41,657 bases of DNA, from positions 1 through 41,657 of the IMG/VR virus record IMGVR_UViG_3300027868_000014. One strand, written 5' to 3'. Below the pieces are notes generated by a model that saw only the letters and a program-made list of their open reading frames with translations, did not search any database and was not told the DNA's origin. A program made the translations under genes and the position numbers. Below, one piece after another: positions 1 through 41,657 of the stretch (positions within the stretch are counted from its first letter, which is position 1; every line of letters starts with the position of its first letter). Origin of the DNA: a virus.

Positions 1-468
1 GACCAGACGACCGACCAGACGCCCGACCAGACCCCCGACCAGACGCCCGACCAGACGGGAAACGGCCACGAACCAACAGAACCAATTAAACCAAAAGAAC
101 CAAAGAAAAAAGCTTCTCCTAAAGCACTAAAAGAAGAGATTGAATATCCAGAATGGCTAAACCAAGAATTGTTTAATGGATTCATTCAGGACCGAAAAGA
201 CAGAAGGTGTCCAGCTACACCAAAAGCGATAAAGGGTTTGATTACGGCATTGGATAAAGCTTGCAATGGGAAGTATGAGCTACAGGGCGTTATTATAGAA
301 AAATCCATCACAAACTCATGGAAATCATTTTTTGCATTAAGGCCCGATGAAATACCAATTATTGAAGAAGAAGCCCCACAATTTGAAATGCATTGGGACA
401 ATATAGAAAAAGCATCTGCAAAATGTGCGGCAATCAGAGCACGAAGAGAGGCGGGGGAGATTATATGA
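1..468 (+). CDS. Replication initiator, C-terminal part (gene continues from 41292 across the junction)
   Basis: Frame 1 is open from base 1 and continues in frame the HTH protein that runs off the right end. Joined directly, the two parts give 277 residues. This part begins with further Asp-Gln-Thr-Pro repeats (codons 1-19), then a basic Pro/Lys-rich linker, then about 115 residues of helical C-terminal domain with the segment PEWLNQELFNGFIQDRKDRR. That layout (N-terminal HTH, repeat linker, C-terminal domain) resembles phage replisome-organiser or O-like initiators that bind the origin and recruit the helicase; the role is inferred. The stop overlaps the ATG of the primase-helicase gene (ATGA at 465), consistent with translational coupling. 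Confidence 0.7.
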   Translation, partial: DQTTDQTPDQTPDQTPDQTGNGHEPTEPIKPKEPKKKASPKALKEEIEYPEWLNQELFNGFIQDRKDRRCPATPKAIKGLITALDKACNGKYELQGVIIEKSITNSWKSFFALRPDEIPIIEEEAPQFEMHWDNIEKASAKCAAIRARREAGEII

Positions 469-2387
469 ATTTCATTGAAGACTTCAGATCGCATATGGGA
501 ACGTTTGGATTAAACCCGGAGGATATCGTTGCCGATGAAAAAATTCACAGATTCGGTAAAAATAAGAATGGCTGGTATGTAATGTTTCTTGGCGAGGATT
601 GCGCCGGGGGAGCTTTCGGGGACTGGTCTTTAGTTGACACGGAAAAATGGTCTTCGTTTGCCAGCGGCACGGCCGACCCTGAAAGAATAGCACGGTTTGA
701 AGCTCAAATGAAAGAGCAACAGAAGGCCGCAAGGGAGGAAGCAAAAGCAAAACACAAAAAAGGTGCGCACAGTGCTTTGGGAATATGGGAGCATGGTCAA
801 CCAGCATTGGAAAACCATCCCTATCTCAAGCGTAAGAAGATATCCGGGAATGGACTCAAAACAGAAAAGGGTACTACCACCCTCATTGTGCCGATGTATG
901 CCGCAGGAATTAGGCTGGTGGGCCTACAGCGGATATCTGAAACAGGTGTAAAGAAGTTTTTGTACGGTAGTGAGATTATTGGGTCATGCAGTATCATAAA
1001 AGGCCGATTCAACGACCGGGTTTATGTTTGTGAGGGATATTCAACGGCGGCGACTATACATGAAGCTACGGGCAGAACCGTTTTTGTGGCGTTCAATGCC
1101 GGAAATATGCACGCAGTTTGTAAAAATGTCCGCAGTAAAACAGATGTGCCGATAATAGTTTGCGCGGATGAAGACGATTCAAAATATAAGGCGGGTTGTA
1201 TTCCATATAACGCTGGCAGGATAGCAGGGTTAAAATGCCAGCGTGATTTTGGTTGTGCTGTTATATTTCCTGTGTTCGTTGACACAAGCACAAAGCCCAC
1301 GGACTTCAACGATCTAATGTGCCTTGAGGGGATAGGTAGGGTTAAGGCTATTGCGTCCGATCCTTGGGACGATAGGCGCACTGTAATACAGAAACATGTC
1401 AAAGGATGGGCAGCCCTTGAGCGCGGAAAATTTACCACGATGGATATTGACCGGGAACTTGGTATTATATCCCTTGAGGACAAACGAGCCAGGGATGAGG
1501 CCATAAGCGAACTTTTATACTCTGGTGTCCTTGAGCAGGATGACGTCAGGCGTGGGACTTACCGGGCTAGAGATTGTGAGGTTAATGTTTTAGACCTCAC
1601 AGCGCAGCACATGGATGATATGGTTGAATTCTGGCTTCCTTTTGGGTTGCAATCATCGGTACGGTTAAGCCCACGTAATATTGTTATGATAGCCGGGGAA
1701 GCTAACGCAGGGAAAACTACCATAGCCCTTGAGACTTTACGGGAGAATCTTGCAATGTACCTGCATGAACCATTCCGAAAGTTTTTTTATATCACTTCAG
1801 AGATGAGTGCAGCAGAATTAAAGAGTAACGTGATGAGGTTTGGGGATATTAAAGATTTTTCAAGATGCACGTTTATTGATCGCCAGTTTGAGCCCTATGA
1901 CCTGATAAAAAACGATAAGGAAATGCAGAATGGATTTGTGTTCATTGACTTTCTTGAGACACGAAACGGAGACTATTCTAAAACAGTTTCAGAGGTCCAA
2001 AAAATATATGATGCAATGGGGAACGGCATAGTTTTTCTTTTGGTCCAAAAACAGCCAGGAAAGGACCATGCCAAGGGTGGATCTGGTATGTTGGAAAAAC
2101 CAAGATTCGCACTTAATCTTGAAAAACAATTTCAATCTGATGCAGGTGTCGTCTGCGTTGCCCACGTTGCTAAATGTAAGAGCGTTCATCGGGGACAAAT
2201 TAACCCTGACGGGCAAAGTTTGTACTATCTAATCGATAGAGATGGAACAAACCCTCTGTCATCGTGGTGTTACACTTCACCAAAAGTTAAGGAGGATACA
2301 ACCAAAACTCTTAAAGAAAAATTAGGCGTAAAAGATTACATGGTGCCAGTGCTTAATCTCGGGACAATAGACAGGATAATGGGATGA
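465..2387 (+). CDS. Toprim primase-helicase fusion (replicative)
   Basis: 640 residues from ATG 465, which overlaps the previous stop (ATGA); the in-frame extension to 393 lies inside the initiator gene and is not needed. Residues 187-200 (VYVCEGYSTAATIHE) carry the Toprim catalytic Glu190, and ADEDD at 234-238 supplies the Toprim DxD. A RecA/DnaB-like ATPase follows, with Walker A GEANAGKTT (411-419) and Walker B FVFIDF (491-496). It should unwind DNA and make primers for host polymerase, as no phage polymerase gene is present. The N-terminal 60 residues lack a Cys4 zinc finger, so template recognition may differ from T7 gp4. It sits directly after the initiator, as expected for a replication module. 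Confidence 0.85.
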   Translation: MNFIEDFRSHMGTFGLNPEDIVADEKIHRFGKNKNGWYVMFLGEDCAGGAFGDWSLVDTEKWSSFASGTADPERIARFEAQMKEQQKAAREEAKAKHKKGAHSALGIWEHGQPALENHPYLKRKKISGNGLKTEKGTTTLIVPMYAAGIRLVGLQRISETGVKKFLYGSEIIGSCSIIKGRFNDRVYVCEGYSTAATIHEATGRTVFVAFNAGNMHAVCKNVRSKTDVPIIVCADEDDSKYKAGCIPYNAGRIAGLKCQRDFGCAVIFPVFVDTSTKPTDFNDLMCLEGIGRVKAIASDPWDDRRTVIQKHVKGWAALERGKFTTMDIDRELGIISLEDKRARDEAISELLYSGVLEQDDVRRGTYRARDCEVNVLDLTAQHMDDMVEFWLPFGLQSSVRLSPRNIVMIAGEANAGKTTIALETLRENLAMYLHEPFRKFFYITSEMSAAELKSNVMRFGDIKDFSRCTFIDRQFEPYDLIKNDKEMQNGFVFIDFLETRNGDYSKTVSEVQKIYDAMGNGIVFLLVQKQPGKDHAKGGSGMLEKPRFALNLEKQFQSDAGVVCVAHVAKCKSVHRGQINPDGQSLYYLIDRDGTNPLSSWCYTSPKVKEDTTKTLKEKLGVKDYMVPVLNLGTIDRIMG

Positions 2388-2485
2388 TCAAAATTAAAAA
2401 ACTATTAATATACCTCCACTCTCACGGCCTGCCTACACGGGTTACGCAGGGGGTTTACGATTTGTTGGGGCTGAAATATAAATGA
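2384..2485 (+). CDS. Small basic hypothetical protein
   Basis: 33 residues (starts MIKIKKLLIYLHSHGLP). The ATG overlaps the helicase stop (ATGA), the same coupling used by most genes here. Lys-rich and short, with no recognised domain. Reality is uncertain: support comes only from the coupled start and from filling the gap before the next gene. Confidence 0.4.
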   Translation: MIKIKKLLIYLHSHGLPTRVTQGVYDLLGLKYK

Positions 2486-2500
2486 TATGGGGGAGTGAAT

Positions 2501-2749
2501 ATGCCACAGTTTAAAAATGTAATTCAAAAAGCCCGGAAAGATCATGTATGTGATTGGTGTTGTAAACCGATTAAGGCCGGGGAGCTATATTTTTATTCCG
2601 CTGGTGTTTATGACGGCGATTTCTCAACACTTAAATACCACCTTGAGTGCAACAAATCCATTGGTGATTTTGTAAAAGAGGAGGGCATAGGTGAGTATGG
2701 ACTGCATGAATTACAAGACATGTATCACGACAGATTAAAAAATAAATGA
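2501..2749 (+). CDS. Small zinc-finger-like protein
   Basis: 82 residues from ATG 2501, chosen because GGGGGAG lies 5 nt upstream; a GTG at 2495 is also in frame. The motif CDWCCKPIKAGE, followed by HLEC about 25 residues later, gives a CxxC...HxxC zinc site, a pattern common in small phage proteins of the 'handle with zinc ribbon' type. Specific function unknown. It is the last gene of the initiator-helicase transcript before the promoter at 2769. Confidence 0.7.
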   Translation: MPQFKNVIQKARKDHVCDWCCKPIKAGELYFYSAGVYDGDFSTLKYHLECNKSIGDFVKEEGIGEYGLHELQDMYHDRLKNK

Positions 2750-2768
2750 TTTTTCTGTGATTATGTTG

Positions 2769-2797
2769 TTGACATTGATACGGGACTCCCGTATATT
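2769..2797 (+). promoter_or_regulatory. Sigma-70-type promoter
   Basis: Consensus -35 TTGACA (2769-2774), exactly 17 nt spacer, -10 TATATT (2792-2797). Transcription should start near 2804 and serve the small-gene operon from 2843. A dyad covers the spacer and half of the -10. Confidence 0.8.
2778..2794. promoter_or_regulatory. Candidate operator (17-bp dyad in promoter)
   Basis: ATACGGGA-C-TCCCGTAT: 8-bp perfect arms around one central base, lying in the -35/-10 spacer and overlapping the -10. The position would let a bound dimer block RNA polymerase. The regulator is unknown; HTH candidates encoded here are at 3407, 18526 and 38617. Confidence 0.6.
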
Positions 2798-2806
2798 GAA
2801 TTTAAC

Positions 2807-2833
2807 AGTGAGACAAAAACAACTTAATCAAGG
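2807..2833 (+). repeat. Shared 5' leader, copy 1
   Basis: These 27 nt (starting AGTGAGACAAAAACAAC, ending AATCAAGG) recur exactly on the minus strand at 18925-18951. In both places the copy begins 9 nt after a -10 hexamer and ends at the ribosome binding site. Confidence 0.85.
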
Positions 2834-2842
2834 AGAAGCAAA

Positions 2843-3082
2843 ATGAAACTTAAAAAAGTTAATCTTAGATACGAAATGTTTTCACAACTTCTTGAAGACT
2901 GTTTATATGAGACAATTGGACATATAAGATCATCTCCGAATACATGTTCAACTCACACTGTTGAAATGTTAAAGAAATTAGATCTAAACACAGCTAATTT
3001 TCTCCTTGATCAAGCTGAATTTCATGAAGAGTTTCATCCTGACAATATTAAGTATTACAGAAAATTAATCACACAAAAATAG
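2843..3082 (+). CDS. Hypothetical protein, first gene after the 2769 promoter
   Basis: 79 residues with a good ribosome binding site (AAGGAG, 7 nt spacing). Predicted mostly helical, with three Cys and several His but no clear zinc-site spacing. No family recognised. It shares its promoter-proximal leader with the small minus-strand gene at 18754, suggesting coordinated control. Confidence 0.7.
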   Translation: MKLKKVNLRYEMFSQLLEDCLYETIGHIRSSPNTCSTHTVEMLKKLDLNTANFLLDQAEFHEEFHPDNIKYYRKLITQK

Positions 3083-3092
3083 CCAATTCAAA

Positions 3093-3108
3093 GCCCTCTC
3101 CGGAGGGC
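3093..3108 (+). promoter_or_regulatory. UNCG-tetraloop hairpin before a ribosome binding site
   Basis: GCCCTC-TCCG-GAGGGC, followed directly by AACAAGGAG and the ATG at 3125. The stem is GC-rich but no U-run follows, so this is not a simple terminator. A near copy lies on the minus strand at 18731. Confidence 0.7.
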
Positions 3109-3124
3109 AACAAGGAGAGATATC

Positions 3125-3370
3125 ATGGAAAAATTCACAGCTAAAGAATACGTAGAAGCGTTTATTGCAAATCAGAACAATAAAGACGAGTGGAAAGCCG
3201 ATTATCGTGATGGTTTGAGCGTTAAAAATATATGTCTGAATGATACTGTTGATGTTTATTTCGACCACCCGGTGCACCCTGGTGATGATATGAACTCTTA
3301 CATTGTTGATTCAGGACAGTCTATGCTCCTCACTGACGATGACAATTACAGTACACAGTACGAAATTTAA
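3125..3370 (+). CDS. Hypothetical acidic protein
   Basis: 81 residues, start MEKFTAKEYVEAF, with AAGGAGAG 5-6 nt upstream. Acidic C-terminal half with many Asp. No family recognised. Its leader carries a stable tetraloop hairpin just before the Shine-Dalgarno. Confidence 0.65.
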   Translation: MEKFTAKEYVEAFIANQNNKDEWKADYRDGLSVKNICLNDTVDVYFDHPVHPGDDMNSYIVDSGQSMLLTDDDNYSTQYEI

Positions 3371-3376
3371 AATAAA

Positions 3377-3392
3377 GCCCCGGAAACGGGGC
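3377..3392 (+). promoter_or_regulatory. GNRA-tetraloop hairpin before a ribosome binding site
   Basis: GCCCCG-GAAA-CGGGGC followed by AACAAAGG and the ATG at 3407. Same arrangement as the hairpin at 3093 but with a different stem and a different stable tetraloop. Confidence 0.7.
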
Positions 3393-3406
3393 AACAAAGG
3401 TTGAGT

Positions 3407-3601
3407 ATGAAAGAAAAAATCAGCGACTACATAAAGCGGATCAGGCGGGAAAATGGGTTTACAAATGACCAGCTCGGGGAGATGATCGGTAAATCTGGCA
3501 GGGCCGTGGAAGACTGGCAGGGCAATGACAACAGGCCAAAACCAAAACCGATAATGCTAAAACACATTGAAAAGATGTTCGGGGAGAGGATTGAATTATG
3601 A
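3407..3601 (+). CDS. XRE-like helix-turn-helix protein
   Basis: 64 residues from ATG 3407 (AAAGG 6 nt upstream; a TTG at 3401 is also in frame). The pattern ISDYIKRIRRENGFTNDQLG followed by EMIGKSGRAVEDW is a Cro/CI-like HTH: helix 2 at DQLGEMIG, recognition helix at SGRAVEDWQ. It probably binds operators in this genome, possibly the dyad 600 bp upstream (inference). It ends in an ATGA overlap with the next gene. Confidence 0.75.
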   Translation: MKEKISDYIKRIRRENGFTNDQLGEMIGKSGRAVEDWQGNDNRPKPKPIMLKHIEKMFGERIEL

Positions 3602-3723
3602 AAACTCTACACGCATGGATAATTAGAAAACAATTCGGATCTTTTGTTTTGGGATGGATAGACGAAAACGAAGAGTTTCCAGGTATGTGGGACATGATCG
3701 CTGAGTATTTTACGCACGAATAA
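3598..3723 (+). CDS. Small hypothetical protein
   Basis: 41 residues, start MKTLHAWIIRKQFGSFV, coupled to the HTH gene through ATGA. Rich in aromatic residues and Met, acidic C-terminus. No family recognised. A longer reverse-strand frame over this region is treated as a shadow. Confidence 0.55.
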   Translation: MKTLHAWIIRKQFGSFVLGWIDENEEFPGMWDMIAEYFTHE

Positions 3724-3740
3724 ACCGATTATGGGGAGTT

Positions 3741-4079
3741 ATGAAAACAGAAAACGCAAGGCGCTATTTAGTAGGACGTTTTATAAACGATATCAAAGAT
3801 AGCACCTTTACCCGGTACATAGAAAAACATCTTGCTGGGGATTTCGCCTGTAAAATAGTCGATTTTATTGAAAAGATTGAGGGTGAAAAGCCGGTTGTTG
3901 ACGAGCAGAAGCGTAGGATTTCTGAAGCCCTTATCTCTAAAGCTATAACCTATGAGGCTGGCCTTTGCTTCTGCGAACATTGCCATACTTCAGCAGAGCA
4001 TTTTAATAACATTCACCATGAAGATAAATGTATCGTAACAGAAACAAAGCGATACCTTAAATGGCTGGAGGCTGAATAG
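3741..4079 (+). CDS. Hypothetical protein with Cys/His cluster
   Basis: 112 residues with a GGGGAG ribosome binding site. The C-terminal third contains CFCEHC, then HFNNIHHEDKC, so a metal site (C..C/H..C) is plausible. The N-terminus is helical and basic. No family recognised. It lies four bases or fewer from its neighbours within the early operon. Confidence 0.65.
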   Translation: MKTENARRYLVGRFINDIKDSTFTRYIEKHLAGDFACKIVDFIEKIEGEKPVVDEQKRRISEALISKAITYEAGLCFCEHCHTSAEHFNNIHHEDKCIVTETKRYLKWLEAE

Positions 4080-4289
4080 ATGCATAGAACACAGAAAACG
4101 CACGTTCGTAAATTCGGTGGGGTTTGGTATCAGCTGGTGAAAGTTTCTATCGATAATCTACTATCAGAAACCGTTTGTATAGGATGTTGTTTTATAGAAG
4201 ATCTGGCTAAATGTGCATGGGGATGTGACTGCCTAGAAGATGTTGTATTTTGGTGCGGCGGCATCTGGAAGGAGATCGGTAAAATATGA
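4080..4289 (+). CDS. Cys-rich hypothetical protein
   Basis: 69 residues, starting on the base after the previous stop (TAGATG). Seven Cys, including CIGCC, CAWGCDC and WCGG, and several Trp: probably a small metal-binding fold. Overlaps the start of the RusA gene by 4 nt. Function unknown. Confidence 0.6.
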   Translation: MHRTQKTHVRKFGGVWYQLVKVSIDNLLSETVCIGCCFIEDLAKCAWGCDCLEDVVFWCGGIWKEIGKI

Positions 4290-4741
4290 AACCAATTTAT
4301 ATCGAGGTTCCCGGAAATCCAATTGCCAAAAAGCGTCCAAGGTTCGCCAGGGTTGGAACGGGTGTAAAAACGTACAATCCAAGCGATACGGACGAGGGCC
4401 GTTTTTTAGTGTACGTACACACTCGATTAGGAAATATAAAGCCTATAGTGGGGCCCATTCGCCTTGATTTAATCTTTGTAATGAAACGACCTAAAAAGCA
4501 TTATGGGACCGGAAGAAACGCCGATAAACTTAAATCATCAGCTCCGAAGTACCACACCATTAAGCCAGACCGCGATAATCTTGATAAATTCGTTATGGAC
4601 TCTCTTAATGGGTATCTATGGCGGGATGATTGCCAGATTGTTGAGGGTAGAATTGAAAAGAAATATTGTGATCCAGGAGATAGTTTTGGCCCAAGGACAT
4701 TAATCAGAGTTCATGCTATTTCAGATGAAAATAAAAAATAA
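4286..4741 (+). CDS. rusA: RusA-family Holliday junction resolvase
   Basis: 151 residues, close to the usual 120-150 for RusA. The N-terminal strand IEVPGNPIAKKRPRF and the catalytic motif KPDRDNLDKFVMDSLNG (93-109; Asp95, Asp97, Asp100 in the DxDNxxK pattern), followed by WRDDCQI (Asp114/Asp115), are diagnostic. These endonucleases cut four-way junctions as homodimers, resolving recombination and replication intermediates before packaging. Start overlaps the previous gene by 4 nt (ATGA), so it belongs to the early operon. Confidence 0.93.
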   Translation: MKPIYIEVPGNPIAKKRPRFARVGTGVKTYNPSDTDEGRFLVYVHTRLGNIKPIVGPIRLDLIFVMKRPKKHYGTGRNADKLKSSAPKYHTIKPDRDNLDKFVMDSLNGYLWRDDCQIVEGRIEKKYCDPGDSFGPRTLIRVHAISDENKK

Positions 4742-4752
4742 CCGGAGGGGAT

Positions 4753-4998
4753 ATGGAATGCCAATACAAGAATAAAAATAACGGTGACGTTTATACCGTT
4801 CTTGAAGAAGGTGTTATAAACACAACCAACAATGTCGCAGGCGAGAAACAGAAAATGGTTATATATCGGAAAGGTGCTCTGCTCTTCTGCAGAGAAGAAG
4901 AAGAGTTTTACGATAAATTTACAAGAGTACGGGCTGTTATATATCCTACTGGTTTTACTTTTAAGAAGGTTCCATTTAACGAAGGGAGTATGGGTTAA
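4753..4998 (+). CDS. Hypothetical protein resembling DUF1653-type phage proteins
   Basis: 81 residues, ribosome binding site GGAGGGG. The pattern YKNKNNGDVYTVLEEG, then MVIYRKG, then FCREEEEFYDKFTRV resembles small phage proteins of the type 'YxxKxxGxxYxVL...VxYxxG..xxRxxxeFxxkF', here assigned from memory to the DUF1653-like group. No biochemical role is established. It sits between rusA and the M15 peptidase. Confidence 0.65.
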   Translation: MECQYKNKNNGDVYTVLEEGVINTTNNVAGEKQKMVIYRKGALLFCREEEEFYDKFTRVRAVIYPTGFTFKKVPFNEGSMG

Positions 4999-5069
4999 TG
5001 GCATCTAAAGCAGAAAGAAAATTCTTAACCACAATATCGTTTTCAACAAGGAGTTCGCTTAATGTTTAA
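4998..5069 (+). CDS. Possible 23-residue coupling peptide
   Basis: Starts in a TAATG overlap with the preceding gene and stops 5 nt inside the next one, bridging the two. The peptide MASKAERKFLTTISF... is basic. It could serve only to carry ribosomes to the peptidase start. Weakly supported. Confidence 0.25.
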   Translation: MASKAERKFLTTISFSTRSSLNV

Positions 5070-5457
5070 GCTATCGAATAGATCAGCACACAGGATGGAC
5101 GGGGTTCACCCTTTGCTTGTGGCATGTGTTGCCCTGGCACTACGTAAATATACCACGATTGATTTTGGTGTCGGTAAAGGCGCAGTAAGGACTAAAGAAC
5201 AGCAGGCGGTATTTGTGGCAGATGGCAAAAGCAAGGCCATGAAGAGCAAGCACTTACCTCAAGAAGACTTTTATTCCCACGCTGTTGATCTTTATCCAGT
5301 AGGATACGGGGGCATGAGCGATATTAGAAAAAAACAAAGCTTCAGAAGGATTAAAAACGCTATGAGTGAAGCGGCGTATAACCTTGGTATAGAGTTAGAA
5401 CATGGGTACGATTGGGGTTGGGATGCCCCGCACCACCAAATTAAGCACATTCTTTGA
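5062..5457 (+). CDS. M15-family peptidase endolysin
   Basis: 131 residues, ribosome binding site AAGGAG 9 nt upstream. Zinc-peptidase motifs of the D-Ala-D-Ala or L-Ala-D-Glu endopeptidase type (M15): SKHL at 62-65 (His64), HAVDLYP at 73-79 (Asp76) and WGWDAPHHQIK at 118-128 (His124 or His125). The canonical SxHxxGxAxD motif carries an insertion of about five residues between the His and HAVD. It should cut peptide bridges in peptidoglycan at lysis. There is no signal peptide, so release would need a holin; candidates lie at 8820-9652. It is the last gene before the first pseudoknot RNA. Confidence 0.85.
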   Translation: MFKLSNRSAHRMDGVHPLLVACVALALRKYTTIDFGVGKGAVRTKEQQAVFVADGKSKAMKSKHLPQEDFYSHAVDLYPVGYGGMSDIRKKQSFRRIKNAMSEAAYNLGIELEHGYDWGWDAPHHQIKHIL

Positions 5458-5486
5458 TTGACAAAATCGGCTACAAATGCAATAAA
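5458..5486 (+). promoter_or_regulatory. Promoter of structured RNA copy A
   Basis: TTGACA (5458-5463), 17 nt spacer ending in TGC, then AATAAA (5481-5486): consensus -35 with an extended -10. The same 30-odd bases recur at 6991 with only a few changes, marking it as a module. The -35 begins on the base after the peptidase stop codon. Confidence 0.7.
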
Positions 5487-5492
5487 TAACCA

Positions 5493-5595
5493 GCTTGTGA
5501 GAGGGCTAAGACAATCTAATCAATTTAAGGCCCGAAAATATGCTCGATGTTTTTAACATCCTCTCACCAGCATTAATTTTCGGGTCTTTTTTATT
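5493..5595 (+). ncRNA. Pseudoknot-terminator RNA, copy A
   Basis: About 100 nt between a promoter and a U-rich tail. Helices visible: P2, 13 bp, 5527-5539 with 5576-5588 (one G-U); inside it P3, ATGCT 5540-5544 with AGCAT 5569-5573; inside that P4, GATGTT 5546-5551 with AACATC 5555-5560. A bulge 3' of P4 (CTCTCAC, 5561-5567) pairs with GTGAGAG upstream (5497-5503, extendable through GCT/AGC 5493-5495), forming a pseudoknot. A T-run (5587-5592) follows, so the 3' half is also an intrinsic terminator. Copy B at 7026 has the same topology with different stem sequences. It may be a free small RNA or an attenuator for the gene at 5611. Rfam membership unknown. Confidence 0.75.
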
Positions 5596-5610
5596 TTAAT
5601 GGAGAACAAA

Positions 5611-5949
5611 ATGAAACCTGAAACAATGATGATTAATGATGTTAAATACGTAAGAGAAGATAGTATAAATTACGTAGCACTTATTGACGAAGCTACAGAA
5701 CCTTTACGCATAATAATGAACGATGATCGTGGGTTGTGCCTTGTTGGTAATGTTAATCTTGATACCGATAACTGGCTTGTGGAAATTAAAAACGCTCGTT
5801 GTATAATTCAGTGGGGAACAAAAGCACACCTTTCTGAACTGGCTGATAAGGGGATTCTGCCTAATACATCCATGGGCCATACATACACGCATAAAATGCC
5901 CCGGTCTAAAATAGCCCTTGTGCTTGAGTGTAATATGGAGAACTGGTAA
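5611..5949 (+). CDS. Hypothetical phage protein (DUF6948-like)
   Basis: 112 residues from ATG 5611, chosen because GGAG lies 6 nt upstream; ATG 5599 lies in the terminator tail without a ribosome binding site. The C-terminal half, VEIKNARCIIQWGT followed by LSELADKGI, resembles a widespread family of small phage proteins with an 'I..WGT..GL.ELA..GP' core that I recall as DUF6948. Function not established. It directly follows structured RNA A, and its stop overlaps the start of the Gly/Tyr/Asp repeat protein. Confidence 0.65.
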   Translation: MKPETMMINDVKYVREDSINYVALIDEATEPLRIIMNDDRGLCLVGNVNLDTDNWLVEIKNARCIIQWGTKAHLSELADKGILPNTSMGHTYTHKMPRSKIALVLECNMENW

Positions 5950-6128
5950 TGTCCGACGGCTACGGATACGGCTACGGATACGGCGACGGCTACGGCGACG
6001 GCTACGGATACGGCTACGGATACGGATACGGCGACGGCGACGGCTACAGCGACGGCTACGGCGACGGCTACGGCGACGGCGACGGCTACAGCGACGGCGA
6101 CGGCTACGGCTACGGCTACGGCTCTTAA
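5949..6128 (+). CDS. Gly/Tyr/Asp low-complexity repeat protein
   Basis: 59 residues, nearly all GY, GD and a few GS/YS dipeptides after MSD, ending GYGS. The start forms a TAATG overlap with the previous stop and has GGAG 8 nt upstream. The DNA is a 6-bp minisatellite (GGCTAC, GGATAC, GGCGAC). Another frame gives an Arg/Leu-rich ORF (5918-6136), rejected because it begins inside the previous gene. Such Tyr/Gly-rich chains are disordered and can self-associate; the role here is unknown. I recall similar short GDGYG proteins in other phage genomes. Confidence 0.7.
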   Translation: MSDGYGYGYGYGDGYGDGYGYGYGYGYGDGDGYSDGYGDGYGDGDGYSDGDGYGYGYGS

Positions 6129-6155
6129 TTAAATAACCAGAATACGGAGGGGATT

Positions 6156-6422
6156 ATGAGCGAACCGAAAGAATATGAATTAACAACCATTGAAGATATT
6201 TTTAACAAGATACCACATGATAAAATAGAATTATGTTTGTCTGAGCTTACCCATGCAATATTAGGATACAAGGCTACACAGGCAGCATTTGAAGCCTTGG
6301 GGCAAGTGTTTAAGTTCCCTGAACTTACATGGGTAGATGATGGTAAAAATGAGATTACGTCTAATTTTATAAACGAAGAAACCGGGGCTTTATTAGGGTC
6401 TGTTTTAACGAAGACAAAATAA
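6156..6422 (+). CDS. Hypothetical protein
   Basis: 88 residues with a CGGAGGGG ribosome binding site. Acidic and helical (starts MSEPKEYELTTIEDIFNKI), no recognised domain. After its stop, a CCCCG/CGGGG hairpin (6427-6455) and about 115 bases of non-coding sequence precede the amidase-like gene. Confidence 0.65.
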   Translation: MSEPKEYELTTIEDIFNKIPHDKIELCLSELTHAILGYKATQAAFEALGQVFKFPELTWVDDGKNEITSNFINEETGALLGSVLTKTK

Positions 6423-6538
6423 AAAACCCCGGTCATTAATACACAGGAGCGGGGCCAAACTTGGGGAAGAATGATGGCTGATTATTATATTAAATTTTTG
6501 GGGATGTCAAGGAGGGGGGCAGTAACCCTTCCACCGGA

Positions 6539-6994
6539 ATGACAGAGTATATTTTTAACTCTTTAGTTGCTACGGCGCTCAAGAATAAGGTGAAACATGC
6601 CCCGTTTGATATCAAGATTATTTATCAGGCAGGTAGTTTTTCGCGATTAGTTAAACGGATCAATGCCGAAAATCCTGCTTTCATTGTTGCGCTTCATTGC
6701 AACGCTTTTGATACCAAGGCCACAGGCAAAGAGGCTCTTTATTCCGGGAGCAGCCATGGGTATTTGCTTGCCCTCAGCATGTACAGCGAACTTACGCATG
6801 AAACGCCATCAAGGTGCGTAAAGATCCGCAGCAAGCATGGGAGAGGCGGTTACTTACTCCACAGGACTAAATCTCCATGTACGATCGTTGAACCGTTTTT
6901 CATCGATAGCCATGAAGCGTTAACTATCGATATCTGCAAGCTTGTCGACGATTATTACACCGGAATACAAGACGCTTTCTTAATGTTGGGTTGA
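6539..6994 (+). CDS. N-acetylmuramoyl-L-alanine amidase-like protein, N-terminus missing
   Basis: 151 residues from ATG 6539. Amidase_3-type features: TEYIFNSLVATAL near the start (zinc-ligand Glu), VALHCNAFD around residues 50-58 (zinc-ligand His), GKEALYSG, and VEPFFIDSHEA near residue 118 (catalytic Glu). The first strand and GHGG motif (first zinc His) should precede residue 1. The frame is open upstream only to a TAA at 6491 and reads ...KEGGSNPSTGM, aligning with where GHGG should be but without His. No ribosome binding site suits ATG 6539; AAGGAGG at 6509 is 23 nt away. It may be degenerate, use a non-standard start, or carry a sequence error. Confidence 0.65.
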   Translation: MTEYIFNSLVATALKNKVKHAPFDIKIIYQAGSFSRLVKRINAENPAFIVALHCNAFDTKATGKEALYSGSSHGYLLALSMYSELTHETPSRCVKIRSKHGRGGYLLHRTKSPCTIVEPFFIDSHEALTIDICKLVDDYYTGIQDAFLMLG

Positions 6995-7019
6995 CAAAAT
7001 CGGCCCAAAATGCAATAAA
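6991..7019 (+). promoter_or_regulatory. Promoter of structured RNA copy B
   Basis: TTGACA (6991-6996), 17 nt, TGC + AATAAA (7014-7019). Near-identical to the promoter at 5458 for over 30 bases, and again placed exactly at the end of a cell-wall hydrolase gene; its -35 overlaps the amidase stop codon. Confidence 0.7.
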
Positions 7020-7025
7020 TAATCA

Positions 7026-7126
7026 TTCGAGTCGAGTCGGATGGAAACCAAATTATTCAGGCCCTTGTTTTATGGGGAGGCAAAAGCCTCACTCGACCCT
7101 ATAGAATTAAGGGCCTTTTTTATTTT
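7026..7126 (+). ncRNA. Pseudoknot-terminator RNA, copy B
   Basis: Same layout as copy A with different bases. P2: AGGCCCTT 7059-7066 with AAGGGCCT 7109-7116. P3: ATGGG 7072-7076 with CCCTAT 7098-7102 (one G-U). P4: GAGGC 7077-7081, AAAA loop, GCCTC 7086-7090. The 7-nt bulge ACTCGAC (7091-7097) directly 3' of P4 pairs perfectly with GTCGAGT upstream (7031-7037). A T-run follows at 7116-7121. Conservation of four helices with changed sequences is covariation-type evidence for a real RNA fold. It precedes the gene at 7138. Confidence 0.75.
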
Positions 7127-7137
7127 AGGAGTACGGC

Positions 7138-7383
7138 ATGAGTGTTTTTCTACTTAACGGCGATTTAGGGCAAATGGCTAAACAAGGCAGGTTTCTTGAA
7201 AATAAAGGGTTCTTGCTCGGAAAGACAGATGTTTTTCCTACGCTTAATAAAGAGGATGTTAAGCCAGCCTTAACTAATATTTTTCGTTCAAGAGTGGATG
7301 GATGGTGGAACTATAGAGATAATCTGATTACTCTTGATATTTGCACCGTTGCTGAATTTAAAGAGGCTCTAATATCCGAATAA
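7138..7383 (+). CDS. Hypothetical protein downstream of RNA copy B
   Basis: 81 residues, ribosome binding site AGGAG 7 nt upstream. No recognised family; contains VDGWWNYRDN and an acidic C-terminus. Like the gene at 5611, it starts just after a pseudoknot-terminator RNA, so its expression from that promoter would need readthrough. Confidence 0.65.
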   Translation: MSVFLLNGDLGQMAKQGRFLENKGFLLGKTDVFPTLNKEDVKPALTNIFRSRVDGWWNYRDNLITLDICTVAEFKEALISE

Positions 7384-7415
7384 TCATAATTTTATTTTGG
7401 GGGATAGATGCGGCT

Positions 7416-8462
7416 ATGAATTATGATAGGATTTTGAAGTGGAACGATGATAATATGATGTGCAGCACATGCGTAGGTGCTGGGGAAAATGACATATGTA
7501 GATCATGGCTGGATGAATTAAAAAAATACGACGCAGAGAAATGCTTATGCTATGTCAATGATGATCAACTGTGCGGCTTGATTGGAGAGGCCATCGAACG
7601 GTATGGGAAAGAGCTAAACTTGTGGATCTGTAAAAACTTGAACCCATGCTCAGGATGTTTGGCAAGCTCAGCCCATACGCTTATGAGCCCGCGAGAAGGA
7701 TGCTATGATCCTGAGCCCTTCCGCGGCACAAAAGGCGATAAACAAACATGGCCCGGCATCAACGGCGAAACACACAAAGAAGCGCTGGAAGAGATCGCAG
7801 CGAAAGAAAACCCAACTGCCGAGGATTGCTCGGAGGTTGGAGACCTTAAAAATATATGCCTGACGAGAGTTGCATCACCAGGGAGCATTTGTCTTACCTG
7901 CCCTGGCGGCGCTCCTCACAATTATATAGAAACGGGGAAAATTTGTTATAAACCAGAGCCATGGATTATAAAAAGAGACCGATCCGACACCGAATACAAC
8001 GACAAAAGGCAGGAGATTAAGGAGGGGGGCGTTGAGTATGTTATATCAAAAAGCTTTAATCTTGATGATATTTCAAAATCTGATATCTCGGGATCTGTAT
8101 TCAAAAAAATGTACCAAGTTACAGACCCGTCGCATTTTTTTGAAGCCGGAACAAATACCCAGGAGGAGTGGAAGCACACCCCGATTGAACATGAACTTTT
8201 ACAACTCGGATTTATTGAGGCTAAGGTTTCGGACCCGGTTGTTAAGATCGGAGACACCTTTTTGCATGAAGACGGATCGCTTTATTTTGTACAAAAGCAT
8301 GATAGTAACAGAGCTATATTGGTTTCCCCAATGAGGGAAGGTTGGTATCTCTATCCCCAAAAAGTAGAAGGGTTAACTCTTAAAAAATTGACTCACAACG
8401 GGACATATAGCCAAGATAAATATTTCACCCCATGCAACGTTGAGATTCGGAAGGTTGAATAA
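7416..8462 (+). CDS. Cys-rich hypothetical protein with duplicated CxxC...CYxPEP modules
   Basis: 348 residues. Two similar segments are visible: CSGCLASSAHTLMSPREGCY then DPEPF (around residues 78-104), and CLTCPGGAPHNYIETGKICY then KPEPW (around 158-184). Both are CxxC followed about 16 residues later by C-Y-x-P-E-P. An earlier CSTCVGAGENDIC adds a third Cys cluster. The C-terminal 150 residues are a different, beta-rich region. Metal binding is likely; function unknown. A three-codon frame (ATG 7408 to TGA 7419) overlaps the start and sits between GGGGGA and the ATG. Confidence 0.75.
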   Translation: MNYDRILKWNDDNMMCSTCVGAGENDICRSWLDELKKYDAEKCLCYVNDDQLCGLIGEAIERYGKELNLWICKNLNPCSGCLASSAHTLMSPREGCYDPEPFRGTKGDKQTWPGINGETHKEALEEIAAKENPTAEDCSEVGDLKNICLTRVASPGSICLTCPGGAPHNYIETGKICYKPEPWIIKRDRSDTEYNDKRQEIKEGGVEYVISKSFNLDDISKSDISGSVFKKMYQVTDPSHFFEAGTNTQEEWKHTPIEHELLQLGFIEAKVSDPVVKIGDTFLHEDGSLYFVQKHDSNRAILVSPMREGWYLYPQKVEGLTLKKLTHNGTYSQDKYFTPCNVEIRKVE

Positions 8463-8463
8463 C

Positions 8464-8712
8464 ATGAAAAAAATGATATTAATCACAGCGCTAATTCTTA
8501 TGATACCCGCCATTTGTTTGGCAAATTACCGGATCACTTATGTTGAATATTACACGCCGGATAAGCCGGGGCCGCTGCACCAAAGGATTAAGGCTGTTAA
8601 AGCTAAGTCCGTCTACATGAAACCATCTGCAGTAACATATGTCGATATGTACGGCAATAATAAAGCTATCAGATCGCCTTACATTAAAATTGAAGAGATT
8701 GTAAAAAAATAA
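8464..8712 (+). CDS. Small secreted protein with signal peptide
   Basis: 82 residues from ATG 8464, one base after the preceding stop codon. Residues 1-21 (MKKMILITALILMIPAICLA plus N) form a typical Sec signal: Lys-Lys, hydrophobic core, likely cleavage after CLA. The lipobox is not satisfied (Ile at -1), so it is probably soluble in the periplasm. The mature part is about 60 residues with several Tyr. It lies in the lysis-gene neighbourhood; a spanin-like or exclusion role is possible but unsupported by motif. Confidence 0.7.
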   Translation: MKKMILITALILMIPAICLANYRITYVEYYTPDKPGPLHQRIKAVKAKSVYMKPSAVTYVDMYGNNKAIRSPYIKIEEIVKK

Positions 8713-8724
8713 AAAATAACCATC

Positions 8725-8768
8725 AAGGCACATGCTAAAGTCATAAACTTGACCATGTGCCTTTTTTT
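8725..8768 (+). terminator. Intrinsic terminator
   Basis: 10-bp perfect stem AAGGCACATG (8725-8734) / CATGTGCCTT (8754-8763), with an inner AAGT/ACTT helix and a run of T (8762-8768). It ends the accessory transcript before the lysis-packaging operon. Confidence 0.88.
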
Positions 8769-8781
8769 ATGTATTGTTATA

Positions 8782-8809
8782 TTGACTTGTAATTTTAATC
8801 TTATATAAG
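8782..8809 (+). promoter_or_regulatory. Candidate promoter for lysis/packaging/head operon
   Basis: TTGACT (8782-8787), 16 nt spacer, TATAAG (8804-8809), just after the terminator and upstream of the first gene of the rightward late block. The -10 overlaps the ribosome binding site of the 8820 gene, so an mRNA starting here would have almost no leader for that gene. The true late promoter may differ. Confidence 0.45.
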
Positions 8810-8819
8810 GACGTTTAAT

Positions 8820-9014
8820 ATGATCTCACTTGAATCACTGTCTCCGGATACAATACAAATGGCTGTTGACATTGTACCCTTTATTGCAGGGGCTCTCGTA
8901 GGCTCCGAAGGAATAGCCCACTCAAGCCTAAAAAGTAACGGGTGGCTTCAGCTCGGCATGAACATAATCAGAGTAATTATCAATGCGATTGGCAGGGGCG
9001 ATGGAAAACGATGA
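8820..9014 (+). CDS. Small membrane protein, holin-like or accessory
   Basis: 64 residues with a hydrophobic segment DIVPFIAGALVGSEGIA (about residues 17-33) and a basic end GRGDGKR. It resembles short phage membrane proteins found beside coiled-coil membrane proteins and TerS. It overlaps the next gene by 14 nt. A holin or regulator role is inferred from location, size and hydrophobicity. Confidence 0.6.
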   Translation: MISLESLSPDTIQMAVDIVPFIAGALVGSEGIAHSSLKSNGWLQLGMNIIRVIINAIGRGDGKR

Positions 9015-9429
9015 AATTAACTCCGCTCTTGCGAGGTTAGAGGACCGAGTGGATACTAAATGTTCATCTACGGTTTTCTGGTCTTCCATGACCGTAACTA
9101 CAGGTGTGCTCGTTATCTTATTCGGATTTTTGTTCACAAGGCAAAACAATCTTTCTGAAGCCGTGGCAAGTATTAATACCACGCTTCAGCAGACCAAAGA
9201 AACGAGCGCAAGCCAAAGCAAGATGTTGGAAAGCATCGCTAAAGCCCAGACAACGCTAACCATAACAGTAGGTATTATGGCTAACGATGTGGTCAACACA
9301 ACAAGAGCCATGAGAGCATTAACAAAAGAAATCAGAAGTAGAGAAAATATCTCAGGTGACGTTGTAGCCAGGATCGCAAGGGAACAAATTGCATGGGCTA
9401 AAGAACGAGCAAATAAAAAAGGGGGATGA
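9001..9429 (+). CDS. Membrane-anchored coiled-coil protein
   Basis: 142 residues from ATG 9001; ATG 8983 is in frame but lacks a ribosome binding site. After a short cytoplasmic start, residues 24-46 form a transmembrane helix (TVFWSSMTVTTGVLVILFGF region). A long Ser/Thr/Gln-rich coiled coil follows, ending in basic residues. This architecture is common in phage lysis regions (holin accessory or DUF2730-like proteins). Neighbours are two other small membrane proteins. Confidence 0.6.
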   Translation: MENDEINSALARLEDRVDTKCSSTVFWSSMTVTTGVLVILFGFLFTRQNNLSEAVASINTTLQQTKETSASQSKMLESIAKAQTTLTITVGIMANDVVNTTRAMRALTKEIRSRENISGDVVARIAREQIAWAKERANKKGG

Positions 9430-9433
9430 CTGT

Positions 9434-9652
9434 ATGACAGAAATAGCAGAAGATAACGGAAAAAGAGTTAAAGGAATTGATGTATTCTCAGTTATTTTGA
9501 TGTTCATTTTTACGGTGATATGCTCACCAATTGGGGCGGCTCAGTATTTTCTATGGTATGATGGGAAACCGTACTCAGTCGCGTTTATGGCTATGGGCCT
9601 TTTGTTCCCGTTCCTGTTTTTGGCTAAAATTGTTGAGATTGCGAGGCGGTAA
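9434..9652 (+). CDS. Small protein with two transmembrane helices, holin candidate
   Basis: 72 residues from ATG 9434. Two hydrophobic stretches: about residues 18-42 (FSVILMFIFTVICSPIGAA...) and 48-66 (VAFMAMGLLFPFLFLAKIV), separated by a short loop, ending in Arg-Arg, as in class II holins. The stop overlaps the TerS start (TAATG). Holin assignment is by topology and location only. A three-codon frame (ATG 9426 to TGA 9437) overlaps its start, as also seen at 7408. Confidence 0.6.
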   Translation: MTEIAEDNGKRVKGIDVFSVILMFIFTVICSPIGAAQYFLWYDGKPYSVAFMAMGLLFPFLFLAKIVEIARR

Positions 9653-10038
9653 TGCCAGCGGAACCAAGAGCATTTAATGAAGATGAGCTTGCCCAAGTTG
9701 AGGCATTAGCATCATGCCTTAGTACTGAGCAGATAGCCGACTATTTTGGGATAAGCAGGACAACCTTTTATGAGATAAGAGAGCGTCAACCTGCGGTTTC
9801 TGAACGATATAAAGTGGGTAAGGCAAAAGCTATTGAAGAAATAGCAGGTTCTCTTGTGAAAAACGCAAAGGCCGGAGACACGGCCAGCGCCATATTCTAT
9901 CTTAAAACCCAGGCAGGATGGAAAGAGACAACCGTTAACGAGCATACCGGGAAAGACGGTGGGCCGATTGAAACGAAGGCTGCCAGGGAAATGACCGACG
10001 ATGAACTTTTAAAGATTGTTGGCGATGACAAAAGCTGA
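9652..10038 (+). CDS. terS: Terminase small subunit
   Basis: 128 residues. N-terminal HTH: LSTEQIADYFGISRTTFYEI around residues 23-42. A central helical oligomerisation region follows, then an acidic C-terminal tail (MTDDELLKIVGDDKS) typical of the part that contacts TerL. It recognises the packaging site on phage DNA. It lies directly before, and overlapping by 14 nt, the large subunit. No cos or pac site could be identified. Confidence 0.85.
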   Translation: MPAEPRAFNEDELAQVEALASCLSTEQIADYFGISRTTFYEIRERQPAVSERYKVGKAKAIEEIAGSLVKNAKAGDTASAIFYLKTQAGWKETTVNEHTGKDGGPIETKAAREMTDDELLKIVGDDKS

Positions 10039-11425
10039 AGCAGCTAAAGAGATCCTATCCCGGCGTAAGGCTCGGAGGAATTTACAGGATTTCATTATCT
10101 ATATCAATCCTGATTATATCGTCTCGGACTTCTCAAAGGAGGTCTGTGATGAAATTGATACTTTTATAGTAAAAATGATGAACGGGGAACGTCCTGTTCT
10201 TATTCTGGGAGCCCCACCTCAACACGGTAAAAGTGATATTGTATCTCGATACCTACCCGCTTATTTCTTCGGTTTATACCCCGATCAGAGATTAGCGGGA
10301 TTGTCGTATGGTAAAGACTTGGCATCCGATATGAACCGGGATGTTCAGCGCATTATGATGGGGGAGGAGTACAGCAACCTTTTTCCTGATTCAGCACTAA
10401 ACTCTAAAAGAGTTGTGACCATAGATGTTGAGGCGAAGCGTAACAGTGAGACTTTTGAAATTGTTGGGCGTAAGGGTAGTTACGTTGCCCAGGGTGTCGG
10501 CGGTCCCCTGACCGGAAAAAAAGTAGATCTTGGCATAATTGATGACCCGATAAAAAACGCCAAGGAAGCATTATCACAGACCACTAAGAACAGCGTTTGG
10601 AATTGGTACGTTTCCACCTTTACAACGCGCTTATCAAAAAATAGCGGCCAGATTATCATGGCGACCCGGTGGGCAGAGGACGATTTATCCGGGCGTGTCA
10701 TTGAGAAGAATAGTAAGGCAATAGTTCTTGCATTCAAGGCGATCAGTGACGAAGGGTCGGCTCTGGTTCCTGAATTACACCCTATTGATAAGTTGCTCGA
10801 AACAAAAGAGATTTTGGGTGAATATTTTTGGTCGGCAATGTATCAGCAGTCACCAACGGCACTCGGCGGGGATATGTTTAAGTCCGAGCATTGGAAATAT
10901 TATACGGCTCTCCCTCCGATAAAAAGAAAGGCCATATTCGGAGACACTGCTATGAAAACGGCAGAGAAAAATGATTACTCCGTATTTCAGTGTTGGGGAG
11001 AGTCACACTTCGGCGCCATCTATTTAATAGATCAGATCAGGGGCAAGTGGGAAGCGCCAGAGCTTGAAATAAATGCAAGGGCATTCTATAATAAACACCG
11101 TGATGCTAATGGGTGCGTATGCTCGTCTGTTAACATAGAGGATAAGGCAAGCGGTACAGGCTTGATTCAATCGCTAAAGCGTGAGGGAATCCCGATAGTC
11201 GGCATACAGCGCAGCATTGATAAAATAGTCCGTATGCACTGTACAACACCGCTTATTTCTTCCGGGAATGTTCATCTTCCAGAGGATGCACCATGGCTTT
11301 CTGATTATTTGGCAGAGTTTAACGCAGCACCAAACGGGACGCATGATGACCAAATAGACCCGACCATGGATGCCACCGAATATTTCCTTGGAAGCCCTTC
11401 AATAGATTACGGAGCAATATTATAA
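10025..11425 (+). CDS. terL: Terminase large subunit
   Basis: 466 residues from ATG 10025, inside the end of terS. ATPase: Walker A GAPPQHGKS (62-70), Walker B LGIIDDP (169-175), coupling region ATRWAEDD (213-220). RNase H-like nuclease: first Asp in FGDTAMK (305-311), IEDKASG (371-377) and HDDQID (440-445), giving the Asp triad. It cuts concatemers and pumps DNA into proheads. The stop overlaps the portal start (TAATG). Confidence 0.95.
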   Translation: MTKAEAAKEILSRRKARRNLQDFIIYINPDYIVSDFSKEVCDEIDTFIVKMMNGERPVLILGAPPQHGKSDIVSRYLPAYFFGLYPDQRLAGLSYGKDLASDMNRDVQRIMMGEEYSNLFPDSALNSKRVVTIDVEAKRNSETFEIVGRKGSYVAQGVGGPLTGKKVDLGIIDDPIKNAKEALSQTTKNSVWNWYVSTFTTRLSKNSGQIIMATRWAEDDLSGRVIEKNSKAIVLAFKAISDEGSALVPELHPIDKLLETKEILGEYFWSAMYQQSPTALGGDMFKSEHWKYYTALPPIKRKAIFGDTAMKTAEKNDYSVFQCWGESHFGAIYLIDQIRGKWEAPELEINARAFYNKHRDANGCVCSSVNIEDKASGTGLIQSLKREGIPIVGIQRSIDKIVRMHCTTPLISSGNVHLPEDAPWLSDYLAEFNAAPNGTHDDQIDPTMDATEYFLGSPSIDYGAIL

Positions 11426-12861
11426 TGGCAAAAAAGAACCGAAATAAAATAAAGAAAGTTAAGAAAGTTAAGGCTCAAGGGTTTCAAGACGGGGTATCCA
11501 GCTTTTCAAACAGCTTGATAAACCAGCGTAACGCGCTGAACACCAACGCCTTCGCTCATACCCAAATGGACGACACAGAGCTTTCAGCGGTATTCAAAAA
11601 CGGGACATTCTCAAAGATCATCCGTATTAAGACCGGGTACGCGCTTAAAAACGCCTTTGATTTTTCGAGCACGAAAGATGAGACGTTTTATAATGAGAAT
11701 ATTGCAAAGCAGGTCAAACGTGCGTGTATGTACCAACTCGGATTCGGCCGGGGAGTTATAGTCATCGGCATGAAGGGTGACGATCTGGCAAAGCCACTTG
11801 CCAATGGATCTATAACCCTATCAAAAATGGTTCTCCGGGTGTTTGACAAGACCAAGGTGTCTACCCAGGATGTAGGCACCTCTTTAATGGCAGATAGATA
11901 TATGAAACCCGGCATGTATTCGGTAAACGGTGAGCCGATCCACTGGACCCGGGTTATAGATTTTACGTATTATGAGCCGATAGAAGACGACCTCCCCAAT
12001 TATGACTATGCTGGCGTTTCCGAGGCTGAATTGATCCTTGACGAGCTGAAACAAAAGGGGATTATCACCAGGGCTAACGCAAGCATAGTTGAAAAGATGA
12101 GTACGGTATTTTACCAGGTGGACGGGTTCAAGGAAAAACTTGCAACAAAGCAGGAAAACACCCTTTTATCATTCTTCGCACAGCTCGAAACCATGCGAGG
12201 CATGTACGGGGCCGGGATCATCGACAAGAACGATGATGTTAAAACCGTTTCCCAAACCTTATCAGGGATCAAAGATATTTATGACATTGCCATGAACGGC
12301 CTCGCCTTGGTTACTGGTATCCCGGTCCCTATGCTTATAGGCGAGAATGTCAAAGGGCTGAACTCCACCGGAGACACAGAACGACAGATATTTAACGACA
12401 ATATGGACGCATACCTTGCGGATTACATCTTTGACCGGGTAAACGAGCTTTTTATTAGAATCGGCATGGACCCGGTAACTATTTCAGAATCAAATAACTT
12501 GAGCGCAGTTGAACAGGTCAATTATGATAAGGCAGTTGTTGAGGTGGCTGACAAGCTCCGGGGCATGGGAGAGGACCATCATTCATATTTGGAGGATAAA
12601 GGGCTCGTTAAAGAGGATCCTCTGTTTGATTTTGATACTACTGACGATATTGATCAGTCGGTAGATCCGGCGGCGGCATTAAACGGCGCGCAGGTCAAAT
12701 CTATGTACGATATCATCGTGGGCGTTTCAATGGGTGAGCTGCCAAAGTCTACAGGTATCCAGATGCTCGTAAATGCATTTCCTATTGATGAGGCCCAGGC
12801 GACCGAGCTTATGCGTGATGTGGTGGAGGGGTCCACAAAGCCTCTTGAGGCGGTGCAATAA
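11425..12861 (+). CDS. Portal protein (DUF1073 type)
   Basis: 478 residues, Lys-rich N-terminus. The order terL-portal-head morphogenesis and segments such as GFGRGVIVIGMKGDD, the crown-like acidic C-terminal region and LALVTGIPVPMLIGE followed by TGDTERQIFND match the DUF1073 portal family of myoviruses and Mu-like phages. It forms the dodecameric DNA gate at the prohead vertex. Its stop overlaps the next start by one base (TAATG). Confidence 0.88.
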   Translation: MAKKNRNKIKKVKKVKAQGFQDGVSSFSNSLINQRNALNTNAFAHTQMDDTELSAVFKNGTFSKIIRIKTGYALKNAFDFSSTKDETFYNENIAKQVKRACMYQLGFGRGVIVIGMKGDDLAKPLANGSITLSKMVLRVFDKTKVSTQDVGTSLMADRYMKPGMYSVNGEPIHWTRVIDFTYYEPIEDDLPNYDYAGVSEAELILDELKQKGIITRANASIVEKMSTVFYQVDGFKEKLATKQENTLLSFFAQLETMRGMYGAGIIDKNDDVKTVSQTLSGIKDIYDIAMNGLALVTGIPVPMLIGENVKGLNSTGDTERQIFNDNMDAYLADYIFDRVNELFIRIGMDPVTISESNNLSAVEQVNYDKAVVEVADKLRGMGEDHHSYLEDKGLVKEDPLFDFDTTDDIDQSVDPAAALNGAQVKSMYDIIVGVSMGELPKSTGIQMLVNAFPIDEAQATELMRDVVEGSTKPLEAVQ

Positions 12862-13676
12862 TGGCAAAGCGATTAACCCTCCCAAAAGAAACCGCTATCA
12901 AGGCCGTGCCATATCCAAAGGGTTTCGAAAAACAGTTCGAAAACATGCTTGTGAAGATGGCCGAGGAGGCCAGTAAATATTATTTCAACAACACGATAAA
13001 AAAGCTGAACGTTGGCACGGTAAATAAGTTTGCAGACGCTCAAAAAGGAAATTGGGCAACGATATTCAATGGCCTGGATGCACAGGCTAAGCGGAATTTG
13101 CACAAGAAATATTCAAAGGGCCGGATTAATAGTGCTGTATCTCAAACCCTAAACTCTTTGAATAGAACAAACCAGACTTTATTTTATCAGTCCATTGAGG
13201 ATCGAATAGGTATCAGCGTTCCGGCCATGATTGCGCAGGAAGGGACCGGGCCACAAATTAACGCCCTTATTATGGAAACTCAAAAGTGGGTTGAAAAGAA
13301 TCTTGATGATAACCTTGCGTATTTTGCCAACAACACCTTGCGTATGATGGCAGACGGGGCAACGTATGACGAGCTGATTGAAGGGTACGACAAAGAAAGC
13401 GTGAAGCAGGTCAATCAAAGCAGATTCATTGCCCGGAATCAGCTATCATCTTTCAATGGCCTGTCAAACAAGATACGATACCAGAAGCTTGGTATCACAC
13501 AAGCTATATGGCAAACGTCCAGAGATGAGCGCGTTAGGCCAGCCCATGAAGACAGACACGGCAAAACATACGAGCTATCCAAAGGACTTTATAGTTCCAA
13601 GGATGGCCAGTGGTTACAACCCGGCACAGATTTTAATTGTAGATGCACATCAAAAGCAATAATACCGGAGGAATAA
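12861..13676 (+). CDS. Phage head morphogenesis protein (SPP1 gp7 / Mu gpF family)
   Basis: 271 residues. The conserved C-terminal signature is present: TSRDERVRPAHEDRHGKTY, then PGTDFNCRCTSKAIIPE, as in minor capsid proteins of the Mu F / SPP1 gp7 group. These bind the portal and are packaged in few copies inside the head. It immediately follows the portal, as usual. Confidence 0.9.
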   Translation: MAKRLTLPKETAIKAVPYPKGFEKQFENMLVKMAEEASKYYFNNTIKKLNVGTVNKFADAQKGNWATIFNGLDAQAKRNLHKKYSKGRINSAVSQTLNSLNRTNQTLFYQSIEDRIGISVPAMIAQEGTGPQINALIMETQKWVEKNLDDNLAYFANNTLRMMADGATYDELIEGYDKESVKQVNQSRFIARNQLSSFNGLSNKIRYQKLGITQAIWQTSRDERVRPAHEDRHGKTYELSKGLYSSKDGQWLQPGTDFNCRCTSKAIIPEE

Positions 13677-13677
13677 A

Positions 13678-13953
13678 ATGCCAGATACATTACCAGATAC
13701 AACCCTACCAAAAAACACGCCTGTTGATCTTTACGACGCAACAGGTATCAGCGTAGCAACAGCAATCACAGTCCAGAACATAGGCTCCACTATCGTAGAA
13801 CTTTATAGTGGATTAGCAGCTCCCGTCATAGGCGCAAGCGGAAAACGACTAATCAAACCGTTCGAGACATGGCAAAATGACGCATCGGACGCAGGCGCGT
13901 GGGCTATTTCTCCAAACACTGACGGCCTGATTAACGTAGGGGAGGTGGTCTGA
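13678..13953 (+). CDS. Small virion protein, probable head decoration or appendage base
   Basis: 91 residues, ribosome binding site GGAGG. Thr/Pro-rich start, then a beta-rich stretch (VDLYDATGISVATAITVQNI, WQNDASDAGAWAIS). Similar short proteins precede fibre-like genes in other head modules. It overlaps the next start (TGATG at 13952). Function by position only. Confidence 0.6.
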   Translation: MPDTLPDTTLPKNTPVDLYDATGISVATAITVQNIGSTIVELYSGLAAPVIGASGKRLIKPFETWQNDASDAGAWAISPNTDGLINVGEVV

Positions 13954-15629
13954 TGGGATGGAAAAGAGTTTATCCAGGGGTCGGGGATAATGGAACACCC
14001 GACAATACAACCGACACAAATATTCCTGTGAAATTAGCCGGTGCTTTTGAAGATTCGCCGTTACATTGGTCAGGCGTTTCGGGTGAAAATATCATATCTG
14101 ATGAAACAATTGAGGTTCCTCCCGGCACAATCCAAGTAGGTGAAGGATTGAAGATGTCAGCGGCCGGAGTTATCCCGCTATTCAATTCAACACTGACAGG
14201 AATCAGATATATCCCCACGATGTTTTCCTACGACGAAACGGGGTCCACAAAGCCATTTACACTTGATATCGGAGCTAATCAGCAACTTATAGTACAACCT
14301 GATTTTTCAACAGCTGTTTCTTTGTCGGGAATGTTTACGGTGGCAGCAACGGCCAGTGAGTTTATAAATAATCTAATTCTTAAATGCACACCCCTTTCGA
14401 CTATGGGAGGAATGAGAATCAGAATGGTAGCACAAAGCACTGGAGAAGCAATATATTATTACCCATCAAAGGCAGCATGGAACGCTGAAGAGGGCGAAGA
14501 TATTGTAGTTGATGCCACTGGAGACGTAAATATTGACTTAACGGAAGCGCCTTTGGGTCTGCTTATTGGTGAAGTATTAGACGTAGATTACCATGCAGAC
14601 ACCGGGGATTTATTCGGTGATGGCGTTAACCCTTATCAGGAGGTTACACGGCAGATTGTAACCTTCGTGGATCTGGTAGACGAAGCTCCGCTTGACGGGA
14701 AGCAGTACGCGCGACAGAGTGAAATATGGACGGAAGTCATACATGAAGGGCATTATTTAGGCGTGTTCGCTGATGTGACCGCTTTAGAAGCTGCCTATCC
14801 AACGGCAAACGATGGTGATACTGCTACAGTGACCACGCCGTCTGCTAACCTTTTTTACTGGTCTGGTACGGCATCGGCATGGGTTGATACGGGTACGGGT
14901 TATCTTGGCGATATGTTAAAAGCTGTATACGATCCCACCAATATCGGTAATGATGTTTTCAGCATGACAAATATGGTTGAAGGGGCCACGGCTAAAGTCT
15001 TATTAGATACAGAAAGAGACAAGCTATCTGGCATAGAAGCCGGGGCAGAGGTCAACGTCCAGTCAGATTGGAATCAAGCAAGCGCACTCGTTGATGACTT
15101 TATTAAAAATAAGCCTGATGTCGCAACAATAACGCAGATAAATAATACCACAGGTTATGCAAATTACCTTGACAGCTCCACGGCAGGAGTACCACGGAAT
15201 TACGCTTCTAACAGTGAGTTGCCATTATTAAATGATAAGGCCATACTAGATGGTTCAAGATACCCCGATGGAGTTACAAGTTATTGGGATGATGTTAATC
15301 ACAAGTTTACACCTGATCAGGATAACGGAAATTATTCGTTCTCGGTCAACTTTAACGTGGATGCGTTAGTAAGAGACAAGCGCCTTGTTGTTAAGTTTAC
15401 GTCATTAGACGCTGGGGGACCTGGGGTTGACCAACTTATACAGGAGCGACTTGTCAGACTCCAGAAAGACGCCGGAGATATCACCCCAGTTTCCATCTCG
15501 TTTACGGCGGGGGTGACTCCTGCGGTGGCACTGCACGGAGTCACTGTAACGCTCGAATTTCAGGACACATCGGCAAACGTTTATGACATAATCTGTGGGC
15601 TCACAAAGGACGGTGCGGAAATTCTTTAA
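13953..15629 (+). CDS. Large fibre-like appendage protein, probable head fibre
   Basis: 558 residues, beta-rich with no signal peptide. The region around 270-310 (DVTALEAAYPTANDGDTATV...FYWSGTASAWVDTG) is a repeat type common in phage fibres. The segment near 353-380 (ERDKLSGIEAGAEVNVQSDW then NKPD) is a widespread fibre shaft linker. The C-terminal 120 residues look like a beta-sandwich. Location between head morphogenesis and capsid genes suggests a fibre on the capsid or collar rather than the tail; this is inferred. Confidence 0.7.
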   Translation: MGWKRVYPGVGDNGTPDNTTDTNIPVKLAGAFEDSPLHWSGVSGENIISDETIEVPPGTIQVGEGLKMSAAGVIPLFNSTLTGIRYIPTMFSYDETGSTKPFTLDIGANQQLIVQPDFSTAVSLSGMFTVAATASEFINNLILKCTPLSTMGGMRIRMVAQSTGEAIYYYPSKAAWNAEEGEDIVVDATGDVNIDLTEAPLGLLIGEVLDVDYHADTGDLFGDGVNPYQEVTRQIVTFVDLVDEAPLDGKQYARQSEIWTEVIHEGHYLGVFADVTALEAAYPTANDGDTATVTTPSANLFYWSGTASAWVDTGTGYLGDMLKAVYDPTNIGNDVFSMTNMVEGATAKVLLDTERDKLSGIEAGAEVNVQSDWNQASALVDDFIKNKPDVATITQINNTTGYANYLDSSTAGVPRNYASNSELPLLNDKAILDGSRYPDGVTSYWDDVNHKFTPDQDNGNYSFSVNFNVDALVRDKRLVVKFTSLDAGGPGVDQLIQERLVRLQKDAGDITPVSISFTAGVTPAVALHGVTVTLEFQDTSANVYDIICGLTKDGAEIL

Positions 15630-15637
15630 ACCATAAC

Positions 15638-15670
15638 GAATCCCCCGGTCATTATGTGGCCGGGGGATTC
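15638..15670. terminator. Hairpin terminator between convergent genes
   Basis: 11-bp perfect stem GAATCCCCCGG / CCGGGGGATTC with an 11-nt loop. It lies between the end of the rightward head-fibre gene and the end of the leftward cassette. T-tracts on either side are weak, so termination may be partial or bidirectional. Confidence 0.7.
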
Positions 15671-15671
15671 C

Positions 15672-15818
15672 CTATTCTTTCCCGACAAAAGCCCAAACCA
15701 GCGCCAGCACCCAGCCGATAAAAGTCCAGCCTAAAAACAGGTTCAGCACAAATATAGCATGAGTGTTATTGTTGTTTATAAAATCTTCCGTCAAATTCTT
15801 TTTGTGATTTTGGGTCAT
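15672..15818 (-). CDS. Superinfection-immunity (Imm-type) membrane protein
   Basis: 48 residues from ATG 15818; longer in-frame starts at 15824 and 15866 exist, and the start is uncertain because the frame overlaps the zinc-ribbon gene at 15766. The segment FVLNLFLGWTFIGWVLALVW is the signature of the Imm superinfection-exclusion family (T4 Imm relatives), which sits in the inner membrane and blocks entry of related phage DNA. Last gene of the leftward cassette, ending 2 bp from the terminator stem. Confidence 0.75.
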   Translation of the reverse strand: MTQNHKKNLTEDFINNNNTHAIFVLNLFLGWTFIGWVLALVWAFVGKE

Positions 15819-15933
15819 GCTCATTTCTATGTGCACAGCCGTTACATAGAGGAAATACATTATCAAAAGTTATAAACATGGATCGGGAAGTGCTCACGAA
15901 ACCACATTGTTTGCAGGCATAAAGGTCTTTCAT
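15766..15933 (-). CDS. Small zinc-ribbon protein
   Basis: 55 residues. ATG 15933 has AGGAG 6-7 nt upstream. CKQCG near the N-terminus and CNGC about 23 residues later make a Cys4 ribbon, followed by a basic/acidic tail (HDPKSQKEFDGRFYKQQ). It overlaps the Imm frame by 53 bp; its clear ribosome binding site and Cys4 pattern support it being real. Confidence 0.65.
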   Translation of the reverse strand: MKDLYACKQCGFVSTSRSMFITFDNVFPLCNGCAHRNEHDPKSQKEFDGRFYKQQ

Positions 15934-15971
15934 CACAATCTCCTAAAAATCCCGGATCGGCGGGGTTGGGG

Positions 15972-16226
15972 TTATATTTTATCGTATGTTTTCCAAAATA
16001 TATCAGGCTTGCATGGATAGAACTCTCCATTTACGCCTTTGATAATAAAGTCCCCCTTGCTTGCTACCATTTCACCTTTAAGAGTTTTAATAATCACTGT
16101 GTCATATGCAGATTCCCAATAGTCTATTATATTTGGGTCTTCGACAAATTTAAACAGCTCGTCAATATTGGTGCCGTTCCATTCGATTGCTTCTACAACA
16201 ACTGGTTTTTTTCTGAACTTGCTCAT
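15972..16226 (-). CDS. Conserved phage protein (MSKFRKKPVVVEAIEW type)
   Basis: 84 residues. The start MSKFRKKPVVVEAIEWNG and the C-terminal GDFIIKGVNGEFYPCKPDIF match a very widespread small phage/prophage protein ('PGDYIIKG..GEFYPCKPDIF'). No function is established for this group. Strong ribosome binding site AAAGGAGG, within a short intergenic block repeated before the gene at 16701. Confidence 0.75.
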   Translation of the reverse strand: MSKFRKKPVVVEAIEWNGTNIDELFKFVEDPNIIDYWESAYDTVIIKTLKGEMVASKGDFIIKGVNGEFYPCKPDIFWKTYDKI

Positions 16227-16254
16227 ATCATCCTCCTTTACGGTATGTTATTTA

Positions 16255-16701
16255 CTAATGAAGTTTGCCAAAGGCATCAATAAGCATGGCCCCGCAATCT
16301 CGGCCGATGGTTATAGCATCCTCAACCGTCATTTCTATTGGATTTACGCTGCCGTTAGTTGGCCGTGGTAGCCCTTTATCTACCCAAAAGGAAACAGCTG
16401 CCTCATAGATCTCTGGATATTTTTCTTCTTCAATGCGGTAAAGGCCGGAACGCTTAATGTCGGTCAATTTACCTTCTGAAATCATTTTCTTTAGCCTTAC
16501 TAAAAGATGGCCTGCTGATATTTCTTTTGTTATGGAAGTTCTGGCACAAAGCTGGAGCTGTGTTGCAGAATCAACCCAAAGATAAGATTCTTCGTGTAAC
16601 CCATATCTTCCGCCAACATATTTTCCACGAACGTTTTTAGCTATGTGCCTCAGTTGTTCATGCCAAATCAATTCTAATAGTTCTTCGTCCGTAATCTTCA
16701 T
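16255..16701 (-). CDS. Hypothetical protein
   Basis: 148 residues, ribosome binding site AAAGGAGG. The N-terminal 110 residues are basic and helical with a possible winged-helix-like middle (TKEISAGHLLVRLKKMISEG, then GLYRI). The C-terminal segment NPIEMTVEDAITIGRDCGAM is acidic. No family recognised. Confidence 0.65.
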   Translation of the reverse strand: MKITDEELLELIWHEQLRHIAKNVRGKYVGGRYGLHEESYLWVDSATQLQLCARTSITKEISAGHLLVRLKKMISEGKLTDIKRSGLYRIEEEKYPEIYEAAVSFWVDKGLPRPTNGSVNPIEMTVEDAITIGRDCGAMLIDAFGKLH

Positions 16702-16731
16702 ATCATCCTCCTTTACTGGTGTGTTATTCAG

Positions 16732-16989
16732 CTAAACAAAGGTTGAAAGATCGTCATCGTCCACAAACCATCCAAAGGCATTCAGTTTCTTTGAATCCTC
16801 CTCTGTTATACCTGCTTCAATTAGAGCATCAACACCACAACCATAGATCTGGTCATGCTGAGCAGCCTCTACGCCTGAATTAGGCAGGTATTTTGCGATA
16901 ATATTCAACCCGGCAAGAGTATCACAGAGTTCCGTAGTCGATATCGGCGTATCTTCTTCCATTATTTCTTCGAATCGTTCTTTTTTCAT
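16732..16989 (-). CDS. Hypothetical acidic protein
   Basis: 85 residues, strongly acidic C-terminus (GWFVDDDDLSTFV), ribosome binding site AAGGGAG. No recognised family. It is the first cassette gene downstream of the gene-free stretch 16990-17485, so its mRNA would carry that region as a leader if transcribed from upstream. Confidence 0.6.
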   Translation of the reverse strand: MKKERFEEIMEEDTPISTTELCDTLAGLNIIAKYLPNSGVEAAQHDQIYGCGVDALIEAGITEEDSKKLNAFGWFVDDDDLSTFV

Positions 16990-17022
16990 AAGTCTCCCTT
17001 TAAAATAAAGTAACTATTGATT

Positions 17023-17481
17023 AGGCATAGAGCTACCCGAATACCCGCACCGCCCTTAAGCTACACCTACCTATTCGGTAAGCTATGCAGATACCACCAT
17101 TACCAAAACCCTTGCAGGAAAAAGGTTCACTCCACTATATCAGGTACTTTTTATAGAGAGTCACCTCTTCGCCCCACCGTTATGGCCGTGGTCGCCTAAT
17201 GTGCGTTGGTTTACCTGTTTAACCGGGTCAGACCATGGAGTGATCTTGATTTTTTTAAGCTTGGTTCAAATCGTTTGATATTCCAAGGATGGACCGTTAA
17301 CGGACTTGGAAAAACTATTGGGATATTGACCTTGATACCACAATGTGGTAGTGTGTTTTTAGTCTTGCTGCTCTATCCCGTAAATAGAAAGTTGAGATTA
17401 GGTTGACCAAGATTTACAAGATCTCGATCAACTGGCCTGATTATAGCCCCCATTCCTTATTAAGTCAAGGTTTTGGGGGCT
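17023..17481 (+). other. Gene-free, structure-rich stretch (possible ncRNA)
   Basis: About 495 bases (16990-17485) lie between genes with no credible coding frame on either strand. Base-pairing segments, oriented as a plus-strand RNA: 17025-17043 with 17072-17088 (about 16 bp with small interruptions); TCACTCCA 17127-17134 with TGGAGTGA 17236-17243; TTCCAAG 17281-17287 with CTTGGAA 17305-17311 enclosing CCGT/ACGG; a TACCA/TGGTA palindrome at 17336-17350; and a terminator at 17445 with a T-run on the plus strand. That orientation suggests a plus-strand RNA opposing the cassette genes. I found no convincing plus-strand promoter, and no tRNA cloverleaf. Confidence 0.45.
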
Positions 17482-17485
17482 TTTT
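17445..17485 (+). terminator. Rightward intrinsic terminator
   Basis: AGCCCCC (17445-17451) with GGGGGCT (17475-17481), inner CCTT/AAGG, then TTTTT. The T-run is on the plus strand, although all neighbouring genes are on the minus strand. Confidence 0.75.
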
Positions 17486-17620
17486 CTATTCTCTGTGGCA
17501 ATCCATCCAGTGGCTTAAAATAATTCCAAAAGCTCCCAAAGAAACCCATATATTAGATGCATAGGCTATCAATGCCAGCCCTCCTACTCCGCAAATTGCC
17601 GATTTAATATCAACTTCCAT
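17486..17620 (-). CDS. Small hydrophobic membrane protein
   Basis: 44 residues (start MEVDIKSAICGVGGLALIAY, end HWMDCHRE), essentially one or two short membrane helices. Weak ribosome binding site AAAGG 9 nt upstream, preceded by a CCCCGC/GCGGGG hairpin. Small membrane proteins of this kind in phage accessory cassettes often act in exclusion; no family is recognised here. Confidence 0.5.
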   Translation of the reverse strand: MEVDIKSAICGVGGLALIAYASNIWVSLGAFGIILSHWMDCHRE

Positions 17621-17636
17621 AGATATCTACCTTTTA

Positions 17637-17675
17637 CCCCGCTACTTGCCTGTCAAGTTTGCGGGGTTTCTTTTT
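17637..17675. terminator. GC hairpin: rightward terminator, or leader hairpin of the minus-strand gene
   Basis: CCCCGC (17637-17642) with GCGGGG (17661-17666) and inner CTTG/CAAG. The plus strand reads TTTCTTTTT directly after it. On the minus strand the same hairpin stands just before the ribosome binding site of the 44-residue membrane protein. Confidence 0.6.
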
Positions 17676-17862
17676 GGGCAGGATGGCATACTCTGGTATC
17701 ACCAAATCTCCACCATTGCCACCACTTAGGGTTTGTCCATCCGAAATGTTTAGCCGATTCTATGCAATCCGCCTTTGCCTCCTCCAAGGTATCTCTTCCG
17801 CTAACCGAAACCGTTGTTTCTCCATTGTTCTGCCTCCATGTTATGCTAAACCCGTAGCTCAT
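17653..17862 (-). CDS. Hypothetical protein
   Basis: 69 residues from ATG 17862, chosen because GGGAGG lies 4-5 nt upstream; an in-frame extension to 17895 lacks one. Starts MSYGFSITWRQNNGETTVSV; the middle DTLEEAKADCIESAKHFGWT resembles a beta-alpha unit with a Trp-rich patch (PKWWQWWRFGD). No family recognised. Confidence 0.6.
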   Translation of the reverse strand: MSYGFSITWRQNNGETTVSVSGRDTLEEAKADCIESAKHFGWTNPKWWQWWRFGDTRVCHPAQKETPQT

Positions 17863-17910
17863 ACATCCTCCCTTCGTCACCCTGGCAAAAGTCAAGGTGT
17901 CGTTTTCGTT

Positions 17911-18114
17911 TTAGACTTCCTCAAATCCGATATCAAGGCCAGAATTCCACCAGTGCTCCTCTACCATTTTATATTTTTCATCATCCGACATACTATTCCA
18001 CTCTGCTTCTGCATCTTCTTCAGTTTCGACACCGAAGTATTCAACAAGATCTATTTCTTCTGATCTTCGTGAATGTATGTTTGCACCACTGTCGCACCAA
18101 ATTTTAATCTTCAT
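17911..18114 (-). CDS. Conserved small phage protein (DUF7167-like)
   Basis: 67 residues from ATG 18114. MKIKIWCDSGANIHSRRSEE and the C-terminal WWNSGLDIGFEEV match a small phage protein family that I recall as DUF7167 ('DSGANIHS...GLDIGYEE'). Strongly acidic. Function unknown. The start is preceded by GGGGATTTG and a GC hairpin. Confidence 0.7.
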   Translation of the reverse strand: MKIKIWCDSGANIHSRRSEEIDLVEYFGVETEEDAEAEWNSMSDDEKYKMVEEHWWNSGLDIGFEEV

Positions 18115-18127
18115 CAAATCCCCAATC

Positions 18128-18158
18128 CCCCGCCTGACTTTGCAAGCGGGGCGTTTTT
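18128..18158. terminator. GC hairpin: rightward terminator, or leader hairpin of the minus-strand gene
   Basis: CCCCGC (18128-18133) with GCGGGG (18146-18151), then CG and TTTTT on the plus strand. On the minus strand it lies 14 nt before the start codon at 18114. Confidence 0.6.
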
Positions 18159-18230
18159 GTTATCCCAATTTTGACAGCTCGTAGTTCAAACTCTCAACCC
18201 ATTCATCAAGAGATTTCATGTTTTTTTCAA

Positions 18231-18488
18231 TTAAAAGTACCTCTTAGTCTTTTTGACATGATGGGGTGTTACTGCCTTGATGGTTTTAAGACCATCACCC
18301 ATTAGCGCGGCTGCATGTTTGATTTGCTCGAAAGCTTCTGAAAGGTTTTTCATAGCTACTCTTGCCCTTGGGATGCCATGGGCTATCAGGTTTTTCAATT
18401 CTGGAGAGTTACCTCCCGATCCAACTATTATCATTTTTGTCTTTAGGTCCGCATTGTTGGTAGCAATTTCAAAATTTGCTTCTCTCAT
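18231..18488 (-). CDS. Hypothetical protein
   Basis: 85 residues, ribosome binding site AAAGGA 6-7 nt upstream. Helical; contains MIIVGSGGNSPELKNL and a basic C-terminus (HHVKKTKRYF). No family recognised. About 60 bases beyond its end hold no convincing gene apart from a 19-codon frame. Confidence 0.6.
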   Translation of the reverse strand: MREANFEIATNNADLKTKMIIVGSGGNSPELKNLIAHGIPRARVAMKNLSEAFEQIKHAAALMGDGLKTIKAVTPHHVKKTKRYF

Positions 18489-18525
18489 AATCTATCCTTT
18501 CTCGATCTGTTTTGGTTTGTTTTTG

Positions 18526-18717
18526 CTACCGAGCTTTGGCCCTGATTTGAGGCCCTGATTTGAGGCCCTTGATAAACTCTACTGACTCATCGGTATATAT
18601 CCATAGATGTCCGATTCTTTTTGATCCTGGGATGTCATACCGCCCTCTAAGGTTTGCTATGCTTGCGCGACTATATCCAAGCTTTTCGGCAAGCTGTGTG
18701 GCGCTGTATTGTTTCAT
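18526..18717 (-). CDS. HTH (MerR/excisionase-like) DNA-binding protein
   Basis: 63 residues from ATG 18717, favoured over ATG 18723 by ribosome binding site spacing. YSATQLAEKLGYSRASIANL followed by RGRYDIPGSKRIGHLWIY is a helix-turn-helix with wing typical of excisionase and MerR-like (HTH_17) regulators. It probably controls the cassette promoter. Its last 40 bases contain a 14-bp tandem duplication (around 18541-18570) encoding GLKSGPQIRAK. Second gene of the leftward cassette. Confidence 0.75.
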   Translation of the reverse strand: MKQYSATQLAEKLGYSRASIANLRGRYDIPGSKRIGHLWIYTDESVEFIKGLKSGPQIRAKAR

Positions 18718-18730
18718 TGTCATCCTTGTT

Positions 18731-18746
18731 GCCCTCCGAAGAGGGC
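18731..18746 (-). promoter_or_regulatory. UUCG-tetraloop hairpin before a ribosome binding site
   Basis: On the minus strand: GCCCTC-TTCG-GAGGGC, then AACAAGG and the start codon of the HTH gene. Stem and downstream AACAAGG are identical to the plus-strand element at 3093; only one loop base differs. Confidence 0.75.
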
Positions 18747-18753
18747 GGTTGAT

Positions 18754-18915
18754 TTATCTTTTAGCAACCTCGTTTGAGAACTCCTGGAACATTTGGTCAT
18801 ACTTTTCAGAACCTTCTTCAATTTCTGCGGCGTACATTCTGGAAGAGAACTCTTCGTTTAAATTTGCAATCTCTTCTGCGCTATAACCGTCTGTGTTGTA
18901 TTCAGTAAATGACAT
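18754..18915 (-). CDS. Small acidic protein, first gene of the leftward cassette
   Basis: 53 residues: starts MSFTEYNTDGYSAEEIANLN, ends EFSNEVAKR. ATG 18915 has AAGGGGGAAC upstream. Rich in Glu and predicted helical. It is promoter-proximal and shares a 27-nt leader with the unrelated gene at 2843. An overlapping plus-strand frame was rejected. Family unknown; small acidic phage proteins in this position include inhibitors of host factors, but nothing in the sequence proves that. Confidence 0.7.
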   Translation of the reverse strand: MSFTEYNTDGYSAEEIANLNEEFSSRMYAAEIEEGSEKYDQMFQEFSNEVAKR

Positions 18916-18924
18916 TTTGTTCCC

Positions 18925-18951
18925 CCTTGATTAAGTTGTTTTTGTCTCACT
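18925..18951 (-). repeat. Shared 5' leader, copy 2
   Basis: Exact 27-nt match, in opposite orientation, to 2807-2833. It starts 9 nt after the -10 and ends at the ribosome binding site, as in copy 1. Confidence 0.85.
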
Positions 18952-18960
18952 CTTAAACAC

Positions 18961-18989
18961 AGACTACAACAAGTGATGTTAGTTGTCAA
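18961..18989 (-). promoter_or_regulatory. Promoter of the leftward cassette
   Basis: On the minus strand: TTGACA (18989-18984), 17 nt, TAGTCT (18966-18961). The spacer carries a different sequence from the 2769 promoter but includes a CAAC...GTTG imperfect dyad. Confidence 0.7.
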
Positions 18990-19018
18990 GGGATTAAATA
19001 CCCAAAACCCCAAAATAT

Positions 19019-19106
19019 TTGACAACCACCCAAAACATTGATACTTATTATATATATCAAGATTTATTGATGTCTTTATATAACGAAAAGTTGATATGTA
19101 TATAAT
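19019..19106 (+). promoter_or_regulatory. AT-rich upstream region of capsid genes
   Basis: Contains TTGACA (19019-19024) and TATAAT (19101-19106), which are not correctly spaced with each other; each could belong to a separate weak promoter. TTGAT/ATCAA motifs recur at 19038, 19056-19060, 19067-19071 and 19091. Some rightward promoter is needed here because the preceding genes point the other way. Confidence 0.45.
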
Positions 19107-19117
19107 TAAAGGGGCCT

Positions 19118-20476
19118 ATGGACGAGTTGTTAAAAAAACTATTGGCGGGTGAAGAATTTAAGGAGGCGGATTATCGGGGAACACCCGTTAAACTAAACGA
19201 GCCATTTCTGACGCCAGATGACAAAATGGACTTTGCCACATACGCGGAGAACTCAGCGGGTGATATTGTGCGCGTTCGCTTTGATGCGATGCCGGATGGT
19301 TCTTCCGGTGTCGGGCTACGATGTGATATGCAAAAAGATCGGTCTACTCCTGCATATTGGATGTGCAAAATGGTCGGTGACGTTGCCGTGACGGATCACG
19401 CATTCCAGGCCATAGCGGTATTCGATATGGCATCTAAAACTCTCACAAGCGTACGTGACGGGGTTCAGGAGTACATGGGTGTCGAACTCGGCATTGAACC
19501 CGCAAGCAAGATTTTTACTATTTACCGTTCGCCTGAAACCATTTCAGCGATCATGGGGGCAATGGATGGAATATCAATTATCGAGGACCATATCGATGTT
19601 GATGCCGTTCCTACTGAAGCGCAGACAATCGGACTAATCGATGAAACAGAAATAATTGCATGTGTCGATGCTGCTACAGATTCAACGTGTCAGCTATCAA
19701 ACGCTGTAAAGGTCGGCTCTGCGGTTCTAAAATTGATTGACGGGGGGAAAAAGCAGCTCTCTCTTGGATATACTGCAAAAGTTCGTGAACACAAAGAGTA
19801 CAATTTTGAGCAGTATGATATTGTCCCGAGGCATTTAGCCATTGTGGATTCCGCCCGGGGTGGTTCCGGGCTAACTTTTAAAGATGGAGAAAACGGAATG
19901 GGTAAAATTCTGGTGGATAGCCTGAAAGCGTTCATTGATGCTGAAGGCTTTTCAGCTAAACGGCTCTTGGGGCTTCTCAAGCAGATTCAGGATAATATCG
20001 AGAACCTTGATGGGGCAGAGTTTAAAAAGGTAATTTCAGCGATCGAAAAAGCTGTGGGTATTGCCGAGGGTGCAACGGAAGGTGAGCTTGAAGGTGATGA
20101 TCTTGAGCCCGATGTCGAGCCCATGACCGACCCTGAAATGGTTTTGGATGCCGACCCGGAGAAAAAAGATGAGGAAAAAGTAATGGACATGAAAGACGCA
20201 AAGTTTGTTGATGCTGTAACCGTTGCGGCAACCGCCATAGCAAAAGAGCATGTGGCCGTAATCGCAAAGGCAAAAACAATCCTTCCTGAGACTTTCGATT
20301 TTGCCGATAAAACACCAAACGAGTTGATGGTTGCCTGTCTTAAAGAAGACGGCCACGAAGACGAGTTTAAGGATTCTGATCTTGCCCTGGCGTTCAAAAT
20401 GATCAAGCCCGTTGAAGATAAATACAAAAACTTCGGTGATGCAAAAACCGATGACGTTTGGAACAAGGAGATTTAA
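19118..20476 (+). CDS. DUF2213-type prohead protease-scaffold protein with extra N-terminal domain
   Basis: 452 residues. About residues 110-265 match the DUF2213 pattern (VRDGVQEYMGVELG, then AVKVGSAVLKLIDGGKKQLS and EYNFEQYDIVPRHLAIVDSA), a capsid maturation protease group. Residues 275-450 are acidic and helical (scaffold-like, with EGELEGDDLEPDVEPMTDPE). The first 100 residues contain FATYAENSAGDIVRVRF, then RSTPAYWMCKMVGD, resembling a short module with a 'YVkn..G.v..V.FG...tp.YWsCkmw' core found in other phage capsid-processing proteins. It shapes the prohead and is then cleaved or expelled. Confidence 0.82.
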   Translation: MDELLKKLLAGEEFKEADYRGTPVKLNEPFLTPDDKMDFATYAENSAGDIVRVRFDAMPDGSSGVGLRCDMQKDRSTPAYWMCKMVGDVAVTDHAFQAIAVFDMASKTLTSVRDGVQEYMGVELGIEPASKIFTIYRSPETISAIMGAMDGISIIEDHIDVDAVPTEAQTIGLIDETEIIACVDAATDSTCQLSNAVKVGSAVLKLIDGGKKQLSLGYTAKVREHKEYNFEQYDIVPRHLAIVDSARGGSGLTFKDGENGMGKILVDSLKAFIDAEGFSAKRLLGLLKQIQDNIENLDGAEFKKVISAIEKAVGIAEGATEGELEGDDLEPDVEPMTDPEMVLDADPEKKDEEKVMDMKDAKFVDAVTVAATAIAKEHVAVIAKAKTILPETFDFADKTPNELMVACLKEDGHEDEFKDSDLALAFKMIKPVEDKYKNFGDAKTDDVWNKEI

Positions 20477-20479
20477 AAA

Positions 20480-20938
20480 ATGACGTTTCCCACAAGACCC
20501 ACCATTGACGTTGCCGGAGTTGGTTCCGGCCAGCCCAGCGATATTTTTGCAAAGTTCATTCTCTCCGCTGAAGTGTTTGAAGATGGATTGAATATTGGCC
20601 GATTCGCAAAACTTGATACAGGTAGCATTGACAACATGGATGCCAGCGCGACTCCGGTTCTAGCAGGAGTTGTTGTCCGAAACGTTGCAAACCCAATTGA
20701 AGACGGAGACACCTACAAAACAGCGAATACAATCGCAGTAGAATATGTCCGGGCCGGGATCGTTACCGTTGAAGTTAAAACCGGAGAAACCCCGGCTAAG
20801 TTCGGCGCAGTATTCGCTCATAACCTTGCTGATGCCGATGCCGGAAAAGCTGTAACTGCTGTAACCGATTCTGTGGCAACAACCGCTGAGTTCATTTCCG
20901 AAATCAGCCCTAACGTTTGGACAATTCGCCTCAAATAA
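20480..20938 (+). CDS. Head decoration / structural cement protein
   Basis: 152 residues, beta-rich, between protease-scaffold and major capsid. Features GRFAKLDTGSIDNMDASATP, then VLAGVVVRNVANPIEDG, are typical of cement proteins that stabilise the capsid (Gp24-like or DUF2190-like), which keep the order scaffold-cement-capsid. Confidence 0.78.
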   Translation: MTFPTRPTIDVAGVGSGQPSDIFAKFILSAEVFEDGLNIGRFAKLDTGSIDNMDASATPVLAGVVVRNVANPIEDGDTYKTANTIAVEYVRAGIVTVEVKTGETPAKFGAVFAHNLADADAGKAVTAVTDSVATTAEFISEISPNVWTIRLK

Positions 20939-20951
20939 AGGAGCGCAAAAG

Positions 20952-21899
20952 ATGAAGTTAAACCAGATTTATGATAAAATCGCGTTCGAAAAATTCGCGG
21001 ATTCCTGCAACAAAGGGCTGAAATTCGGGGACGGTATCTTGCTTGCCCGGTCCCTTACCAAGATTGACCCGACCCTGATCGAACTGAAATACCCCGAAAA
21101 CGTTTTCATGAACGCAGGTTTCGATGTTTCCAACGTTGGCGGATATGCAAATTTTGTGCAGTCTCTTCGTGTAAGCGGCCAGGGCGGTTTTAAGACTGCA
21201 ACAGCATCTTCCGGGGATCAGGGGCTTATCTCTCTTGCCGGGGAAGATAGCACCATACCAGTGTTTGAACGTGCAGCACAGGCGGTATGGACAGATACCG
21301 AAGTACAGCAGGCTGCAATGGAGGGTTATAATATTGCCTCCAGGTATGTTTCCGAAGTGGATCGTATCTATAAACAGGATCTTGACACTGCGGGCCTTGT
21401 CGGGCTTAAATCAGGACAGTATGGAATCCTCAATTCCACGGCCTTTACCGCAGTTCCTTTTTCAGCGGCGGTTGATGCGGGGACAGCCAAAGCAGCTTAT
21501 GAGGCGATAACAGCCTTTATCCTTCAGCAGAGAAACGCCGTTTTCAATACTCCTGAATACATGGCAAACAAGCTCTTTATGCCTGTGACTACTTTTAACT
21601 GGTTGCAGAAGACCATATTTGAAGCGACCGCCGGGAATGGTTCGGTACTCAAAGCTCTCCAGGAAAACTATCCAGAAATCACATTCCTACCCACCCCCAG
21701 GGCTGAGAATGTCGGCGCAACTAAAGTAATGTCTCTGGTTTCCACAAACGCCAATTCAATCAAGATGCGTCTCCCCGTCCCACTGAAAAACGCGCCCCTT
21801 GAGACAAACGGTTTCAGGAAATCAACCGATTACGTTTACCGGATCGCTGGTATTGACGTTCTGGAGTCGACTTGTGGATTGATTGGAACGGGGGTTTAA
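20952..21899 (+). CDS. Major capsid protein (DUF2184 type)
   Basis: 315 residues, ribosome binding site AAGGAG. Internal segments such as TVETQ-like QAVWTDTEVQQAAMEGYN, then SEVDRIYKQDLDTAGLVGLK and YGILNS, and the C-terminal STDYVYRIAGIDVLESTCG match DUF2184 capsid proteins, the usual partner of DUF1073 portals and DUF2213 proteases. An HK97-type fold is expected. Being promoter-distal, it presumably relies on strong translation. Confidence 0.88.
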   Translation: MKLNQIYDKIAFEKFADSCNKGLKFGDGILLARSLTKIDPTLIELKYPENVFMNAGFDVSNVGGYANFVQSLRVSGQGGFKTATASSGDQGLISLAGEDSTIPVFERAAQAVWTDTEVQQAAMEGYNIASRYVSEVDRIYKQDLDTAGLVGLKSGQYGILNSTAFTAVPFSAAVDAGTAKAAYEAITAFILQQRNAVFNTPEYMANKLFMPVTTFNWLQKTIFEATAGNGSVLKALQENYPEITFLPTPRAENVGATKVMSLVSTNANSIKMRLPVPLKNAPLETNGFRKSTDYVYRIAGIDVLESTCGLIGTGV

Positions 21900-21901
21900 T
21901 C

Positions 21902-22084
21902 ATGGCCCCAAAAAAACAGGCTGATGAAAAATTCAAGTGTTGTTTTTGTGGGCATGAGTCGGTCTTTGTCGATGGCGTGATAGTCGGCAAGGAGTTTGTT
22001 TTAACCGAAGACCACAAGAGCAACAAAAAATTTATGAAAATCTTTAACCGGGCGATTGAAACAGGCGTTATATGTCCCTTATAG
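21902..22084 (+). CDS. Small zinc-ribbon-like protein in head module
   Basis: 60 residues from ATG 21902, two bases after the capsid stop. KFKCCFCGHE gives a CxxC knuckle and the C-terminal GVICPL one more Cys. Short proteins of this kind often sit between major capsid and connector genes. The stop overlaps the next gene by 13 bp. Confidence 0.6.
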   Translation: MAPKKQADEKFKCCFCGHESVFVDGVIVGKEFVLTEDHKSNKKFMKIFNRAIETGVICPL

Positions 22085-22428
22085 ACGATTTCAAAACTCG
22101 TTTTCCTCAATTCGATACCGGGGCCGTGGATTTAGCGTGGCCTGGTATCGACCCGGCGTATCAGTGTTATTATGGCGCTGAGTATACCGGGGCGGTTAGC
22201 TGTGATACAGAGATTATTCTGAATCTTTGCGCTCACCTATTCGTCGTGCAAACTGGAAGTGGTAACGGTGCTGTTCAGGCTGTTTCGAGTAAATCGGTGG
22301 GCAGTGTTTCCACATCGTATCAAGTGAGCGAGGCCACCGACCAAAGCGCGTTTTTTATGTCATCTAAATACGGTCAAATGTTTTTGCAGATGACAAGTTC
22401 AAGGGCATGCGGGGGCTTTTTTGTATGA
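22072..22428 (+). CDS. Head-tail connector (DUF4054 type)
   Basis: 118 residues: starts MSLIDDFKTRFPQFDTGAVD, with LNLCAHLFV and VSTSYQVSEATDQSAFFMSS as in DUF4054 adaptor proteins. It should sit under the portal as the first ring of the neck. Ends in ATGA overlap with the next gene. Confidence 0.8.
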   Translation: MSLIDDFKTRFPQFDTGAVDLAWPGIDPAYQCYYGAEYTGAVSCDTEIILNLCAHLFVVQTGSGNGAVQAVSSKSVGSVSTSYQVSEATDQSAFFMSSKYGQMFLQMTSSRACGGFFV

Positions 22429-23000
22429 CTCCTGAGCAGATGCTTAAAAAGACGATGGCCTTTCACAAAAAGCTTGAGGATTCCAAAAAAAAGGCCGTGT
22501 TTGTGGGACTCCCTAAAGGCAAGACTGGTTCTGCGATTTATGAGTCTGGAGCCACGGTCTTAGAAATAGGGTCTTACCACGAATATGGTGCGCGCATCAA
22601 TCACCCTGGCGGCACCCCTTATATAATGGTTGGTGGGCGCGCTAAATTTATTTCTAAAGACAGAGCCCTATTCGGCGTAAAAGTGACTAAGCCACACCTC
22701 ATAACTATACCGAGAAGGTCTTTCTTACGAACACCTTTTTCCATAAAAGACAAAGAACTACGGCGAGCCACATTAAAACAATTCATCGCGATTTTTAATG
22801 GGCGTTCTATAAATGATGCTCTTGGCTTGATAGGGGTAACAGCCCAAAATATATCGCAAGAAGCATTTATCACAAGGGGATATGGATCATGGAAGGATAT
22901 CGCCACTGCTACAAAAACTCGCAAAGGCTCGTCTCAATCGCTAGTTGATACTGGCACTCTAAGAAACTCGATTACATGGGTTGTGAGGAAGACAACATGA
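22425..23000 (+). CDS. Tail completion / neck protein
   Basis: 191 residues from ATG 22425 (ATGA overlap). Basic. IGSYHEYGARINHPGGTPYI and the C-terminal SLVDTGTLRNSITWVV ('vDTG.LrnSI') are hallmarks of the gp10/virion-morphogenesis group linking head and tail. Confidence 0.75.
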   Translation: MTPEQMLKKTMAFHKKLEDSKKKAVFVGLPKGKTGSAIYESGATVLEIGSYHEYGARINHPGGTPYIMVGGRAKFISKDRALFGVKVTKPHLITIPRRSFLRTPFSIKDKELRRATLKQFIAIFNGRSINDALGLIGVTAQNISQEAFITRGYGSWKDIATATKTRKGSSQSLVDTGTLRNSITWVVRKTT

Positions 23001-23332
23001 TCCCTGATATGTCCGATGTATTAAAAGAATGGTCGCTTCCAGTTACAAGAAAAATTGTTACGGTTACGACTGTTGATTTTGAAGAAACGGAAACGGTTGT
23101 ATCTTCCATAATCCAGGCAGTTGTTCAGCCAGCGGACATGGAAAAGCTCAAGGTAGCTAATATTGATTACAGACTTGAATACGTTCAGATCCATACGGAA
23201 GAACTACTACTTGATATCGGTGATTTTCTGGAGGATATCGAAGATTGGCCGGGTGTTAAATTTAAGGTGATCGGCGGGAAGAATTATTCCCGATATGGAT
23301 ACCGTGAGATGGTCGGGGAGGAGTGCAAATGA
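22997..23332 (+). CDS. Head-tail joining protein
   Basis: 111 residues, coupled on both sides by ATGA overlaps. Beta-rich; ends in WPGVKFKVIGGKNYSRYGYR, a pattern seen in minor structural proteins between connector and tail terminator. Position supports a neck component; exact family not assigned. Confidence 0.65.
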   Translation: MIPDMSDVLKEWSLPVTRKIVTVTTVDFEETETVVSSIIQAVVQPADMEKLKVANIDYRLEYVQIHTEELLLDIGDFLEDIEDWPGVKFKVIGGKNYSRYGYREMVGEECK

Positions 23333-23853
23333 CACCTGTTGATCCACTTAAATTGTTGGCGCTGTATACCAGGGATGTTTTAGAGATTCCTGAGAGCCAG
23401 ATAAAATTCGGCAGGTCGAACCATGATGACCTCGATTTTTCTCAGGACCTCATTGTTATTGACGGGCTATCTCCATCGGTAGGGATCGGGACTCAGACTA
23501 AGTACAACGGAACGACTGAGCAAAAAACAATTTCGCAGACGAAGGTGGAAGAGTTTACACTTAATTTTTATGGTGAAAATGCCCTGCTGAATGCTCAGGA
23601 ATGGTCCACGCTTAATGAGTCGCAGAAAGCCCGTAATATTGCGTCAGGGTTGACTGTATCTTTGCATAGGGCAAAGGGGCCCGTTAATCTTAAGATGCTG
23701 GCAGGCGCGCAGTACAACAACCGTTTTGAAATCACAGTAAAAATGGGCTACAACATAACAAACGAATTTGAACTTCTGAGAATAGATAGCTCTCAGATTG
23801 ACATGATAACGGATAACCCAACAGGGTCATTCCAAATAATAGCAGAGGTATAA
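23329..23853 (+). CDS. Tail terminator / neck protein
   Basis: 174 residues, ATGA start. Contains DLIVIDGLSPSVGIGTQTKY and VEEFTLNFYGENALLNAQEW, as in LIC_12616 or gp12-like neck terminator proteins preceding sheath genes. It probably caps the tail at assembly. Confidence 0.7.
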   Translation: MTPVDPLKLLALYTRDVLEIPESQIKFGRSNHDDLDFSQDLIVIDGLSPSVGIGTQTKYNGTTEQKTISQTKVEEFTLNFYGENALLNAQEWSTLNESQKARNIASGLTVSLHRAKGPVNLKMLAGAQYNNRFEITVKMGYNITNEFELLRIDSSQIDMITDNPTGSFQIIAEV

Positions 23854-23854
23854 A

Positions 23855-25357
23855 ATGGCTGAATTGTCAAATGTAATTAATGTCGGGATCTTGCCAGAGG
23901 GGAAAGCGGTCGCGGGTGACAACATGAATGTTGTTGCTATTTTTACCTCTGACCAGACGAAGTTAAGCACCAACAACAGATATGAACTTTACCGGAGTAC
24001 AGGCGCGGTTGATGCTGACTTTGGAACCGAAAGTGAAACCGCTTCTTTTGCTCGGTCTTTTTTCGGGACAACTCCTAACCCGGTATCAGGCGGCGGCGGT
24101 GTTCTGGTCATGGCTTACTGGAGATCGGCGGAAGAGACTGTCCCGGCAAGTGCGGCGGTATTAACCGGAGAGCAGTTAAGCGAGTCCGTAACGATTCCGC
24201 AGCTTCAGCAGATATCAGACGGGTCGTTCAAAATTTCAGTTGACGGTGTTGAAATTGATGCAACAGGAGTTGATTTTTCTTCCGTATCTGATTTTTCGGA
24301 TGTCGTGACGATCCTTGACGCAGAGGTAACAAGCGGAACTGTGTCGGAGGTTGACGGTAGATTTATTGTAACCTCCGACACAACAGGCGTTACCTCTCTG
24401 ATCGATTATTTTATTCCTTCGGCGGCGGGGACTTTCGTGGGGGCTCTCCTGGGGCTCAATTCAAATAGTTTAGCCACTACCGTTCAGGGCGCTGATAGTT
24501 CGGTGGAAGCACCAGAAACAAAACTTGAAGCACTGGCGGCGGTTAAGGCTCTTGTAAACTTCAAGGGATTCACCTTTATTGACAACCCAACGGACCAAGA
24601 AAGCGAAGACTCCGCAGAATGGGCGCAGGCCAACGATGTGATGGGTTATGATGTTTTCGATCAGGCAACGAACCTTGAAAAGACCAGTTCTAACCCTGTA
24701 TGGCAAATCAAACTTGCAAGCAAGACGAATTATAGGATGCTCTACAGCAAAGCAGGCAACAGGAAATTTGCCGCCACATACATGGCTCGGGCGCACGTTG
24801 TCCTTTTTAATGGGGAAAATACAGCTCTCACAATGAACCTGAAAGAGCTTTCTGAAGCTGCCGAGGTTTATTCTCAGACTGAGATTGACAAGGCGGCACA
24901 AGTTGGACTCGATATTTATACTCTGTTCGGTGGAAATGAAGTACCCAAAGTTTTGACATCCGGGAGTAATGATTTCACGGATAATAGATATAATATTCTA
25001 AGTTACAAAAACGCAATTCAAGTTAATGTATTTAATATATTGGGAATAACTGCAACAAAGATTGCTCAAGACCAAGCTGGAGTCGATAAGCTCGTAAATG
25101 AATGTATAAGAACCACAGAAATTTACCGCAGGGCCGGAGTTTTTTCCCCAGGTACTTGGAGTTCGCCAGATAGTTTCGGTGACTTAGACACATTCAAACG
25201 AAACATCGAAGCAAATGGTTATTATTTTATAGCTGGTTCGCTTGCGGCTCAGTCACAGAACGACAGACAGGCAAGAAAATCTCCGGTCATTCAGGGTGGA
25301 TTAAAACTGGCCGGGGCCATCCATAGCGCCGATATTATTCTAAGCGTAAACGTATAG
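23855..25357 (+). CDS. Tail sheath protein (DUF3383 type)
   Basis: 500 residues, start MAELSNVINVGILPEG. A long protein with Ig-like inserted regions, followed by NYRMLYSKAGNRKFAATYMA and a C-terminal SADIILSVNV strand, as in DUF3383 contractile sheaths. Its presence defines a contractile-tail phage. In related genomes the tube gene follows at once; here an HNH endonuclease gene is between them. Confidence 0.85.
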   Translation: MAELSNVINVGILPEGKAVAGDNMNVVAIFTSDQTKLSTNNRYELYRSTGAVDADFGTESETASFARSFFGTTPNPVSGGGGVLVMAYWRSAEETVPASAAVLTGEQLSESVTIPQLQQISDGSFKISVDGVEIDATGVDFSSVSDFSDVVTILDAEVTSGTVSEVDGRFIVTSDTTGVTSLIDYFIPSAAGTFVGALLGLNSNSLATTVQGADSSVEAPETKLEALAAVKALVNFKGFTFIDNPTDQESEDSAEWAQANDVMGYDVFDQATNLEKTSSNPVWQIKLASKTNYRMLYSKAGNRKFAATYMARAHVVLFNGENTALTMNLKELSEAAEVYSQTEIDKAAQVGLDIYTLFGGNEVPKVLTSGSNDFTDNRYNILSYKNAIQVNVFNILGITATKIAQDQAGVDKLVNECIRTTEIYRRAGVFSPGTWSSPDSFGDLDTFKRNIEANGYYFIAGSLAAQSQNDRQARKSPVIQGGLKLAGAIHSADIILSVNV

Positions 25358-25383
25358 ACAGGTGGTTATCACCATGCTATAAT
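25355..25383 (+). promoter_or_regulatory. Promoter of the HNH endonuclease gene
   Basis: TAGACA (25355-25360), 17 nt, TATAAT (25378-25383) with TGC directly before the -10 (extended -10). The spacer contains GGTG-GTTAT-CACC, a dyad or hairpin. It overlaps the last codons of the sheath gene. Confidence 0.75.
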
Positions 25384-25413
25384 CGGTTAACTTTTAAACC
25401 AAGGAGATTGATT

Positions 25414-26067
25414 ATGGCATGTGAGTTTGTAAAAGATTTAGGGTTATCTTTCCCTAATGAAACCAGCAAGAAAAAATGCAGGTATTATATATTGTTCTGC
25501 CCATACTGCAAAAAAGAGTTTAAGGCCCAAGCAAGGTACTACAATACAATAGGGCTTAAGTCTTGTGGAAAATGCGCGAGTGGGCTTAGAGACTTGTCTG
25601 TTTACACCCGCACACATGGGTTAAGCACCACACCAATTTATCACGTTTGGAGCGCTATGAAGGCGAGATGTAACAATAAACTGAATCCTGCGTTCAAGAA
25701 CTATGGAGGTCGTGGAATAAGCGTGTGTGACGAATGGTCCAACGATTTCAAAAAGTTTTATGATTGGGCTATGCAGAACGGATACAAAAAGGGATTGCAA
25801 ATAGATAGAATAGACAATGACGGACATTATACCCCTTCAAATTGTCGTTATGTAACTCCCTTTGTTAATATGTCGAACCAGAGAGAAATGGTAAAAACAA
25901 ACACCTCTGGATATAAGGGTGTTTCGCTATGCAATGCGAGTGGAAAATTTTGTTCATTCATTAAAATAAAAGGCAAAACAAAGAATCTTGGAACATATAG
26001 CACAGCTATAGAAGCAAGTGGAGCCTACGAAAAAGCCAGAACAGAAAAATATAAAGACATTATATAA
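25414..26067 (+). CDS. Free-standing HNH homing endonuclease with AP2-like domain
   Basis: 217 residues from ATG 25414 (AAGGAG upstream). Zinc-like CPYCKKEF...SCGKC at the N-terminus. The HNH core NYGGRGISVCDEW with LQIDRIDNDGHYTPSNCRYV covers about residues 96-150. A C-terminal AP2-like DNA-binding segment SGYKGVSLCNASGKFCSF follows, with LGTYSTAIEASGAYEKA. Such enzymes cut phage DNA lacking the gene and spread by repair. It has its own promoter and separates sheath from tube. Confidence 0.9.
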   Translation: MACEFVKDLGLSFPNETSKKKCRYYILFCPYCKKEFKAQARYYNTIGLKSCGKCASGLRDLSVYTRTHGLSTTPIYHVWSAMKARCNNKLNPAFKNYGGRGISVCDEWSNDFKKFYDWAMQNGYKKGLQIDRIDNDGHYTPSNCRYVTPFVNMSNQREMVKTNTSGYKGVSLCNASGKFCSFIKIKGKTKNLGTYSTAIEASGAYEKARTEKYKDII

Positions 26068-26078
26068 GGAGTAGAACT

Positions 26079-26501
26079 TTGCCAATACTCAGCGCAGACG
26101 CAACAACCCTCATAATCGAGGATATTATCGTTTCACAGGGGTTTGTAGATGGTGACACTCTCTCTATCACATACGCAAACCCGCAGACAGCCCAGGTATT
26201 TAGCGGAAATGGGAAAACAATTCAGGGCCGCAAAGATGCGGACGTGGCCGACATTGTTTTTAATGTGGTCAAATATTCGGATCAAGACACCGCCCTTAAT
26301 CAGCTTATGAACCAGAGTCAGACAAGGGCATATGGTGGATCTTGCAAGACTCTTTTTTATAAAGACGGCAACGAGACGTTTGAAACATACCAACTCACAG
26401 CCGGGTCATTTACCGCCAAACCAGTTGACACCAAAAATAACATGGATGGCAACGCTTTAATGGCCTATACCATGCGTGTTGATGCTAAGAGGATTCTTTA
26501 A
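26079..26501 (+). CDS. Tail tube protein (DUF3277 type)
   Basis: 140 residues with a TTG start at 26079; AAGGAG 7 nt upstream decides it. IIVSQGFVDGDTLSITY and GKTIQGRKDADVADI are typical of DUF3277 tube proteins paired with DUF3383 sheaths. It polymerises into the inner tail tube. Stop overlaps the next ATG. Confidence 0.82.
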   Translation: MPILSADATTLIIEDIIVSQGFVDGDTLSITYANPQTAQVFSGNGKTIQGRKDADVADIVFNVVKYSDQDTALNQLMNQSQTRAYGGSCKTLFYKDGNETFETYQLTAGSFTAKPVDTKNNMDGNALMAYTMRVDAKRIL

Positions 26502-26875
26502 TGAGTGACGAGAAAGATAGGCTTGATATGGAAAAAGCCATGTTTATGATAAAATCGGTTTATGACGATGGAGAAATGACTATAAATGGCCGCTCTTATG
26601 TCTTTGGGGCAATGACGCATAAGACCCGGCGTTCTGTTTATGCTTACATGACAGGAATTGCGCCGATGATAAAAACCGGGAATATGTCTTTTCTTGGGAC
26701 CGATGAGTGGGACAAAATAGAACAGCTTATGTGTGGTGTTATTTTGTTTGAGGATTCGCAACTTAGTAAGCTTCCGCGGCATTGGGATAATTATCCAGGC
26801 GATTATCTAACCTTTTGCACCACGGCTATGCAGGTGATAAGCCATCCTTTTTTGGCCGGAAACCCTACCGCTTAA
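26501..26875 (+). CDS. Tail assembly chaperone (unshifted product)
   Basis: 124 residues, directly after the tube gene and before the tape measure: the position of the lambda G/T-type chaperones. A central motif YVFGAMTHKTRRSVYAYMTG is visible. Near the 3' end a slippery heptamer allows a -1 shift into the following frame. Confidence 0.8.
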   Translation: MSDEKDRLDMEKAMFMIKSVYDDGEMTINGRSYVFGAMTHKTRRSVYAYMTGIAPMIKTGNMSFLGTDEWDKIEQLMCGVILFEDSQLSKLPRHWDNYPGDYLTFCTTAMQVISHPFLAGNPTA

Positions 26876-27078
26876 CCATACCAAGGGCAGGCGGCGGGGA
26901 AAACTTCGTAACTGAAACCAACTTAGACGGGTATATGATGCAATGTTGCAACCTTTCAAAAGCTGGTTTCGGTTCGATTCGGGAGATTAAAGAAATGGAT
27001 ACCGATGAGTTTCTTGATCTCCTGGAATACGAAGCGATAAGCAACGATATTTATACATTTAATAGCAAGGTGAGCTAA
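26501..27078 (+). CDS. Tail assembly chaperone frameshift fusion product
   Basis: Predicted -1 shift at TTTTTTG (26848-26854) joins 118 codons of the first frame to 74 codons (from GGC at 26854) of the second, giving about 192 residues. The second frame has no ribosome binding site of its own, continues as GRKPYRLTIPRAGG, and stops exactly at the tape-measure ATG. This matches the conserved G-GT strategy of tail chaperones. Confidence 0.75.
26848..26854 (+). promoter_or_regulatory. Programmed -1 frameshift slippery site
   Basis: T TTT TTG in the zero frame (codons CCT-TTT-TTG), the X XXY YYZ pattern. A CCGC/GCGG pairing is possible downstream (around 26867 and 26891) and could be the stimulator. 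Confidence 0.75.
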
Positions 27079-28694
27079 TGGCAGTAGTCACGGAACTTGT
27101 AACAAAATTTGGGTTTGAGGGTTCTACCGCTCCGCTTGCAAGCTATAACAAAGCATTGGGGCAGGCGGTCAAAGGGCTTGCCGGGTTTGCGGCGGCTACC
27201 GGGGCGGCTTTGGTCGCCGGGGCTGGTGTTCTTGGCGTTATAAACAAAGAAACGGCACAAATGGCTTCTCTTGCTGAAGCAGTAGGGCTGACAACCCGGC
27301 AATACCAAGCATATGGAGCCGCCGCCGCCCAGGTGGGCCTCGATTCTGAAGTTGTGGTAGACCTCTTTGAAGAGATGAACAATAAGTTTGGTGAATCTGC
27401 GGCACTCATGGCAAAGGGTGAAGCTCCATTAGGTGCGGTTAGTGATGCAATGGGTATTCTCGGATTAGAGTTCGAGAACATATCCAGCCTCAAACCTGAT
27501 GAGCAGTTCCGGGCCATATCAAAAGCCATTGAAGATATGCCGGACGCACAACAGGCGGCAAGCGCAGCGGATATCCTTTTCGGCGGCGATGCCAATAAGT
27601 TCTTTTCAAATATGAAAAAGACCGGGCAGTCTCTCGACAGCCTTACCAAGAAATACGATGCAATAAACTTTCTCACGAAAGATGGTATCAAAGGAGCAAA
27701 GGCATACACGCAATCTTTTGGCAATCTTGGTAGAATGTTCAGCTCTATAGGTCGGGAAATATCCGGCGTAGTCGGCGGTCAGCTAACACCTGAGATTGAA
27801 GATCTCACAAGGGGAATCACGGATCTTATCAGCGAAAATAAAGACTGGATAATCGGAATCGCAGGGCGGACAGTTGATATAGTTGTTGCTACTGGCAAGG
27901 CCATTGCGAGATTAACTCCATTTATCTTGGCAGGCGCGGCGGCATGGGGGGTAATGACCCTGGCAACAGGAGGCTTTGCAACCGTAATGGCTGTTTTAAC
28001 ATCCCCGGTCACTCTCACCATAGCAGCCCTTGCAGCGGCCGCTTTAATTATTGATGATTTGATAGTTGCTTTCCAGGGTGGCAACAGCGTTATAGCCGAT
28101 TTTGCTCAAAACTTTTTAGGTATTGATATTGTTCCAGCACTTCATGGCATTGTAGATGGTGTTATGTGGGCAGTAGATCAGGTTGTTTTGGGGTTTAAAA
28201 TGTGGTTTGATTTTTTTGCAGCCGGGTGGGACAAATATTCAGGCATCATTGAAACCATTTCCGGTTTTTTTGGTGGCGGGAAAAACGCTGAGATAAATGT
28301 AAATGATAATACATCCGGCGGGGAACGAGCGCAGGATAATATCTCCAGAAATAGCAGTTCTATTATGGGCTCAACCCCGGTAAGTGAAAATAGAAAAATT
28401 GAATTTGATCAAATCCCCCAAATAGGGAATATAGGATTTGATCAAATCCCCCAAATAGGGAATATAGGATTTGATCAAATCCCCCAAATGCCATCAATCC
28501 AAAATGAAATGACACGGGCAGGCGGAATGACCAGCGCAACCTCAAATACAGGCACTACGAATAATAATAAAATAGAAAATACCACATCAATTACCATCCA
28601 AACGACAAACGCAGCAGAGGCAAGGGCAGGGGTTGATAATGCCCTACAGGATCAAATGCGAAATACTGAAACCGCATTGAATAGGATTGATTGA
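27078..28694 (+). CDS. Tape measure protein
   Basis: 538 residues. N-terminal hydrophobic stretch (AVKGLAGFAAATGAALVAGA), an Ala-rich helical body, further hydrophobic segments around 277-330, and a low-complexity Asn/Thr/Gln C-terminus. At about 0.15 nm per residue it predicts a tail near 80 nm, short for a myovirus. Residues about 442-470 contain three copies of an FDQIPQIGNIG repeat. Sits after the chaperones as expected. Confidence 0.85.
   Translation: MAVVTELVTKFGFEGSTAPLASYNKALGQAVKGLAGFAAATGAALVAGAGVLGVINKETAQMASLAEAVGLTTRQYQAYGAAAAQVGLDSEVVVDLFEEMNNKFGESAALMAKGEAPLGAVSDAMGILGLEFENISSLKPDEQFRAISKAIEDMPDAQQAASAADILFGGDANKFFSNMKKTGQSLDSLTKKYDAINFLTKDGIKGAKAYTQSFGNLGRMFSSIGREISGVVGGQLTPEIEDLTRGITDLISENKDWIIGIAGRTVDIVVATGKAIARLTPFILAGAAAWGVMTLATGGFATVMAVLTSPVTLTIAALAAAALIIDDLIVAFQGGNSVIADFAQNFLGIDIVPALHGIVDGVMWAVDQVVLGFKMWFDFFAAGWDKYSGIIETISGFFGGGKNAEINVNDNTSGGERAQDNISRNSSSIMGSTPVSENRKIEFDQIPQIGNIGFDQIPQIGNIGFDQIPQMPSIQNEMTRAGGMTSATSNTGTTNNNKIENTTSITIQTTNAAEARAGVDNALQDQMRNTETALNRID
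28403..28489 (+). repeat. 33-bp tandem repeat within the tape measure gene
   Basis: Two perfect 33-bp units (28403-28435, 28436-28468) plus a partial third. Each begins with the 12-bp palindrome ATTTGATCAAAT. Confidence 0.9.
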
Positions 28695-28696
28695 TT

Positions 28697-29491
28697 ATGG
28701 ATATAACCAGTTTTTTAAATCAAGATAGCTCTCTCCCATTTTCAATTGCAGGTTCGAAAAAAATTGCTGATAATGAAGAGATCGGTATCGGTGGTTTCAC
28801 AATGTACGCCACTGTTGAGACTATAAAAACCATATCTTCAACGGCCCCCACGGTAACGCTTGAAGATGGTTCCGAGGTTTCAGACACCATTTTCTTAAAT
28901 CCTATATCTATATCGATAACTGGCGTTGTCTCTGATGTTTTTGTGAAGCGTGAAGCCAATGGTGGTATATTTGCCCCGGTAGAAAAGATCATCGGCGCAA
29001 CAAGTCAATACCTGCCAAATAAAACACAGAGCCAAATAACGCAGGCGAGGGCCATTGTTGATGACGCCCGAAATGTACTTCGCCGAGTAGATAGCGCCAT
29101 CGAGAACGGGCAAAGATTGTATGGAGAGTTCGGTGATAAATCGGGCTCTAAATCATTGCAAGAGCAATTTCTCGACGTTATCGAACAGATTCATTTTTCA
29201 AAAGCATTAATCCCAATAGAAACCCCTTTTAGGGTCTATGAAAATATGAGGATTATATCCTGCCCTCTGACTACCAACAATGAAAGTGACGAGATTCGTT
29301 TTAAAATTGATGCGGTACAGATCAGGATGAGAAAATTAGAGACGGTCACGGTGGCGAGTGTCAACCCTGCCCTGAATCCAGGCGCAGGGTTGAAAGGGGC
29401 AACTGAACAGGCCACTGACAAAGGAACTACGGCGGGAACTCCGGTTAGTGAATCTAAAAGTACGAGCTTACTTTCAACTTTATTTGGGTAA
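28697..29491 (+). CDS. Tail/baseplate protein downstream of tape measure
   Basis: 264 residues from ATG 28697. Beta-rich N-terminus and a helical middle (ARAIVDDARNVLRRVDSAIE), then PFRVYENMRIISCPLTTNN. The position between tape measure and baseplate plug suggests a Dit-like or tail-tip initiator protein. Family not assigned. Confidence 0.65.
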   Translation: MDITSFLNQDSSLPFSIAGSKKIADNEEIGIGGFTMYATVETIKTISSTAPTVTLEDGSEVSDTIFLNPISISITGVVSDVFVKREANGGIFAPVEKIIGATSQYLPNKTQSQITQARAIVDDARNVLRRVDSAIENGQRLYGEFGDKSGSKSLQEQFLDVIEQIHFSKALIPIETPFRVYENMRIISCPLTTNNESDEIRFKIDAVQIRMRKLETVTVASVNPALNPGAGLKGATEQATDKGTTAGTPVSESKSTSLLSTLFG

Positions 29492-29493
29492 TT

Positions 29494-29832
29494 ATGAAAC
29501 AAATAGAAAATATAACAGGCGAAGCTCTGCAACGGCACACCATCATAACTGATGGAGGTGAGGTCGTTCTCATTTTGCGGTATTATGGAGTTACCGAATC
29601 TTGGTTTATGGATGTTACATACAAGGACGATTCCATTAATGGCGTTCGGTTATCACTGGCAGTCCAGCATATAAACGCTAAAAGCTGGCCTTTTGATTTT
29701 ATTGTTGTCGATTTATCAGGTCGCGAAGTAGGCCCGTTTCAGTTGACCGATTTTGAAGACGATAGATGTCAGCTCTATATGCTTGAATCTGCCGACCTTG
29801 AGGATATAAGGGGGTATAATGTCCAGCTTTAA
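29494..29832 (+). CDS. Baseplate plug-type protein
   Basis: 112 residues. GGEVVLILRYYGVTESWFMDV and FDFIVVDLSGREVGPFQLTD resemble the phage baseplate plug family (short beta proteins before hub genes). Overlaps the hub gene by 14 nt. Confidence 0.7.
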   Translation: MKQIENITGEALQRHTIITDGGEVVLILRYYGVTESWFMDVTYKDDSINGVRLSLAVQHINAKSWPFDFIVVDLSGREVGPFQLTDFEDDRCQLYMLESADLEDIRGYNVQL

Positions 29833-30646
29833 CCGGGCGTATATTCTAAACGCCACAAAAGGAACGCTGGAAACAACAATAGAGCCTCCTTTTAGGCTCC
29901 AATTCCAGTGCAATAAATCCACGGAAGGTGATGCCCTCAATAAATTGCAATGCACATTGTATGGACTCAAAGAGAGCACCAGGGATATCTTCCACAAGGA
30001 CGATGACAGCGAGGCCCTGGTTAAAATCGAATTATCAGTGGGCTATGATGGAACAATCAAACGGCTATTTATCGGAGAGCTTAACCAGGGCGGGTCCGGG
30101 TTAACGAGTAATGGATTTGTAACCGGATTTGATGCCCTTGATGGCGGCCATGATTATCTCAACAGTTACACAGCTGTAACTGTATCCGGCAAAGGCAATG
30201 CTATTGATGCAATAATTGCAGATATGCCGAACACGACCAAGGGCAAAATCACAGCAGCCCCGGACTTAGTAAGACCCAAAGTTTTGATGGGTGCAAGCTC
30301 AAAATTGATCGAAGATTTAACAGGAGACGGTGAATCTTTTTATATTGACGAGGGCAAGATTAATATTGTCAAGCCGGATGAAGTGGTGAGCAATTACACT
30401 CCGGTAGTAAGCCCGGAAACCGGATTAATCACCACACCAGAAATTGAAGGACTAAAAAGAACTTTTGAAACCATGCTGAACCCCTTCATTATTTTGGGCG
30501 GTAAATTATCCTTGCAATCATCATTAAATAAAAAGGCCAATGGGGTTTGTAAAATAACGTCAATAGCATATAGTGGAGATACCGAAGGTCAGGATTGGAA
30601 GCAGGCGGTTACGTGTATTCTTTTACCCAATTTCAAGGTGCTGTAA
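29819..30646 (+). CDS. Baseplate hub protein (Mu gp44 / gpD-like)
   Basis: 275 residues. PPFRLQFQCNKSTEGDALNK, then LKESTRDIF, an internal GFVTGFDALDGG and a C-terminal CKITSIAYSGDTEGQDWKQA are typical of hub proteins that form the trimer between tube and spike. Follows plug and precedes spike. Confidence 0.78.
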   Translation: MSSFNRAYILNATKGTLETTIEPPFRLQFQCNKSTEGDALNKLQCTLYGLKESTRDIFHKDDDSEALVKIELSVGYDGTIKRLFIGELNQGGSGLTSNGFVTGFDALDGGHDYLNSYTAVTVSGKGNAIDAIIADMPNTTKGKITAAPDLVRPKVLMGASSKLIEDLTGDGESFYIDEGKINIVKPDEVVSNYTPVVSPETGLITTPEIEGLKRTFETMLNPFIILGGKLSLQSSLNKKANGVCKITSIAYSGDTEGQDWKQAVTCILLPNFKVL

Positions 30647-30649
30647 ATT

Positions 30650-31375
30650 ATGAAATGGCAAGATTTACCAAGATTATTCTCTCTCAACCGTAAAAAGACT
30701 ATCCGGGAAATGTCCGGTCCTACCATGGGCAGGGTGGTTGCGGTCAATGAAAAGACTATTGACGTGCAGCCCACGATAAATAGGAATGTTCGGGGCCAGA
30801 GTATTACGCTGCCGATATTTCGAGAAGTCCCCCCGGTGTTTATGCAGGGTGGAGCGCACTATGAAGCCCACCCGATAACAGTTGGCGATAGCTGTCTATT
30901 GATAGTTTGCGAAAGATGTTTTGACGCTTGGTATTCAGGGCAAAACGAAGTTCTCCCCCCCGAGGATCGCATGTTCGATTATTCGGATTGTGTCGCAATC
31001 GTTGGAGTTAATCCCCTGGCATCTGCTATAATTATTCCGCTTGTTACAACCCGGCGCGGTGATAATGATATTAAAGGAAATTATGTTCATATAGGCGATT
31101 ATGACCTGACCGGAAACGAAACGCACATAGGGGACCGGATACACACCGGGAACGTGACCCAAACAGGAAACCAAATTACTACCGGAGAGATTGCCGCGAC
31201 TGTAAAAGTTTCAGCTCCTATTTTATCGGGTGTGTTAACCGGGATAGGCGGCGCGGCTCCAGTAATACCACAGCCAGTAACAGCCACGGAACTACATGCT
31301 GATAACGGATTTACAGGAACTAAAACAGCGGATGGTGTTTCTTTTCTTTTTGTTGACGGGGTATTAATATCATGA
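30650..31375 (+). CDS. Baseplate spike / membrane-puncturing protein (Gp138-like)
   Basis: 241 residues. An OB-fold-like N-terminal domain (MGRVVAVNEKTIDVQPTIN) is followed by short beta-helical repeats (HIGDYDLTGNETHIGDRI, HTGNVTQTGNQITTG) and the tip ending NGFTGTKTADGVSFLF plus VDGVLIS, a common spike C-terminus. It pierces the outer membrane on contraction, suggesting a Gram-negative host. Confidence 0.82.
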   Translation: MKWQDLPRLFSLNRKKTIREMSGPTMGRVVAVNEKTIDVQPTINRNVRGQSITLPIFREVPPVFMQGGAHYEAHPITVGDSCLLIVCERCFDAWYSGQNEVLPPEDRMFDYSDCVAIVGVNPLASAIIIPLVTTRRGDNDIKGNYVHIGDYDLTGNETHIGDRIHTGNVTQTGNQITTGEIAATVKVSAPILSGVLTGIGGAAPVIPQPVTATELHADNGFTGTKTADGVSFLFVDGVLIS

Positions 31376-31725
31376 GTGTAAGAAAGCTGGATAGCGGCGG
31401 TGATTGGACGTTCGGCCAGGGACGCGCAAATTATCTCACCAAATCTGATGAAATAGCGCAGAACGTGCAAACCCGGATCAGATCATTCAAAAACAACTGG
31501 TTTCTTGATACCGATGCAAATATTGACTGGTTCGCAATCTTGGGGAATTACAATAACGAGCAAACAATCAGGCGAGAAGTGGAGCGAGTAACCCTTGAAA
31601 CTTTCGGCGTGAAATCTATTGAAAACATTGATATAGTGACTAACGACAGCCGGAAAGCAACTATAAATCTGGCTTATACGGATATTTTTAATGAATCGTT
31701 TTTATCTGAGATCGGAATAACATGA
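31372..31725 (+). CDS. Baseplate wedge protein (gp25/gpW-like)
   Basis: 117 residues; LTKSDEIAQNVQTRIRSFKN and FAILGNYNNEQTIRREVERV match the gp25-like (lysozyme-related) wedge family. ATGA overlaps on both sides place it tightly between spike and gpJ. Confidence 0.82.
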   Translation: MSVRKLDSGGDWTFGQGRANYLTKSDEIAQNVQTRIRSFKNNWFLDTDANIDWFAILGNYNNEQTIRREVERVTLETFGVKSIENIDIVTNDSRKATINLAYTDIFNESFLSEIGIT

Positions 31726-32894
31726 TAGAATTTACAAGAGATGGAGTTACGGTCGATACTTTCAACGAAATTTATGACCGTGTAGTAACAGGTTTAAAAG
31801 AAGCTTATGGCGATAATATCACAGTTGATCAGGATAGCCCGGATGGGCAGGCCATAGGTATCAGCGCAAAAGGAAACCTTGATTTACAATCTTTCCTATT
31901 AGCTTTATATAGCAATTTTGACCCTGATTTTGCAACGGGGGCCATGCAGGATGTGATTCTAAAATTCACAGGATTGACACGGCGGCCTGCCTCCAAATCT
32001 ACAGTTGATTTAACTATTGTCACCGATAAAGCATTGGCTTTGTCTGCCGGATATAAGGTCAAAGACCTAACCGGGCAGGAGTGGGAGACCGAATCAGAAA
32101 ATATTCTAACCCTTGGATCGAATACAGTTTCTTTTGTTGCGAGTGAGTGGGGCGCGGTTGAAGCCCCACTGAACACAATAACAGAACCTGTCACAATCGT
32201 CCTTGGTGTTGTGTCTGTAACAAACCCTTTAGCCGCCATAGTTGGCAACAATGAGGAGACAGAGGCAGAAGTCAGATTAAGGCGTAAGAAATCACTTGAA
32301 AATCCCGCTTTTAGTACATTGGGAGCTATCACATCTAAACTTATTGGTCTTAACGGTGTGCTTGATGTTGCGCCATACGAGAACAAAACCGATATATATG
32401 ATGCGGTAAGAGATATCAACAAACACACTCAATGGCTTGTGGTTGATGGTGGTGATGTTGCGGAGATAATAGAGAATATTTCTATTCAGAAAACAGGGGG
32501 GTGTGACACAAAGGGCTCCGTGTCCGGGCAATGGACCGAAGATTATATCAGGCAAGATGGTAGCACCAGAACCTATATCCATTCTGCTAATTTTGACCGC
32601 CCGGCCCCTATTACTGTTTATGTAAAGGCCAATGCCCGTAGGAGAGTCGTAGGCGAATCTGTAGACACGGACGCTATCGAGGCAAGCATTGCGACAAGAT
32701 CCTTTTTTATAGCAGATTATCTCCAGGCTAATGAATTATACCAGCAAGGTTACATGGCCGGAACAAATTATATTCTGTATGATTTGTTAATCTCCCTTGA
32801 TGACATCACTTATGTTGGCGAAGAATTATTTTCAGGTTATGGGGGATTATTCAGCCTTGACATAGCTAATATAACTGTCACAGAGGTGATCTAA
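31722..32894 (+). CDS. Baseplate J-like protein
   Basis: 390 residues. YDRVVTGLKEAYGDNITVDQ, then DSPDGQAIGI, and VGNNEETEAEVRLRRKKSLE with ITSKLIGLNGVLDVAPYEN are classic baseplate J (P2 gpJ / Mu gp47) signatures. Core of the wedge ring. Confidence 0.92.
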   Translation: MIEFTRDGVTVDTFNEIYDRVVTGLKEAYGDNITVDQDSPDGQAIGISAKGNLDLQSFLLALYSNFDPDFATGAMQDVILKFTGLTRRPASKSTVDLTIVTDKALALSAGYKVKDLTGQEWETESENILTLGSNTVSFVASEWGAVEAPLNTITEPVTIVLGVVSVTNPLAAIVGNNEETEAEVRLRRKKSLENPAFSTLGAITSKLIGLNGVLDVAPYENKTDIYDAVRDINKHTQWLVVDGGDVAEIIENISIQKTGGCDTKGSVSGQWTEDYIRQDGSTRTYIHSANFDRPAPITVYVKANARRRVVGESVDTDAIEASIATRSFFIADYLQANELYQQGYMAGTNYILYDLLISLDDITYVGEELFSGYGGLFSLDIANITVTEVI

Positions 32895-33574
32895 TGTCTG
32901 ATTTTACAGAGATATATAAAAGCCTTTTAATATTGCAATACGCCGACAAACCCAAAGCGCGGCAAACCATCGAAACCTGGGCCGCGGAGTGGGAGGGAAT
33001 ATATGATTTTGCGCGGTCATTCGAAACTGAGTTTGATCTTGACACAGCATGGGGTGATAGGCTCGACAAAATAGGTAAAATAGTAGGCCAGGATAGAATA
33101 GTTGAACGAGGATATGCTAAAACATACTTCGGTTTTGAAGGAATACCAGGGGCAAAGACATTTGGGGCAGGTCCATTCTTTAGCATTTTAAGAGATTCTG
33201 GATTTGCTAAAACAGTTTTAGACGATACCCAATTCAGGTTTTTTATTCGTGCCAAAATAGCTAAAAATATTGCTTCAGCTCGGTTATCTTCTGCCGGGGG
33301 AGATAACGGGCTTCAGGACACGATTGATTTTCTTTTTAAATCACAGGCGTTCGTTGTTGATAATAAAGATATGACGCTAACAATTTATATTGATGAAGCT
33401 TATGACCTTGACCAGCTCAGGATAATTAGAGACGAGGATTTGTTACCATCTCCCCAGGGAGTCGGATATAAGACAGTGATACAATACACGGATGCCGGAA
33501 CGTTTGGCTTCTCAAATAACCCTAACGCCAAAGGCTTCGGCCTTGGTAAATTCGCAAGATTGGTGGCTTTATGA
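32894..33574 (+). CDS. Baseplate wedge protein (DUF2612, gpI-like role)
   Basis: 226 residues, start overlaps gpJ stop (TAATG). AWGDRLDKIGKIVGQDR, then FFIRAKIAKNIASARLSSAG, match DUF2612. It links gpJ to fibres. C-terminus FGFSNNPNAKGFGLGKFARL is a repeat of an internal motif (TYFGFEGIPGAKTFG). Confidence 0.82.
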   Translation: MSDFTEIYKSLLILQYADKPKARQTIETWAAEWEGIYDFARSFETEFDLDTAWGDRLDKIGKIVGQDRIVERGYAKTYFGFEGIPGAKTFGAGPFFSILRDSGFAKTVLDDTQFRFFIRAKIAKNIASARLSSAGGDNGLQDTIDFLFKSQAFVVDNKDMTLTIYIDEAYDLDQLRIIRDEDLLPSPQGVGYKTVIQYTDAGTFGFSNNPNAKGFGLGKFARLVAL

Positions 33575-34584
33575 CAAAAATAATTAGACCAGATTTAGAC
33601 GTGGCAGCGTTCGCTTCACAGTCTCAGGTAGGCGAGAGGACAGTTTTCGGGGATAAGTCCACCGTTTCAGATGATCTTACCGTAAATATGAGCGCAGATT
33701 TTTTTAGGGGGTGGGCATCCGGGCTTGACCCTGTAAATGGATTCCCGCCTATGGAATATTTCAGTGGGGAAATGTTTACCGCCACGCAGCTTGCTTCATA
33801 TCTATTTCAGATGGGAATTAGTGAATGGAATATAAATCAATTTTATCCTGAAAATGCACGAGCTATCAGCGCGTCAGGTGTTGAATGGAGGTCATTGCAG
33901 GATCATGCAGGTCAAGTGCAGGTAAGTGGGGTTTATTGGGTCGAGGTAGGGTCCATAAATATTGTAAAATTTACAGCATCAGGAACATACGAAAAACCCC
34001 CAGGCTTGAAATATGTAAATGTAAAAAACCAAGCCCCCGGAGGTGGGGCGGGAGGTGTGGACGGTCAGGGCGCCGGAACCATCGGCGCGTCTGGCGGGGG
34101 AGGAGCCGCGGCCTGCTCTGAAAAAATGTTCCTTGCTTCCGAGTTGAGCGCGTCCGAAACGGTTACAATTGGATCAAAAGGCATTGGCGGAACTGGAGCC
34201 GTGGACGGGACGAATGGAGGAACAACAACATTCGGGCTTCTCCTCACATCTTTAGGCGGCGGCGGCGGGAAACATGACGTTGCTGGCGCTACTCCTGATA
34301 TTGTGCAGGGAGGATTGGGCGGATCAGCGACAGGAGGGGATTTAAACGCAGATGGAAGCCCAGGACAACCGGGAATTTGCGTAAGCGCTTCCCGGGGGAT
34401 CGGTGGTACAGGCGGAGATTCACTCATGGGAGGGGGCGCAAGGGGTGGAATAGAAAATGGTGATGGTTTCGACGCTGTATCCCCTGGAGCAGGAGGAGGA
34501 GGAGCGAGGAATGAAGGAAGCATCACAGACCGCAAAGGCGGTGACGGCGGGCCGGGAGAGATTACGCTAACAGAATATTATTAA
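33571..34584 (+). CDS. Tail fibre with Gly-rich tip
   Basis: 337 residues. The N-terminal 150 residues should attach to the baseplate. From about residue 150 (KFTASGTYEKPPGLKYVNVK) a Gly-rich domain (GGGAGGVDGQGAG, GGGGAAACSEK, GGGGARNEG) follows the pattern of phage receptor-binding proteins with packed polyglycine helices. Ends EITLTEYY. Probable host-range determinant. Confidence 0.8.
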   Translation: MTKIIRPDLDVAAFASQSQVGERTVFGDKSTVSDDLTVNMSADFFRGWASGLDPVNGFPPMEYFSGEMFTATQLASYLFQMGISEWNINQFYPENARAISASGVEWRSLQDHAGQVQVSGVYWVEVGSINIVKFTASGTYEKPPGLKYVNVKNQAPGGGAGGVDGQGAGTIGASGGGGAAACSEKMFLASELSASETVTIGSKGIGGTGAVDGTNGGTTTFGLLLTSLGGGGGKHDVAGATPDIVQGGLGGSATGGDLNADGSPGQPGICVSASRGIGGTGGDSLMGGGARGGIENGDGFDAVSPGAGGGGARNEGSITDRKGGDGGPGEITLTEYY

Positions 34585-34593
34585 GAGGATGCT

Positions 34594-35013
34594 ATGAAAA
34601 AGCTTGCAGAAGTTTCTGAAAATATAGTTACAAATATAATTACATGGCCTGTTGATGTTGATGTCCCGCCTACTCTTATTGATATTACAGGCCTGTTTTG
34701 TGACATGGGTTCGTTGATAGTTTCAGGTGAGATAAAAAATAAACCATCGTCAATGCACACGGTAAACGCTGATAATACGGGATGGGAATTGACTCCTGAA
34801 AATAAAGCGCAGGCAGACGAGGAAGATAATGACAAAACACATGGAGTCATAGTCCATGAATTATCTGATATTGACGCAAAAAGCATCAGGTCAATGCGGG
34901 AGTTTATTATAAGTAAATTTTCTGGAGATCCAGATTTACCGGAATATCTCGGTAATTACGAAGCGGAAGCTATTGATAAGAGGGATAAAATAAAAACAAT
35001 TATGCCAGTTTAG
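34594..35013 (+). CDS. Tail fibre accessory / assembly-type protein
   Basis: 139 residues, ribosome binding site GAGG. The C-terminal part SMREFIISKFSGDPDLPEYL followed by GNYEAEAIDKRDKI resembles small proteins encoded after fibre genes. Last gene of the rightward structural operon, followed by a terminator hairpin. Confidence 0.6.
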   Translation: MKKLAEVSENIVTNIITWPVDVDVPPTLIDITGLFCDMGSLIVSGEIKNKPSSMHTVNADNTGWELTPENKAQADEEDNDKTHGVIVHELSDIDAKSIRSMREFIISKFSGDPDLPEYLGNYEAEAIDKRDKIKTIMPV

Positions 35014-35021
35014 TAAAATAT

Positions 35022-35052
35022 TCCCCGGCATTATTATTTGTGATGCCGGGGA
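35022..35052 (+). terminator. Terminator of the structural operon
   Basis: 10-bp stem TCCCCGGCAT / ATGCCGGGGA with an 11-nt loop, followed by a short TTT. Located 9 bases after the last tail gene. Confidence 0.75.
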
Positions 35053-35093
35053 TTTACCCAAATTAATTACAGTTTTCATAAAGCCCACATGCA

Positions 35094-35113
35094 CCGCGAA
35101 GGGTGCGGTTTTT
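35094..35113 (+). terminator. Rightward backup terminator
   Basis: CCGC-GAAGGGT-GCGG followed by TTTTT (an alternative GCACC/GGTGC pairing also exists). It protects the convergent leftward gene at 35115 from readthrough. Confidence 0.6.
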
Positions 35114-35114
35114 G

Positions 35115-35303
35115 TTATTTCATCCAGATTAAAACCAATGCCGATATTATAAAAACACACAGGCAAACCCCGAAAGAGAAAGTTGATAGCCTCTCAAATA
35201 TCTTTTCAAACTTTGTTTTATCCAAAAGCTTTGACAGTATAAAAATAAAGGCCATTAATACCGCCGACGAATCAAATATGTTTTTAACAATTTCGATATC
35301 CAT
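35115..35303 (-). CDS. Small membrane protein
   Basis: 62 residues, ribosome binding site AAAGGGG 4 nt upstream. Two hydrophobic helices (SSAVLMAFIFILSKLL and FGVCLCVFIISALVLIWM) flanking a basic loop. Encoded alone at the convergent end of the leftward operon. A lysis or exclusion role is possible; no motif identifies it. Confidence 0.6.
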   Translation of the reverse strand: MDIEIVKNIFDSSAVLMAFIFILSKLLDKTKFEKIFERLSTFSFGVCLCVFIISALVLIWMK

Positions 35304-35377
35304 AACACCCCTTTACAAATCAGAAATTCCTGCTATTATAAATCTATTCAACGACAGATTTGGCGATCGTGTTACAT

Positions 35378-35405
35378 GCCCCTTGAGAAATTGTTCTCTT
35401 GGGGC
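35378..35405. terminator. Hairpin at end of recombination operon
   Basis: GCCCC-TT-GAGAA / TTCTC-TT-GGGGC with a 4-nt loop, 8 bases before the stop codon of the leftward exonuclease gene. T-tracts are weak on both strands, so termination may be partial. Confidence 0.5.
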
Positions 35406-35413
35406 TTTGTCGT

Positions 35414-37195
35414 TTAATACCTTAGCGATACGTTTCTGATTTCGCCCTTGACAATGGCCTTAACAACCTCAATTGCTTTCTCTTCCTCTATACCAAGAAG
35501 CATCAACCCTGATTTCACCTGATTATTAATCTTGGATCTGTGATCAACATCGGCCTGCCTTGCTGCATCCTGCCTGTCTTTCTCATCTTGTGCATCTTTT
35601 ATGCCTTTCTCTTTCGCGGCTTGCCTTGCCTGTTCAGCTTGTACGGCTTCCCTTTGCTCCCGGGCTGCTTTCTCTTCGGCGGCTTTGATATCGTCAAGGC
35701 GTTTTTGCTCTGCTGCTTTAGCCTCCTGAATCCTGCGTTCCTCTGCGAGTCTTTCACGTTCAGCGGCATATTTCTTTTCTTGCGCCGCCCTTGCTTCTGC
35801 TTCAGCCTTTTCCCGTGCCGCTTTCTCTTCAGATGCTTTGGCTTCGGCTATTTGCCTTTCGGCATCTTCTTTTTCATTTCGCGCTTTTTCTTCCGCTTCT
35901 CTTATCGCTTTTTCGGCAGCGTCTCTTTTTAATTGCTCTTCATGGGCTATGCGCTCACTTTCTACCCGGTCGGCTTCTTCTTTGGCCTTGCGCTCATATT
36001 CTGCCAGATGTGCAGCTTCTTCTTTCTTCCGCATATCACGTTCCCGGTTAAAGAGATCGTTTTCAGATATCGCGCTTTCAAAGGCCTGATCATAATCAGC
36101 TATTACCGCGGCATCCCACTCGGCTTGTTCTACGGCCAAAGCTTCATCTGCCTTGCGCTTTTCTTCGGCGGCTTCCCAATCAGTCAAGGGCTGGCGTACC
36201 TCTATTTTAAGAGAATCAAGAAACTCCCTTGTTTTTCTTCGCTCCCCATCTATTGGATCTATCATTATCTTGTATGTTTCTTTGAGCTTCTTTCCCATAC
36301 CATCAAGCAGTGTCTTGGAGCTGGCGACTTTGGCGGCGTTTGAAGCTATGGCCTTGCGCCCTTTTACGGTTACAAGGTCTGGTACATGGGCTTTAGCTTT
36401 TTTGGCGATCTCTTCAAGTATTGCGTCCATGCCTCCGGCTTTAAAAATGTCAGAAGATACAAGCTCTTTAGCTACGATCAGTTCTTTAGTTTCAGTTGTT
36501 GTATCATTTTTCATGTTTGATTCGTCAATTGCAAGTTCCGATATTTTTTCAGCCGGAATAGAGGGACCGGACGAGATTTTGTTTTTATCTACACCATTAA
36601 TTTTATCTTGAATCTCTTCCCAAAACCTTAAGCATGCAGTTTCAAGTTTATTAAAATAGTCTACGTCTGGAAAGATAGTCGTTACATTAATATCCATGTC
36701 AATCATTCCATCTGGATCTTTAAAAAAAGAAATAAAATCCCATTCGTCATAACCAGAGATCCACAATCCCCCAAGTACTTGAGGTTTGTAGTTGCTTGGA
36801 AGCCCTGCCTTTATACTTTCAAGGTGGGATTTATGGCTTATGCGGCTTTTTATTTCAATGCCTTTTTTGGGGTAGATTACGCCATCTGGAGAGCATGATA
36901 TAAAATCATATTTCGGATGAACTATCATGGCTATCTCTTGGACTGCTACCTCTTTTCCATTGGATAGCATGTACCATTCATATTGAGCTCTTGCCTCTGC
37001 CTCCATTTCGGCCCCATGCTTGAACCATGGTTTGCTATCCTCCCCGAAATTAGGGACTCCGGTTATATTGTCAATCAATTCTTGCTGGTAATTTCGGTAC
37101 CTTTTCGTTGTAGGAGATGCAAGAACGTCCCCAAACCTTGAGGAGGTTATTTTGCATTTTCTGGCCGCGAACCATTCCGGCGAGTTTTGTATCAT
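35414..37195 (-). CDS. YqaJ-type exonuclease fused to coiled-coil phage protein
   Basis: 593 residues. Residues 1-200 are a lambda-exonuclease-like (YqaJ) nuclease: EWFAARKCKITSSRFGDVLA, GAEMEAEARAQYE (61-73), Asp104 in CSPDGVIY, Glu114-x-Lys116 in GIEIKS, and YKPQVLGGLW (137-146). Residues about 285-360 (PDLVTVKGRKAIASNAAKVA..., REFLDSLKIEVRQPLTDWEA) match a separate phage protein of unknown function. That match continues through a long Ala/Glu/Lys coiled coil (360-550) to a characteristic C-terminus (VEV..IVKGEIRNVSLRY). It resects DNA ends for annealing with the ERF protein encoded just upstream (ATGA overlap). Confidence 0.85.
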   Translation of the reverse strand: MIQNSPEWFAARKCKITSSRFGDVLASPTTKRYRNYQQELIDNITGVPNFGEDSKPWFKHGAEMEAEARAQYEWYMLSNGKEVAVQEIAMIVHPKYDFISCSPDGVIYPKKGIEIKSRISHKSHLESIKAGLPSNYKPQVLGGLWISGYDEWDFISFFKDPDGMIDMDINVTTIFPDVDYFNKLETACLRFWEEIQDKINGVDKNKISSGPSIPAEKISELAIDESNMKNDTTTETKELIVAKELVSSDIFKAGGMDAILEEIAKKAKAHVPDLVTVKGRKAIASNAAKVASSKTLLDGMGKKLKETYKIMIDPIDGERRKTREFLDSLKIEVRQPLTDWEAAEEKRKADEALAVEQAEWDAAVIADYDQAFESAISENDLFNRERDMRKKEEAAHLAEYERKAKEEADRVESERIAHEEQLKRDAAEKAIREAEEKARNEKEDAERQIAEAKASEEKAAREKAEAEARAAQEKKYAAERERLAEERRIQEAKAAEQKRLDDIKAAEEKAAREQREAVQAEQARQAAKEKGIKDAQDEKDRQDAARQADVDHRSKINNQVKSGLMLLGIEEEKAIEVVKAIVKGEIRNVSLRY

Positions 37196-37842
37196 TCAGA
37201 TTTCTCCTCTTTTTTAGGATTAGTATCTAATGCTTTGATGAGTGTTTCTGCTTCCTCGAATTTATCAGCAGGCAGTGCCCATATATTCTGAACATTCATA
37301 CGCTTATATGCGAAAGCCTGCAAAGTAGCATCTACAGGATAACCTTTTCCATTAACAATATTCTGTAGATCTTGAACCTGAGCCTGCGTGATGTATTCAG
37401 TGGTTTTTTGCTCGAATCGCTCCGGGTCATCTTCTGAAGTTGGTATTTGAAAGTATTTCATCATGAAATACCGTTCTGAATACGTTAGAGCACCACCAAA
37501 TGCCATAGAAGGGTCTTTCATGTGTGTACCAGTGGCAAACCACGGCACGATTATCATCTCCTCTGACTCCGAATCGTGCCATGTGTAAGACATAAACAAA
37601 TCAACAAGGAAATCTTTATTTGAGGGGCTATTTTTCGTAGGGGCATCCACGAGCCCGGTGTTGGCTTTTGTTATTGATGGGGATAAAAGTACTCCATGGG
37701 TATTCATCCCCTCTCTGATTTTATGTAGAAGCATAGCAGCGTCAACATATTTCCCCCGTTCACCTTTCTCCGTCTTCTGTAAAAAATCAATAGACTTTCT
37801 AATATTTATCAACTTCTGTCTTAAGTTTAATTTTTCTTCCAT
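37192..37842 (-). CDS. erf: ERF-family single-strand annealing protein
   Basis: 216 residues. GKYVDAAMLLHKIREGMNTH, followed by GVLL, and PSMAFGGALTYSERYFMMKY with DDPE is the ERF superfamily core. C-terminal helical part with an acidic/basic tail. It pairs with the exonuclease to recombine phage DNA and promote concatemers or circularisation. Overlaps genes on both sides by 1-4 nt. Confidence 0.9.
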   Translation of the reverse strand: MEEKLNLRQKLINIRKSIDFLQKTEKGERGKYVDAAMLLHKIREGMNTHGVLLSPSITKANTGLVDAPTKNSPSNKDFLVDLFMSYTWHDSESEEMIIVPWFATGTHMKDPSMAFGGALTYSERYFMMKYFQIPTSEDDPERFEQKTTEYITQAQVQDLQNIVNGKGYPVDATLQAFAYKRMNVQNIWALPADKFEEAETLIKALDTNPKKEEKSE

Positions 37843-38135
37843 TACCCTCTCCCATCTTTTTTAGGATAAATTTTATCCGGTGAAACATCCCCAAAGCCTG
37901 CCTGACCATTTCCGCCCTTACCTGCCCTTACCTTGATATCGTGCTCTGCCAATTTGATTAAATGGCTCTGCATGTTTTTTTTGACATAATCCTCTGCGGT
38001 CCATGACCATGGGTATATACCCCAATACATAAAATCTTTGCTGGTCTTATGGTAATAGAACGACACTTGATATGTGTAGCCATTGACCTTTACGAGCTTG
38101 GTGTATTTCTCGTTGTTTCTATCGGTTAAATCCAT
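37842..38135 (-). CDS. Hypothetical protein in recombination operon
   Basis: 97 residues from ATG 38135, chosen by AAAGGA 6 nt upstream; the frame extends to 38261 but would overlap other genes. Tyr/Trp-rich N-terminal half (GYTYQVSFYYHKTSKDFMYW then GIYPWSW) and basic Gly-rich C-terminus (RAGKGGNGQAGFGD). It might be a DNA-binding accessory; no family recognised. Confidence 0.6.
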   Translation of the reverse strand: MDLTDRNNEKYTKLVKVNGYTYQVSFYYHKTSKDFMYWGIYPWSWTAEDYVKKNMQSHLIKLAEHDIKVRAGKGGNGQAGFGDVSPDKIYPKKDGRG

Positions 38136-38146
38136 GTGTCGTCCTT

Positions 38147-38287
38147 TTATAGGTACATGCCAGCAATACAGATGAATAAAATTGCCGCCAAAAACAGCAA
38201 CCCTATAGCCAGCTCTATAAAAGTCAGCCCTTCCTCTTCCGGCTTTGCATCCTGCTTCCACCAGATTTCTCGATAATCACGTTTCAT
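38147..38287 (-). CDS. Single-pass membrane peptide
   Basis: 46 residues from ATG 38287 with GGAG 8 nt upstream. Basic N-terminus (MKRDYREIWWKQDAK), then a transmembrane helix (LAIGLLFLAAILFICIAGMY). The longer in-frame extension to 38422 overlaps the next gene and is rejected. Function unknown. Confidence 0.6.
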   Translation of the reverse strand: MKRDYREIWWKQDAKPEEEGLTFIELAIGLLFLAAILFICIAGMYL

Positions 38288-38450
38288 TTTTAGTCTCCTG
38301 ATATCCTTTAAACTCTGCCCATTCGTGGAGCTGGTCCTGTGTAAAAACGTCTTCCGGGTCCATGTTTTCCTTGATCCATTTAACCGCTGCATCAAGCGGC
38401 CATGGGTTTGTGTCTTTGGCAAATTTTTTGTTGTATTCTGGTAGTGCCAT
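38277..38450 (-). CDS. Small hypothetical protein
   Basis: 57 residues, excellent ribosome binding site GGAGGTGATTTG before ATG 38450. Starts MALPEYNKKFAKDTNPWPLD and has PEDVFTQDQLHEWAEFKGY, a pattern common in small phage proteins encoded near recombination genes. ATGA-coupled to the upstream gene. Confidence 0.65.
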   Translation of the reverse strand: MALPEYNKKFAKDTNPWPLDAAVKWIKENMDPEDVFTQDQLHEWAEFKGYQETKNET

Positions 38451-38617
38451 CAAATCACCTCCAAATTAGCAACCGGAACAATGCTGTTGAATCCAATGAG
38501 TTTCACGCAAAGCCGTTTCCTGTGCATGAATACATCTGATTCGATGATAGATCCCTGAATTGTCTGCTTTTGCCGGAGTAGGACCGCAGAGCCTTTTTTT
38601 ATTATTTTAGCTGGCAT
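38450..38617 (-). CDS. Small basic hypothetical protein
   Basis: 55 residues from ATG 38617, coupled to the HTH gene by TAATG. Starts MPAKIIKKGSAVLLRQKQT; predicted small beta-barrel-like, basic. No family recognised. Confidence 0.6.
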   Translation of the reverse strand: MPAKIIKKGSAVLLRQKQTIQGSIIESDVFMHRKRLCVKLIGFNSIVPVANLEVI

Positions 38618-38823
38618 TAAACCCCCTGCTTCCGCATCATATTAACGATAAGTTTTGGCACTCCATAATTGGTATATTTAAGGAGCATCTTATCCGAAAC
38701 CCTGCCGCCCTTTGTATGTTTTGTTATAGTGCTTGTACTTACGTCTATATCACTTGCCATTTTAGTTTTTGTTGTTCTGTTGCGTCTTAACCATCTGTTA
38801 AGTTCGTGTTCTTTTTCAGTCAT
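38617..38823 (-). CDS. Cro-like HTH regulator of the leftward operon
   Basis: 68 residues, ribosome binding site GGAG. KTKMASDIDVSTSTITKHTK is a helix-turn-helix (recognition helix near VSTSTITKH), basic with KMLLKYTNYGVPKL afterwards. First gene of the leftward transcript, 30 bp from a promoter carrying repeated GGCAA boxes, so autoregulation of the divergent switch is likely (inference). Confidence 0.75.
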   Translation of the reverse strand: MTEKEHELNRWLRRNRTTKTKMASDIDVSTSTITKHTKGGRVSDKMLLKYTNYGVPKLIVNMMRKQGV

Positions 38824-38854
38824 TATCCGTCTCCGTTAAAGTTGATTATGGTGG

Positions 38855-38883
38855 ATAATAAAACAATAATCAGGCAAAGTCAA
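38855..38883 (-). promoter_or_regulatory. Leftward early promoter
   Basis: Minus strand TTGACT (38883-38878), 17 nt, TATTAT (38860-38855). Drives HTH-recombination genes. Confidence 0.75.
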
Positions 38884-38899
38884 GGCAATAATCAGGCAA
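38864..38899. promoter_or_regulatory. Candidate operator array in the leftward promoter
   Basis: CAATAATCAGGCAA occurs at 38864-38877 and 38886-38899, flanking the -35. GGCAA appears three times at exact 11-bp spacing (38873, 38884, 38895), so sites face the same side of the helix. Confidence 0.7.
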
Positions 38900-38918
38900 T
38901 AAAAAAGAAAGAAAGAGT

Positions 38919-38947
38919 TTGACAAACAAGCCCGATAAGAATAGTAT
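38919..38947 (+). promoter_or_regulatory. Rightward early promoter
   Basis: TTGACA (38919-38924), 17 nt, TAGTAT (38942-38947). Divergent from the leftward promoter, whose -35 is 36 bp away. Transcription would start near 38953, at the base of the leader hairpin. Confidence 0.75.
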
Positions 38948-38952
38948 GAATC

Positions 38953-39011
38953 ATCAACTAAACGTCCTCACTGATTCGGCAACGCTCCGCAATTACAGAA
39001 CGTAAGTTGAT
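38953..39011 (+). promoter_or_regulatory. Structured 5' leader of the rightward early operon
   Basis: A single nested hairpin accounts for the whole stretch: ATCAACT/AGTTGAT (38953-38959, 39005-39011), ACGT/ACGT (38962-38965, 39000-39003), CTG/CAG, ATT/AAT, CGG/CCG with loop CAACGCT. It begins at the expected transcription start, 41 nt before the first gene. Could stabilise the mRNA or act as a cis-regulator. Confidence 0.65.
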
Positions 39012-39051
39012 ACGCAAAAGCAAACTTAATCATTATTAAAGGGGATACAAA

Positions 39052-39255
39052 ATGATAGGTATAAAATTCAAAAAATGTAACGGTGAACTCGCGGAGGCAA
39101 TATCTGAGCCATTCGTTCAGCCTGATAGAAATAATGAATTATGCGGTCATATTATGATTAAAAACCTAATTGATAATACCATTGAATGTTTAGACATGTG
39201 CGATATGCATAAAGTTTTTACTGACTCTGAATATGAAGCATGGAATAAATCTTAA
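39052..39255 (+). CDS. Hypothetical early protein
   Basis: 67 residues, ribosome binding site AAAGGGG. Contains NNELCGHIMIKNLIDNTIEC and LDMCDMHKVF; three or four Cys and His could bind metal. First gene of the rightward early transcript. No family recognised. Confidence 0.6.
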   Translation: MIGIKFKKCNGELAEAISEPFVQPDRNNELCGHIMIKNLIDNTIECLDMCDMHKVFTDSEYEAWNKS

Positions 39256-39286
39256 CATTTATCAACCATTTATAAGGGGATAACCG

Positions 39287-39559
39287 ATGAGCGATTCAAC
39301 GTTATCAATGGAATTTATCGAGAGATTCCACAACATGAATTTAGCGGTTAAGACAGCCCATGAGGTAGCCGCACAGAAAGCTAACGATCTTGCAGAGGCT
39401 TGCATGAAAGAAGTGCAGCAGATGAAAGCGTACCTTGATCGCTTAGAAGCAGAGCTTGACGAGCAAAAAGCAGAAGTGGAAAAGCTCAAGAGTGTTGTGA
39501 AATCAAAACAGGAAACGCTTGATCGGTTAACAGCAGAGTTAGATTCCTGTGGAAGCTGA
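39287..39559 (+). CDS. Coiled-coil early protein
   Basis: 90 residues, ribosome binding site AAGGGG. Residues 25-88 are a continuous heptad-rich coiled coil (MKAYLDRLEAELDEQKAEVE, KLKSVVKSKQETLDRLTAEL). Probably dimeric; no enzymatic motif. Overlaps the next small gene by 11 nt. Confidence 0.65.
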   Translation: MSDSTLSMEFIERFHNMNLAVKTAHEVAAQKANDLAEACMKEVQQMKAYLDRLEAELDEQKAEVEKLKSVVKSKQETLDRLTAELDSCGS

Positions 39560-39707
39560 AAAAGAGTTGTCAAAAATCCGCAAAATGTCATGCCGGGAAT
39601 TGTTTTGGGAGCGTTGGCGGGGGCCGATGAAGAAGCTGGAGAAGGTTTACGCAGGCTCAGAACTTTACAAGGAGCACATGATAAAAAAGGAGGTGATAAG
39701 TGGATAA
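39549..39707 (+). CDS. Small basic protein with GTG start
   Basis: 52 residues (MEAEKELSKIRKMSCRELFW..., ending IKKEVISG). It fills the gap between its neighbours and overlaps both (11 and 8 nt). No separate ribosome binding site, so expression would depend on coupling. Confidence 0.5.
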   Translation: MEAEKELSKIRKMSCRELFWERWRGPMKKLEKVYAGSELYKEHMIKKEVISG

Positions 39708-40182
39708 GCTGGAACTAAAATATGGAATAAATGTTTTCGAACAAATAGACAGCGAGATAAGGAATGGTGCTATCTCTGAATATTTCAAGACGCATTATGG
39801 GAAGCCTTATTCGCTTGTAACGCTGGCCCAAGTGATCTCCAAAAAAAAACGTCCCGTTGAAATAAATGAACTACTCGAGACTATTCTCGGTACAAGAAGA
39901 AACGCTTATTTTACATCTGTAACTCTTCCAAAATTAAGAATGTTATTTCCGGAAGAAAAATTTCCAGTTAGACTTAATAAAGCCCGACCATCAATGATAA
40001 AAAGCAGGCATGGGACATACATAAGAATTAAGTCACGCCACAAGCCTAAGAACCCTAAAGGTGAGTTGTATTCAGGAACTTGCATAGAGTGCTTAAGTGC
40101 ATATAAATGCGATATAGAAAAGAATCCTGCCAATTTATGTGTATGCCTTAAATGCGCACCAAATGGCGTTGTATATCAATAA
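39700..40182 (+). CDS. Hypothetical protein with C-terminal zinc site
   Basis: 160 residues from a GTG at 39700, decided by the near-perfect AAGGAGGTG 5 nt upstream. N-terminal 95 residues helical (SLVTLAQVISKKKRPVEINE). The C-terminal third is basic (SRHGTYIRIKSRHKPKNPKG) followed by CIECLSAYKCDIE...CVCLKC, a Cys-rich zinc-binding end. Possible nucleic-acid binding; family unknown. Confidence 0.65.
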   Translation: MDKLELKYGINVFEQIDSEIRNGAISEYFKTHYGKPYSLVTLAQVISKKKRPVEINELLETILGTRRNAYFTSVTLPKLRMLFPEEKFPVRLNKARPSMIKSRHGTYIRIKSRHKPKNPKGELYSGTCIECLSAYKCDIEKNPANLCVCLKCAPNGVVYQ

Positions 40183-40204
40183 CCACCAACCAAGGAGAGT
40201 AAAA

Positions 40205-40354
40205 ATGAGCAACGAATCACACGACTACTACAGCGAATCCGAAATATCAAAAATGGCAATCGATAAAGAGCTTGCCGAAGCTTTTGAGATGAACGATAAC
40301 CGGAAACTATCCCATGATGAGTCGTGGGATATGGCCCTGAAAGAAATGGATTAA
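40205..40354 (+). CDS. Small acidic protein
   Basis: 49 residues from ATG 40205 (AAGGAGAG upstream): starts MSNESHDYYSESEISKMAID, ends MALKEMD. Very acidic and helical. No family recognised. Confidence 0.6.
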   Translation: MSNESHDYYSESEISKMAIDKELAEAFEMNDNRKLSHDESWDMALKEMD

Positions 40355-40396
40355 TAAATCGTGGGCGCAAACATCCGGCCCCACACAGGAGGTCCA

Positions 40397-40534
40397 ATGT
40401 CAAAAGCAATCGACTATCTATTCTGCAAAAAATGCGGGTCAAATACAGAATGCAAAATAAGGCCAGGGGGCAATAAATGGCAGTGCGTAAACCCAAAGTG
40501 CAGAGCGTGCACGTTCGAACCTGTGAAAAAATGA
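40397..40534 (+). CDS. Zinc-ribbon protein
   Basis: 45 residues, ribosome binding site AGGAGG 5 nt upstream. FCKKCGSNTECKIR and WQCVNPKCRACTF give the CxxC...C..C ribbon pattern. A GTGGG/CCCAC hairpin (40361-40365, 40380-40384) stands just before the ribosome binding site. ATGA overlap with the next gene. Confidence 0.7.
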   Translation: MSKAIDYLFCKKCGSNTECKIRPGGNKWQCVNPKCRACTFEPVKK

Positions 40535-40686
40535 CCCTACAGCGAGCCGCCCAACTTGCAGAATACGGCATGCGGTCGGCGGTAATGGCAAAATTAAGGG
40601 GCAAATCTACCGTATGGGCTGACAAAAACCTAAAGTCGGATAAAATCACAATCTGTAACAGTAACGCAAATGATGACAAACAATAA
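40531..40686 (+). CDS. Small basic protein
   Basis: 51 residues from ATG 40531, preferred because it overlaps the zinc-ribbon stop (ATGA). An in-frame ATG at 40477 with AGGGGG upstream would add 18 residues and overlap by 58 nt. MTLQRAAQLAEYGMRSAVMA is helical; AAQLAEYGMRSAVMAKLR could be a small HTH. Confidence 0.5.
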   Translation: MTLQRAAQLAEYGMRSAVMAKLRGKSTVWADKNLKSDKITICNSNANDDKQ

Positions 40687-40722
40687 CAAAAACCACCGGT
40701 CAATCCGGGGTTAGGGGATTAG

Positions 40723-41019
40723 ATGAAAGATTTAAAATGGACAAGCGTTAAAGACGGATTGCCAGAAGAAAGTGGTGAATACTTTTGTGTCCGGTACAAG
40801 ATGCCATATAAACCCGAGATAATGTCCTTTAATAATGGTTATGAGGAGCATTGCGATAATAGCGAGCCTCATTGGTACGATCAACTTGGGCATATGAACG
40901 GAGGAGGAGGGGGCCGTAAGAACTATACTGATATGACAGAAGACGAAAAATTCTTTCACGACAATTATGGAAAAGTGACACACTGGTTCACAAGTCCTGA
41001 TAGACCTGATGAAGAATAA
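40723..41019 (+). CDS. DUF551-like protein
   Basis: 98 residues. LKWTSVKDGLPEESGEYFCV at the start and VTHWFTSPDRPDEE at the end fit the DUF551 pattern (W.SV.d.LP...g.Y.v....... VTHWmplP..P). A GGGGG run (about residues 61-65) sits in the loop. Family function unknown. A CCGG/CCGG hairpin precedes its ribosome binding site. Confidence 0.75.
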   Translation: MKDLKWTSVKDGLPEESGEYFCVRYKMPYKPEIMSFNNGYEEHCDNSEPHWYDQLGHMNGGGGGRKNYTDMTEDEKFFHDNYGKVTHWFTSPDRPDEE

Positions 41020-41052
41020 CCCCCCGCATAAGGTACCCCGCGCATCTTTTGT

Positions 41053-41081
41053 TTGACATTGATATTTTTTTGATTTATAGT
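41053..41081 (+). promoter_or_regulatory. Replication promoter
   Basis: TTGACA (41053-41058), 17 nt, TATAGT (41076-41081). Upstream of the initiator-primase operon; short leader. Confidence 0.8.
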
Positions 41082-41121
41082 TTTCACAGAAAGTTTAACA
41101 GAGTACTTAACAGGAGGGTTT

Positions 41122-41292
41122 ATGCAAGACGGAAGAGGCAAGCACATGATTGAACTGAAGAAGAAAAACCGGGCTAGGGTTAAAGAGTGGACAGAAAAAA
41201 ACCCCAATGGAACCATGACGGAAGCGGAAGCAGACCTTAAGCTTTCATATAATGCTCTTATCGGACATCTTCAGGCATTAGGTGTGAGATAA
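41122..41292 (+). CDS. Small basic protein before the initiator
   Basis: 56 residues, ribosome binding site AGGAGGG. Starts MQDGRGKHMIELKKKNRARV; the C-terminal GTMTEAEADLKLSYNALIGH followed by LQALGVR looks like a half HTH, seen in small phage proteins beside initiators. The stop overlaps the initiator start (TAATG). Confidence 0.65.
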   Translation: MQDGRGKHMIELKKKNRARVKEWTEKNPNGTMTEAEADLKLSYNALIGHLQALGVR

Positions 41293-41657
41293 TGAAGGTA
41301 GATTTTTTCAGGACAATTACAGCGATCGTGGAAGCCGATGTTTCCCCTATATCAAAAGCTGCAATGATTTGCCTGTTAAACTACCGCAACTCAAAAACCG
41401 GAGCTTGTTATCCTGCTATTGCAACGATAAGCGAAGGTGTCGGAGCCGGAGTGACTGCAATCAAAACAGCACTTACGGAATTGAAGGAGAAAGAATTAGT
41501 TTCATGGGAAAGTAAGGTTCCCAAGTATGGCAACGCAAAAGTCAATCATTACAGCCTCTTATTCATATGGTCGTTAAACGGCTATATCAGCGACCAGACG
41601 CCCGACCAGACGCCCGACCAGACGCCCGACCAGACGCCAGACCAAACGCCCGACCCA
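41292..41657 (+). CDS. Replication initiator, N-terminal HTH part (continues at base 1)
   Basis: 122 codons to the end of the window. Residues 1-95 resemble the HTH_36 type winged-helix domain of phage replication proteins: SPISKAAMICLLNYRNSKTG, then ACYPAIATISEGVGAGVTAI (recognition region) and KVNHYSLLFIWS. From residue 101 the chain becomes Asp-Gln-Thr-Pro repeats that continue at base 1. The repeat DNA inside an initiator gene recalls lambda O, where the origin lies within the gene. Confidence 0.75.
   Translation, partial: MKVDFFRTITAIVEADVSPISKAAMICLLNYRNSKTGACYPAIATISEGVGAGVTAIKTALTELKEKELVSWESKVPKYGNAKVNHYSLLFIWSLNGYISDQTPDQTPDQTPDQTPDQTPDP
41592..41657 (+). repeat. 12-bp tandem repeat (gaccagacgccc), continuing at 1-57
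   Basis: Five units plus a 6-bp remnant at the right end and nearly five units at the left end (1-57), all in frame as DQTP. The true copy number across the junction is not certain, because an assembler would collapse or trim such a repeat. Confidence 0.9.

What the first reader, a model, noticed from the sequence alone, without database searches (positions are those of the whole stretch)
5458..7126. Duplicated pseudoknot-terminator RNA module with compensatory stem changes
Two intergenic modules (5458-5595 and 6991-7126) share a near-identical promoter and then a common RNA architecture built from different bases. Each has an outer terminator helix P2, nested P3 and P4 hairpins, and a 7-nt bulge on the 3' side of P4 that pairs with a segment near the RNA 5' end, giving a pseudoknot. 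A: GTGAGAG 5497-5503 with CTCTCAC 5561-5567. B: GTCGAGT 7031-7037 with ACTCGAC 7091-7097. P2, P3 and P4 also differ in sequence but keep pairing. Retained pairing despite changed bases argues for selection on structure. Each follows a lysis-type gene and precedes a hypothetical gene. It could be a phage small RNA, or an attenuator whose upstream strand captures the terminator bulge. I do not recognise the family.
Basis: partly seen in the sequence, partly recalled or inferred. Interest (0 to 1): 0.85.

Follow-up and report, generated by a model that had tools for sequence, protein, structure and literature searches.

The report
Phage RNA with kissing-loop-locked terminator
Two spots in this phage genome, and at least four more copies in other phages, encode a small RNA of about 100-130 bases whose first hairpin loop pairs with a loop or bulge inside its own terminator hairpin; the shape is conserved while almost every base changes, and it matches no family in the public RNA library.

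Summary
Modules A (5458-5598) and B (6991-7127) share a promoter-like block (only 3 central bases differ) and the same fold built from different bases. One refinement: the 5' partner is the loop of a 5' hairpin (P1), so the contact is loop-bulge kissing. It is unlikely by chance (48 and 17 of 20,000 shuffles). Scans of IMG/VR and a descriptor search found four more distinct copies in other phages: two in L089, one in L288 (identical in L290), one in L289. There the kissing partner is a hairpin loop (P4). On the four-sequence alignment 98.7% of base-pair cells pair, 23 of 40 pairs show double compensatory changes (0/500 shuffles), and the kissing helix is 100% paired with 3 of 6 pairs covarying. 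A model built from L288+L289 alone finds both L089 copies (72.7 and 47 bits). A and B align full length but weakly (17-18 bits, not significant alone). No Rfam family matches. Neighbouring genes differ between copies and none is a recognised toxin. Most likely this is a self-contained phage RNA gene (promoter, structured RNA, intrinsic terminator) recognised by shape; a leader controlling the next gene is the main rival. Function is inferred; expression is untested.

The parts
5458..5489 (+). module A promoter-like block (TTGACA, 17-nt spacer, TGC-AATAAA)
   Evidence: identical to 6991-7022 except 3 central bases; 0 expected by chance
5492..5507 (+). module A 5' hairpin P1; loop GUGAGAGG (5497-5504) is one kissing strand
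   Evidence: fold; complementarity test
5527..5588 (+). module A terminator helix P2 enclosing P3 and P4; kissing partner CCUCUCAC 5560-5567
   Evidence: fold, inverted repeat I2
5586..5598 (+). module A U-tract TTTTTTATTTTA
   Evidence: sequence; shared with B
6991..7022 (+). module B promoter-like block
7024..7043 (+). module B 5' hairpin P1; GUCGAGU (7031-7037) is the kissing strand
   Evidence: fold
7059..7116 (+). module B terminator helix P2 enclosing P3 and P4; kissing partner ACUCGAC 7091-7097
   Evidence: fold
7115..7127 (+). module B U-tract TTTTTTATTTTA
5062..5457 (+). upstream gene of A: endolysin, phrog_465; its stop codon abuts the -35 of A
   Evidence: E 1.9e-34
5599..5949 (+). 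downstream gene of A: 112-116 aa, weak DUF6948
   Evidence: E 0.00029, below curated cut-off
6539..6994 (+). upstream gene of B: Amidase_3, N-terminal part missing; stop codon inside the -35 of B
7138..7383 (+). downstream gene of B: 81 aa, no family

Best explanation
A new family of phage small RNA genes. Each copy is a self-contained unit slotted between two tightly packed phage genes: a sigma-70-like promoter at or near the stop codon of the upstream gene, an RNA of about 100-130 nt, and an intrinsic terminator ending just before the ribosome-binding site of the next gene. The RNA makes a 5' hairpin (P1), an AU-rich linker and a long terminator helix (P2) enclosing one hairpin and a second element (P4 hairpin, or an open bulge in A and B). 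The P1 loop kisses the P4 loop or bulge, closing the RNA into a compact fold with both ends in or near helices. Because shape is kept while sequence changes, I infer that a protein (RNA polymerase, a phage or a host protein) recognises the fold, rather than it pairing with a conserved target. Most likely it acts in trans as a stable RNA, like an RNA version of a moron gene. Shown by sequence analysis: the fold, kissing and covariation. Inferred: promoter use, termination, stability, protein binding, trans action.
For: L288 vs L289: 40/40 pairs kept in both, 7 with double changes, 2 of them in the kissing helix; slid registers give at most 1. Four-sequence alignment: 98.7% paired, 23/40 pairs covary, 0/500 shuffles, kissing helix 100% paired. 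Model R1 from L288+L289 finds L089 c1 (72.7 bits, E 4.5e-15) and c2 (47 bits, E 6.7e-9), and aligns B and A over the whole model though weakly (R2: 17.8 and 17.3 bits). L089 c2 shares the AAATGCAATAAATAA promoter block of A and B. Two copies with different kissing sequences in the window and in L089. Neighbouring genes differ between copies. No competing antiterminator fold.
Against: No expression data. A and B are linked to the other four by architecture, promoter (via c2) and model rank only; alone their model scores are not significant. The -10 elements are imperfect; the L289 U-tract is interrupted. Every copy is directly upstream of a same-strand gene, which also fits a cis role.
Confidence: 0.45

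Rival explanations
1. A cis-acting leader: the kissing fold sets how often RNA polymerase stops before the next gene, and a phage or host factor (or a promoter-bound Q/AlpA-like antiterminator) allows read-through.
For: All six copies end within about 15 nt of the ribosome-binding site of a same-strand gene. Promoter spacers of A and B are 14/17 identical, as expected of a protein-binding DNA element. AlpA recognises an element between -35 and -10 and carries polymerase past downstream terminators at lysis genes (PMC7969949).
Against: Downstream genes are mostly unrelated; gene packing alone explains the spacing; no Q-like or other antiterminator gene was recognised among the proteins scanned; no alternative fold that melts the terminator.
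Confidence: 0.3
2. A dual-function or coding RNA: a 38-57 codon reading frame runs from an ATG at the base of P1 through the hairpin in the four non-window copies, so the structure partly reflects a small protein or leader peptide.
For: Frame open in L089 c1, c2, L288 and L289 with AAGG 9-10 nt upstream where the sequence is present; L288/L289 differences by codon position 7/7/13, 7 synonymous of 19 changed codons against 3 of 20 in other frames.
Against: No such frame at that place in A or B (sequence); no PHROG or phage tblastn match to the peptide; compensatory pairs dominate the changes.
Confidence: 0.1
3. An RNA antitoxin of the type III kind, with the next gene as toxin.
For: Same order as RCd22-abiF in Clostridioides difficile: promoter, about 130-nt structured RNA, leaky terminator, gene (PMC12373285).
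Against: No tandem repeats inside the RNA; no AbiF, ToxN or other recognised toxin or defence protein among the downstream genes scanned, apart from general HNH similarity; different downstream genes at different copies.
Confidence: 0.05
4. Ordinary promoter plus terminator between genes; the kissing pair is incidental.
For: Promoters and terminators between phage genes are common.
Against: Kissing complementarity reached by only 17-91 of 20,000 shuffles in A, B and c2 and compensatory change of the kissing pair across copies.
Confidence: 0.1

Closest known systems
RCd22 RNA of the AbiF system (Rfam RF03085 motif), C. difficile phage
   Same: promoter, structured RNA of about 130 nt with its own terminator, directly before a gene; RNA works through its structure
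   Different: two separate hairpin motifs, always with abiF; no Rfam match here and no abiF downstream
Type III toxin-antitoxin RNAs (ToxI, TenpI, CptI)
   Same: structured RNA and terminator before a gene
   Different: tandem repeats and a nuclease toxin define them; neither was found
Lambda Q / AlpA antitermination units
   Same: promoter with a conserved spacer followed by a short RNA and a terminator near lysis genes
   Different: there the signal is DNA in the promoter; no conserved kissing RNA is known (own knowledge), and no antiterminator gene was recognised here
HK022 put RNAs (own knowledge)
   Same: structured RNA right after a phage promoter, two hairpins, two copies per phage
   Different: put carries no terminator and suppresses termination; no kissing to a terminator is described

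Membership tests
Any Rfam 15 family (4227 models) | score at or above the gathering threshold | tested here: not met
   none in the whole window at gathering score; no credible match in window 5400-7200 or in L288, L289, L089 at permissive E-values
AbiF RNA (RF03085) | abiF motif hairpins and an Abi_2/AbiF gene downstream | tested here: not met
   RNA; downstream proteins; the L289 downstream HNH gene was read by eye only
Type III antitoxin RNA | tandem repeats of about 34-50 nt | tested here: not met
   no repeat family inside the modules
Type III antitoxin RNA | downstream gene is an RNase toxin | tested here: inconclusive
   no PADLOC or Pfam toxin match, but the small genes downstream of A, B and L089 c2 have no informative family, so a toxin cannot be excluded
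Q/AlpA antitermination unit | antiterminator protein encoded by the phage | tested here: inconclusive
   no PHROG match to one among the proteins scanned, but not every ORF was scanned and several have no family
The family described here (kissing-loop terminator RNA) | P1 loop complementary to a loop or bulge inside a terminator helix | tested here: met
   A and B
The family described here (kissing-loop terminator RNA) | significant score with a covariance model built from the other phages | tested here: inconclusive
   A 17.3 bits (E 0.17), B 17.8 bits (E 0.13), full length at the right place; two unrelated window sites score as high

The most novel reading that the evidence does not exclude
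A previously undescribed class of phage RNA in which a 5' hairpin kisses into the RNA's own terminator, present in some genomes as two copies with different kissing sequences, that either tunes transcription termination through a tertiary contact or forms a compact decoy for a host or defence protein.
Probability: 0.35. Interest if true: 0.75.

Novelty: new variant of a known kind. Interest (0 to 1): 0.6.

Why it matters
Phage small RNAs are poorly catalogued, and sequence search misses families like this one, where almost every base changes and only the fold stays. Here one pair of elements in one contig led to a covariation-supported family across separate phage lineages. If the kissing contact acts on termination it would be a new way to control an intrinsic terminator; if it acts in trans it is a new kind of phage RNA effector. 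Both are directly testable with a two-strand compensatory mutant.

Tried and rejected
DNA search of the modules against phages and plasmids: no match. TerL relatives sharing 61-79% identity (L006-L015) and Vibrio phage XM1, the nearest isolate: no module in the sequence held. Relatives of the endolysin: no module seen. Promoter pattern scans in IMG/VR and GTDB genomes: only L089 was convincing. Model or pattern scans of bacterial genomes (1,981 of 2,000 counted, with repeats): one tRNA false positive and one pattern match with no other support; the large model scans were shallow and the pattern fits only the L288/L289/c1 subtype, so absence means little. One candidate in a Lachnospiraceae contig (L206) was left out as unconvincing. 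Small-peptide searches: nothing. Literature: no described equivalent found.

Full report
What is there. Two intergenic units in a 41.7-kb virus record carry the same promoter-like block (5458-5489, 6991-7022) and the same U-tract around RNA bodies whose sequences differ. Each body folds far better than shuffled sequence (z -3.5 and -5.0). The 5' strand is the loop of a hairpin that starts close to the expected transcription start, so the contact is loop-to-bulge kissing inside the terminator hairpin. Shuffling the enclosed region gives as long a complement in 48 (A) and 17 (B) of 20,000 trials.

Finding relatives. BLAST against phages and plasmids gave nothing, and relatives by large terminase (61-79% identity) lack the module in the sequence held. 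A scan of IMG/VR with the promoter block gave L089, where a third, almost wholly different copy sits behind the same AAATGCAATAAATAA block: P1 GAGAA[GUGACAGA]UUCUC, partner CUGUCAC in a loop inside a 14-pair terminator helix. Relatives of the L089 DnaB protein carried the module upstream of dnaB: L288 (identical in L290) and L289. A descriptor search then found a second copy in L089 before an HNH gene (fold z -7.0).

Covariation. L288 and L289 differ at 27 of 96 aligned positions of the core, yet all 40 pairs hold in both; seven pairs changed on both sides, two of them in the kissing helix (GGAUGG/CCAUCC to GGACAG/CUGUCC); sliding the register gives at most one. With the two L089 copies added through model R1: 98.7% of cells paired, 23 of 40 pairs with double changes, 0 of 500 shuffles as good, kissing helix 100% paired with three covarying pairs. 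That alignment was fitted to the structure, though not to the kissing pairs, which the model does not contain; the two-sequence MAFFT result is the cleaner one. R1, built from L288 and L289 alone, finds L089 c1 at 72.7 bits and c2 at 47 bits.

Are A and B members? The architecture is the same: P1 loop, AU-rich linker, terminator helix enclosing a hairpin, and a kissing partner just 3' of that hairpin. They lack the P4 stem around the kissing partner. They share the promoter block with L089 c2. R1 and R2 align both over the whole model at the right places, but with 11-18 bits (E 0.13-3), not significant alone. I take them as divergent members with moderate confidence.

Context. Upstream genes: endolysin (A), truncated amidase (B), a 66-aa helicase fragment (L089 c2), a zinc-finger-like ORF (L288). 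Downstream: weak DUF6948 (A), no family (B), HNH (L089 c1), no family (L089 c2), a replication-type ORF (L288), an HNH-like ORF read by eye (L289). In every copy the next gene's ribosome-binding site starts within about 15 nt of the U-tract. In A, B, L288 and L089 c2 the upstream stop codon abuts, overlaps or lies within a few bases of a TTGACA. The lack of a constant partner gene argues against a dedicated leader or antitoxin; the constant tight packing keeps a cis role possible.

Mechanism. The kissing contact leaves the terminator helix intact, and no competing helix with the linker was predicted (the energy gaps printed there are inflated because inner hairpins were blocked too, so only the absence of a competitor is used). 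A classical two-state attenuator is therefore unlikely. Shape without sequence conservation points to recognition of the fold by a protein, or to a mechanical role of the fold during transcription. I favour an autonomous small RNA gene acting in trans (0.45), then a cis-acting leader (0.3).

A caution. The four non-window copies have an open frame from an ATG at the base of P1 through the hairpin. L288/L289 changes lean to third codon positions (7/7/13), and the frame is kept in the L089 copies despite indels. A and B have no such frame there, and the peptides match nothing. A small translated product cannot be excluded for that subgroup.

Known families. No Rfam match. The nearest working parallel is RCd22-abiF in C. 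difficile (PMC12373285), with the same order of promoter, RNA, leaky terminator and gene, but different RNA and partner. AlpA (PMC7969949) is the parallel for a promoter-bound antiterminator. From memory, HK022 put RNAs are promoter-proximal structured phage RNAs without a terminator.

Limits. Hosts are unknown; the window's TerL is nearest to Vibrio phage XM1 (73%). IMG/VR contigs L089, L288 and L289 are fragments, so copy numbers per genome are minima.

Noticed in passing
window 6510-6416, minus strand: A third promoter-like to terminator-like unit on the opposite strand between A and B: TTGACA-18-AATAAT (11/12), then a CCCCG..CGGGG hairpin and TTTTTTATTTT. No kissing pair was seen by eye.
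   Followed up: partly
window 5951-6128, plus strand: Small ORF made almost entirely of Gly-Tyr/Gly-Asp repeats with a 12-18 bp DNA period.
   Followed up: no
window 6539-6994, plus strand: Amidase_3 endolysin matching the profile only from position 21 on; the N-terminal part of the domain is missing or in another frame.
   Followed up: no
L089 2923-3123: A 66-aa N-terminal helicase fragment ends inside the promoter of the module, as if the module replaced the rest of the gene.
   Followed up: no
L288 and L289, minus strand over the module: Model R1 also scores the reverse strand (25.8 and 35.3 bits), as expected of a long near-symmetric helix; not taken as a second RNA.
   Followed up: partly

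What the first reader, a model, noticed from the sequence alone, without database searches (positions are those of the whole stretch)
15672..18989. Antisense accessory cassette inside the morphogenesis operon: candidate defence/counter-defence island
About eleven small leftward genes split the rightward head genes between the head fibre and protease-scaffold. They have their own promoter, an HTH regulator as second gene and a superinfection-exclusion (Imm) gene at the end. In Mu-like Pseudomonas phages, anti-CRISPR genes with HTH (Aca) partners lie in the corresponding head region. The unassigned small proteins (53, 85, 67, 69, 44, 85 and 148 residues) are therefore reasonable candidates for inhibitors of host defences. 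This is guilt by association only.
Basis: inference. Interest (0 to 1): 0.65.

Follow-up and report, generated by a model that had tools for sequence, protein, structure and literature searches.

The report
Antisense accessory operon in phage head genes
A block of eleven small backward-running genes with its own early-type promoters sits among the head genes of an uncultured phage, at a spot where related phages carry nothing or other small-gene cassettes; it looks like an optional host-interaction cargo operon, but no anti-defence activity is shown.

Summary
Two points extend the reading. (1) The promoter belongs to the phage's early class: TTGACA-N17-TANNNT occurs four times in the window, before three early rightward operons and before this cassette (0.42 expected). 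A second promoter (17468-17440) splits the cassette in two. (2) The MuF-protease junction is variable: 34 of 65 related loci hold under 250 nt there, six hold leftward genes. In three related phage types leader and HTH are constant while cargo changes, the logic of anti-CRISPR loci.

Anti-CRISPR function is not shown. Pseudomonas phage JBD30 has AcrF1-Aca1 between MuF and protease, but rightward; the window's HTH is not Aca1-like and no Acr homologue was found. The only named host-interaction product is a superinfection-immunity protein (PF14373). Best reading: an early-expressed moron operon. The general kind is known (P22 ant moron; antisense tab); size, two promoters and early-class leader make it a new variant.

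The parts
18961..18989 (-). cassette promoter PA: TTGACA, 17-nt spacer, TAGTCT
   Evidence: one of 4 TTGACA-N17-TANNNT sites in the window, 0.42 expected; pattern chosen after seeing the leaders
18906..18957 (-). transcribed leader, 87% identical over 52 nt to the leader of the early operon at 2801-2852
18754..18915 (-). c53, 53 aa, acidic, no family
18723..18746 (-). hairpin plus CAACAAGGA ribosome-site segment, 96% identical to 3093-3116 of the early operon
18526..18723 (-). HTH65, helix-turn-helix protein, putative cassette regulator
   Evidence: HTH_17 E 0.0016; PADLOC mad1 E 9e-8
18231..18488 (-). c85a, 85 aa, orphan
   Evidence: no match in 50,697 phage records
17911..18114 (-). c67, DUF7167 / phrog_8831
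   Evidence: 28 phage records
17653..17862 (-). c69, orphan
17486..17620 (-). c44, hydrophobic, probable membrane peptide (by eye)
17440..17468 (-). internal promoter PB: TTGACT, 17 nt, TATAAT (11 of 12)
   Evidence: 7 sites of 11/12 or better in the window, mean 1.35 in 40 shuffles
16990..17433 (-). non-coding leader or small RNA; structured only at its 5' end
   Evidence: no Rfam family
16732..16989 (-). c85b, 85 aa, acidic orphan
   Evidence: no match in phage records or IMG/VR scan
16255..16701 (-). c148, phrog_37442
   Evidence: three prophage relatives, 39-40%; two phage records
15972..16226 (-). c84, widespread small phage protein of unknown function
   Evidence: 978 phage records
15766..15936 (-). 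c56, two CxxC motifs (zinc-ribbon-like by eye), GTG start
   Evidence: weakest coding score of the eleven
15672..15824 (-). c50, superinfection immunity protein (PF14373), overlaps c56
   Evidence: E 4.8e-12; phrog_1039 E 1.3e-11; 276 phage records
15638..15670 (.). 15-pair hairpin, putative terminator between convergent units

Best explanation
It is a moron-type accessory operon for host interaction, carried antisense in the head module and expressed early. Shown: coding structure, early-class promoter and leader, a second internal promoter, variable presence at this junction, one superinfection-immunity gene, one HTH gene. Inferred: RNA polymerase of the host reads both promoters (PA at 18989, PB at 17468) soon after DNA entry, before the rightward late genes are on; HTH65 binds near PA and limits its own operon; the products act on the host or on competitors, c50 in the membrane blocking superinfecting phage, the others as takeover or anti-defence factors; the hairpin at 15638-15670 stops the leftward transcript before it runs antisense into the fibre gene. 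Because the cargo has its own promoters and terminator it can be gained, lost or exchanged without breaking head genes.
For: Four TTGACA-N17-TANNNT sites in the window: three before early rightward operons, one before the cassette. 52-nt leader and 24-nt hairpin segment shared with the early operon at 2801-3116; AACTTAATCA only in three leaders, 0.27 expected. Cassette G+C 0.418, as in the early regions (0.415, 0.416), unlike the structural blocks (0.455, 0.451). Junction empty or nearly so in 34 of 65 loci, leftward genes in 6 of 65. Constant leader and HTH with changed cargo in L011, L099/L102 and L018. PF14373. Precedents in print: P22 ant moron (PMC2629481, passages) and tab on the minus strand with its own promoter (PMC10884400, passages).
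Against: No expression data. PA has a poor -10 (TAGTCT). Nine of eleven products have no functional name. c53, c69, c44 and c56 were never searched against phage records. The window's HTH is not homologous to that of L011/L018. The closest relative, L008, keeps a 30-codon remnant that resembles the start of the 91-aa gene, so its bare junction may be a deletion, not the ancestral state. No integrase was found, so lysogenic expression, usual for morons, is not supported.
Confidence: 0.72

Rival explanations
1. Anti-CRISPR or other anti-defence island in the strict sense: one or more unassigned small proteins block a host defence, HTH65 is an Aca-like repressor.
For: Same junction as acrF1-aca1 in JBD30, also RGP G of Pseudomonas Mu-like phages (PMC4378225, passages); fixed HTH and leader with changing cargo in sister phages.
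Against: No Acr or Aca1 homologue; opposite strand; HTH near the front of the operon; only Aca1 was compared; neither protein model was confident enough for a fold match.
Confidence: 0.33
2. Displaced early module with ordinary phage functions (like the nin region): small DNA- or RNA-metabolism helpers without a role in conflict.
For: Leader, hairpin and G+C are those of the early regions; c84 and c67 are common small phage proteins.
Against: The superinfection-immunity gene; free exchange of cargo at this junction in relatives.
Confidence: 0.3
3. Lysogenic-conversion moron: the cassette is read in a resident prophage and protects the lysogen.
For: The palindrome ATACGGGAcTCCCGTAT inside the early promoter at 2769 is absent from PA, so PA would escape that control; tab is a precedent.
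Against: No integrase or transposase among the ORFs scanned (not all ORFs were scanned); relatives by capsid are mostly isolates from plaques or contigs of unknown lifestyle.
Confidence: 0.15
4. Antisense control of the head genes is the point: the leftward transcript or the 450-nt non-coding stretch regulates late genes.
For: A promoter feeds a long non-coding stretch; folding z -2.9 at its start.
Against: A hairpin separates it from the fibre gene; the stretch is not complementary to head genes; the rest folds no better than shuffles.
Confidence: 0.05

Closest known systems
acrF1-aca1 locus of Pseudomonas phage JBD30 (RGP G of Mu-like Pseudomonas phages)
   Same: Between MuF/MuG and head maturation protease; small genes with an HTH partner; variable content. 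MuF proteins share phrog_324.
   Different: Two genes, rightward; HTH last; window has eleven genes, leftward, HTH second and not Aca1-like. Protease hits share no PHROG.
ant moron of P22-like phages (immI, sieA)
   Same: Accessory group inside the late morphogenesis region, variable or absent in relatives, with a repressor and a superinfection-exclusion gene (PMC2629481, passages).
   Different: Different junction (genes 16-9), different genes, temperate phages; no early-class leader shared with replication operons reported there.
tab of Pseudomonas phage JBD26
   Same: Minus-strand gene with own promoter inside the rightward late operon (PMC10884400, passages).
   Different: One gene between the terminase genes; prophage-expressed; tested function.
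PF14373 superinfection immunity proteins (T4 Imm type; the T4 link is recalled)
   Same: c50 residues 17-46 match profile positions 13-42 of 42, E 4.8e-12.
   Different: Part of an antisense head-module cassette; start codon uncertain, overlaps c56.

Membership tests
moron (independently expressed insert in a phage operon) | present in some, absent in other related phages at the same junction | tested here: met
   34 of 65 loci under 250 nt at MuF-protease; window 5,441 nt
moron (independently expressed insert in a phage operon) | own promoter and terminator | tested here: met
   sequence signals only; no transcript data
moron (independently expressed insert in a phage operon) | dispensable for morphogenesis | not testable with these tools
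   absence from relatives suggests it
anti-CRISPR locus (acr-aca) | a protein with tested or homologous Acr activity | tested here: inconclusive
   no homologue in Pfam, PHROGs, NCBIfam, PADLOC; these libraries hold few Acr families; activity cannot be tested
anti-CRISPR locus (acr-aca) | HTH partner of a known Aca family | tested here: inconclusive
   no similarity to Aca1; other Aca families not compared
anti-CRISPR locus (acr-aca) | promoter with inverted repeats bound by the HTH | tested here: inconclusive
   GTTGTCAA/TTGACAAC pair over the -35, but 56 of 639 windows of 130 nt have such a pair by chance
PF14373 superinfection immunity protein | profile match above curated cut-off | tested here: met
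   46 bits, cut-off 27.9
PF14373 superinfection immunity protein | blocks superinfection | not testable with these tools
   needs an infection assay
MADS (Mad1) | HTH plus the other mad genes | tested here: not met
   only the HTH resembles Mad1 (E 9e-8); no other cassette protein of the ten scanned hits a mad model

The most novel reading that the evidence does not exclude
The MuF-protease junction of this marine and saline phage group is a general antisense anti-defence port: a leader-plus-HTH frame, fed by early-class promoters, into which counter-defence genes are swapped, equivalent to but unrelated in parts to acr-aca loci; the window's c85a, c85b, c69, c148 and L011/L018/L099 cargo would be new anti-defence families.
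Probability: 0.3. Interest if true: 0.65.

Novelty: new variant of a known kind. Interest (0 to 1): 0.42.

Why it matters
If right, a simple rule (small leftward genes between MuF and protease, headed by an early-class leader and an HTH) points to short lists of candidate anti-defence or superinfection genes in uncultured phages, testable one by one in laboratory strains. It also shows an early-class regulatory unit planted in the late region, as an explanation of how such cargo is expressed in time to matter.

Tried and rejected
Single-protein scan of IMG/VR with the protease gave no confirmed relative; the capsid alignment A1 did. Alignment A2 paired non-equivalent tail proteins by mistake and was not used. 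Genome scan with A1 gave one MAG, not a host assignment. The 500-nt non-coding stretch: no Rfam family at gathering score, only chance-level hits below it; no convincing DNA relative in phages (one 27-base match, E 0.5) or exact pattern in IMG/VR; overall fold z -1.5; a passing resemblance to 5S rRNA noted from memory was dropped. Exact 24-base cassette leader: no IMG/VR match. c85b and HTH65 in IMG/VR: none and one; the HTH65 relative L103 lies by other genes. Structure: c148 pLDDT 62, c85b 47; Foldseek best E 0.57 for c148, treated as no match. Inverted repeat over PA rejected as evidence. L011 leader not repeated in its own genome. PDB search of HTH65 only weak hits.

Counting notes: 65 loci are 4 GenBank Vibrio phages and 61 of the 80 IMG/VR loci; the other 19 lacked one gene on the contig. 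Of 31 with gaps over 500 nt, 23 were read as ORF lists (with 33 for L018), 3 by GenBank annotation, and 5 (L017, L022, L058, L067, L079) were not read because their gap lengths equal those of L016, L021, L055, L066, L086. Several loci are near-duplicates, so the counts are not independent.
Full report
What is there. The window is an IMG/VR virus record of 41,657 bases. Between the gene called head fibre (13953-15629) and the head maturation protease (19118-20476) lie eleven leftward ORFs, 15672-18915. Each scores best in its own frame under a codon table from 19 rightward genes of the window (11 of 11). Five of the eleven have relatives or family hits: c50 is a superinfection-immunity protein (PF14373, E 4.8e-12; 276 phage records); c84 is found in 978 phage records; c67 is DUF7167/phrog_8831 (28 records); c148 is phrog_37442 with relatives in three prophages and two phages; HTH65 is a weak HTH_17-type match and resembles the PADLOC model mad1 (E 9e-8). 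c85a and c85b have no relative in 50,697 phage records. c53, c69, c44 and c56 have no family hit and were not searched against phage records.

Two transcription units. TTGACA-N17-TANNNT occurs four times in the window against 0.42 expected, and none of 100 shuffles has four: at 2769, 38919 and 41053 rightward, each before an early operon, and at 18989 leftward before the cassette (I chose the pattern after seeing the leaders, which inflates the contrast). The 52 nt up to and over the start codon match the early leader at 2801-2852 at 87%, and the hairpin segment between the first two genes matches 3093-3116 at 96%. AACTTAATCA occurs only in three such leaders (0.27 expected). The spacer differs: the early promoter holds the palindrome ATACGGGAcTCCCGTAT, found nowhere else in the window, while only 3 of 17 spacer bases agree in the cassette promoter. 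So the cassette shares the early promoter class but probably not its operator (inference). A second promoter, TTGACT-N17-TATAAT, lies at 17468-17440; sites of this quality number seven in the window against 1.35 in 40 shuffles (maximum 4). It precedes about 440 non-coding nt and then c85b, c148, c84, c56 and c50. The block from 15630 to 18915 holds five perfect GC-rich stems on the minus strand against 0.52 in 50 shuffles. Its G+C (0.418) is that of the early regions (0.415, 0.416), not of the structural blocks (0.455, 0.451).

The junction is a variable site. Capsid relatives were collected through alignment A1. In 65 loci with both MuF and protease, 34 have under 250 nt between them and 31 have 0.5-3 kb. 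The window has 5,441 nt, the most. The larger inserts are mostly rightward fibre-like genes, but six loci carry leftward genes there: L011 and L018 (runs of small genes with an HTH), L071 (three genes), L033 (an N6_N4 methyltransferase, PF01555, with a 68-aa gene), L028 and L083 (HNH-type endonucleases). The L083 label rests on its similarity to the window's HNH gene. The nearest relative, L008 (capsid 68%, MuF 69%), has only 186 nt. It keeps a short ORF, MADTLPN..., like the start of the window's 91-aa gene (MPDTLPD...), so there the bare state may be a loss.

Constant frame, changing cargo. L011 and L018 share a leader (83% mean column identity) and an HTH (59% over 44 aa), but none of their other cassette proteins match each other. 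A scan for 20 bases of that leader found exactly these two and two more contigs, L099 and L102, which have the same junction, the HTH at 74%, two cargo proteins at 68-75%, and no match to L011's 84-, 81- and 117-aa proteins. In L071 the divergent leader of the cassette recurs at three other places in the same record at 72-77%; two of these head further leftward genes between structural genes (11140-11763, with a YopX-family protein, and 16157-16903). The window fits this picture but with its own leader family and an HTH that is not detectably related (BLASTP E 0.04 over 24 aa).

Comparison with what is known. JBD30 carries MuF (gp33), gp34, AcrF1 (gp35), Aca1 (gp36), protease (gp37), all rightward. 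Its MuF hits phrog_324, as does the window's; the proteases share no PHROG at the cut-off used. HTH65 shows no similarity to Aca1 (phmmer E about 0.3); other Aca families were not compared. In print, the Pseudomonas Mu-like phages have this as region of genomic plasticity G with anti-CRISPR genes (PMC4378225, passages read; PMC10155984, passages). P22-like phages have the ant moron, with repressors and sieA, in the late region (PMC2629481, passages). JBD26 has tab, a minus-strand gene with its own promoter in the late operon (PMC10884400, passages). I found no paper on this junction in the present phage group in three searches, which is a small search.

How it most likely works. An early-class promoter in front and another inside let the host polymerase read the block before the late genes; the terminator-like hairpin ends the transcript before the fibre gene; HTH65 probably limits its own operon. 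c50 would sit in the membrane and stop further phage DNA entering; in T4 the action of Imm is described as poorly understood (PMC6832632, passages). The other products are best regarded as host-interaction factors, some of which may counter host defences. Only the sequence features are shown; timing, repression and activity are inference.

Limits. No host, no expression data, no structure of use. Near-duplicates among the loci make the counts dependent. How rightward transcription resumes at the protease past the hairpin at 15638-15670 is not solved; no good rightward sigma-70-type site was listed just before 19118.

Noticed in passing
16990-17485 (-): About 500 nt without coding signal after a near-perfect promoter (TTGACT-17-TATAAT); first 90 nt form two strong hairpins (z -2.9), rest ordinary; no Rfam family. 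Small RNA, long leader or decayed gene.
   Followed up: partly
L071 7763, 11763, 16903 and contig 42027-42133: One phage record repeats the same roughly 110-bp divergent leader at four places, three of them heading leftward genes between structural genes: a plug-in promoter for antisense cargo.
   Followed up: partly
2769-2797: Early promoter with a perfect 8+8 palindrome (ATACGGGAcTCCCGTAT) in its spacer, unique in the window: likely operator of an early repressor.
   Followed up: partly
25355-26067 (+): HNH endonuclease (phrog_374 E 7e-58) between tail genes with its own TAGACA-17-TATAAT promoter, related to the leftward L083 gene at the MuF-protease junction: probable homing gene.
   Followed up: no
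1-69 and 41592-41657: The same 12-nt repeat (GACCAGACGCCC, reading DQTP) at both ends suggests that the record is circular or permuted and broken inside a coding repeat of a replication-type gene.
   Followed up: no
5942-6130 (+): Low-complexity gene of Tyr-Gly and Asp-Gly repeats (12-nt and 18-nt units).
   Followed up: no
28395-28493 (+): Three in-frame 33-nt repeats near the end of the 538-aa tail ORF 27078-28694.
   Followed up: no
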